Assembly (NCBI GenBank): GCA_016845305.1 | Contig: JAERSW010000037.1 | Location: forward strand, 1-37,641 | Source of the DNA: Acidimicrobiales bacterium | GTDB taxonomy: Bacteria; Actinomycetota; Acidimicrobiia; Acidimicrobiales; MedAcidi-G1 | Direction of reading: 5' to 3' | Length of the DNA: 37,641 bases | In this document: positions 1 through 37,641 of the stretch, in pieces | How positions within the stretch are numbered: position 1 is the stretch's first letter | Layout of the letters: each line of letters begins with the position of its first letter | The notes under the pieces: generated by a model | Told to the model about the DNA's origin: nothing | Database searches by the model: none | What the model saw: the letters and a program-made list of their open reading frames with translations, nothing else | Made by a program: the position numbers and the translations under genes

Positions 1-768
1 GGCAGCCGACAGCTCGCCGACGCCGCCGCCGGTGGTGGCCGTCGTGGACACCACGGCGGGCCGAGCCGCCGTCCCGGAGCCGACGCCGGGACGCCGGTGA
101 CCGGTCATGGCCGACAGGTCGAGCATGAGCTCGAGGTCGCGGCGCACGTCGGCGGCGTCGGGGCGGTCCGACTTGTTGACGGCGAACAGGTCGGCGACCT
201 CCAGCAGGCCGGCCTTGTTGGCCTGCACGGCGTCGCCCATCCCCGGGGTGACGACCACCAGGCAGGTGTCGGCGGCCGACGTCACGTCGACCTCCACCTG
301 GCCGACGCCGACCGTCTCGACGACGACCGGGTCGTAGCCGGACAGCTCGAGGACGCGCACCATGCCGGGGACGGCCAACGCCAGGCCGCCGGCGTGACCC
401 CGGGTGGCCATGGACCGGATGAACACCCCGGCGGCCGAGGCCTCGGCCATGCGGACCCGGTCGCCGAGGATGGCCCCGCCGGTCAGCGGCGAGGACGGGT
501 CGACGGCCAGCACCGCGGGGCGTCGCCCGGTGGTGGCGAGGCCGGTCAGCCAGGCGGCGACCAGGGTGGACTTGCCGGCGCCGGGCGGTCCGGTCACGCC
601 GACCACGTGGGCGTCGGTGCCGGCCGCTCCGACGTGCGGCCAGGTGGCCTCGGCCACCTCGGCGGCAGTGTCACCACCCCGCTCCACGAGGGTGAGGAGC
701 CGGGCCGTGGCCCGGCGTTCACCACCCCGGGCGGCGGCGACCAGCTGCTCGACCGTCCGGGTGGTCAC
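1..768 (-). CDS. meaB: MeaB/ArgK-family GTPase, chaperone of B12-dependent acyl-CoA mutase (3' end cut by window)
   Basis: G3E-family P-loop GTPase that guards cobalamin loading and repair of acyl-CoA mutases. I translated it directly: GTG start at 768, open for 256 codons to base 1, so the C-terminus lies outside the window. Visible motifs are the Walker A GPPGAGKST (residues 60-68), VDPSSPLTGGAILGD, SMATRGH, VETVGVGQ and the guanine-specificity motif NKSDR, all in the family order. Near the window edge the protein reads VVSTTATTGGGVGEL, like the conserved C-terminal switch region of MeaB. The start lies 41 bases after the stop of the small mutase subunit, so the three genes form one operon. 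An ATG at 782 was not used because it meets a stop after five codons. Assignment is firm; the partner is inferred from position. Confidence 0.93.
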   Translation of the reverse strand, partial: MTTRTVEQLVAAARGGERRATARLLTLVERGGDTAAEVAEATWPHVGAAGTDAHVVGVTGPPGAGKSTLVAAWLTGLATTGRRPAVLAVDPSSPLTGGAILGDRVRMAEASAAGVFIRSMATRGHAGGLALAVPGMVRVLELSGYDPVVVETVGVGQVEVDVTSAADTCLVVVTPGMGDAVQANKAGLLEVADLFAVNKSDRPDAADVRRDLELMLDLSAMTGHRRPGVGSGTAARPAVVSTTATTGGGVGELSAA

Positions 769-809
769 CGGACCCCCGTCATCGCGTCGTCCCCACCCGG
801 GTCGGCCCC

Positions 810-1226
810 TCAGGGCCCGCACGCGGCGTGGACGCAGGCCACGACCTCGTCGGCCGAGGCACCGGGTCCGAGCACGCCGGCCACGCCGGCGGCGGCCATG
901 GCCGGCCGATCCTCGTCGGGGACGATCCCGCCGATCACCACCGGCACGTCGAGGCCGGCGTCGGCGAGGGCCTCGACCATGCGGGGGCCGAGGGTGAGGT
1001 GGCCGGCGTTGAGCATGGAGATGCCGACCACGTCGGCGTCCTCCTGCTCGACGGCGTCGATGATCGTCTCGGTGGTCTGGCGGAGGCCGAGGTAGACGAC
1101 CTCCATCCCGGCGTCGCGCAGCATCCGGGCCACGACCTTGAGGCCGCGGTCGTGGCCGTCGAGGCCGAGCTTGGCCAGGACGACCCGGACCGGTTGCCCG
1201 TGGTCGGCCGTCGCCTGCGGGCCCAT
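810..1226 (-). CDS. acyl-CoA mutase small subunit, B12-binding domain protein
   Basis: 138-residue cobalamin-binding subunit of a split acyl-CoA mutase. It carries the base-off/His-on motif DGHDRG (DxHxxG), in which the His ligates cobalt from below, followed by the family sequences VVGISMLNAGHLTL and VVIGGIVP. Its length matches stand-alone subunits such as IcmB (about 136 residues) and archaeal-type small subunits. The ATG overlaps the stop of the large subunit by one base (TGATG), so translation is coupled and the subunits are probably made in equal amounts. The name icmB would follow if the large subunit proves to be an isobutyryl-CoA mutase. Confidence 0.92.
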   Translation of the reverse strand: MGPQATADHGQPVRVVLAKLGLDGHDRGLKVVARMLRDAGMEVVYLGLRQTTETIIDAVEQEDADVVGISMLNAGHLTLGPRMVEALADAGLDVPVVIGGIVPDEDRPAMAAAGVAGVLGPGASADEVVACVHAACGP

Positions 1227-2809
1227 CACACCACCGCCTTCTCGGTCCAGGTGCCGAAGACCCCCTCGAGCGCGTCGACGACCTCGCCGACGGTGGCCCG
1301 GGCCCGTACGGCGTCCAGGAGGGCGGGCATGACGTTGGTGGTCGGCTCGGCGGCGTCGGCGGCCACCCGGGCCAGGGTGGTGGCCACGGCCCCGTCGTCC
1401 CGGGCCTGGCGGACGGCGGCCAGGCGCTTGCGCTGCAGGTCCTCGGTGTCCTGGCCGATGCGCAGCAGGCGTCGGCTCTCGGGGTCGTCGCCGTCGGTGA
1501 AGGCGTTGACGCCGACGACGATGCGCTCGCCGGCGTTGACCTCGCGTTCGTAGCGGTAGGCGGCGTCGGCGATCTCGCCGGCGAACCAGCCGCTCTCGAT
1601 GCCGGCGTGGACGCCCTCGAGCAGCGAGCCGTCGCCGAGGTCCTCGAGGTGGGCGAACACCTCCTCGGCGCGGCGTTCCATCTCGTCGGTCATCCACTCC
1701 ACGTAGGCCGAGCCGCCGAGGGGGTCGACGACGTTGGCCACCCCGGTCTCGTGGGCGATGACCTGCTGGGTGCGCAGGGCGATGCGGGCGGCGTCCTCGC
1801 TGGGCAGGGCGAGGGCCTCGTCGAACGAGTCGGTGTGGAGGCTCTGGGTGCCCCCGAGCACGCCGGCCAGGGCCTGGAGGGCGACGCGGGCCACGTTGAC
1901 CTCGGGCTGCTGGGCGGTGAGCGACACCCCGGCGGTCTGGGTGTGGAACCGCAGCTTGAGGCTGCGCTCGTCGGTGGCGCCGTAGCGGTCGCGCATCCAC
2001 CGGGCCCAGATGCGGCGGGCGGCCCGGAACTTGCCCACCTCCTCGAAGAAGTCGAGGTGGCTGTTGAAGAAGAAGCTGAGGCGGGGGGCGAAGTCGTCGA
2101 CGGCGAGGCCGGCGGCGGTGGCGGCCTCGACGTAGGCGAAGCCGTTGGCCAGGGTGAAGGCCAGTTCCTGGGCGGCCGTCGAACCGGCCTCGCGGATGTG
2201 GTAGCCGGAGATGGACACCGGGTTCCAGCGGGGCATCTCGGCGGTGGTAAAGCGGATGACGTCGGTGACGAGGCGGACCGACGGCCGGGGCGGGAAGAGG
2301 TACTCCTTCTGGGCCTGGTACTCCTTGAGGATGTCGTTCTGCAGGGTGCCGGACAGGCGCCCGCGCTCGACGCCACCCTCGGCGGCGACGGCCACGTACA
2401 TGGCCAACAGGATCGGGGCGGGCCCGTTGATGGTCATCGAGGTGGACACGGCGCCCAGGTCGATGCCGGCGAACAGGTCGGCCATGTCCTCGACGGTGTC
2501 GATGGCCACGCCGGCCCGCCCGACCTCGCCGATCGCCCAGTCGTGGTCGGAGTCGCGGCCCATGAGGGTCGGCATGTCGAAGGCCGTGGACAGACCGGTG
2601 CCGCCCGCCTTCAGGAGCTCGTGGAAGCGGGCGTTGGTGTCGCCGGCGGTGCCGAAGCCGGCGAACATCCGCATGGTCCAGAGGCGGGAGCGGTACATGT
2701 CGGCGTGGACGCCCCGGGTGTAGGGGTACTCGCCGGGGGCGGGCCCGTCGCCGTAGACGGCGTCGACGGGGACGCCCGACAGGGTGCGGAACTCGGGGTG
2801 GTCGGTCAC
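1226..2809 (-). CDS. acyl-CoA mutase large subunit, methylmalonyl-CoA mutase family with isobutyryl-CoA mutase signature
   Basis: 527-residue TIM-barrel subunit that binds the acyl-CoA and, with the small subunit, performs a B12 radical carbon-skeleton rearrangement. Family motifs are clear: YPYTRG near residue 28, GLSTAFDMP at 72, TLQNDILKEY at 155, SISGYHIREAG at 199 (catalytic His204) and QSLHTDSFDEA. Aligned by eye with Propionibacterium MutB, Tyr89 becomes Phe49 and the carboxylate-binding Arg207 becomes Gln167. That Phe/Gln pair is reported for isobutyryl-CoA mutase; methylmalonyl-CoA mutases keep Tyr/Arg and 2-hydroxyisobutyryl-CoA mutases have Ile/Gln. The likely reaction is isobutyryl-CoA to n-butyryl-CoA, with pivalyl- or isovaleryl-CoA as alternatives. 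An automatic pipeline would probably call it methylmalonyl-CoA mutase. The GTG start has a TAATCT hexamer 6 bases upstream and no ribosome-binding site. Confidence 0.9.
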   Translation of the reverse strand: MTDHPEFRTLSGVPVDAVYGDGPAPGEYPYTRGVHADMYRSRLWTMRMFAGFGTAGDTNARFHELLKAGGTGLSTAFDMPTLMGRDSDHDWAIGEVGRAGVAIDTVEDMADLFAGIDLGAVSTSMTINGPAPILLAMYVAVAAEGGVERGRLSGTLQNDILKEYQAQKEYLFPPRPSVRLVTDVIRFTTAEMPRWNPVSISGYHIREAGSTAAQELAFTLANGFAYVEAATAAGLAVDDFAPRLSFFFNSHLDFFEEVGKFRAARRIWARWMRDRYGATDERSLKLRFHTQTAGVSLTAQQPEVNVARVALQALAGVLGGTQSLHTDSFDEALALPSEDAARIALRTQQVIAHETGVANVVDPLGGSAYVEWMTDEMERRAEEVFAHLEDLGDGSLLEGVHAGIESGWFAGEIADAAYRYEREVNAGERIVVGVNAFTDGDDPESRRLLRIGQDTEDLQRKRLAAVRQARDDGAVATTLARVAADAAEPTTNVMPALLDAVRARATVGEVVDALEGVFGTWTEKAVV

Positions 2810-2815
2810 CCCCGG

Positions 2816-2821
2816 AGATTA
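2816..2821 (-). promoter_or_regulatory. -10-like hexamer of a leaderless promoter, mutase operon
   Basis: TAATCT on the minus strand, separated by 6 bases from the GTG at 2809. Transcription would start at or next to the start codon. No clear -35 element is visible. Confidence 0.5.
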
Positions 2822-2858
2822 CTCTGACTTCCTACTATCTGCCACCCGAAGGTCTGGC

Positions 2859-2864
2859 TAGGGT
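2859..2864 (+). promoter_or_regulatory. -10-like hexamer of a leaderless promoter, MarR gene
   Basis: TAGGGT, 6 bases before the GTG at 2871. With the opposing TAATCT it makes a 61-base divergent intergenic region, the natural place for the MarR protein to act on both transcripts. Confidence 0.5.
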
Positions 2865-2870
2865 GGCCCC

Positions 2871-3395
2871 GTGGCCCCGTCCGACCCCCTGCCCTTCGAC
2901 CCCATCGCCGAGGCCCGCCGCAACTGGGAGGCCCACGGCTGGGGTGCGGTGGACGCCATGTCGGCCGCCACCTCCATCACCCGGGCCCACCAGATCCTGC
3001 TGAAGCGCATCGACGCCGCGCTGGAACCGTTCGGGCTGGTCTTCAGCCGGTTCGAGGCGCTCGCCCTGCTGTCGTTCACCCGCACCGGCGCCCTGCCGCT
3101 GTCGAGGATCGGCCAGCGTCTCCAGGTCCACCCGACCAGCGTCACCAACACCATCGACCGTCTCGAGGCCGACGGACTGGTGGCCCGCACCCCGCACCCC
3201 ACCGACCGGCGCACCACGCTGGCCGAGCTCACCGACCGGGGACGGGCGCTGGTCACCGAGGCGGCCGCCGCCCTGGCCACCATCGACTACGGACTCGCCG
3301 GCATGGACGGCGACGGGATCGCCGCCGTGCACGGGGCGCTGCGGTCGCTCCGGGCCGCCGCGGGCGACTTCTCCGACGGCGCGCCCGCCCCCTAG
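2871..3395 (+). CDS. MarR-family transcriptional regulator
   Basis: 174-residue winged-helix repressor or activator. The core runs from about residue 40 to 140: LKRIDAALEPFGL, the recognition-helix region LQVHPTSVTNTIDRLEADGLV (split here only for naming) and the wing PTDRRTTLAELTDRGRAL, whose DRR is the family hallmark. A 40-residue N-terminal extension (NWEAHGW...) is typical of actinobacterial members. GTG start chosen because TAGGGT lies 6 bases upstream and the reading frame has no better start. It is divergent from the mutase operon and may control it, probably responding to an acyl-CoA or acid; the ligand is not visible in the sequence. Confidence 0.93.
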   Translation: MAPSDPLPFDPIAEARRNWEAHGWGAVDAMSAATSITRAHQILLKRIDAALEPFGLVFSRFEALALLSFTRTGALPLSRIGQRLQVHPTSVTNTIDRLEADGLVARTPHPTDRRTTLAELTDRGRALVTEAAAALATIDYGLAGMDGDGIAAVHGALRSLRAAAGDFSDGAPAP

Positions 3396-3398
3396 GGT
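3393..3398 (+). promoter_or_regulatory. -10-like hexamer overlapping the MarR stop codon
   Basis: TAGGGT, 7 bases before the GTG at 3406. Its first three bases are the TAG stop of the MarR gene. Confidence 0.4.
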
Positions 3399-3405
3399 CC
3401 GGCGC

Positions 3406-3615
3406 GTGATCGTCTCCACCGGCATCGGACTGCTGGCCCTCGTGGTCGGTCTGGTCGTCGGCTGGCCGGTGCTGGTGCTGCTGTCCATCATCTTCACCAT
3501 CGTGCAGCTGGTGATGCTGGCCGCCAAGACCGCCGTCGAGCGCAACGACGTGAAGGTCGCCGACCGGCTGGCCGCCAAGCAGGCCCGCCACCGACGCCCC
3601 GACGACACCGCCTGA
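3406..3615 (+). CDS. small two-helix membrane protein of unknown function
   Basis: 69 residues. Residues 4-25 and 26-46 are strongly hydrophobic (GIGLLALVVGLVVGW and VLVLLSIIFTIVQLVML) and form one hairpin or two membrane helices. They are followed by a charged, basic tail (KTAVERNDVKVADRLAAKQARHRR), likely cytoplasmic. I do not recognise a family. It is supported by its tight fit between two clear genes on the same strand and by the TAGGGT hexamer 7 bases before its GTG. It could be a membrane anchor or a transporter accessory, but nothing here shows which. Confidence 0.65.
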   Translation: MIVSTGIGLLALVVGLVVGWPVLVLLSIIFTIVQLVMLAAKTAVERNDVKVADRLAAKQARHRRPDDTA

Positions 3616-3653
3616 CCCCCCCGGGACCCCCCAACTGAGAAACGGAGCCACCC

Positions 3654-4421
3654 GTGGCCGATGCCCCCACCGCCCGTCCGCTGGACATCACGGCGAACCC
3701 CAAGCTGAACATCACGTACCGCACCGATCCCGACCGGATCGCCGCCCTGCTGCCCCCCGGCCTCGAGCCCACCGGCAGCCCCAACGTGTACGTCGGCGTC
3801 TACTGCGTGCCCATCCTCGAGGAGCCCGAGTACGGCGTGTCGACCCGTGTCGAGGCCACCTGGAACGGCATCGCCGGCCAGTACTCGCTGGGCATCGGCA
3901 TCGACCAGGAGGCGGCCATCTTCGTGAGCGCCGAGACCAACGGCCAGCCCAAGTTCCCCTGCACCACCCGCTACTTCCGCCTCGGTGACCGGATCGAGGC
4001 CCGCTGCACCCACCAGGGGTACACGTTCCTCGAGTTCCGGGGCGACGTCACCGGCGAGGAGGAGGTGGACGGCACCGACGCCGTGCACGACGAGTGGTGG
4101 ACCAAGTACTCGCGGGCCATCGGCGGCGCCGAGGGCGAGTGGGACTTCCCCCCGCACGTGGTCCACGTCCGCCAGGTCAGCGAGGCCGTGCACGTCGAGG
4201 TCCTCGACGGCGAGCTGACGCTGCGGGACAGCCCGTGGGACCCGCACACCGAACTCCTGCCCATGGAGGAGCTGGTCGACGCCCGCCTCGTGACGTCACG
4301 CCACAAGGACCGCTCGATCACCAACGGCGGGCCGCTCGACCCGGTCGCCTTCTGGCCGTACGCCGACACCATCGGCGGGTCGCGCTGGCCGGGCACCCGC
4401 GGCGGTCCCCGTCGGGGCTGA
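3654..4421 (+). CDS. acetoacetate decarboxylase family protein
   Basis: 255 residues, about the length of acetoacetate decarboxylase, which forms a Schiff base between a lysine and a beta-keto acid. The N-terminus shows LNITYRTDPDRIAALLPPGLEP, as in the family. The active-site segment reads ETNGQPKFPC, so Lys100 fits Schiff-base Lys115 of the Clostridium enzyme. The following residue, Lys116 there (it lowers the pKa), is Phe101 here. A true decarboxylase activity is therefore uncertain; related proteins are aldolase-dehydratases or of unknown function. GTG start, with GGAG about 8 bases upstream. The next gene follows after 43 bases, so the two are probably co-transcribed. Confidence 0.82.
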   Translation: MADAPTARPLDITANPKLNITYRTDPDRIAALLPPGLEPTGSPNVYVGVYCVPILEEPEYGVSTRVEATWNGIAGQYSLGIGIDQEAAIFVSAETNGQPKFPCTTRYFRLGDRIEARCTHQGYTFLEFRGDVTGEEEVDGTDAVHDEWWTKYSRAIGGAEGEWDFPPHVVHVRQVSEAVHVEVLDGELTLRDSPWDPHTELLPMEELVDARLVTSRHKDRSITNGGPLDPVAFWPYADTIGGSRWPGTRGGPRRG

Positions 4422-4464
4422 CCGACGCCCCGACCCGCCGTCCCGAGCCCGGAGGAATCCGTCC

Positions 4465-5613
4465 ATGGTGCTGAGCCGCTTCGACGACTACCCGATCCAC
4501 CAGACGCCCGACCCGCTGGCCACGCCGGCGACCACCGACAAGGACGTCTACGAGCGCTACTGGTTCAACGGGTACGACACCAGCGGTGACCTGTTCTTCG
4601 GGATCGGCACCGCCCTCTACCCGCACCTCGCCATCCGCGACTGCGGGCTGAGCCTCGTCGTCGACGGCGTCCAGCACGCCTTCCACGCCTCGTGCCGCGC
4701 CACCGGCGACCCCGCCGACCAGGTCGTCGGTCCGTTCCGCCTCGAGATCCTCGAGCCGATGCGGTCGTGCCGGATCGTGCTGGACGACAACGAGACCGGC
4801 GCCCGAGCCGACCTGGTGTTCGAGGGGCGCACCGCCAACGTCGAGGAACCCCGCCACCACTGGGGCGGCGCCATCCGCCGGACCATGGACACCACCCGGT
4901 TCACCCAGATGGGCCGGTGGTCGGGCTGGATCGAGTTCGACGGCCGACGCATCGAGCTGGACCCGGCGACGACCCGGGGCACCAAGGACCGCTCGTGGGG
5001 GCACCGACCCATCGACGGCGGCGACCGGCGGGGCGCCCCCGCTCCCCCAACCCAGAACAGCCTGTTCTTCCTGTGGGCGCCCATCAACTTCGACGACCTG
5101 TGCATCCACTACCAGCTGTTCGAGGACTCCGAGGGCCGGCCGTTGTCGACGGTGGGTGCGCTGCTGCCCACCTACGACGCCCTGGACGACCTGCCCGGCA
5201 TCGAGGACCCGGCGGCACGGCACATGCGCAACCACGTGCACCGGCTCCACTTCGACGAGGGCAGCCGCCTGGCCCACGCCGCCGACCTGGCGTTCAGCGC
5301 CACCGACGACGGCAGCCTCCACGAGTTCCGCCTCGACCGGATGTACAGCTTCCGGATGAAGGGCCTCGGCTACCACCATCCCGAGTGGGGGCACGGCGCC
5401 TGGAAGGGCGAGATGGCCATGACCGTCGAGCAGTGGGACGTCGACGGCGTGGACGACACCGCGTACGAGAACCAGCACTGCCAGCACGTCATGCGGGCCA
5501 CCTACCGGGACCAGGCGGGCGTCGAGCGGGTGGGGATCGGCGTGCTCGAGCAGCTGATCCTGGGCCCGTACCGGCCCTACGGCCTCGAGGGGTTCATCAC
5601 CCGGCCGAGCTAG
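4465..5613 (+). CDS. conserved protein of unknown function, possibly AttH/CrtC lipocalin-like
   Basis: 382 residues without a signal peptide or membrane segment. The sequence is rich in aromatic residues and beta-strand patterns: YERYWFNGYDTSGDLFFGIG near 30-50, TMDTTRFTQMGRWSGWI near 135, GTKDRSWGHRP near 173 and QNSLFFLWAPINF near 195. The last two resemble the RDRSWG...W pattern of large double-lipocalin proteins (AttH/CrtC type) found beside steroid and lipid catabolic genes. I recognise the general type but not a function. A good Shine-Dalgarno (GGAGGA) lies before the ATG. Its TAG stop lies in a CTAG that also holds the stop of the opposing Rieske gene. Confidence 0.8.
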   Translation: MVLSRFDDYPIHQTPDPLATPATTDKDVYERYWFNGYDTSGDLFFGIGTALYPHLAIRDCGLSLVVDGVQHAFHASCRATGDPADQVVGPFRLEILEPMRSCRIVLDDNETGARADLVFEGRTANVEEPRHHWGGAIRRTMDTTRFTQMGRWSGWIEFDGRRIELDPATTRGTKDRSWGHRPIDGGDRRGAPAPPTQNSLFFLWAPINFDDLCIHYQLFEDSEGRPLSTVGALLPTYDALDDLPGIEDPAARHMRNHVHRLHFDEGSRLAHAADLAFSATDDGSLHEFRLDRMYSFRMKGLGYHHPEWGHGAWKGEMAMTVEQWDVDGVDDTAYENQHCQHVMRATYRDQAGVERVGIGVLEQLILGPYRPYGLEGFITRPS

Positions 5614-6428
5614 CCCCGGTTCCGTTCGCGGCCCCGACGTCCCGAACGGGCCGGTCGACGGGCGGGGGCCGACGACCGGTCGAAGCGCCGGTACCAGTCC
5701 CGGAAGCCCGGCAGGACCGACCGGTCGGGTTCGGCCCGCCATTCCGGGTCGGCGACGGACGTGGCCCGGACCGCCACCGTGAAGCCGTCCACGGGCGTGA
5801 CGAAGGCCCGACGGCCACCCGCCTCGACCGTGCCCGGTCCGTGGACCCGGACGACGTCTCCATCGGCCAACCGCGACGACCACGCATCGCCGTCCCCAGC
5901 GGCATCTCCCGCCCCGAGGCCGACCAGCACGCCGACGAGCACGTCCTCCGGGTGTCCGGCGACCTCCACCTGCGACCCCCCAGCAGGTGCAGCGGGCGGT
6001 GGTCCGGGCGGCTGCTCGCCGCTCCGCCCGTGGAAGGCCCAGACGGCGCCGCCGGCCACCTCGGTGGGCCACACGCGGAGCTCCACGCCGTCGGGGACCG
6101 GTCCGTCGGCGGCCGACGTGCAGGCGCCGCCGTGACTGAAGCACCACTCGTGGAGCGGGCACACCACCCGGTCGTCGTCGATGCGCCCACCGGCGGCCAG
6201 GTCGGCGCCGAGGTGCGGGCACGTGGCGTGGACCACCAGCGCGCCACCCGACGGGGTCCGCCCGACGGCCAGGTCCTGGCCGAAGGCGGCCAGCGGCACG
6301 AGCGCCCCCTCGGGCACCGCCGCGGCGTCGGCCACGGCGAACCAGCCCACCGGGAAAGGCGGCCGGTGTGCCGGACCGTCGGCCACCGCCGGCACCCCCG
6401 GTGGCGATGACCCGTCGGCCACCGTCAC
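5610..6428 (-). CDS. Rieske [2Fe-2S] domain protein
   Basis: 272 residues. The Rieske cluster motif is complete: C70-P-H72 and C90-P-L-H93, two Cys and two His for one 2Fe-2S cluster, spaced as in oxygenase-type Rieske domains. It is preceded by FPVGWFAVADAAAVPEG, the usual entry of such domains. The C-terminal half (about 120-272) is Gly/Pro/Arg-rich. I find no D/E-x2-H-x4-H mononuclear iron site, so this is more likely an electron carrier or a degenerate oxygenase than an active alpha subunit. The GTG start overlaps the SnoaL-like gene's stop by 4 bases (GTGA), which decided the start. It is the last gene of its operon. Confidence 0.85.
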   Translation of the reverse strand: MTVADGSSPPGVPAVADGPAHRPPFPVGWFAVADAAAVPEGALVPLAAFGQDLAVGRTPSGGALVVHATCPHLGADLAAGGRIDDDRVVCPLHEWCFSHGGACTSAADGPVPDGVELRVWPTEVAGGAVWAFHGRSGEQPPGPPPAAPAGGSQVEVAGHPEDVLVGVLVGLGAGDAAGDGDAWSSRLADGDVVRVHGPGTVEAGGRRAFVTPVDGFTVAVRATSVADPEWRAEPDRSVLPGFRDWYRRFDRSSAPARRPARSGRRGRERNRG

Positions 6429-6898
6429 TCCTCCTCGTCGTCGACGGGATCGGGCGTGAGTGCCTCGGCGGCCACCATCGGGTTGGGGAACTCCTTCACC
6501 CCGCACACCTTCCCGTCCCGGAACCGCCACAGCGCGATGTAGGCGTTGCGGTAGGGCTTGCCGGTCGGGGTGGCCACCCCGTCGCTCTCGTACTCGACGA
6601 CGAGCAGGTCCGGATCGAGGCACTCGTGGACGGCGGTGAGGCGCAACGTGAACCGGAAGGTGCCCAGCCGGGGCGCCAGGTAGGCGCCGATCTCGCGGCC
6701 GCCCTCGAGGCGGACCGGCGGGTCGCCGAACGGCAGCTCGAGGACCCAGTCCGGGTCGTAGCAGGCGGTCAGCTCGCCGGCCCGTTCGGTGCCGTACAGC
6801 GAGACGACGTGCTCCAGCAGCGCCCGGTTCGCCGCCCGTCGCGCCACGCCGTCGTTTGGGGCGTCCTCCGGGGCGTCGTCCCGGGCGTCGGAGGGCAC
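6425..6898 (-). CDS. SnoaL/NTF2-like protein
   Basis: 157 residues with the alpha+beta barrel pattern of the NTF2 superfamily: an N-terminal helix (RRAANRALLEHVVSLYG), the segment ACYDPDWVLELPFGDPPVRLEG, and C-terminal strands (LLVVEYESDGVATPTGKPYRNAYIALWRF split at the cone mouth). Such proteins are polyketide cyclases, hydrolases, isomerases or small-molecule binders; the exact role cannot be read. GTG start, 7 bases after the aldolase stop, and 4-base overlap with the Rieske gene, so it belongs to the same translationally coupled operon. Confidence 0.85.
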   Translation of the reverse strand: MPSDARDDAPEDAPNDGVARRAANRALLEHVVSLYGTERAGELTACYDPDWVLELPFGDPPVRLEGGREIGAYLAPRLGTFRFTLRLTAVHECLDPDLLVVEYESDGVATPTGKPYRNAYIALWRFRDGKVCGVKEFPNPMVAAEALTPDPVDDEEE

Positions 6899-6905
6899 GG
6901 GAGGC

Positions 6906-7667
6906 TCAGTCCCGGTAGGAGGGGTCTTCGGCGTCGAGGATGGCCTTCAGCTCGGCGAAGTGGGCGACGCCCTGGTCGGTGAACCGTGCCCACATGCGCA
7001 CCACCGAGTCGGCCAGCTCGTCGTCCATGGGGCGCAGCTCCCGCCCGGTCGACAGGGCGATCACCGTCGTCCGACACGCCCGCTCCAGGAAGTACAGCTC
7101 CTCGAAGGCATGGGCCACCGTCTCGCCGACCACCGTGACGCCGTGGTTGCCCATCATCATCACCGAGTTGCCGACGAGGGCCTCGGCCACCCGGGCCCCC
7201 TCGGCCGGATCATCGGGCGGCCCGGCCATCTCCAGGTCGTAGACGGTGCGACCCCAGAAGCGGGCCGTGGCCTGGTCCAGCGGCGGGATCGACGGATCGG
7301 CCAGACCGCACAGGGCGGTGGCGTATGGCGGATGGCAGTGCAGCACGGCCCGAGCCGTCGGGATGCGGGCGTGGATGGCCCCGTGGATGCACCACGCCGA
7401 CGGGTCCGGGGCGTCGGGCCGGTCCATGGTCGACGGATCGTCGGCGTCGAGCAGGATCAGCTCGCTGGCCCGCACCAGGGAGAAGTGGCGCCACTTCGGG
7501 TTGCACAGGAACCGCTTGCCGTCGGGCGACACCGCGGCGCTGAAGTGGTTGGCCACCGACTCGTGCATGTCGAACCGGGCGGCCAGGCGGAAGGCCGCGG
7601 CCAGGTCCACCCGGACCTGTGCCTCGTCGAGTTCGGTCGGGACTCCGGGAGCGTCGAGCGTCGTCAT
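6906..7667 (-). CDS. class II aldolase/adducin family protein
   Basis: 253 residues, zinc-dependent class II aldolase fold. His110 and His112 (LHCHPPYATAL) and His175 (MGNHGVTVVG) fit the three zinc ligands, and the N-terminal NHFSAAV...FL resembles the substrate-phosphate loop region. Members cleave sugar phosphates or act on hydroxy acids; several actinobacterial ones sit in catabolic clusters with unknown substrates. The start ATG has CAGACT 6 bases upstream, a weak version of the leaderless -10 pattern. The preceding gene stops 19 bases earlier, so read-through from the hydrolase gene is also likely. Confidence 0.88.
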   Translation of the reverse strand: MTTLDAPGVPTELDEAQVRVDLAAAFRLAARFDMHESVANHFSAAVSPDGKRFLCNPKWRHFSLVRASELILLDADDPSTMDRPDAPDPSAWCIHGAIHARIPTARAVLHCHPPYATALCGLADPSIPPLDQATARFWGRTVYDLEMAGPPDDPAEGARVAEALVGNSVMMMGNHGVTVVGETVAHAFEELYFLERACRTTVIALSTGRELRPMDDELADSVVRMWARFTDQGVAHFAELKAILDAEDPSYRD

Positions 7668-7686
7668 GCGCGCAGTCTGGCCCGAG

Positions 7687-8922
7687 TCAGCCGGCCAGCG
7701 AAAGGGCGGCGTGCAGCAGCACCTCGGCTCCGACGGTGGCCTGGCCCGGTTCGATCGACTCGGCCTCGTTGTGCGACAGGCCGTCGAGGCACGGCACGAA
7801 CACCATGGCCGCCGGACCCCGCGACGCCACGTAGCAGGCGTCGTGGCCGGCGCCCGAGACGATCCGCTCGTGGGAGCGGCCCGTGGCCGCGGTGGCCGCG
7901 GCCACCGCCTCGACGCACGCCGGGTCGAACGCCACCGGCGGCGAGTCGTTGTCGACGGCGATCTCCCAGCCGCAGCCGTGTCGCTCGGCCGCCTCCGCCA
8001 CCAGGGCCCGGAGCTCGGCGTCCATGCCGTCGAGCACGTCGGCCTCCGGGTGGCGGATGTCGACCGAGAACCGGATGGTGGCCGGCACCGTGTTGGGTGA
8101 CACCGGCTCGGACCGGAACTGGGCGGGCGTGGCCCGGGCCCATGGCCCCCGCTCGGCGGCGATCCGGTACAGGCCGTCCAGCACCTCGGCCAGCGGTCGG
8201 GCCGGGTCGTGACGCAGGTCCATGGGCGTCGGCCCCGCGTGGGCCGGGTCGCCGGTCAGGGTCACGGTCAGCCACCGGAACCCCTGCACGCCGACCACCA
8301 CGCCGACCTCCGAACCGCTGGCCTCCAGGACCGGTCCCTGCTCGATGTGAAGCTCCAGGTAGGCGGCCAGCTCGCGGCCCAGGGGCAGGTCGCCGGACCA
8401 GCCGAGGCGGTCCAGCTCGGCGCCGACGGAGACGCCGTCCACGTCGGCCAGCGCCCGCACCTCGTCGAGGTCTGACGCCTCGGCCCACACCGCGGAGCCC
8501 ATCATCGACAGCGGGAAGCGCGACCCCTCCTCGTTGGTCCACACCGCCACCTCCAGCGGGGCGGCGGTCACGACCCCGTGCTCGGCCAGCGTGGACAGCA
8601 CCTCCAGACCCCCGAGCACTCCGTAGACGCCGTCGAAGCGGCCCCCGGTCGGCTGGGTGTCGAGGTGGCTGCCGAGGACCACCGGCGACCGGTCGGGGTC
8701 GGTGCCCTCGCGGCGGGCGAACAGGTTGCCGACGGCGTCGGTGGCCAGCGTGCAACCGATCGAGGTGGCCCACTCGACGAACAGGGCCCGGCCGTCGGCG
8801 TCATCGTCGGACAGTGCCTGGCGGTTGGAGCCGCCGGCGGCGGTGGCCCCCACCTCGGCCATGGCCATCAGCCGCGACCAGAGGCGGTCGCCGTCGACGT
8901 GCAGCCTGGAGGTTCCGTCCAT
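7687..8922 (-). CDS. M20 zinc amidohydrolase, N-carbamoyl-L-amino-acid hydrolase/allantoate amidohydrolase type
   Basis: 411 residues, normal length for the HyuC/AmaB/AllC group. Two-metal site residues are all present: GSHLDTQPTGGRFDG (His86 and Asp97), TNEEGSRF (Glu131, Glu132), LHIEQGP (His192) and GLSHNEAE (His384). The pattern SPNTVP and AGHDA, typical of this group, are also present. It hydrolyses N-carbamoyl or N-acyl amino acids or ureido acids in the cytoplasm. It lies 37 bases downstream of the ABC permease gene and is preceded by GGGGGAGA as ribosome-binding site, which suggests it acts on the imported compound. Confidence 0.9.
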   Translation of the reverse strand: MDGTSRLHVDGDRLWSRLMAMAEVGATAAGGSNRQALSDDDADGRALFVEWATSIGCTLATDAVGNLFARREGTDPDRSPVVLGSHLDTQPTGGRFDGVYGVLGGLEVLSTLAEHGVVTAAPLEVAVWTNEEGSRFPLSMMGSAVWAEASDLDEVRALADVDGVSVGAELDRLGWSGDLPLGRELAAYLELHIEQGPVLEASGSEVGVVVGVQGFRWLTVTLTGDPAHAGPTPMDLRHDPARPLAEVLDGLYRIAAERGPWARATPAQFRSEPVSPNTVPATIRFSVDIRHPEADVLDGMDAELRALVAEAAERHGCGWEIAVDNDSPPVAFDPACVEAVAAATAATGRSHERIVSGAGHDACYVASRGPAAMVFVPCLDGLSHNEAESIEPGQATVGAEVLLHAALSLAG

Positions 8923-8959
8923 GGGTGGTCTCCCCCGCCCGGCCGACGCCGGACCGTCG

Positions 8960-9901
8960 TCAGCGGCTCCGGAGCTTCGGGTCGAGCGCGTCCCGCAGGC
9001 CGTCGCCGATGAAGTTCACGCTCAGCACCGTCAGCGAGATCAGGGTGCCGGGGCCCACGACGCGCATCGGGGTGATGCTGATGAAGTCCTTGCCGTCGTA
9101 GAGCAGACGGCCCCAGGTCGGGAAGTCCGACGGGAAGCCGAGGCCCAGGAACGACAGCGCCGACTCGGTGATGATGGCCACGGCCATGCCGAGCGCGGCG
9201 GCCACCATGACCGGGCTCATGCAGTTGGGGAGGATGTGGCGGAAGATCACGTTGCGCTTCCGGGTCCCGATGCTGTGGGCGGCGGCCACGAACTCCTGCT
9301 GCTTGATGGTCAGCACCTCGCCGCGGACGACGCGCGCCGTCTGCATCCACGACGTCACGCCGATGATGAGCACGATCAGCATGAAGATGCCCTGCTCGGG
9401 GCCGAACGCGGCCCGCAGCGAGTCGCGGAAGAGCATGAAGATGACCATGAGCAGCGGCAGCACCGGCAGGGCCAGGAACATGTCGGTGAGCCGCATGAGC
9501 AGGCCGTCGAGACGCCGGTAGAAGCCGGCCAGGATGCCGACGGTGGTGCCCAGCGAGACGGCCAGACCCATGGCGGTGATGGCCACCAGCAGCGAGATGC
9601 GGCCACCCACCATCGAGCGGGCCACCATGTCGCGACCGAGGTTGTCGGTGCCCAGCGGGTGCTTCCACGACGGGCCCTGGTTGCGCATCTTGATGTCGGC
9701 CTCGACGGCGTCGTAGGGCAGCAGGAGCGGCCCCACGAAGCTGGCGATCGACACGAACAGCAGGACGATCAGGCCCGCCATGGCGCCCTTGTGCCGGCGG
9801 AACTGCCGCCACACGTCGCCCCACAGCGACCGGTGCACGACCTTCTCGTCGTCGGCCGCCTCGACGACACCGTCCACGGAGGTGGCCTCGGGCTCAGTCA
9901 T
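8960..9901 (-). CDS. peptide/nickel-type ABC transporter permease (DppC/OppC family)
   Basis: 313-residue inner-membrane permease. A first membrane helix near residues 40-60 (MAGLIVLLFVSIASFVGPLLL) precedes the periplasmic loop HPLGTDNLGRDMVARSMVGGRISL, a DppC hallmark. The cytoplasmic EAA loop reads EFVAAAHSIGTRKRNVIFRHILPN. Five to six helices can be traced. The start ATG overlaps the DppB-type gene by 8 bases (ATGACTGA), so the two permease halves are translationally coupled. Confidence 0.94.
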   Translation of the reverse strand: MTEPEATSVDGVVEAADDEKVVHRSLWGDVWRQFRRHKGAMAGLIVLLFVSIASFVGPLLLPYDAVEADIKMRNQGPSWKHPLGTDNLGRDMVARSMVGGRISLLVAITAMGLAVSLGTTVGILAGFYRRLDGLLMRLTDMFLALPVLPLLMVIFMLFRDSLRAAFGPEQGIFMLIVLIIGVTSWMQTARVVRGEVLTIKQQEFVAAAHSIGTRKRNVIFRHILPNCMSPVMVAAALGMAVAIITESALSFLGLGFPSDFPTWGRLLYDGKDFISITPMRVVGPGTLISLTVLSVNFIGDGLRDALDPKLRSR

Positions 9902-10904
9902 AGCGGATCCTCGGATCCAGGATGCCGTAGACGACGTCGGCCACCAGGTTGAAGAACACGGTCAGCGCGGCGACCATGAACGACAACGTCTGCACCATGG
10001 GCACGTCACCCATGTGGATGGCGCTGATGAGCAGGTGCCCGATGCCGTTGATGCGGAAGATCTGCTCGGTGATCAGGGCGCCGGCGAAGATGCCCGGCAC
10101 CTGCATGGCGATCAGGGTGACGACTGGGATGAGGCTGTTGCGGAGCACGTGGCGCACCAGCACCCGCTTCTCCTTGAGGCCCTTGGACCGGGCGGTACGG
10201 ACGTAGTCCTCGGACAGGTTGTCCAGCATCGACGACCGGGTGAACCGGCTGAGTGCCGCCGCGTTGAACATGGACAGCACGCCCACCGGCATGACCAACT
10301 GCTTGATCTGGGCGACCAGCGAGTCCCAGTCGGTGACCTCCAGGGTCGTGTCGTAGTACGACGGGAACCAGCCCAGATGCACGCTGAAGATCACGATGGC
10401 CAGCAGGCCGGTGAAGAAGGTCGGCACCGAGTAGCCGACCATCGAGAAGAAGGTGCCGACCTGGTCGAACACCGAGTACTGGCGGTAGGCGGAGATGACG
10501 CCGACCGGCACGGCGATGAGGATGCCGAAGATGAACGCCAGGCCCATGACCCAGGTGGTCTGGGGCAGCCGCTCGGCGATGGTCTCCACCACCGGGGCCC
10601 GCGACTGCCACGAGATGACCCGGGTGCGCTCGCCGCTGCCGACCTGCACGTTGAACATCGTCTCGAAGAGGCTGATCGGCTCGTTGATGAAGACCTGCTT
10701 CATCCACAGCACCCAGCGGGTGAGGAAGGGATCGTTGAAGCCGAGGGCCTCGCGGATCTGCTCGCGGACGTCCGGCGGAATGCTCAGCGGCAGCGAGGAC
10801 GTCGGGTCGCCGGGCGCCAGGTCGAGGATGGCGAAGATGACGAAGCTGATGGCGATCAGCGTGGGGACGGCGATGGTCAGGCGGCGCCCGATGAACCACA
10901 GCAT
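9894..10904 (-). CDS. peptide/nickel-type ABC transporter permease (DppB/OppB family)
   Basis: 336-residue inner-membrane permease. The N-terminus FIGRRLTIAVPTLIAISFVIFAILDLAPGDP is the usual first helix plus APGDP motif. The EAA loop reads DYVRTARSKGLKEKRVLVRHVLRNSLIPVVT. The protein has a long periplasmic loop (residues about 60-90) with RWVLWMKQVFINEP. The start is supported by a strong Shine-Dalgarno (GGAGGGGAGG). Between this gene and the lipoprotein gene upstream lies a large stem-loop that probably reduces permease relative to binding-protein expression. Confidence 0.94.
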   Translation of the reverse strand: MLWFIGRRLTIAVPTLIAISFVIFAILDLAPGDPTSSLPLSIPPDVREQIREALGFNDPFLTRWVLWMKQVFINEPISLFETMFNVQVGSGERTRVISWQSRAPVVETIAERLPQTTWVMGLAFIFGILIAVPVGVISAYRQYSVFDQVGTFFSMVGYSVPTFFTGLLAIVIFSVHLGWFPSYYDTTLEVTDWDSLVAQIKQLVMPVGVLSMFNAAALSRFTRSSMLDNLSEDYVRTARSKGLKEKRVLVRHVLRNSLIPVVTLIAMQVPGIFAGALITEQIFRINGIGHLLISAIHMGDVPMVQTLSFMVAALTVFFNLVADVVYGILDPRIRYD

Positions 10905-11002
10905 CCGTGCCTCCCCTCCTCGCCTCGTCGTTCGCCCCGTCGACCGGCCCTCTGGCCGACGGTCATTGAATCACGGATCCGAACGGGCCCGGAAAACGGA
11001 CC

Positions 11003-11049
11003 CGGTCGGGGAACCTCGCAGCACCCGGTGCCGCGAGGCTCCCCGACCG
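11003..11049 (-). terminator. stem-loop between solute-binding-protein and permease genes (partial terminator or 3'-end stabiliser)
   Basis: Two 17-base arms (11003-11019 and 11033-11049) pair with one G-U wobble. The 13-base loop contains a further small palindrome (GCACC-C-GGTGC). On the minus strand the hairpin starts 25 bases after the lipoprotein stop and is followed within a few bases by a short T run (CGTTTTCC). In many importer operons such a hairpin lets the binding protein be made in excess over the permeases. Confidence 0.75.
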
Positions 11050-11074
11050 AAGAGTCCTTCAGATCAGGTCCGGA

Positions 11075-12877
11075 CTAGTCCCGGCCCCAATCCTCGAGGT
11101 TCCACAGCTCGGCATCCCACGGGTTGAGCTTGACCCCGGTCAGCGAGTTGGCATGGGCCGACACGCTGCCGCGGTGGATCAGCGGGATGATCGAGTAGTT
11201 GCCGACCACCAGGTCGTTCAGGGCGATGGTGATCTCGTTGCGACGGTCGATGTCGGCCGTCTGGGCCAGCTCGGCGTGCAGGGCGTCGAACTCATCGCTC
11301 TGGAAGCGCTGCACGTTGCTGCCCTGCCAGTTGAGGTCCTTGCCGCTGATCTGCGAGGTCAGCCAGTTGCCCATGTAGGCCTGCGAGTCCACGCCGGCCG
11401 CACCGTTGGTGTACATCTGGATGTCGGCGTAGAACTTGCCGTAGGTGTCCGGGCTGGCCGGATCGCCACCGAAGAACACCGAGGCGTCGATGTTGCGCAG
11501 CTCGGTCTCGACGCCGATCTTGGCCCAGTCCTGCTTGATGAGCTCCTGCGTGGCCTGACGGACCGTGTTGGTCGACGTCTGGTACAGGATCTTCATCGGG
11601 ACGCCGTCGGGCGTCTCGCGGACGCCGTCACCATCGGTGTCGGCGTAGCCGGCGTCGTCCAGCAGCTGGTTGGCCAGGTCGATGTCCTGGGTCAGGCACT
11701 CGTCCTGGGCCGTCGACGTCTGGGCCGGCGGAGCGGGCCACACGTTGCAGGTCGGGCGACCGGCCTCGCCGTAGCCGACGTCCACCAGGGTCTGGCGGTC
11801 GATGGCGATCGACAGGGCCCGGCCGACCACCGGGTCGGTCAGGAACGGGTGCGGGTTGGTGCCGTCCAGCCACTCCGAACGGTCGTCGCCGAGCGACGGA
11901 TCCGGGTTGGTCTGGTTGACCATCAGGCGCTCGACCATGGTCGAGAAGGCCGAGACGACCTGGCCCTGGCCACCGGCCAGCATGCCGGCGAGGATCTCCG
12001 GCTCGACCTGGAGGTTCCAGGCGTAGTCGGCCTCACCCAACTCGAGGACCGAGCGGGCGTTCGACGGGGCGTCGCCGCCACCCTTGATGACGACCCGGCC
12101 GAAGTACGGCTTGCCCTCGGCGATGCCGCGGTAGTTCGGGTTCATCACGTAGACGGCGGTGTCGTTCGTGGCGAACGACTCGGCCATGAAGGCACCGGTA
12201 CCGATCGGAGCGAAGTTCTGGTCCGAGCACTCGGCCGAGGCCGCGCCGACGCAGTCGCCGAACTGGGCCCGCGAGATGACCGGCATCGAGTTCGACACGA
12301 ACGGCACGTACGGGAACGGCGTCGCCTCGGCGAAGGTCACCACGACGGTGAGGTCGTCGGTCGCCTCGACGGAGGTCACGCCCTCGAAGTCCGACGCCCG
12401 GGCGCAGCCGGTGTCGGGGTGCGAGCAGTACTCCCACGAGAAGACCACGTCGTCGGAGGTCACCGGGGTGCCGTCCGAGAACAGCAGGCCCTCCTGGAGG
12501 GTCCAGGTGATCGACGTGAGGTCCTCGGACACGCCGCCGTTGCCGACGGTCGGGATCTCGGTGGCCAGCGCCGGGATCAGCACACCGGCGTCGTCGAACT
12601 CGGCCAGCGGCTCGAGGATGACGGTTCCGGCGTCACGGTCCTTCCAGCCACCCGACAGGTACGGGTTCAGCGTGGACGGGGCCTGCCAGTACAGGATGGT
12701 CACGGTGCCACCCTCGCCGGCCACCGGACCGGCCGGAGCGGCCGTGGTGGTCGGAGCGGCGGTCGTCGCCGGAGCGGCGGTGGTGGCCGGAGCGGCCTCC
12801 TCATCGCTGCCGCAGGCACCTGCGACCAGGGTCAGGGCCGCCAGGACGGCGACCAGACGGACGAACTTCTTCATCAT
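11075..12877 (-). CDS. family 5 extracellular solute-binding lipoprotein of a peptide-type ABC importer
   Basis: 600 residues. A lipoprotein signal peptide (MMKKFVRLVAVLAALTLVAGAC) ends at Cys22, then a linker rich in Ala, Thr and Pro (about 28-50) spaces the domain from the membrane. The mature part has family-5 features: LNPYLSGGWKDRDAGTVILEPLAEFD, TWTLQEGLLFSDGTPVTSDDVVFSWEY and, near the C-terminus, AIDRQTLVDVGYGEAGRPT. It captures peptides or similar oligomeric or amide compounds outside the cell. Two adjacent ATG codons are possible; the second (12874) is better spaced from GAGAGGGGAA. It has its own 127-base upstream region with a CRP-type site. Confidence 0.95.
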   Translation of the reverse strand: MMKKFVRLVAVLAALTLVAGACGSDEEAAPATTAAPATTAAPTTTAAPAGPVAGEGGTVTILYWQAPSTLNPYLSGGWKDRDAGTVILEPLAEFDDAGVLIPALATEIPTVGNGGVSEDLTSITWTLQEGLLFSDGTPVTSDDVVFSWEYCSHPDTGCARASDFEGVTSVEATDDLTVVVTFAEATPFPYVPFVSNSMPVISRAQFGDCVGAASAECSDQNFAPIGTGAFMAESFATNDTAVYVMNPNYRGIAEGKPYFGRVVIKGGGDAPSNARSVLELGEADYAWNLQVEPEILAGMLAGGQGQVVSAFSTMVERLMVNQTNPDPSLGDDRSEWLDGTNPHPFLTDPVVGRALSIAIDRQTLVDVGYGEAGRPTCNVWPAPPAQTSTAQDECLTQDIDLANQLLDDAGYADTDGDGVRETPDGVPMKILYQTSTNTVRQATQELIKQDWAKIGVETELRNIDASVFFGGDPASPDTYGKFYADIQMYTNGAAGVDSQAYMGNWLTSQISGKDLNWQGSNVQRFQSDEFDALHAELAQTADIDRRNEITIALNDLVVGNYSIIPLIHRGSVSAHANSLTGVKLNPWDAELWNLEDWGRD

Positions 12878-12927
12878 TTCCCCTCTCTGGGACGCACGAG
12901 TCCACCCGCGATCCCACCAATTGGATC

Positions 12928-12943
12928 TGTGACTTTTATCACT
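12928..12943 (-). promoter_or_regulatory. candidate CRP/FNR-family binding site upstream of the lipoprotein gene
   Basis: On the minus strand AGTGA-N6-TCACA, matching 9 of the 10 conserved bases of TGTGA-N6-TCACA. It lies 51-66 bases before the lipoprotein start, in an AT-richer stretch beside the 8-base palindrome CCAATTGG (12917-12924). No regulator gene is in the window. Confidence 0.45.
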
Positions 12944-13004
12944 TCGGGACCTAACGATCCAGCCCGCGGCAATGACAATTCCGTGACGACCGCCGAAACC
13001 GCCC

Positions 13005-13993
<989 letters not shown>

Positions 13994-13994
<1 letters not shown>

Positions 13995-15085
13995 CACGCG
14001 TCTTCTCCCTCGGCGGATGCTCCCCCGACCGGTTCTCCCCAGTCGGCGCCCTCCGCGCCGAGGCCACGGCCGTCGTCCAACCAGCACGCCACGCTCCGGC
14101 CGCCGACGTCGGTCAGCACCGGGTTCTCGCTGTGGCACCGATCGAAGGCGTGCGGGCAGCGGGGCGCGAACGAGCAACTGTCCGGCTCGCTGCGCAGGTC
14201 GGGCGGCTGGCCCAGGATGTTGACCAGCCGGGTGCCGCGCGAGTTGGCCGACGGCAGCGAGGCCAGCAGGCCGTGGGCGTAGGGGTGCCGGGGCTGGGCG
14301 TACAGCTCGGCCACCGGGGCGTCCTCGACGATCTGGCCGCCGTACATGACCAGCACCCGGTCGACGAGGCCGGCCACCACGCCGAGGTCGTGGGTGATCC
14401 AGATCACGGCCATGCCCAGCTTGGAGCGGAGCTCCTTGACCAGCTCCAGGATCTGGGCCTGGATGGTCACGTCGAGGGCCGTGGTCGGCTCGTCGGCCAC
14501 GAGGACCTGCGGGTTGCAGGCCAGGGCGATGGCGATCATCACCCGCTGGCGCATGCCGCCCGACAGCTCGTGCGGATAGCACCGCAGGCGGTCCTCGGCG
14601 GCGGGGATGCCCACCAGCTGGAGGAGCTCGAGGGCCCGGGCCCACATGGCCTTCTTCGAGCCCGGGTCGTGGACCTCGAGGGACTCCACGATCTGGCGGC
14701 CCACGGTGACCACCGGGTTCAGCGACGTCATCGGGTCCTGGAAGATGAAGCCGACCTTGCCGCCGCGGACGGCCCGCAGGTCGTCGAGGTCCATGGCCAG
14801 GAGGTCCTCGCCGCCGAACACGGCCTCGCCGGCGGCGATGTCGCCGGGCGGCGACGGGATGAGCCGCAGCAGCGACATCATCGTCACGCTCTTGCCCGAG
14901 CCGCTCTCGCCGACCACGCCGAGCACCTCGCCGTCGGACAGGTCGAACGACACCCCGTTGACGGCGTGCACGGTGCCGTCCTGGGTGTGGAAGCGGGTGG
15001 TCAGGTTCCGCACCGACAACGCCGGCGTGGCGCCGGCCGTCGGCGCGTCGGACGGCGGGGCCTCGGTCATGGTGGGGGGTGTCAT
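13994..15085 (-). CDS. peptide-type ABC transporter ATPase (DppD/OppD family)
   Basis: 363 residues. Walker A GESGSGKS (59-66), signature LSGGMRQR, Walker [15 protein letters not shown], and the C-terminal Cys-rich peptide-transporter segment ([14 protein letters not shown]) are all present. The first 20 residues are a loose Pro/Ala-rich lead, and a second in-frame ATG six codons in is possible. Start at 15085 has GGAG about 12 bases upstream. It follows the M20D amidohydrolase gene by 15 bases, so hydrolase and ATPases share a transcript. Confidence 0.94.
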
Positions 15086-15100
15086 GTGGGTGGGCTCCGT

Positions 15101-16246
15101 TCAGCCGCCGAGGCGGTCCCAGACGTCCTGTTCGGCCATGTCGATGATGGTCCAGGCCATGCCCAGGGCGCCATCGCGCAGGGCCGACTCGCCGCCCGGC
15201 TCGACGGTCGCCGCCGCGAACTCGGGCTGGTGGTTGACGGCATCACCACAGTCCATGCCCAGCATGGGGTGGATCGACGGGACGACCTGGCTGACGTTGC
15301 CCATGTCGGACGATCCGCCGGCCCGGGCCGCGCCATCGCTGATCGGCATGGGTCGACCCAGCGCCTCCGAGTTGGCGGCGTACAGGTCGACCATGACCCC
15401 GTTGTTGGCCATGTTGTCGTAGCCGTGCGCCGTCGGCGCCCACTCGAACCGGCAACCCGTGGCGATGGCGGCCGCCTCGAAGCAGGCCTTCACCTTGGGC
15501 ACCAGCTCGTCGAGGCGCTCCACCGTCTGGGACCGGATCAGCCACTCGGACTTCGTGTACGACGGCACCACGTTCACCGCGTCGCCGCCGTGGGACACCT
15601 TGCAGTGCACCCGATCGCCGTCGACCATGGCCTGACGCAGCGTCGAGATGTTGACGTAGGCCTGCACGAAGGCGTCGAGCGCGTTGATGCCCTCCTCGGG
15701 GGCGAACGCGGCGTGCGAGTCCTTGCCGAAGAACTCCACGTCATAGTGCTGGCAGGCCATGAACGACGGATCGATCTCGTCGTAGGGCCCGGGGTGGACC
15801 ATCATCGACGCCGCCGCGTCCTCGAAGGCCCCGGCGTCGATCAGCTCGACCTTGCCGCCGCCACCCTCCTCGGCCGGCGTGCCCAGCACGGTGACCCGGA
15901 TGCCGAGTTCCTCGACCAGCGGGGCGAGGGCCACCCCGGCGCCGACGGCCGACGTGGCGATGACGTTGTGGCCGCAGGCGTGGCCGACCTCGGGCAGGGC
16001 GTCGTACTCGCAGCAGATGACCACCCGGGGTCCGCTGGTGCCGACGGTGGCCTCGAAGGCGGTGTCGAGGCCATGACTTGGGTAGGTGACGTCGAAGCCG
16101 TTGTCGCCGAGGAAGGCGCTGATCCGCGCCGACGCCTCGAACTCCTCGTACCCCAGCTCGGGGTTCTCGTACATCCATCGGGACAGGTCGCGCAGCTGCT
16201 GCTCGACGCCGTCGAAGGCCTGCTGGGCCGCGTGCTTGGTCGACAT
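15101..16246 (-). CDS. M20D-type amidohydrolase/peptidase (aminoacylase or AbgB-like)
   Basis: 381 residues of the M20 dimetal amidohydrolase family. The metal-binding region reads [14 protein letters not shown] (residues 81-94, Cys91 and His93), followed by PAEEGGGG (Glu126, Glu127). This is the M20D pattern of enzymes cleaving N-acyl amino acids, amidobenzoyl-glutamate or IAA conjugates. An expected dimerisation-domain segment ([21 protein letters not shown]) is present. It starts the importer transcript: TACGTT ends 7 bases before the ATG, without Shine-Dalgarno. Its place next to a peptide-type importer suggests it hydrolyses what is imported. Confidence 0.9.
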
Positions 16247-16253
16247 GCGGCGG

Positions 16254-16259
16254 AACGTA
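16254..16259 (-). promoter_or_regulatory. -10-like hexamer of a leaderless promoter, M20D/ABC operon
   Basis: TACGTT on the minus strand, 7 bases before the ATG at 16246. It suggests that this operon starts here rather than by read-through from the racemase-like gene 70 bases upstream. Confidence 0.45.
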
Positions 16260-16316
16260 CCAGTCGGGTCCCGCCGATCGGCCAGCCCGCCCGGGACCCG
16301 CTGCGACCGGTCCGAC

Positions 16317-17147
16317 CTACAGGCCGCCCAGGAGGGCGCCGGGCGCGAAGGTCGGGGTGACGCCGAGGGACCGGAAGATGGCCCAGTACAGGGTGGTGTC
16401 GGACGCGATCACCGGTCGGCCCACCGCGGCCTCCATGGCCTCGATGCGGTGCAGGCACCGCTGGGCGAGGCCGTCGTCGCGCCGCCAGTTGGGCATGCCG
16501 TTGATGACCACCACCTCGGCGTCCGGGGCCCGCTCGACGGCCCGGACCACCGACTCGACGGCGTCGGCCTGCGGGAAGATCCACCGCCGGGCGTTGACCT
16601 CCTCCTGGTCGGGGTACATGCCGAGGTCGACGAAGTTGAGGGCCTCGAGGACGTCGATGCCGGCGCTGCGCAGGAAGCCGGCCAGCCCGTCGCGCCAGTC
16701 CGGCCAGTAGTAGACGGAGTCGAGCACCACCTTCTCGGCGCCGAGGGCGCGCACGGCGTCGACGAGGGTCATGCCGGCCATGTGGAACGGCATGCCGTAG
16801 GTGTCGGCCATGCGGTCGCAGAAGGCCCGGATGTCGGCGGCGTCGGTGCCGTTGCAGTGCACCCAGTTGGAGCCGACCTGCCCGACCACGTCGGCGCCGT
16901 TGTTGGCCATGCAGTGGGCGTACTCCTCCAGCAGGTGGAAGTTGTCGGACCGCTGGGAGAGCTCGTGGGCGTACACCGGGGCGTGCAGCATCCGGCCGTG
17001 GACGCCGACGGTGGGCGGCGCCATGCGCAGGAAGTCCGAGGGGGCGGCGTCAAAGTCGTGCGGCGGCGAGGTGAAGCCCACCTGGTGGGGGAACAACTTC
17101 TTGTCCGGGTCGTCCCAGACGGTCGGACGGACGTAGGCGTCGGTCAT
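16317..17147 (-). CDS. Asp/Glu racemase superfamily protein (maleate isomerase/arylmalonate decarboxylase-like) lacking the catalytic Cys
   Basis: 276 residues. Residues 119-160 (GMPFHMAGMTLVDAVRALG...KVVLDSVYYWPDWRDGLAGFL broken by short loops) and 212-256 (VVVINGMPN ... GRPVIASDTTLYW) follow arylmalonate decarboxylase and maleate isomerase closely. The residue matching catalytic Cys188 is Asn216, and the N-terminal Cys position of the racemases and isomerases is Gly92 (VVGQVGSNW). Neither Cys is present, so cofactor-free proton transfer by the known mechanism is not expected. Function is open: a binding protein, or an enzyme with other chemistry. It is 52 bases downstream of the thiolase gene. 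Confidence 0.75.
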   Translation of the reverse strand: MTDAYVRPTVWDDPDKKLFPHQVGFTSPPHDFDAAPSDFLRMAPPTVGVHGRMLHAPVYAHELSQRSDNFHLLEEYAHCMANNGADVVGQVGSNWVHCNGTDAADIRAFCDRMADTYGMPFHMAGMTLVDAVRALGAEKVVLDSVYYWPDWRDGLAGFLRSAGIDVLEALNFVDLGMYPDQEEVNARRWIFPQADAVESVVRAVERAPDAEVVVINGMPNWRRDDGLAQRCLHRIEAMEAAVGRPVIASDTTLYWAIFRSLGVTPTFAPGALLGGL

Positions 17148-17199
17148 GGTGTCGTGTCTCCGGGATCGGGGTGGGTCGGGGTCACGCGGGTTCGGGCGC

Positions 17200-18378
17200 T
17201 CAGGATTCCACGCTCAGGATCAGGCCGCTGGTGGGCACGCCGCTGCCCGAGGTGACGAGGACGTCGTCAGCCCCCTCGACCTGGTTGACGCTGGTGCCCC
17301 GGATCTGGCGGACGGCCTCGGCGATGCCGTTCATGCCGTGGATGTAGGCCTCGCCGAGCTGTCCGCCGTTGGTGTTGATCGGCAACCGGCCCCCCATCTC
17401 GATGGCGCCGTCGGCGATGAAGTCCTTCGCCTCGCCGGGGGCGCAGAAGCCGAACTCCTCGAACTGGGGCAGGACCAGCGGCGTGAAGTGGTCGTAGAGC
17501 ATGGCCGTCCGGACGTCCGACGGGCCGAGCCCCGAGTCGGCCCACAGCCGGCGGGCCACCACGCCCATCTCGGGTAGGCCGGTGATGTCGTCGCGGTAGT
17601 ACGACCGCATCATCCACTGGTCGGCGGCCACGCCCTGGGTGGCGGCGGCGACCACGGCGGGCCGCTGGGCCAGGTCGCGGGCCCGATCGACGGTGGTGAC
17701 CAGCAGGGCCTGCCCGCCGTCGCTCTCCTGGCAGCAGTCCAGGAGGCGGATCGGGTCGGCGATCATGCGGCTCTCCTGGTGGTCGGCCAGCGTGATGGGC
17801 CGACCGTGGAAGAACGCCGCCGGATTGTTGGCGGCGTGGCGCCGGTCGGCCACGGCGATGCGACCGAAGTCCGCCGAGGTGGCCCCGTAGGCGTGCATGT
17901 ACCGGGTCGCGAAGATGGCCGCCCACTGCGCCGGGGTGACCAGCCCGAACGGCGTGCTCCACGAGTAGGAGACGTCGTCGGCCTCCTCGCCGGTGTGGTG
18001 CCCGCTCACCCCGGAACCGAAGCGCCGCCACGACCGCTCGTTGAAGGCCCGGTAGCAGAGCACCATCTCGGCGGCGCCGGTGTGGACGGCCATGGCCGCC
18101 ATGGCCACCGTCCCGCAGCCGCCGCCCCCGCCGTGGGGGACCATGGAGAAGAACCGCATCTCGTCGATGCCGAGGTTGCGGGCCACCTCGATCTCCTGGT
18201 TGCGCTCCATGCTGAAGATCGACATGCCGTCCACCTCGGACGGGTCGACGCCGGCGTCCGCGCACGCGGCTCGGCAGGCCTCGATGGCGAGGCGCATGGG
18301 CGTCCGGCCCGAGTCCTTGGAGAACTCGGTGGCGCCGATGCCGACGATGGCGGTGCGGCGGGCGAACGACGAGGTCAT
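17200..18378 (-). CDS. SCP-x/Ltp2-type thiolase-fold enzyme (lipid-transfer thiolase family)
   Basis: 392 residues of the thiolase superfamily branch that includes SCP-x thiolases and the steroid side-chain aldolase Ltp2. N-terminal AIVGIGATEFSKDSGRTPMRLAIEA and the sequence PHGGGGGCGTVAMAAMAV, with nucleophile-position Cys88, are clear. The C-terminal active-site loop reads NTNGGQLGEAYIHGMNG, with His in place of a typical Pro/Ser-rich GASG loop. Its ATG overlaps the stop of the MaoC-DUF35-MaoC gene by 4 bases (ATGA). Ltp2 needs a DUF35 partner for activity, and the upstream gene supplies one. Thiolytic and retro-aldol cleavage are both possible. Confidence 0.9.
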   Translation of the reverse strand: MTSSFARRTAIVGIGATEFSKDSGRTPMRLAIEACRAACADAGVDPSEVDGMSIFSMERNQEIEVARNLGIDEMRFFSMVPHGGGGGCGTVAMAAMAVHTGAAEMVLCYRAFNERSWRRFGSGVSGHHTGEEADDVSYSWSTPFGLVTPAQWAAIFATRYMHAYGATSADFGRIAVADRRHAANNPAAFFHGRPITLADHQESRMIADPIRLLDCCQESDGGQALLVTTVDRARDLAQRPAVVAAATQGVAADQWMMRSYYRDDITGLPEMGVVARRLWADSGLGPSDVRTAMLYDHFTPLVLPQFEEFGFCAPGEAKDFIADGAIEMGGRLPINTNGGQLGEAYIHGMNGIAEAVRQIRGTSVNQVEGADDVLVTSGSGVPTSGLILSVES

Positions 18379-19820
18379 GCCGGCTCTCCGTCGCCGGTCG
18401 GCCGGTCCCCCGTCGGGAGGACCACGGTGGCCGTGCCACGGGCGTGGGATCCGATCGTCCGGTCGCCGCGCAGGACCGCCGCGGTGAAGGCCAGTTCCAA
18501 ACGGCCGGTGGCGGCGTCGACCTCGTCGGCCGTCCCCTCCAGGACGCTGCCGTCCAGAACCAGCACGTCGCCGGGGTGGGTGGGCACGCCGAGGCCGACG
18601 CGCACCGAGTCGAGCACGGCCCCGGGACCGGCCCAGTCGCCGATCCAGCGGGTCACCAGGCCGGTGGTGGTGAGGATGTTCATGAAGACGTCGGGCAGGC
18701 CGCGGGCCCTCGCCGCCTCCGGGTCGTGGTGGACGTCCTGGGGGTCGCGGGTGGCGACGGCGCCGCCGGTGACGAGCTCGACGGTCACGTCGACCGGTTC
18801 GACGGGCAGGCGATCCCCGGCGACGACCGTGTCCGCCGGCCGCGGCTGGTCGCGCCGGGGCGTCACCGCCGGTCGGAAGCGGTGGAGGGTGACGTCCTCG
18901 TGCGTGTCGTGCCAGTCGAGCCGAAGGGGCATGCCCACCTCGAGGCGTTCGGGCGCGACGCCGACCACGTTGCTGATGAGGCGCACCCCCTCGGCCAGGT
19001 CGACGAGGCCGACCACGTTGGGATCGGGGAAGGCGGGGTGCGGCGGATGGCGGGTGACGGTCCAGCTGTGGAGGGTGGCGTCGCCGGAGGCCACGACCCA
19101 GTCGTACTCGACGCCGTCGGGACCCATCGGGGCCGGCTCGCCGGTGTCGGGATCGGCCAGGCGTGGCGGATGGACGAGGCGCCCCGACGGGAACCGCTGG
19201 ATGCGCAGCTCGTGGTGGCGCATGCCCTCCCAGTGCCAGGCCTGGTCGGCGTTGCAGCGGGGCCGGGGGCGCTCCGGCCGTTCGGCGGCGCCGTCGGGCT
19301 CCGCGGTGCGGCCGGTGCCGGGCCGGAACTTGAACACGGTGAAGCGCATCGTGCCCACCGACGCCCCCGCCTCGTCGACGAAGTCCGACTCGGTGGTCAC
19401 GAAGTGGCCCTCGCCCAGCGCCGTCGTCTTGCGCTCGGAGATGGCGGCCAGGGTGGTGGTCCGCGTCAGGTGGTCGCCGGGTCGCAGGAGGCGGCCGTAG
19501 GCGTGGTCGGAGTTGGTGGCCACCACCCCGGAGAACCCGGCGTCGGACAGCAGCCCGTAGGCCCGGTGGTGGGGGTCGTCGGTGGTGGCCGTGGCCCCGA
19601 CGCCCCGCTCCATGCCGACCATGGACCAGACGTCGAGCATGGCCGGCGGGGCGACGGCGCCGTCGAGGACGGCCGGGTCGGTGGCCCCCATGGCGGCGCA
19701 CCACAGGCGGATCGCCTCGGCGTCGACGGGGACCGGGGCGCGGGTCGCCGCGCCGACCCCGCCCACCAGGGCCATCAGCCCGGCCTCGTCCAGGACCCCC
19801 TCGTCACCCACGGTCCCCAT
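18375..19820 (-). CDS. MaoC-DUF35-MaoC fusion protein (ChsH2-ChsH1-like enoyl-CoA hydratase)
   Basis: 481 residues with three parts. Residues 1-170 are an N-terminal hot-dog domain of the FAS1-dehydratase type (RPGDHLTRTTTLAAISERKT). Residues 185-315 are a DUF35 OB-fold (HHELRIQRF...GRLVHPPR...SWTVTRHPPHPAF). Residues 340-481 are a second hot-dog domain with the hydratase motif RDPQDVHHDPEAA, giving the catalytic pair Asp359/His364. In mycobacterial cholesterol degradation ChsH2 (MaoC-DUF35) and ChsH1 (MaoC) are separate subunits; here both are in one chain. The zinc-ribbon cysteines usual at the start of DUF35 are missing (QRFPSG where QRCxxCG is expected). The start is 1 base after the stop of the CoA-transferase gene. 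Confidence 0.88.
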   Translation of the reverse strand: MGTVGDEGVLDEAGLMALVGGVGAATRAPVPVDAEAIRLWCAAMGATDPAVLDGAVAPPAMLDVWSMVGMERGVGATATTDDPHHRAYGLLSDAGFSGVVATNSDHAYGRLLRPGDHLTRTTTLAAISERKTTALGEGHFVTTESDFVDEAGASVGTMRFTVFKFRPGTGRTAEPDGAAERPERPRPRCNADQAWHWEGMRHHELRIQRFPSGRLVHPPRLADPDTGEPAPMGPDGVEYDWVVASGDATLHSWTVTRHPPHPAFPDPNVVGLVDLAEGVRLISNVVGVAPERLEVGMPLRLDWHDTHEDVTLHRFRPAVTPRRDQPRPADTVVAGDRLPVEPVDVTVELVTGGAVATRDPQDVHHDPEAARARGLPDVFMNILTTTGLVTRWIGDWAGPGAVLDSVRVGLGVPTHPGDVLVLDGSVLEGTADEVDAATGRLELAFTAAVLRGDRTIGSHARGTATVVLPTGDRPTGDGEPA

Positions 19821-19821
19821 C

Positions 19822-22158
19822 TCAGCCTCTCGGGATCCCGACCGGCCAATCGCCGGTCACCCCGTCGGCCAGCAGGCGGGCGTACCAGGAACCGTCGTCG
19901 CCCAGGGCGGCCAGCGTCGCCTCGGTGTGCTGGCCCAGCGTGGGAGCCGGACCGCCGAGGGGCAGGTGGGCGCCGTCGACGTGGAACGGGAACGACGGGT
20001 ACGGCGTCGACCCGGTGACCGGATGGTCCATCCACTGGTGGAAGCCGCGGGCCTCGAGCTGCGGGGAGGACAGCACCTCGTTGGGGTGGTGGCAGAAGGC
20101 GGCCGGCACCCCGTCCCGCCACAGGACTCCAGCGGCGTCGGTGCCGTCCCGGGTGGCCGCCCAGTCGGACAGGGCGGCCTCCAGCCGGTCCGGTCCGTCG
20201 CCCGGGTCACCACCGACGACCCCGGCCAGGGCGGCCAGCTGCGCCCCCGTGGCCACGCTGACGGCCAGCCAGTCGTCATCGCCGGCGGTGCGGAACAGGC
20301 CCTGGAGGAGCGCCTCGTCGGACCGGTTCCCCGTGCGTTCCAGCAGCCGCCCCGTGGCCGACCACTCCACCACCTGCTCGGCGGTGGCCTGCAGGGCGGC
20401 GTCCATCAGTGGCACCTCGACGAGCTGGCCGAGGCCGGTCCGCTCGCGGTCGAGCAGGGCCAGCACCACGGCGAAGGCCGACTGCATGGCGGCCAGGTAG
20501 TCGACCGGTCCCATGGGCACCAGCAACGGCCCGTCCGGGTGGCCGGTCCGGTTGGCGAGGCCGGCCACCTGTTCCATGGTCATGGCGAACCCGACCCGTT
20601 CGCGCCACGGGCCGTCCAGGCCGTAGGCCGGGGCCCGGAGGTACACGGCACGGGGGTTGCGCTCGTGGAGTCGCTCCCAGGTCAGGCCCCACTGCTCGAC
20701 GACCCGGGGGCTGAAGTTCTCGACCACCACGTCGGCGTCGTCGACCAGGCGGTCGAGGACCTCGCGGCCGGCCTCGGTCGAGAGGTCCAGGGCGACGGCC
20801 TCCTTGCCGGCGTTGGCCCCGTGGTACCCGGGGGACCACTCCCACAGGAGGGGTCGCCGGAAGCCGCTGGCCCAGCGCATGCCGTCGAGGCGGACGTGCG
20901 ACTCGACCTTGACCAGATCGGCGCCGAGGACCCGCAACAGGTTGGTGGCCACCGGCCCGGCCCAGAAGGCCGACAGGTCGACCACCCTCACGCCGGCCAA
21001 CGGCCGTGCCGGGTCGTCGCCCAGGCGGAGGGACCCGTCCCCCACCGGTTCGGGCGGACTGCCCTCGTCGCCGAGGGTCGGGGCGGGCGCCGGGTCGGCC
21101 AGGCGGACCTCGCCGAAGCGGGGTGCCGGTCGGGGGGCCCGGAACCCGGCCGGATGGTCGACGAACACGCCGCGCTCGACCAGGTGGTCGTAGCCCACCA
21201 GCTGGTCGGCGGTGCCGACCGGCCCCACCGGGATGCGGAAGGCGCTGGCCAGGTCGACCAGCTCGTCGACGGTGTGCTCCCGGGTGAAGGCGTGGATCCG
21301 CTCCCACACCTCGTGGCGGCGGACCATGCGGCCGTCGAAGACGGCGAGGTCCTCCTCCTCGGCGAGGTCGGGGGCGCCGACCATGGCGCAGAAGTCCTGC
21401 CACTGCTGGCCGGTGACGCAGCAGAAGCCGACCATGCCGTCCGAGGCCGGTTCGATGGACGGGATCATGATGACCCGACCGGCCCGATGGTCGGGGTCGA
21501 AGGTGGCGAACAGCTGCCGGTGGGTCTGGAAGCAGTGGGCCATGGCCTCGTACTGCGACAGGTCGAGGTGCACGCCCTTCCCGGAGGTCCGGGCGGCCAG
21601 GGTGGCGGCCAGCACCACCGGCGCGGCCATCGACGCGCCCACGAAGTCGCCCAGGTCGCCTCCGACCGACACCGGTTCCTCGCCGGGCACGCCCCGCAGC
21701 TCGGTGGAGCCGACCACCGCCTGGAGGACGAAGTCGTTGGCCGGCCGGTCGGCCCACGGACCGGTCGTCCCGAAGCGGGTGAGGGTGGCCACCACGGCAG
21801 CCGGGTTGTCGGCCCGCAGGTCGTCGGGGGCGATGCGAAGGGCCCGGGCGTCGGCCGGGTCGTGGTCGTCGAGGACCAGGTCGGCCCCGGCCACCAGGCC
21901 CCGCAGCCGGTCACGGCCTCCGTCGGCGGCCAGGTCCACGACCGCCGAGCGCTTGCCGCCGTTGAGGTGGTGGAACCAGGGGGCGTCGGCACCGTCGGGG
22001 ATCGGCACGCCGGAGGCGCTCCGGTGCCGGAACGGGTCGCCAGCCGGCGACTCGACCTTGCAGACGTCGGCGCCGGCGTCGACCAGCATGCGGCCCACGA
22101 AGGGAGCCATGGTCCGGCTGCCCAACTCGAGCACGCGGAGGCCGGCCAGCGGCGTCAC
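19822..22158 (-). CDS. tandem type III CoA-transferase (two fused CaiB/BaiF domains)
   Basis: 778 residues, two full family III CoA-transferase domains (about 1-385 and 386-778), each starting with the family opening: PLAGLRVLELGSRTMAPFVGRMLVDAGADVCKVE and PLAGVRVVDLSAFWAGPVATNLLRVLGADLVKVE read with small gaps. In formyl-CoA transferase the catalytic Asp lies in a VDVSMQDA-like segment. The second domain keeps it as EVPLMDAAL (Asp586); the first has DLSQYEAMA (Glu204). The enzyme would activate an acid by CoA exchange; known homologues work as interlocked dimers, and here one chain could mimic the dimer. The GTG start is 4 bases after the GNAT stop. Confidence 0.93.
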   Translation of the reverse strand: MTPLAGLRVLELGSRTMAPFVGRMLVDAGADVCKVESPAGDPFRHRSASGVPIPDGADAPWFHHLNGGKRSAVVDLAADGGRDRLRGLVAGADLVLDDHDPADARALRIAPDDLRADNPAAVVATLTRFGTTGPWADRPANDFVLQAVVGSTELRGVPGEEPVSVGGDLGDFVGASMAAPVVLAATLAARTSGKGVHLDLSQYEAMAHCFQTHRQLFATFDPDHRAGRVIMIPSIEPASDGMVGFCCVTGQQWQDFCAMVGAPDLAEEEDLAVFDGRMVRRHEVWERIHAFTREHTVDELVDLASAFRIPVGPVGTADQLVGYDHLVERGVFVDHPAGFRAPRPAPRFGEVRLADPAPAPTLGDEGSPPEPVGDGSLRLGDDPARPLAGVRVVDLSAFWAGPVATNLLRVLGADLVKVESHVRLDGMRWASGFRRPLLWEWSPGYHGANAGKEAVALDLSTEAGREVLDRLVDDADVVVENFSPRVVEQWGLTWERLHERNPRAVYLRAPAYGLDGPWRERVGFAMTMEQVAGLANRTGHPDGPLLVPMGPVDYLAAMQSAFAVVLALLDRERTGLGQLVEVPLMDAALQATAEQVVEWSATGRLLERTGNRSDEALLQGLFRTAGDDDWLAVSVATGAQLAALAGVVGGDPGDGPDRLEAALSDWAATRDGTDAAGVLWRDGVPAAFCHHPNEVLSSPQLEARGFHQWMDHPVTGSTPYPSFPFHVDGAHLPLGGPAPTLGQHTEATLAALGDDGSWYARLLADGVTGDWPVGIPRG

Positions 22159-22162
22159 GGCG

Positions 22163-22630
22163 TCAGAGGTCGAGGCGGTAGACGTTGGTGGTCCGCTCCT
22201 GGAAGCCGAGACGCCGGTAGAGCCGGTTGGCGGCCTCGCGCGATGGCCGCGACGTCAGGTCGACGGTGGTGGCGCCCTCCGACCGGGCCCGCTCGATGGC
22301 CGCCCGGTTCAGGGCCTCGCCGACGCCGCGACCGCGGGCCGCCTCGTCGACGACCACGTCCTCGATCCAGGCCCGCAGGCCGGTCGGGATGCGGAACAGG
22401 GCCAGGGTCATGCTGCCCAGGATGGCCGAACCGTCGGCGGCTCCGGCCGTTCCCGCGTCCTCGGCCACCAGCAGCACCGAGGCATCCGAGCCGACGATGG
22501 CCGCCAGGGCATCGGCGTCAGGCGGCGGGCTGGAGCTGGACAGCTGCGGCACCAGGCGGGCCATGGCGACCACGAGGCCGGGCTCGACCTCGGTGACCTC
22601 GCGGACCACGCATCCCGGGGAGTCGTCCAT
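22163..22630 (-). CDS. GNAT-family N-acetyltransferase
   Basis: 155 residues, single GNAT domain. The acetyl-CoA binding motif A reads DVVVDEAARGRGVGEAL (around residues 93-109), followed by a typical RPSREAANRLYRRLGF (motif B). The acceptor is unknown; close relatives modify small amines or protein N-termini. It is the first gene of the catabolic transcript: TAGCCT lies 8 bases before the ATG and there is no Shine-Dalgarno, so the mRNA is probably leaderless. Translation then runs into the CoA-transferase gene 4 bases after the stop. Confidence 0.9.
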   Translation of the reverse strand: MDDSPGCVVREVTEVEPGLVVAMARLVPQLSSSSPPPDADALAAIVGSDASVLLVAEDAGTAGAADGSAILGSMTLALFRIPTGLRAWIEDVVVDEAARGRGVGEALNRAAIERARSEGATTVDLTSRPSREAANRLYRRLGFQERTTNVYRLDL

Positions 22631-22638
22631 GGGCGCCG

Positions 22639-22644
22639 AGGCTA
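22639..22644 (-). promoter_or_regulatory. -10-like hexamer of a leaderless promoter, GNAT/CoA-transferase operon
   Basis: TAGCCT on the minus strand, 8 bases before the ATG at 22630. It would drive the whole module down to the racemase-like gene. Confidence 0.5.
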
Positions 22645-22749
22645 GGGGTTCGCCGACCCCGGGGATCCGTCGGGCAGGACCACCGGGTTGCCGGAGCGGT
22701 CCCGCCCCGGTCCCGGCACGGCCCCGGCGCGCGCCGGAACGCGTCTGGC

Positions 22750-22755
22750 TAGCCT
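22750..22755 (+). promoter_or_regulatory. -10-like hexamer of a leaderless promoter, PAC2 gene
   Basis: TAGCCT, 8 bases before the ATG at 22764. It is identical in sequence and spacing to the divergent one before the GNAT gene. Confidence 0.5.
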
Positions 22756-22763
22756 CCGGCCCG

Positions 22764-23633
22764 ATGGCCCCCGATCGTGCGCCGCACCTCTCCTGGAACG
22801 TCGACCCGACGTCGCTGGACCTGCGATCGCCGATCCTGCTGGCCGCCTTCGAGGGGTGGAACGACGCCGGCGAGGCCAGCTCGTCGGCAGCCCGCTACCT
22901 GCGGGACCACTTCGAGGCCGAGCACGTGGCCACCATCGACGCCGAGGAGTTCTTCGACTTCACGGTGGCCCGCCCCAACGTGTGCCTCGACGAGGACGAC
23001 GTCCGCCGGATCGTGTGGCCGTCGACCAGCATCCACGTGGCCCGCGTCCCCGGCGCCGCCCACGACCTGGTGTGCGCCATCGGCCACGAGCCGCAACTGC
23101 GGTGGCGGACCTTCGTGGACCACGTGGCCACCGTCGCCGGCGCCCTGGACGCCTCGCTGGTGTGCACGCTGGGCGCGCTGCTGACCGACGTGCCCCACAC
23201 CCGGCCCACGCAGGTGTACGGCGGCACCGACGACCCCGTGCTGGCCGCCCGCCTCGACCTGTCGCCGTCGACCTACGAGGGACCGACGGGGATCGTGGGC
23301 GTGCTGGCCGCCGGGCTGCGCGACCGCGACCTGTCGGTGGCGTCGTTCTGGGCCAGCGTGCCCGCCTACGTGTCCAACGCCCCGTCGCCCAAGGCGGCCC
23401 TGGCCCTGGTCGAACGCCTGACGCGCGTGCTGGAGGTCGACGTGCCCCGCACCGACCTGGAGATCAGCGCCGTGGACTACGAGCGCCAGGTGTCGACGCT
23501 GGTCGGCGAGGACGACGAGACGTCGGAGTACGTGGAGCAGCTCGAGGCCGACTTCGACGAGGAGACCGCGGACGACCCGGACCGCCTCGTGGCCGAGGTC
23601 GAGGACTTCCTCCGGAACCAGCCCGGCACCTGA
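22764..23633 (+). CDS. PAC2-family protein
   Basis: 289 residues. The N-terminal half matches the PAC2 fold: SPILLAAFEGWNDAGEASSSAARYL (with the conserved F.GWND.G), then DFTVARPNV and a central TLGALLTDVPHTRP. Members are widespread in actinobacteria that have a 20S proteasome and are named after eukaryotic proteasome assembly chaperones; the bacterial function is not established. The acidic C-terminus (EDDETSEYVEQLEADFDEETADD in pieces) is typical. The ATG start is supported by TAGCCT 8 bases upstream. It is convergent with the NUDIX gene. Confidence 0.9.
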   Translation: MAPDRAPHLSWNVDPTSLDLRSPILLAAFEGWNDAGEASSSAARYLRDHFEAEHVATIDAEEFFDFTVARPNVCLDEDDVRRIVWPSTSIHVARVPGAAHDLVCAIGHEPQLRWRTFVDHVATVAGALDASLVCTLGALLTDVPHTRPTQVYGGTDDPVLAARLDLSPSTYEGPTGIVGVLAAGLRDRDLSVASFWASVPAYVSNAPSPKAALALVERLTRVLEVDVPRTDLEISAVDYERQVSTLVGEDDETSEYVEQLEADFDEETADDPDRLVAEVEDFLRNQPGT

Positions 23634-23691
23634 GCGGTCCGGCCTCCGAGCCAGAACACCGGAGTCGGGCCCCGGAGTCAGGAAACCGGGA

Positions 23692-24402
23692 TCAGGCCTC
23701 GGGGTCGCCCGCCCAGAACGGCTCGCGGGGGACGTCGAATCGCACCGGCATCTCCTCGCCGCGGATCGCCGCGAACGACTCGGCGGCCCACGTCTCGGGC
23801 ACCGCGGTGCCCTCGGGCAGGGCGTCCTCGGCGAAGAAGCCCACGTCGAGGCACTCCAGCGGGTGGGCCCGCAGCTCGCCGCCGGTCATCCGGCAGTGGA
23901 AGACCAGCGAGTACAGCGGGATGCCGGTGATGCCGAGGCGCAGGCCGTCGAGGATGGCGATGGGTCGCACCACCTCGCACTCGATGCCCGTCTCCTCGAG
24001 GACCTCCTTGACCACCACCTCGGCCGGCGAGTAGCCGACGTCGGCCCACCCGGTCGGGTACAGCCACACGCCGCTGGGCGCCCGTTGGACGAGGAGCATC
24101 TCGCCGTCGTCGTTGCCGACCACGGCGCCCACGGTGACCTTGGGGGTCACGTAGCCCCGGACGCCCTTCCCGATCGAGTCGAACCACTCGGCGACCAGGT
24201 CGTCGGGGTCGACGGTCCGGCCCGACAGGGCGTCGGACGCGGCCCGGATCTCGGCGGCCACGTGGAGGACCTCCTCGTAGCGCTCCCGCTCGTACAGCGA
24301 CTCGGTGAAGCCCATGCCGGTCCGGGCCGACGCGCTGAGGGCCTCGGCCCACCGCAGCAGGTCGGCCTGGTTCGGTGGATCGATCCCGGGAGGTGACGTC
24401 AC
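23692..24402 (-). CDS. NUDIX hydrolase with N-terminal helical domain
   Basis: 236 residues. Residues 10-75 form the helical N-terminal domain found in YjhB-type NUDIX proteins (ALSASARTGM...RYEEVLHVAAEI). The catalytic domain begins TPKVTVGAVV, and its box reads GWADVGYSPAEVVVKEVLEETGI. The usual first Glu of the box is Tyr124 and the Arg is Lys132, a variant common in this subgroup, while the metal-binding EE pair (136-137) is intact. Likely a nucleoside-diphosphate-X hydrolase, for example of ADP-ribose or NADH type. GTG start with TACGGT 6 bases upstream and no ribosome-binding site. Confidence 0.9.
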   Translation of the reverse strand: MTSPPGIDPPNQADLLRWAEALSASARTGMGFTESLYERERYEEVLHVAAEIRAASDALSGRTVDPDDLVAEWFDSIGKGVRGYVTPKVTVGAVVGNDDGEMLLVQRAPSGVWLYPTGWADVGYSPAEVVVKEVLEETGIECEVVRPIAILDGLRLGITGIPLYSLVFHCRMTGGELRAHPLECLDVGFFAEDALPEGTAVPETWAAESFAAIRGEEMPVRFDVPREPFWAGDPEA

Positions 24403-24408
24403 GCCCGC

Positions 24409-24414
24409 ACCGTA
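24409..24414 (-). promoter_or_regulatory. -10-like hexamer of a leaderless promoter, NUDIX gene
   Basis: TACGGT on the minus strand, 6 bases before the GTG at 24402. The gene sits 46 bases after glnD on the same strand, so this promoter would make it independent of the nitrogen operon. Confidence 0.45.
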
Positions 24415-24448
24415 GGGCGCCTCCGTGACAGCCGGGGAACGGGCCCGC

Positions 24449-26755
24449 TCAGAAGTCGACGGCCACCCAGCGAAGGACCGACAGCTCGATCTCGGCCAGG
24501 TGGTCGGGATCGGTGACCTTGGCCCCGAACGAGTCCCGGACGTAGAAGGCGTCGATGACGTCGGAACCGAGCGTCTGGACCCGGGCCCGGACGATGTCGA
24601 GGTCGAGCTCGGCGAAGGCCCGGGTGATCCGGTACAGCACGCCGACGCCGTCCGGACAGGTCACCTCCAGCACCGTGGCCGTGGCCGACGAGGCGTTGTC
24701 GACCGTCACGGTCGGTCGGGCCGGCCGGGCGGTGAGGCGGATGGGGCGGTAGGTGCGGGACCGGTCGCCGATGCGGGCCGCCAGGGCGAGGCGGCCGGCC
24801 AGGGCCTTGTCGACCTGGTCCTCGATGCGGGGCCAGTCGGGGCTGCCGCCCAGCACCGATCCGACCCGGAACACCGACAGGGCCCGGCCGTGTTCGGAGT
24901 GGGCCGACGCCTCGGCCACGTCGGCCCCGTTGAGGGCCAGCACGCCGGCCACCCTGGAGAACGTGCCGGGCCGGTCGGCGGCCACCACGGTGAGGGTGTC
25001 GCCGTCGCCGGTCACGGTGAACGCCCCCTCGTCGAGGAGGGCCTGCTGGGCGGCGTCGGGGAACGACCCACCGACCACGTCGCCCACGTCGCCGCCGCCG
25101 AGCACGTGCGAGGTGCGCTCCACCAGCTCGCGCACGAGGCTGGCCTTCCACGTGCTCCACGCCGACGGGCCCGTGGCGATCGAGTCGGCCTCGGTGAGGG
25201 CGGCCAGCAGACGCAGCAGCAGCGGATCGTCGACGGCGTCGGCCACCTGGCGGATGGTGCCGTCGTCGTCGAGGTCGCGGCGGGTGGCCACGTCGGGCAG
25301 CAGGAGGTGGTGCTCGCACATGGCGACCAGCAGGTCGACGTCGTCCGGGTCGAAGCCCATGCGGGGGCCGATGGTGCGCAACAGCTCCACCCCGACCTCG
25401 GTGTGGTCGCCCGGATAGCCCTTGCCGATGTCGTGGAAGAGGGCGCCGACCAGCAGCAGGTCGGGCCGGTCGACCCGGTCGACGAGGCGCGACGCCTCGG
25501 CCGCGGTCTCCATGAGGTGCCGGTCGACGGTGAAGCGATGGTAGGCGTTGCGCTGTGGCCGCGACCGGCACGGCTCCCACTCCGGAACGAGGAGCACGAA
25601 CAGGCCGACGTGGTCGAGGTCCTCGATGACCGGCACGGCGGCCGGGCCGGCGGCCAGCAGGTCGACGAACAGGTCGCGGGCCTCGTCGGGCCACGGGTCG
25701 GGAAGCGGCACGGCGTGGTCGGCCAGGCGTTCCAGGGAGCCGCGCTGGATGTAGCCGCCGTGGCGGGCCGCGGCCACCGCACACCGCAGGGCCAGGAGCG
25801 GGTCGTCGAGTTCCGCGTCGTCGGTCAGCGCCAGCCGATCGTCGTCGAGCACCAGGCCGGGGGCCAGCTCCCGACGACGGATCCCGGCCAGCGCCCTTGC
25901 CGGTCCGCGGCGCCGGGCGGCCCGGCGGGTGCGGCGGGCCGCGCCCTCGCCGGTCCAGGCGATGGTCCGGCCGGCGGCCGACACCTCGGCCATGAGGACG
26001 TCGGCGTCGGGAAGGTCGAGGGCGGCGGCCACGTCGTCCTGGAGTTCGAGCAGCAGCTGGTCGGAGCGCTTGCCGGTCAGGCGGTGCAGCTCGACGCGCA
26101 CGGCCAGCAGGGTCTCGAACGCGGCGGCCAGCCCGGCCGACTCGGCCTCGCGCAGGATCGGCACCGTGGCCTGCTCGACCCACAGGAGGCTGTGCACGTC
26201 GCGCAGGCCACCCCGGGCCTCCTTGAGGTCGGGTTCGAGCAGGAACGCCACCTCGCCGTGGCGGGCGTGGCGCTCGGCCACCGATGCCTGGAGCTGGTCG
26301 AGGTGGCGACGCGACCGGGCCTGCCAGCGGTCCAGGGCCCCGGTGGCCAGTCGCTCCACGAGGTCCGGGTCGCCGGCCACGGTGCGGGCGGCCAGCAGGC
26401 TGGTGGCCGTCTCGATGGCCTCGCCGGACACCTCGAGCAGCTGGTCGACGGTGCCGACCTGGTGGCCGAGCTTCAGCCCGGCGTCCCACAGGGGGTACCA
26501 GATGGCCTGGGCGGCTTCGGCGACGTCCACGCCCGGGGCGTGGACGAGCACCACGTCGACGTCGCTGCCCGGGCACTGCTCGCGTCGTCCGTAGCCGCCC
26601 ACGGCGGCCAGGGCGGTGCCGGCGGGCGGCTCGGCGGCGGCGAACACCTCGGCCAGGTACTCGTCGACCCGGGCGGTGAGGGCCTCGCAGAACGCCGGAC
26701 CCCGGAGGGTCCGGTCGTCCAGCAGGTCGGTCACGTCGAGCGGGGGCACTCCCAC
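24449..26755 (-). CDS. glnD: [protein-PII] uridylyl/adenylyltransferase GlnD
   Basis: 768-residue bifunctional enzyme that modifies and demodifies PII signal protein in response to glutamine (in Streptomyces and Corynebacterium it adenylylates GlnK). Nucleotidyltransferase motif GGYGRREQ...GSDVDVV (53-69, with Asp65 and Asp67), the GlnE/GlnD linker with PDLKEARGGLRDVH (175-188), HD phosphohydrolase HDIGKG (441-446) and two C-terminal ACT domains (about 600-680 and 700-768; CPDGVGVLYRITRAF) are all present. The gene follows amtB after 46 bases. A TACCGT hexamer at 26757-26762 lies 7 bases before the second GTG (26749), so the leaderless start could be two codons shorter than given. Confidence 0.95.
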   Translation of the reverse strand: MGVPPLDVTDLLDDRTLRGPAFCEALTARVDEYLAEVFAAAEPPAGTALAAVGGYGRREQCPGSDVDVVLVHAPGVDVAEAAQAIWYPLWDAGLKLGHQVGTVDQLLEVSGEAIETATSLLAARTVAGDPDLVERLATGALDRWQARSRRHLDQLQASVAERHARHGEVAFLLEPDLKEARGGLRDVHSLLWVEQATVPILREAESAGLAAAFETLLAVRVELHRLTGKRSDQLLLELQDDVAAALDLPDADVLMAEVSAAGRTIAWTGEGAARRTRRAARRRGPARALAGIRRRELAPGLVLDDDRLALTDDAELDDPLLALRCAVAAARHGGYIQRGSLERLADHAVPLPDPWPDEARDLFVDLLAAGPAAVPVIEDLDHVGLFVLLVPEWEPCRSRPQRNAYHRFTVDRHLMETAAEASRLVDRVDRPDLLLVGALFHDIGKGYPGDHTEVGVELLRTIGPRMGFDPDDVDLLVAMCEHHLLLPDVATRRDLDDDGTIRQVADAVDDPLLLRLLAALTEADSIATGPSAWSTWKASLVRELVERTSHVLGGGDVGDVVGGSFPDAAQQALLDEGAFTVTGDGDTLTVVAADRPGTFSRVAGVLALNGADVAEASAHSEHGRALSVFRVGSVLGGSPDWPRIEDQVDKALAGRLALAARIGDRSRTYRPIRLTARPARPTVTVDNASSATATVLEVTCPDGVGVLYRITRAFAELDLDIVRARVQTLGSDVIDAFYVRDSFGAKVTDPDHLAEIELSVLRWVAVDF

Positions 26756-26801
26756 GACGGTACCGAAGGCTCCCGTGCCGACCCGTGCCGCAGACGGCCG
26801 G

Positions 26802-28040
26802 TCAGGCCACCACCGAACCCTTCGGTCCCTCGTTGTAGGCCGACTCGGCGTGCAGCGACTGGTCGAGGCCGACCATCTCGGCCTCCTCGTCGACCCGCAG
26901 GCCGATCACGGCGTCGATGGCCTTGACGATCACCCAGGTGACGACGAACGAGAACACGATGACCGAGCCGAGGGCGAGGGCCTGGTCGCCGAGCAGCTCG
27001 AGGCCGCCGCCGAAGAACAGGCCATCATCGAATCCGCCGCCGGGAATGGCGCTGGCGTCGGCGAAGAGGCCCAGCATCAGGCCGCCGACGATGCCGCCCA
27101 CGCCGTGGATGCCCACCACGTCGAGGCTGTCGTCGAAGCCGAAGCGGGTCTTGAGCGACAGCGCCAGGCAGCAGACGACGCCGCCGACGAGGCCGAAGAC
27201 GATGCCGGCCATGCCACCGACGTACCCGGCGGCCGGGGTGATGGCCACCAGGGCGGCCACGATGCCCGACGCCGCGCCCAGCGTGGTGGCATGGCCGTCC
27301 TTGAGCTTCTCGACGGCCAGCCAGCCGACCATGCCGGCCGAGGCCGCGAGGAACGTGTTGAGCAGTGCCTGCACGGCCTGGCCGTTGGCGGCGCCGGCCG
27401 ACCCGGCGTTGAACCCGAACCAGCCGAACCACAGGATGGCCGTGCCGATCATGACCAACGGCATGTCGTGCGGCGGCATGGCCTCGGTCGGCCAGCCCTT
27501 CCGACGGCCGAGGACGATCACGAAGGCCAGGGCGGCCACGCCGGCGTTGACGTGGATGGCCGTGCCGCCGGCGAAGTCCAGGGCGCCGTCGGCGTGCTGC
27601 CAGCCGCTGTACACCCAGTAGGTGACCGGGCTGTAGACGAGGACCAGCCACACGGGCACGAACAGCACCCAGGCCGAGAACTTGAGGCGGTCGGCCACCG
27701 CGCCGGAGATGAGCGCCGGGGTGATCGAGGCGAAGGTCATGAGGAAGGCCACGAACACCAGCGACTCGGTGTCACCGGACAGGCCGTCGAGGCCGATGGC
27801 GTCGAGGTTGCCGATCCAGTCGCCGCCGAAGAAGCCGCCACCCCCGGACGAGTTGCCCAGCGAGTAGGCCACGAGCACCCAGACGATGGGCACGATGGCG
27901 ATGCAGTACATGTTCATCATCAACATGTTCAGGACGTTCTTGGACCGGACCATGCCTCCGTAGAAGAGGGCGAGTCCGGGCACCATGAACACCACGAGGG
28001 CGGTGCTGGTCAGCATCCAGGCGAGGTCACCGGATTCCAT
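26802..28040 (-). CDS. amtB: ammonium transporter (Amt family)
   Basis: 412 residues, typical length for AmtB, with about eleven membrane helices. The pore histidines are in GGTAIHVNAG (His163) and DVVGIHGVGG (His312). The signature near the N-terminus (VPGLALFYGGMVRSKNVLN) is complete. It takes up ammonium or ammonia at low external concentration. A Shine-Dalgarno AAAGGA lies 10 bases before the ATG, and a GlnR-like box sits 72-109 bases upstream of the start. The usual PII gene does not follow; glnD comes next. A C-terminal tail of about 25 residues (DEEAEMVGLDQSLHAE) is as in actinobacterial members. Confidence 0.96.
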   Translation of the reverse strand: MESGDLAWMLTSTALVVFMVPGLALFYGGMVRSKNVLNMLMMNMYCIAIVPIVWVLVAYSLGNSSGGGGFFGGDWIGNLDAIGLDGLSGDTESLVFVAFLMTFASITPALISGAVADRLKFSAWVLFVPVWLVLVYSPVTYWVYSGWQHADGALDFAGGTAIHVNAGVAALAFVIVLGRRKGWPTEAMPPHDMPLVMIGTAILWFGWFGFNAGSAGAANGQAVQALLNTFLAASAGMVGWLAVEKLKDGHATTLGAASGIVAALVAITPAAGYVGGMAGIVFGLVGGVVCCLALSLKTRFGFDDSLDVVGIHGVGGIVGGLMLGLFADASAIPGGGFDDGLFFGGGLELLGDQALALGSVIVFSFVVTWVIVKAIDAVIGLRVDEEAEMVGLDQSLHAESAYNEGPKGSVVA

Positions 28041-28111
28041 GAGGGGGTTCCTTTCGACGGCCCGCGGGGCACGCGGGTGGGTTCGTTCCGTCGAAAGGAT
28101 CGCCGGGCCGG

Positions 28112-28149
28112 ATCACACGGTCGTCACGCCCGTGTTTCGGGTCTGTGAA
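28112..28149 (-). promoter_or_regulatory. GlnR-like operator upstream of amtB
   Basis: On the minus strand TTCAC-N6-GAAAC-N6-GTGAC-N6-GTGAT. The actinobacterial GlnR consensus is two gTnAC-N6-GaAAc units; three of the four half-sites here agree well and the last is degenerate. It precedes amtB, the classic GlnR target. Confidence 0.65.
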
Positions 28150-28198
28150 CTGATCCGGTCAGCCGGCCCGGCCGGCGGGCGGGAAGCCGCCGCCGGGA

Positions 28199-29014
28199 TC
28201 AGGCCGGGTCGTCGAGGGCGGCGTTCAGGTTGCCGGAGCGCAGCCCCTCGAGGTCGAGGGTGGCGTAGCGGTACCCGCTGGCCCGCACCGCGTCGACGAC
28301 CGCCGCCCGGTGGGCGACCACGTCAGGCAGGCGGTCCAGCGGCACCTCGATGCGGGCCGTGTCGCCGTGGTGGCGGACCCGCAGGTCGTCGAAGCCGAGG
28401 CGCCGCAGCGCGGCCTCGGCGCGCTCCACGGCCGACAGGAGGGCCACGGACACCTGCGTGCCGTAGGGGATGCGCGAGGCCAGGCAGGCGGCGGCGGGCT
28501 TGTCGGCCGTGCGGAGGCCGAGGTGGCGCGAGGCGGCCCGCACGTCGTCCTTGGTGAGGCCGGCGTCGACCATGGGGAACCGGGCGCCCCGGGCAGCCGC
28601 CGCGGCCTGGCCGGGCCGGTGGTCGCCGAGGTCGTCGACGTTCACGCCGAGCACGACCGTGGCGCCCTCCGCCTCGGCGAGGGGGGCCAGCACGTCCATG
28701 AGGGCGTCCTTGCAGTGGGCACAGCGGTCGGCGTCGTTGGCCCGGTAGGCCGCGTCCTCCATCTCGGAGGTCTCGACGGCCGACCAGCGCAGGCCCCACT
28801 CGTCGGCCAGCGCGGCGGCGTCGTCGCGTTCGTCGGCGGCCAGCGACGGCGACACGGCGGTGACCACGTGGACCCGGTCGGCCCCCAGCTCGTCGTGGGC
28901 GACGCGGGCCAGCAGGGCCGAGTCGACGCCGCCGGAGAAGGCCACCACGAGGCGGTCGTGGGTGGCGAGCTGCGAGCGGAGCCGGGTCAGGGGGCCGGCG
29001 GTCGGCGCGTCCAC
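28199..29014 (-). CDS. larE: LarE-type ATP-dependent sacrificial sulfur transferase
   Basis: 271 residues of the PP-loop superfamily. ATP-binding SGGVDSALL (27-35) is followed by RCAHCKDALM (Cys98, Cys101) and KPAAACLASRIPYGT (Cys177), the latter aligned with Cys176 that Lactobacillus LarE sacrifices as sulfur donor. LarE thiolates the pyridinium bis-carboxylate precursor of the nickel-pincer nucleotide. Here larB and larC are absent, so another thiolation target is possible. Three cysteines would also suit the Fe-S type of LarE reported for some bacteria. The GTG start was chosen because it lies 8 bases after the hemQ stop; the open frame extends into hemQ. Confidence 0.88.
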   Translation of the reverse strand: MDAPTAGPLTRLRSQLATHDRLVVAFSGGVDSALLARVAHDELGADRVHVVTAVSPSLAADERDDAAALADEWGLRWSAVETSEMEDAAYRANDADRCAHCKDALMDVLAPLAEAEGATVVLGVNVDDLGDHRPGQAAAAARGARFPMVDAGLTKDDVRAASRHLGLRTADKPAAACLASRIPYGTQVSVALLSAVERAEAALRRLGFDDLRVRHHGDTARIEVPLDRLPDVVAHRAAVVDAVRASGYRYATLDLEGLRSGNLNAALDDPA

Positions 29015-29022
29015 GGCGACGG

Positions 29023-29727
29023 TCAGGTGCAGCCCACCCGGGCGAGGACGACGTCGAGCTCGTCGACCATGCCGGTGTAGAAGGTGCCGAACTCGCCGTA
29101 CCGGGCCGATGCCCGGTCGTAGCGCATCGTGTAGACGACGTCCTTGAGGTCGTCGGGGTGGCGGCCGAAGAGGGTCACGCCCCACTCGAAGTCGTCGACG
29201 CCGGTCGAGCCGGTGACCACCTGGAGGATGCGGCCGGCGAAGGTCCGGCCCGAGGTGCCGTGCTCCATCATCAGCTCGTGCCGGTCGTCGTAGTCGAGCT
29301 CGAACCAGTTGGCGCCCACGTTGCGGCGCTTGGACATCGGGTAGAAGCACCAGGCCGGCTTGTCCTCGGGCGGGAGCACCGGGTGGAGGCGGGCCCGCTT
29401 CATCTCGTCGGGGACGCCCTGGGCGTACTCGGAGACCTCGGTGAGGCTGAGGTAGCTGTCGACCAGCTCGAGGCCGGCGCCGACCAGCGCGGTCTGGAGG
29501 TCACGCAGGCGCCACAGGTCGTCGCCGAGGGCCATGAACGCCACGTCGGCCTTGTGGCCGAGGATGGCCACCGGGACCACCTGGTCACCGGCGTCGACGG
29601 CGGCCGCCACGGCGGAGCGCACGGCGGCGGCGTCCGAGTGGGGGCACACCTTCAGGAACAGGTGGAGGACGGCCCAGCCATCCGAAGGGGAAACAGGGCC
29701 ATCCGAAGGGGACACGGAGTTGCTCAT
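29023..29727 (-). CDS. hemQ: coproheme decarboxylase HemQ/ChdC (chlorite-dismutase family)
   Basis: 234 residues, last step of the coproporphyrin-dependent heme pathway: oxidative decarboxylation of coproheme to heme b with hydrogen peroxide. C-terminal family motif ELMMEHGTSGRTFAGRI with proximal His156 and VVTGSTGVDDFEWGVTLF (in two stretches) is intact. The segment WCFYPMSKRRN holds Tyr129, the position of the redox-active Tyr of Gram-positive HemQ. The N-terminus repeats SVSPSDG/PVSPSDG, from a 21-base tandem repeat. TAGACT ends 8 bases before the ATG; no Shine-Dalgarno. The other heme genes are not in the window. Confidence 0.93.
   Translation of the reverse strand: MSNSVSPSDGPVSPSDGWAVLHLFLKVCPHSDAAAVRSAVAAAVDAGDQVVPVAILGHKADVAFMALGDDLWRLRDLQTALVGAGLELVDSYLSLTEVSEYAQGVPDEMKRARLHPVLPPEDKPAWCFYPMSKRRNVGANWFELDYDDRHELMMEHGTSGRTFAGRILQVVTGSTGVDDFEWGVTLFGRHPDDLKDVVYTMRYDRASARYGEFGTFYTGMVDELDVVLARVGCT
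29678..29719. repeat. 21-base tandem repeat, two copies, at the 5' end of hemQ
   Basis: Unit starts CCATCCGAAGGGG (29678-29698) and recurs with three changes (29699-29719). It is in frame and doubles a seven-residue unit (VSPSDG) in the N-terminus of HemQ; it is probably a recent slippage event in a dispensable tail. Confidence 0.8.
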
Positions 29728-29735
29728 CGGCGGCG

Positions 29736-29741
29736 AGTCTA
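29736..29741 (-). promoter_or_regulatory. -10-like hexamer of a leaderless promoter, hemQ-larE
   Basis: TAGACT on the minus strand, 8 bases before the ATG at 29727. Confidence 0.5.
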
Positions 29742-29787
29742 GGAAGCCGGTCGAGCGGTCGGTCCCGTCGGCGGCGCCGTCAGGCCG

Positions 29788-30573
29788 TCAGTCGCCGGTG
29801 TAGACGTTGATGCGGTCGCCGCGGGCGAAGCCGGCCAGCTGCAGGCCGGCCACCCGGGCCGTGTCCACGGCCAGCGCCGACGGTCCGCTGACGGCCACCA
29901 GGCAGGCGAAGCCGGCCGCCCACGCCTTCTGGGCCATCTCGAACGAGGCCCGACCGCTGACCCACAGGCCGAGGTCGCCGGCCGGGAGGAGGCCGTCGAG
30001 GTGGAGGCGTCCCACCACCTTGTCGACGGCGTTGTGGCGGCCGATGTCCTCGCGCAGCAGCAGCGGCTCGCCGGACCGGTCGAAGGCCACCGCGGCGTGG
30101 ACGGCGCCGGTGGTCGAGAAGAGGGCCTGGCCGTCGACACGGTCGGCCATGCCGGCCAGCACGCCCACGTCGAACGGTTCGACGTCGAGGGGGCGGAGGC
30201 GTTCGCGCAGTTCGTCGATGGCGACGGTGCCGCACACGCCGCACGACGACGAGGCGGGGCCGAGCCGGGGCGTGGGGGCCGGGGCCAGGCCGCCGGTCTC
30301 GACGGTGACGTCGTTGTACTCCGCGGCGGCCGCCGAGCCCTGCCCGCAGTAGCGGACGGCCCGGACGGGCGCGTCGTGGAGGACGCCCTCGGTGACGCAG
30401 AAGCCGACGGCCAGCTCGAAGTCGTCGCCCGGGGTGCGCATGGTGGTGGCCACCAGCTCGCCGTCGAGGCGGATCGACATGGGCTCCTCGACGATGAGCT
30501 CGTCGGGGACGCGCCGGTTGCCGTCGCCGTCGATGCGGCGGGTCAGGACGCGGGCGGTGCGGCCGCGGCTCAT
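29788..30573 (-). CDS. fdhD: formate dehydrogenase accessory sulfurtransferase FdhD
   Basis: 261 residues. FdhD carries sulfur from IscS-type desulfurases to the molybdenum cofactor of formate dehydrogenases. The cysteine loop CGVCG (Cys111, Cys114), the GMP-binding region FSTTGAVHAA and the motif REDIGRHNAVDK are all present. No formate dehydrogenase or molybdopterin gene lies in the window. The ATG is preceded by a G-rich ribosome-binding site (GGGGAGGGG). hemQ follows the stop after 60 bases but has its own -10-like element. Confidence 0.94.
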   Translation of the reverse strand: MSRGRTARVLTRRIDGDGNRRVPDELIVEEPMSIRLDGELVATTMRTPGDDFELAVGFCVTEGVLHDAPVRAVRYCGQGSAAAAEYNDVTVETGGLAPAPTPRLGPASSSCGVCGTVAIDELRERLRPLDVEPFDVGVLAGMADRVDGQALFSTTGAVHAAVAFDRSGEPLLLREDIGRHNAVDKVVGRLHLDGLLPAGDLGLWVSGRASFEMAQKAWAAGFACLVAVSGPSALAVDTARVAGLQLAGFARGDRINVYTGD

Positions 30574-30649
30574 GCCACGCCCCTCCCCCGGCGACCCGTG
30601 CGACGTTCCATGCCCACCAGTGAACCCGCTCGGGGCCGAAAACGCGGAA

Positions 30650-30671
30650 CGGGCGCCCCGGAGGGCGCCCG
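30650..30671 (-). terminator. rho-independent terminator of groEL
   Basis: 9-base perfect stem (CGGGCGCCC / GGGCGCCCG) with a 4-base loop, starting 39 bases after the groEL stop on the minus strand. It is followed by a T-rich stretch with TTCC and TTTT. It would isolate groEL from fdhD. Confidence 0.8.
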
Positions 30672-30709
30672 CATCCGACCAGCCTCCGAAGAGGTCAGGA
30701 GTTCCGTCT

Positions 30710-32338
<1,629 letters not shown>

Positions 32339-32397
32339 TCAGTCGGAAGTCGTCGGGAAACTCGTGGAGGGGGTCGACGGCGCGAGGTGCGCGACCG

Positions 32398-32424
32398 TTG
32401 GCACTCTCCGGATGCGAGTGCCAA
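32398..32424 (-). promoter_or_regulatory. CIRCE operator (HrcA site) of groEL
   Basis: Perfect 9-9-9 inverted repeat TTGGCACTC-N9-GAGTGCCAA, one base per arm different from the classic TTAGCACTC. A possible TTGGAA/TTGGAT promoter pair with 17-base spacing ends at its upstream edge, so a bound repressor would cover the transcription start. Confidence 0.93.
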
Positions 32425-32511
32425 TCCAATCAGCGGATCGGCGGTTTTCCAACGTGTGGCCCGCCCGTGGCGGGCCCGGGGGCGTGCGTCGGACGCCCCG
32501 GTCGTCGGTGC

Positions 32512-32790
32512 TCAGCAGCCGCCGGCGACGGCGGGGACGATGGAGACGGTGGCGCCGTCGGCCACCGGGGTGCCGAGGCCGTCCTGGAAGCGGACGTCCT
32601 CGTCGTCGACGAACACGTTGACGAAGCGCCGCAGGGCACCGTCGTCGTCGGTGATCCGCTCGGAGAAGCCCGGGTGGGCGGCGTCGAGCGCCCCGAGGGC
32701 CTCGCCGACCGTGCCGGCCTCGACGTCGACCTCGGCCTGACCGGCGGTCAGCGGGCGGAGGGTGGTGGGGATGCGGATGGTCACGGCCAT
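32512..32790 (-). CDS. cysO: CysO/ThiS/MoaD-family sulfur-carrier protein with an extra C-terminal Cys
   Basis: 92 residues, beta-grasp fold. It matches Mycobacterium CysO along its whole length: IPTTLRPLTAGQ, FVNVFVDDEDVRF and VADGATVSIVPAVAGG. CysO carries sulfur as a C-terminal thiocarboxylate on Gly-Gly for cysteine synthesis by CysM. Here one residue follows: the protein ends GGC. Activation would need removal of that Cys, as the JAMM protease Mec+ does for its substrate and QbsD for QbsE (ends GGCF). No cysM or mec gene lies nearby. TAGCGT ends 7 bases before the ATG, overlapping the stop of the glycerate kinase gene. Confidence 0.9.
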   Translation of the reverse strand: MAVTIRIPTTLRPLTAGQAEVDVEAGTVGEALGALDAAHPGFSERITDDDGALRRFVNVFVDDEDVRFQDGLGTPVADGATVSIVPAVAGGC

Positions 32791-32797
32791 GGCCGCC

Positions 32798-32803
32798 ACG
32801 CTA
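32798..32803 (-). promoter_or_regulatory. -10-like hexamer overlapping the glycerate kinase stop codon, before cysO
   Basis: TAGCGT on the minus strand, 7 bases before the ATG at 32790. Its first three bases are the TAG stop of the upstream gene. Confidence 0.45.
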
Positions 32804-33799
32804 TCGACGGGCCAGTTCGTCGGCGACGGCCGCCTCCACCACCTCCCGGACCAGGGCCGGCGCCTCGGCCATCGCCCGGTCGTGCCCGTACCGGTCGACC
32901 AGCGACACGACGTTGGCGCGGCCGGCCACGTCGTCGTCGGCGCCGCCGACCACCACGAGGACGGGCACGGCGGAGGCCGCGGCGTAGGCCTCGACGCCGC
33001 CGACCACCTTGCCGACGTACGACGTGGCGTCCAGCCAGCCCTCGCCGGTGACGACCAGGTCGGCGTCGCCCAGGTGGACGTCGAGGCGCCGCTCCTCGGC
33101 CACGAGGTCGAAGCCGTCGACCAGCTCGGCACCGACGGCGGCCAGCCCCCCGGCGAGCCCACCGGCCGCACCGGCCCGGGGCAGCGTCGACACGTCGACG
33201 CCGTACCGGTCCGCGTACACCTGGGCGAGGCGCTCGAGGCGGCCGGCCAGCATGCGGACCTGGGCGGGCGTGGCGCCCTTCTGGGGGCCGAACACCTCGG
33301 CGGCGTCGACGAAGCGGGTCCGGACGTCGCAGGCCACCAGCAGCTCCACGCCCCGGTAGCGGCTGAGCGGGCCCATGGCGTCGAGGGCGCCGAGGCCGCC
33401 GTCGGTGGTGGCCGACCCGCCCACGCCGACGATGATCCGGCGGGCCCCGGCCTCCACGGCGTGGCGGAGCAGCTCGCCGACGCCGGCCGTGGTGGCGTCC
33501 AGCGGGCAGTTGTCGTCGGCACCCCCGGCCAGCGACAGCCCGGAGGCCCGCGCCATCTCGATGACGGCAGTGCCGTCGGCGAGCCGCCAGCCGGCCTCGA
33601 CCGGGTCGCCCAGCGGTCCGGTCACGGTGGAGGTGCGGTCGGGGCCGCCGAGGACGTCGAGCAGGCCCTCGCCGCCGTCGGCCATGGGGAGCTCGACGGT
33701 CGTGCCCCCGTGGGCAGTCACGGCCCGGGCCACCGCGGCGGCGACCTCGGCGGCCGAGGCGGTGCCGCGGAACTTGTCGGGGGCGGCCACCACCTTCAC
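32801..33799 (-). CDS. glycerate kinase (GarK/GK-I family)
   Basis: 332 residues, class I glycerate 2-kinase, which phosphorylates D-glycerate to 2-phosphoglycerate. N-terminal VVAAPDKFRGTASAAEVA and PMADGGEG are family motifs. The sequence GGSATTDGGLGAL and the C-terminal TGEGWLDATSYVGKVVGGV (usually GEGxxDxQTxxGK) are present; the canonical Gln of that motif is Ala here. It should feed the glyoxylate/glycerate route into glycolysis. GTG start at 33799, shortly downstream of the LytR_C gene's stop (46 bases), so it is probably in the same operon. Confidence 0.92.
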   Translation of the reverse strand: MKVVAAPDKFRGTASAAEVAAAVARAVTAHGGTTVELPMADGGEGLLDVLGGPDRTSTVTGPLGDPVEAGWRLADGTAVIEMARASGLSLAGGADDNCPLDATTAGVGELLRHAVEAGARRIIVGVGGSATTDGGLGALDAMGPLSRYRGVELLVACDVRTRFVDAAEVFGPQKGATPAQVRMLAGRLERLAQVYADRYGVDVSTLPRAGAAGGLAGGLAAVGAELVDGFDLVAEERRLDVHLGDADLVVTGEGWLDATSYVGKVVGGVEAYAAASAVPVLVVVGGADDDVAGRANVVSLVDRYGHDRAMAEAPALVREVVEAAVADELARR

Positions 33800-33845
33800 C
33801 GGTGACGATCCCTTCCCGGGTGGTCCCGGCGCCCGCCGGGGCCGG

Positions 33846-34490
33846 TCAGCCGCCCTGGATGGCCAGGTCGGAGCCGAGGATGACGATGATGTCGGCGTTG
33901 GCCACCCGGTCCTCGGCGTTGGCCGGTACGGCGAGGCCGCCGCTCGGCATCTGCTGCAGGATGTTCGGGTCCTCGCCGAAGTGCTCCTGGATGACCCGGG
34001 CGTCGCGGGCGTAGCCGGTCTTGTAGTAGATGCCGCTGATCGACGTCTTGTCGGCGTTGGCCGGTGACTCCATGGCCCACCCGAGCGGGCTGAGCATGTC
34101 GGTGACCTTGCCGGCGGCGCCCGACACGCCGGATCCGTTGGCGACCAGCACCTTCACCTCGTTGGGGGCGTGCGTGGGCTCGGGCATCGGCGGAGCGGTG
34201 GTGGTGGGGGCCGCCGTGGTGGCGGTGACGGCCGCCGTGGTCGGCGTGGCCGACGAACCGGCGTCGGTCGAGCCCCCGGCGGTTCCCGAATCGGAGCCAC
34301 CGGCGTCGGGGGCCTCGGTGGTCGGGGCCGATGCGGCCGGGGCGGGCGCCTGGCCGGACGGGGAGGTGTCGAGGCCCTTCCACAGCAGGACGAGGCCGAT
34401 GACGACGGCGACGCCGATCAGCAGGAAGGCACGCGGGGCGGCCGCGACGTTGCTCGGTCCGAGGCCGCCGCGGCTGCGGGCCGCGCTCAT
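33846..34490 (-). CDS. membrane-anchored LytR_C-domain protein
   Basis: 214 residues. One N-terminal membrane helix (residues 21-37, AFLLIGVAVVIGLVLLW) is followed by an Ala/Thr/Pro/Ser-rich linker (about 45-110) and an extracytoplasmic LytR_C domain (112-214) that begins EVKVLVANGSGVSGAAGKVTDML. The domain is found at the end of LCP cell-wall ligases and alone, as in Mycobacterium Rv0431, where it is linked to envelope or vesicle regulation. ATG overlaps the DUF3263 stop by 4 bases (ATGA). The Rv0430-Rv0431 gene pair of mycobacteria has the same order. Confidence 0.9.
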   Translation of the reverse strand: MSAARSRGGLGPSNVAAAPRAFLLIGVAVVIGLVLLWKGLDTSPSGQAPAPAASAPTTEAPDAGGSDSGTAGGSTDAGSSATPTTAAVTATTAAPTTTAPPMPEPTHAPNEVKVLVANGSGVSGAAGKVTDMLSPLGWAMESPANADKTSISGIYYKTGYARDARVIQEHFGEDPNILQQMPSGGLAVPANAEDRVANADIIVILGSDLAIQGG

Positions 34491-34747
34491 CGGGTGCCGT
34501 CTTCTTCGACCACCCGTGGTTCGAGTCGGGCCCGGCGACGGCGGTCGCGCTGGCGCTGGAGGCGGCGCACGACCAGCGGGTCGTAGGCCATGGCCTCGGC
34601 GTCGTCGAGCAACTCGCCGAGCAGCTGGTAGTAGCGGGTGGCCGAGAGCTCGAACCGTTCGCGGATCTGGACGTCCTTCGGCGCGGTGGCCGACCACCAC
34701 GACCGCTCGAAGTCCAGGATGTCCCGATCACGCTGCGTCAGTGCCAC
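34487..34747 (-). CDS. DUF3263-family protein
   Basis: 86 residues. Central DILDFERSWW and FELSATRYYQLLGELLDDAEAMAYDPLVVRRLQR (in pieces) match the small actinobacterial family typified by Mycobacterium Rv0430. It looks like a compact helical DNA-binding type (KDVQIRERFELSATRYYQLL resembles a helix-turn-helix), with a basic C-terminal stretch (RQRDRRRRAR). Function is unknown. GTG start with GATCAT 6 bases upstream, a weak -10-like hexamer. It overlaps the LytR_C gene by 4 bases. Confidence 0.88.
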   Translation of the reverse strand: MALTQRDRDILDFERSWWSATAPKDVQIRERFELSATRYYQLLGELLDDAEAMAYDPLVVRRLQRQRDRRRRARLEPRVVEEDGTR

Positions 34748-34818
34748 GGCCCGATGATCCTCCACCCCGGGGGGTGGTTCAAGTACCCCCCCCGGCGACC
34801 GAACCGGACGGTGGCGGC

Positions 34819-35940
34819 TCAGGCCACCTTCTCGATCACCAGGTAGGCGTGGACGTAGTCCATCCCGTGGCCCTCGGGGTCGGCGGCCACCCGGTCGCGG
34901 TAGGTGCCGTAGAAGTCCTCGATGATCCGGCCGCGTTCGTCGACCGACCGGGACGGGTCGAGGCCGGCGGCGAAGGTGCTCTCGTTCCAGGTGCGGATGG
35001 TCGGCAGGTAGGCGTGCGCGAACCGTTCGGCGTCGCCGTGCTGCTCGAAGTCGGCGGCGAACGGACAGCGGACCACCCGCGTCTCGGCGTGGACGAGGCG
35101 CAAACCCGCCCGATGGGCCTCCTCGTCGGCGTCGACCAGCGGGGCGGTGAACTCCTCGAGGGTGTTGTAGTACTGCGGCAGGGTCATGGACCGGGCCTCG
35201 GCGTCGGTGATCCGGCCCTCGTCGAGGAACTCCTGCCAGAGGGCGGCGAACGTGTCGAACATGTCGACCCCGCCGGTGGACCCCAGGTGCCGGCCCTCGT
35301 CGTCGATGCAGAAGTTGACGAGCACGAGGCGACCGCCGGGCACCAGCTCGGCCGCCCGATGGCTCAGGATGCGGCGCCAGTCGGCATGGCCCCGGGCCCG
35401 GAACCGGTCGAGGTCGGCGCCGGTGGCGCCCACCATGTGCACGTGCCCGTCGATGTCGCCGGGCTTGTCGCTCAGCCAGTGCATGGCGGTGGCCGAGAAG
35501 CCGACGTGGAGGCTCTCCGGCGGGAGGGCCTGTCGGTAGAAGGAGGTGCCCGAGGCGAGGGGGAAGACGTCGTCGTGGTCGTCGAGGTAGGCGTCGAACG
35601 GCCCGAGGCCGTGGACGTTGGTCATCAGGGCGTTGAAGTCGTTGCGGGGCTGGTCGGTGTAGGCGACGGTGACCGGGACGTCGGGCACCCGGGACCGGAT
35701 CCGGGCGATGGCGGCGCCGACCATGTCGAGCGAGGTGCCGGCATCGGCGCAACCCATGTCGGCGAGGGTGAACCCCTCGGCGAACGAGGCCTCGGGGACC
35801 GCGTCGATGGCGTCCTCGACGAGCGGCAGCGCGGCGTCGATCACGTGCTTGGCGCCGATGGTGGCCAGCGAGTACACGCCGCCGCCGCTCATCGTGATGG
35901 CCTCGGCCTGGCTGGCCGCCTTCTCGGGTGGCGACTCCAC
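34819..35940 (-). CDS. SABATH-family SAM-dependent carboxyl methyltransferase
   Basis: 373 residues. Layout and motifs follow plant salicylic, benzoic and jasmonic acid carboxyl methyltransferases: N-terminal GGGVYSLATIGAKHVIDAALPLV, SAM motif LADMGCADAGTS (59-70), then FYRQALPPESLHVGFSATAMHWLS, where plant enzymes have FY...LFP..S.H...S..SLHWLS. The C-terminal YVHAYLVIEKV closes the fold as usual. Such enzymes methylate free carboxylates, in bacteria possibly a terpenoid or fatty acid. The acceptor is not evident from the sequence. GTG start at 35940 with TAGGGT 7 bases upstream; no Shine-Dalgarno. Confidence 0.85.
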   Translation of the reverse strand: MESPPEKAASQAEAITMSGGGVYSLATIGAKHVIDAALPLVEDAIDAVPEASFAEGFTLADMGCADAGTSLDMVGAAIARIRSRVPDVPVTVAYTDQPRNDFNALMTNVHGLGPFDAYLDDHDDVFPLASGTSFYRQALPPESLHVGFSATAMHWLSDKPGDIDGHVHMVGATGADLDRFRARGHADWRRILSHRAAELVPGGRLVLVNFCIDDEGRHLGSTGGVDMFDTFAALWQEFLDEGRITDAEARSMTLPQYYNTLEEFTAPLVDADEEAHRAGLRLVHAETRVVRCPFAADFEQHGDAERFAHAYLPTIRTWNESTFAAGLDPSRSVDERGRIIEDFYGTYRDRVAADPEGHGMDYVHAYLVIEKVA

Positions 35941-35947
35941 GGCGCGG

Positions 35948-35953
35948 ACCCTA
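35948..35953 (-). promoter_or_regulatory. -10-like hexamer of a leaderless promoter, SABATH gene
   Basis: TAGGGT on the minus strand, 7 bases before the GTG at 35940. Confidence 0.5.
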
Positions 35954-36034
35954 GCGATCCGGCCGATGCCCGATCAGCGGGGTCGCCCGGCCCGCGCCGA
36001 TCGATCCCACCGGGCCGCCGGGCACCGGCTCTTG

Positions 36035-36040
36035 TAGCGT
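36035..36040 (+). promoter_or_regulatory. -10-like hexamer of a leaderless promoter, PhyH gene
   Basis: TAGCGT, 8 bases before the GTG at 36049. It faces the SABATH promoter across a 108-base intergenic region. Confidence 0.5.
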
Positions 36041-36048
36041 CCGCGCCC

Positions 36049-36933
36049 GTGGAGGGCACGGCGACCCGGGTGCTGGACCCGGAGCAGGTCGAGCGGTACC
36101 GGCGCGACGGCTACCTGCTGGTCGAGGACGCCCTGTCGCCGGAGCGCCTGGCCGGGCTGCGGGCCGTATTCGACGGGTGGGTCGAGGAGAGCCGGGGTCA
36201 CGACGGCCCGTACGGCGAGACGTTCGACCACCGTCCCCGCTTCGACGTCGAGCCCGGGCACACGGCCGGGGCGCCGGCGCTGCGACGGGTGGCGTCGCCG
36301 GTCGAGGTGTCGGACCTCTACCTGGAGGTCATGCGCGACAACCCGGCGTTGGACGCCGTGGCGCAGTTGATCGGGCCGAACCTGCGATTCCGGGAGTCGA
36401 AGGTCAACTCGAAGCTGCCGGGCACGGCCACGCACCTGAAGTTCCACCAGGACCTGCCGTTCGGACCACTGTCGAACGACGACCTGGTCACGGTGCTGTT
36501 CCACCTCGACGACGTGGGACCCGAGAACGGGCCGTTGGAGGTGGTGCCGGGCAGCCACCTGGGGCCGCTGTACGAGCACTGGCACGACGGCGTGTTCACG
36601 GGGGCGGTCAGCGACGAGGTGGCGGCGTGGACCCGGGAGCGGGTGGTGACGTGCTGTGCCCCGGCCGGCTCGGCGTGGCTGATGGACGGCCGGGTGCTGC
36701 ACGGCTCGGCGCCGAACCTGTCGGACCGGGCGCGGTCGCTGTTCATCGTCCAGTACTACGCCGAGGACGCGGTGCGGCTGGCGCCGAACCACCTGCCGAA
36801 CCGGTTCGACGGCGACGTGGTGGCCGGTGTGGCGACGGGGCGGGTGCGGTGCTCGGACTACGAGGTGGCCGAGCCGGAGATGCCGACCGTGGCGTCGTTC
36901 TTCGCCGTGCAGGCCGTCGGCGACGGGGGTTGA
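36049..36933 (+). CDS. phytanoyl-CoA dioxygenase (PhyH) family protein
   Basis: 294 residues, Fe(II)/2-oxoglutarate-dependent oxygenase. The iron triad His133-x-Asp135 (KFHQDLPF) and His218 (VLHGSAPN) is intact, and Arg229 (ARSLFIVQYY) suits 2-oxoglutarate binding. The N-terminus (YRRDGYLLVEDALSPERLAGLRAVF) is the usual PhyH opening. It hydroxylates an unknown small molecule or CoA ester. GTG start at 36049 is set by TAGCGT 8 bases upstream; the frame is open far upstream only because of antisense GC bias over the methyltransferase. Divergent from the SABATH gene, so the two may modify one metabolite. Confidence 0.9.
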   Translation: MEGTATRVLDPEQVERYRRDGYLLVEDALSPERLAGLRAVFDGWVEESRGHDGPYGETFDHRPRFDVEPGHTAGAPALRRVASPVEVSDLYLEVMRDNPALDAVAQLIGPNLRFRESKVNSKLPGTATHLKFHQDLPFGPLSNDDLVTVLFHLDDVGPENGPLEVVPGSHLGPLYEHWHDGVFTGAVSDEVAAWTRERVVTCCAPAGSAWLMDGRVLHGSAPNLSDRARSLFIVQYYAEDAVRLAPNHLPNRFDGDVVAGVATGRVRCSDYEVAEPEMPTVASFFAVQAVGDGG

Positions 36934-36945
36934 GGCGGTCGCCGC

Positions 36946-37641
36946 TCAGCAGGCGGCGATGAAGTCCCGGAGCACGGCGAAGGCGCGTTCCTCGTCGTCC
37001 AGCCACACCCCGTGGCCGGCCCCGTCGAACCGTTCGAAGCGGACGATCGCCGGGTCCAGGGCGGCGGCGATGTCCTCGGAGTCGGCGATCGGGGTGACCG
37101 GGTCGTCACTGCCGGCCAGCACCAGGGTCGGGCATCGGATCGCCGGAAGGTCGGCGAGGAAGTCCATCGTGAACCAGATGCCGCCGGGACGGTGGAAGGC
37201 GACGAACGCCTCCTTGCGGAAGATGCCGGTGCGGCCCCCCGGTCGGGGGGTCCGGTTGTAGAGCGGCAGGCAGACCTCGGCGTACCGCTGGTCGGCGTCC
37301 CGACCGCCCGGCCCGACGAGCATCCCGGCGGCGGCGTCACGGGCCTCCCGGCCACCGAGCCGCTGGAACACCTCCAGGCAACGCTGGGGATCGAGGCGGG
37401 CCTGGGTGCTCGACAGCACCAGCCCCCCGGGATGCTCCGGGTGTCGAATGGCGTAGGTCGCGGCGACCATGCCGCCGGCCGAGTTTCCGAGGACGATCGG
37501 CCGCCGGATGCCCAACGCCGAGCAGAATCCGACGAGGTCGTCCGCCCACCCTTCGAGACTGAAGGCGCCCTCGGACGGCAGGTCGCTACGCCCACAACCC
37601 CGGAGGTCGAGGTAGACGATCCGGGCGGCGTCGGCCATGCC
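36946..37641 (-). CDS. alpha/beta hydrolase (5' end cut by window)
   Basis: 232 codons visible, with the N-terminus beyond the right edge. The visible part begins just before the strand VYLDLRGCGRSD, so the oxyanion HGG(P) segment is outside. The nucleophile elbow GNSAGG, the acid strand VLAGSDDPVTP and the His motif GAGHGVW give a complete Ser-Asp-His triad. The pattern is close to proline iminopeptidase and related hydrolases. The Met at 37638 is probably internal rather than the start. The gene converges on the PhyH gene with a 12-base gap. Confidence 0.88.
   Translation of the reverse strand, partial: GMADAARIVYLDLRGCGRSDLPSEGAFSLEGWADDLVGFCSALGIRRPIVLGNSAGGMVAATYAIRHPEHPGGLVLSSTQARLDPQRCLEVFQRLGGREARDAAAGMLVGPGGRDADQRYAEVCLPLYNRTPRPGGRTGIFRKEAFVAFHRPGGIWFTMDFLADLPAIRCPTLVLAGSDDPVTPIADSEDIAAALDPAIVRFERFDGAGHGVWLDDEERAFAVLRDFIAAC

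Follow-up and report, generated by a model that had tools for sequence, protein, structure and literature searches.

At positions 17200-22158 of the 37,641-nucleotide Acidimicrobiales contig analysed here (the window), three genes on the minus strand encode a tandem class III (CaiB/BaiF) CoA-transferase (19822-22158, 778 aa), a putative single-chain hydratase of ChsH2-ChsH1 type (18375-19820, 481 aa; hereafter the fusion), and a putative Ltp2-type retro-aldolase of thiolase fold (ltp2, 17200-18378, 392 aa). The gene coordinates of the first-pass annotation stand, as do its observations that the fusion follows the tandem CoA-transferase and overlaps the aldolase gene by 4 bases, an ATGA in which bases 18375-18378 are common to the fusion stop TGA and the ltp2 ATG. 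Directly upstream of the CoA-transferase lies a GNAT acetyltransferase (22163-22630, minus strand), whose gene a stretch comparison also found in L008, with no match in the fetched stretches of G187 and G246. At the beginning of the window lie genes for MeaB (1-768), the B12-binding protein (810-1226, minus strand), and the large subunit (1226-2809, minus strand; 14 kb from ltp2) of methylmalonyl-CoA mutase, followed on the plus strand by a MarR regulator (2871-3395) and an acetoacetate-decarboxylase-like protein (3654-4421). The last two adjoin the module in G246 too, where the mutase genes lie 2.7-5.6 kb from ltp2. Mutase genes are seen in two of the four loci of the window's lineage, the other two stretches ending too early to show them, and they are a possible outlet for propionyl-CoA.

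The fusion is one open reading frame, and its proposed MaoC-DUF35-MaoC order is borne out by both Pfam and structure matches. The N-terminal MaoC (hot-dog) domain (19296-19760) matches PF13452 at residues 28-157 and the MaoC domain of ChsH2 (4wnb_A) at residues 21-177; the DUF35/OB domain (18861-19265) matches PF01796 (OB_ChsH2_C) at residues 241-304 and the DUF35 of ChsH2 (6ok1_B) at residues 186-320; and the C-terminal MaoC domain (18411-18833) gives a Pfam MaoC match below cut-off at residues 342-409 and matches ChsH1 (4wnb_B) at residues 349-427. The chain names of ChsH1 and ChsH2 are swapped in PDB entry 4w78 relative to 4wnb. Counted along the alignment, Asp359 (codon 18744-18746) and His364 (codon 18729-18731), which had been singled out in the last domain, correspond to chain positions 29 and 34 of 4wnb_B, and this dyad is kept in 24/24 aligned fused or split proteins. 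The chain thus has the domain make-up of the hydratase: a MaoC domain predicted to be inert, a DUF35 domain, and a MaoC domain predicted to be active with its Asp/His pair. The N-terminal MaoC domain carries Val51 where split ChsH2 proteins carry Tyr, and about 10 residues after this domain are missing in the window and L008. The four zinc cysteines of DUF35 are absent, a loss found in 4/11 fused rows, which are those of the window lineage, and in 1/13 split rows, a Nocardia farcinica operon. A structure prediction of the fusion built from two sequences only (window and L008) reached pLDDT 38 and pTM 0.28, too low for use, so fold and interface are read here from sequence.

Judged by its sequence, the thiolase-like gene product is an Ltp2-type aldolase, as first annotated. 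Its best curated family is NF005892/PRK07855 'lipid-transfer protein' (650.3 bits, cut-off 469), its best solved structure is 6ok1_A, the Ltp2 chain solved with the ChsH2 DUF35 (567 bits), and in Pfam it matches PF22691 (Thiolase_C_1) and, below cut-off, the thiolase N-terminal domain. In the alignment, Tyr295 (in YDHF) and Tyr345 match Tyr294 (base, YDHF) and Tyr344 (acid), which PMC12329534 gives as the catalytic residues of TcLtp2. Gly84 sits where thiolase paralogues have Cys; of the genome's four other thiolase paralogues over cut-off, three keep that Cys. The Ltp2s of the window lineage touch 8/122 otherwise invariant columns, and in five other groups the figure ranges from 3 to 19 out of 117-133. 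Because the window lineage departs no more than others do, the module is best regarded as the known hydratase-aldolase in fused form, and the suggestion that it is an undescribed system falls away.

The tandem CoA-transferase contains two PF02515 (CoA_transf_3) units (564.6 bits), and its best solved match is a benzylsuccinate CoA-transferase subunit (PDB 9fn0). Asp553 in the second unit is kept in 12/12 aligned relatives, and Asp171 in the first is present in 6/11, the other five having Glu; we take this motif to be the catalytic Asp of class III CoA-transferases. Glu204/Asp586 were rejected as catalytic residues since most relatives carry Glu at the latter position. Within fetched stretches of 12-32 kb (a CaiB farther off being counted as absent), a tandem CaiB lies directly upstream of the fusion in 4/4 window-lineage loci and 0/7 other fused loci, as well as upstream of two of 13 split operons (L053 and L059). 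A relative of the tandem CaiB is present somewhere in all 10 fusion genomes, and also in 28 others.

Sampling 395 genomes of the class, we find the one-chain form in 10; a single additional metagenome-assembled genome also has it, and ltp2 adjoins the fusion in all 11 loci. The conservation expected of the gene set thus holds for the fusion and ltp2, and extends to the CoA-transferase within the window lineage only. Since the one-chain order recurs in loci of different genomes, including the one-contig 3.6 Mb genome G322, the fusion is not a chance product. Its occurrence is patchy (3/9 genomes of the family), and our contig scan with peptide patterns reaches close relatives only. In a sample of the phylum, 21/396 genomes match the fusion at 1e-40, and among at most four candidates scored per genome only the window's own is an end-to-end single chain. 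Among 72,556 plasmid records, 56 match the fusion and six reach 80% query coverage; the four of these that were inspected hold no single-chain fusion, having two genes each (two as annotated, two as gene calls). In a tree of Ltp2s, from which nine distant proteins of the 35 aligned were left out, the partners of 10 of the 11 fused loci (L047 was left out, its start having been missed by the gene caller) form one side of one branch, supported at 99/99, among the Ltp2s of split operons. As these partners make up one clade, the fusion arose in one event.

The module contains no dehydrogenase of its own: no match to five FadE28/FadE29-type proteins was found in the window at 1e-3. A candidate FadE29/FadE28-like pair lies on another contig of the same genome, C127 (6997-9311), and its FadE29-like clade occurs in 8/10 fusion genomes, with none seen in 11 fusion-free genomes by the same search. 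Of the fusion-free genomes, G060, G374, G209, and G244 are placed in the dehydrogenase tree, and the remaining eight were assessed by score, with a best of 211 bits or less vs 426-495 for the clade. Two of the four close proteins of G096 were left unplaced, and the final tree is the first tree minus two rows plus twelve.

We consider it probable, reading from domains and conserved residues, that the module pairs a one-chain ChsH1-ChsH2 hydratase with an Ltp2 retro-aldolase, and we infer its reactions, complex, and substrate as follows. The tandem CaiB would load CoA, perhaps from succinyl-CoA, onto an acid bearing a ring and a 2-methylacetic (isopropanoyl, 'C3') side chain, and an acyl-CoA dehydrogenase encoded elsewhere, for which the C127 pair is the candidate, would convert the product to the alpha,beta-enoyl-CoA. 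By analogy with known systems, this ring-attached 2-methyl-enoyl-CoA should be hydrated and then cleaved to a ring ketone and propionyl-CoA. The inert ChsH2-like half of the fusion would bind the ring while Asp359/His364 of the ChsH1-like half add water, and the product would pass on to the Ltp2 that the DUF35/OB part keeps in place, where Tyr295 would take the hydroxyl proton and Tyr345 protonate the enolate. The propionyl-CoA released may exit by the methylmalonyl-CoA route. One chain would fix a 1:1 ratio of the two MaoC halves, and an aldolase gene overlapping that of the fusion would be translated together with it and may help to pull an unfavourable hydration forward. As a first guess, the enzymes would act on the C3 side chain of a polycycle the size of a steroid, with the host leaving the rings undegraded.

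Several observations were counted against this proposal: the loss of the DUF35 zinc cysteines in the window-lineage fusion, the lack of a dehydrogenase in the window, the patchiness of the module, the seven of 11 loci in which CaiB is not near the fusion, the 14 kb between the mutase genes and ltp2 in the window, and the absence of ring-degradation markers in the lineage described below. A zinc finger shapes the aldolase cleft in CtShy (PMC12329534), though the split Nocardia farcinica operon has lost its cysteines too.

The main rival to a steroid-sized ring acid is the same chemistry acting on a non-steroid ring acid with an isopropanoyl side chain, for example of p-menthane or cyclohexane type, so that the module would be a general propionyl-releasing cutter; we hold this to be a possibility of some weight, clearly behind the preferred reading. 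It draws on the ring-degradation markers: at 1e-3 for KshA_C and HsaC and 1e-20 for KstD, the whole genome of the window gives no match, which extends the earlier remark that no steroid gene is nearby, and none is found in any of the four window-lineage genomes, three of which are 96-98% complete. With these markers absent, a steroid pathway in the lineage would stop after side-chain removal. Activation by a CoA-transferase, not a ligase, points the same way, as do the ibuprofen degraders, in which an ipfDE-encoded thiolase-type retro-aldolase frees propionyl-CoA (PMC9195938). A Rhodococcus rhodochrous plasmid also carries an Ltp2 from the curated subfamily of the window protein (651 bits; the cut-off is 469) behind two CaiB, two MaoC, and one DUF35 gene, with neighbours nearest to 4-oxocyclohexanecarboxylate 2-dehydrogenase (574.9 and 284.8 bits, the cut-off of 1000 not being reached). 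However, the Rhodococcus FAD enzymes match KstD models too (425 bits, below cut-off), the plasmid pathway is itself unproved, and the window Ltp2 shares 59% identity with the Rhodococcus one and 58-66% with those of 13 split operons, and belongs to a lineage that departs from the invariant columns no more than others. Furthermore, the gene product occupying the ipfD position in L063 shares only 31% identity with the window Ltp2. A literature search on p-menthane with Ltp2 found nothing useful.

Complete steroid degradation by the host, with ring genes that diverge too far for our searches or are missing from the draft genome, is improbable. Among the 10 fusion genomes searched, some with fused loci outside the lineage do have ring-gene matches, KstD-like in six, KshA_C in five, and HsaC-like over 200 bits in three, and in G187 and G246 a thiolase of FadA5 type (608 bits; the cut-off is 515) stands beside a FadE29/28-like pair. 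Yet the lineage genomes show none of the three markers, the HsaC and KstD matches are all below model cut-offs, and KshA_C matches occur in genomes without the fusion as well. The FadA5 model NF005889 was dropped as a steroid marker: it is over cut-off in 27/33 genomes and so not specific, and the window and L008 genomes score below its cut-off (375 and 370 bits). Least probable of all is a true thiolase, a set of condensing (synthetic) enzymes, or a relic in decay, to which the thiolase fold, the sub-cut-off thiolase N-terminal match, the lost zinc site and loop, and a dN/dS of 0.52 for the fusion vs L043 might point, but against which stand Gly84 in place of the paralogues' Cys, both catalytic Tyr residues, and dN/dS values that stay below 1 throughout the nine comparisons made (0.09-0.52).

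Beyond the preferred reading, we offer tentatively, as less likely than not, that within one lineage the single-fusion clade gave up steroid catabolism, becoming a stand-alone, CoA-transferase-driven propionyl-CoA cutter acting on isopropanoyl-bearing rings of a non-steroid natural product, with a propionyl-CoA-to-succinyl-CoA route nearby that would return CoA to the transferase.

What is new relative to known hydratase-aldolases is the one-chain architecture and the genomic setting. The module shares with the igr-operon ChsH1-ChsH2-Ltp2 (PDB 6ok1, 4wnb, and 4w78) all three hydratase domains, their ChsH2 order, the ChsH1 dyad, and the aldolase with its paired Tyr and directly downstream gene, but that system has two hydratase chains where the window has one, and the window has a DUF35 without zinc cysteines, a CoA-transferase in front, no acyl-CoA dehydrogenase gene, and no ring-gene markers found in its genome. 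ChsH3, CasD, and CasQ, MaoC-MaoC fusions acting on C5 steroid side chains, also have two MaoC domains per chain but no DUF35 (PMC11321319). In the proteobacterial bile acid hydratase-aldolase CtShy-CtSal (PMC11321319 and PMC12329534; structure probably PDB 9myr), DUF35 likewise links the MaoC hydratase and an aldolase of thiolase fold, but the MaoC domain there is single, homodimeric, and preceded by DUF35, the zinc finger is of C3H1 type, and Tyr/Cys chemistry acts on C5 side chains. IpfD/IpfE likewise release propionyl-CoA from a ring-bearing 2-methylacyl-CoA by a thiolase-type retro-aldol reaction, but on an aromatic diol made by a dioxygenase (PMC9195938); the putative IpfD compared above (L063, 7255-8442) is assigned by position. 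Class III CoA-transferases (PDB 9fn0) could likewise form a pseudo-heterodimer from two units, both of which the window has in one chain.

A one-chain ChsH2-ChsH1 offers a simple equimolar handle on a hydratase-aldolase whose substrate channelling is not settled and which is useful for making steroid synthons. In addition, a fusion surviving in genomes without ring markers allows one to test clearly between Ltp2 systems that serve non-steroids and organisms that only trim steroid side chains. A role for the M20 and Opp genes lying downstream in supplying amide conjugates to the module was dropped: G246 has other genes at this place, the G187 contig ends beside ltp2, and the set resembles an amino-acid or ureide route, its second M20 scoring as an allantoate amidohydrolase (538.8 bits, cut-off 452).

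Four minus-strand genes follow one another here, in transcription order a GNAT gene (22163-22630), a tandem class III CoA-transferase of 778 aa (19822-22158), a MaoC-OB-MaoC protein of 481 aa (18375-19820), and a thiolase-like protein of 392 aa (17200-18378). The first-pass annotation had placed the module correctly and had noted a 4-base overlap, which we confirm: the MaoC-OB-MaoC stop and the thiolase-like ATG have four bases in common. Its reading of the 481-aa protein as ChsH2 and ChsH1 in a single chain is upheld, the parts matching the ChsH2 MaoC domain, the ChsH2 DUF35 domain, and ChsH1 in turn. Against NF005892/PRK07855 “lipid-transfer protein” the thiolase-like protein scores 650.3 bits (cut-off 469); the Ltp2 chain of the structure determined together with ChsH2 DUF35 (6ok1_A) gives 567 bits. 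In TcLtp2, passages of PMC12329534 give Tyr294 of the YDHF motif as the base and Tyr344 as the acid; the corresponding residues of the window protein are Tyr295-Asp-His297-Phe and Tyr345, and by score and residues it is an Ltp2. Four other thiolase paralogues in this genome exceed the cut-off, and three of them have Cys where it has Gly84.

We aligned 24 hydratases, 11 fused and 13 split into separate ChsH2 and ChsH1 genes, and the ChsH1-type Asp359/His364 pair singled out earlier is retained in every one. The N-terminal MaoC domain of the fusion carries Val51 where split ChsH2 proteins have Tyr; passages of PMC11321319 describe this ChsH2 domain as inert and ring-binding, with its His replaced by Tyr. 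All four DUF35 zinc cysteines are gone in the window and its three relatives (L008, L043 of G187, and L044 of G246), and are present in the seven other fused proteins and in 12/13 split ones, the exception being the split ChsH2 of Nocardia farcinica (L041, 9911-10843), so the zinc site may have disappeared more than once. About 10 residues after Val51 are missing in the window, L008, and the split protein L042. Given these two split proteins, neither loss alone sets the lineage apart from split systems. Except for chain number and zinc site, the fusion is predicted to be a ChsH1-ChsH2 hydratase, and the module is predicted to act on a C3 side chain in the manner of the ChsH1-ChsH2-Ltp2 hydratase-aldolase. 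It is not an igr operon, since it contains no dehydrogenases.

The fusion protein at 1e-10 matches 109 of 395 sampled genomes of the class, and the one-chain form occurs in 10 of them (G000, which is the window's own, G187, G246, G320, G382, G252, G322, G036, G096, and G123), including 3/9 genomes of the window's family; a separate contig scan added a MAG contig, JAAZXY010000007.1 (L008), whose proteins are closest to those of the window and which we assigned to its lineage together with G187 and G246. Of 396 genomes sampled from the phylum, 21 match at 1e-40, none of them one-chain but the window's own. The four-gene set is conserved in part: ltp2 directly adjoins the fusion in all 11 fused loci, and the tandem CoA-transferase lies directly upstream in the four loci of the lineage and is found in none of the retrieved stretches of the other seven. 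A tree of 26 Ltp2s holds the partners from ten of the 11 fused loci, and a single branch separates these ten from the rest (99/99; recovered in 100% of 200 bootstrap trees), so the fusion arose once, within the Ltp2 family of split operons. Split loci elsewhere have the order dehydrogenase-ChsH2-dehydrogenase-ChsH1-Ltp2 or variants, and two (L150 and L061) have a separate DUF35 gene. In L150 (2397-13878), Ltp2 comes after separate MaoC, DUF35, and MaoC genes; FadE29/28-like genes precede these, and the opposite strand nearby carries a tandem CaiB and a P450. No ChsH2-ChsH1 fusion was found in the literature searched, which covers few subscription papers and is no proof of absence; “fused” or “fusion” was sought in the accessible text of PMC11321319, PMC12329534, and PMC12502768, and “fused” alone in that of PMC10398937. 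ChsH3, CasD, and CasQ, described in passages of PMC11321319, are MaoC-MaoC fusions without DUF35, unlike the window fusion.

The tandem CoA-transferase also precedes 2/13 split operons (L053 and L059; 35-38% identical), and in four genomes of genus g34 an ortholog (48-50%) lies apart from the fusion and no more than 0.8 kb from a gene for a FadE29-like dehydrogenase. At 1e-120 the CoA-transferase matches 38 of 390 genomes of the class: every one of the 10 with the fusion, 28 others, and none of the six members of the window's family that lack the fusion. Among curated families it matches succinate-glutarate CoA-transferase best (302.7 bits, with the best stretch in the first unit), far under the cut-off of 750, so the choice of succinyl-CoA as donor is a guess.

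No FadE28/29-kind dehydrogenase was found in the window; the best FadE29-like (53%) and FadE28-like (44%) matches of its genome are neighbours on another contig (C127, 6997-9311). A tree of 32 FadE29-like proteins places the C127 one in a 100/100 clade with those of G246, G187, the four g34 genomes, and G123, representing 8/10 fusion genomes. The same search covered 11 fusion-free genomes, none with a member: three have close proteins outside the clade, and in eight the best match is 211 bits or less (clade members, 426-495). Because the eight fusion genomes of the clade belong to three groups of relatives, the co-occurrence is no more than suggestive. A second FadE29/28-like pair occurs in G246 and G187, beside a FadA5-type thiolase. 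Contig C127 also carries a second thiolase-OB pair (L096, 638-2313), a PRK06059 “lipid-transfer protein” (680 bits; cut-off 424) with a PF01796 partner, in an order similar, judging by gene starts, to that in G246 (L099) and G187 (L101).

Propionyl-CoA fits as the product, because positions 1-4421, at a distance of 13-17 kb from ltp2, hold the genes for methylmalonyl-CoA mutase, its B12-binding protein, and MeaB, as well as those for an acetoacetate-decarboxylase-like protein and a MarR regulator, and the same set lies 1.2-5.6 kb from ltp2 in G246; the G187 contig stops beside ltp2, and the L008 stretch stops before mutase genes could appear.

The substrate may be a steroid or a non-steroid. 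KshA_C and HsaC models (1e-3) and KstD (1e-20) have no match in G000, G187, G246, or G395, the genome of L008. KshA_C has matches in five of the 10 fusion genomes, KstD-like proteins occur in six, and HsaC-like ones (>200 bits) in three, with no HsaC or KstD match above its cut-off in any; KshA_C matches also occur in fusion-free genomes. A non-steroid substrate has comparators in the ibuprofen step of ipfDE (passages of PMC9195938) and in a Rhodococcus plasmid set, in which an Ltp2 of the same subfamily lies beside cyclohexane-type FAD enzymes. This set, a possible non-steroid Ltp2 pathway (L061, 8952-26000, Rhodococcus rhodochrous GD02), has two CaiB, MaoC, MaoC, DUF35, and Ltp2 genes, with P450, BVMO-like, and 4-oxocyclohexanecarboxylate-dehydrogenase-like neighbours. 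Against these comparators stands the small extent of change in the lineage's Ltp2: of 122 columns that do not vary among 19 other Ltp2s, six are changed in the window and eight in the lineage, three of the eight uniformly (A86G, E208D, and T379S), while five other Ltp2 groups treated likewise are touched at 3 to 19 of 117-133 columns.

From their dN/dS (NG86), ltp2, the fusion, and CaiB look like working genes: window against L008 gives ~0.19, 0.34, and 0.35, respectively, and all nine comparisons span 0.09-0.52, the maximum being the fusion between the window and L043 and the lowest in each genome pair the aldolase gene.

Rv3169-family proteins of unassigned role lie 2-12 kb from ltp2 in three loci (window 4465-5613; L050 717-1829; L055 5384-6481, the last called by similar start only). 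After ltp2, an unbroken minus-strand run (5610-17147) encodes an arylmalonate-decarboxylase/EutA-like protein, an M20 amidohydrolase, OppD, OppF, a family 5 binding protein, two permeases, an allantoate-amidohydrolase-type M20, a class II aldolase, a SnoaL-like protein, and a Rieske protein. L008, where the arylmalonate-decarboxylase/EutA-like gene is absent, shares this run from the first M20 to the second, where its stretch stops, and the run has the appearance of a ureide or amino-acid route.
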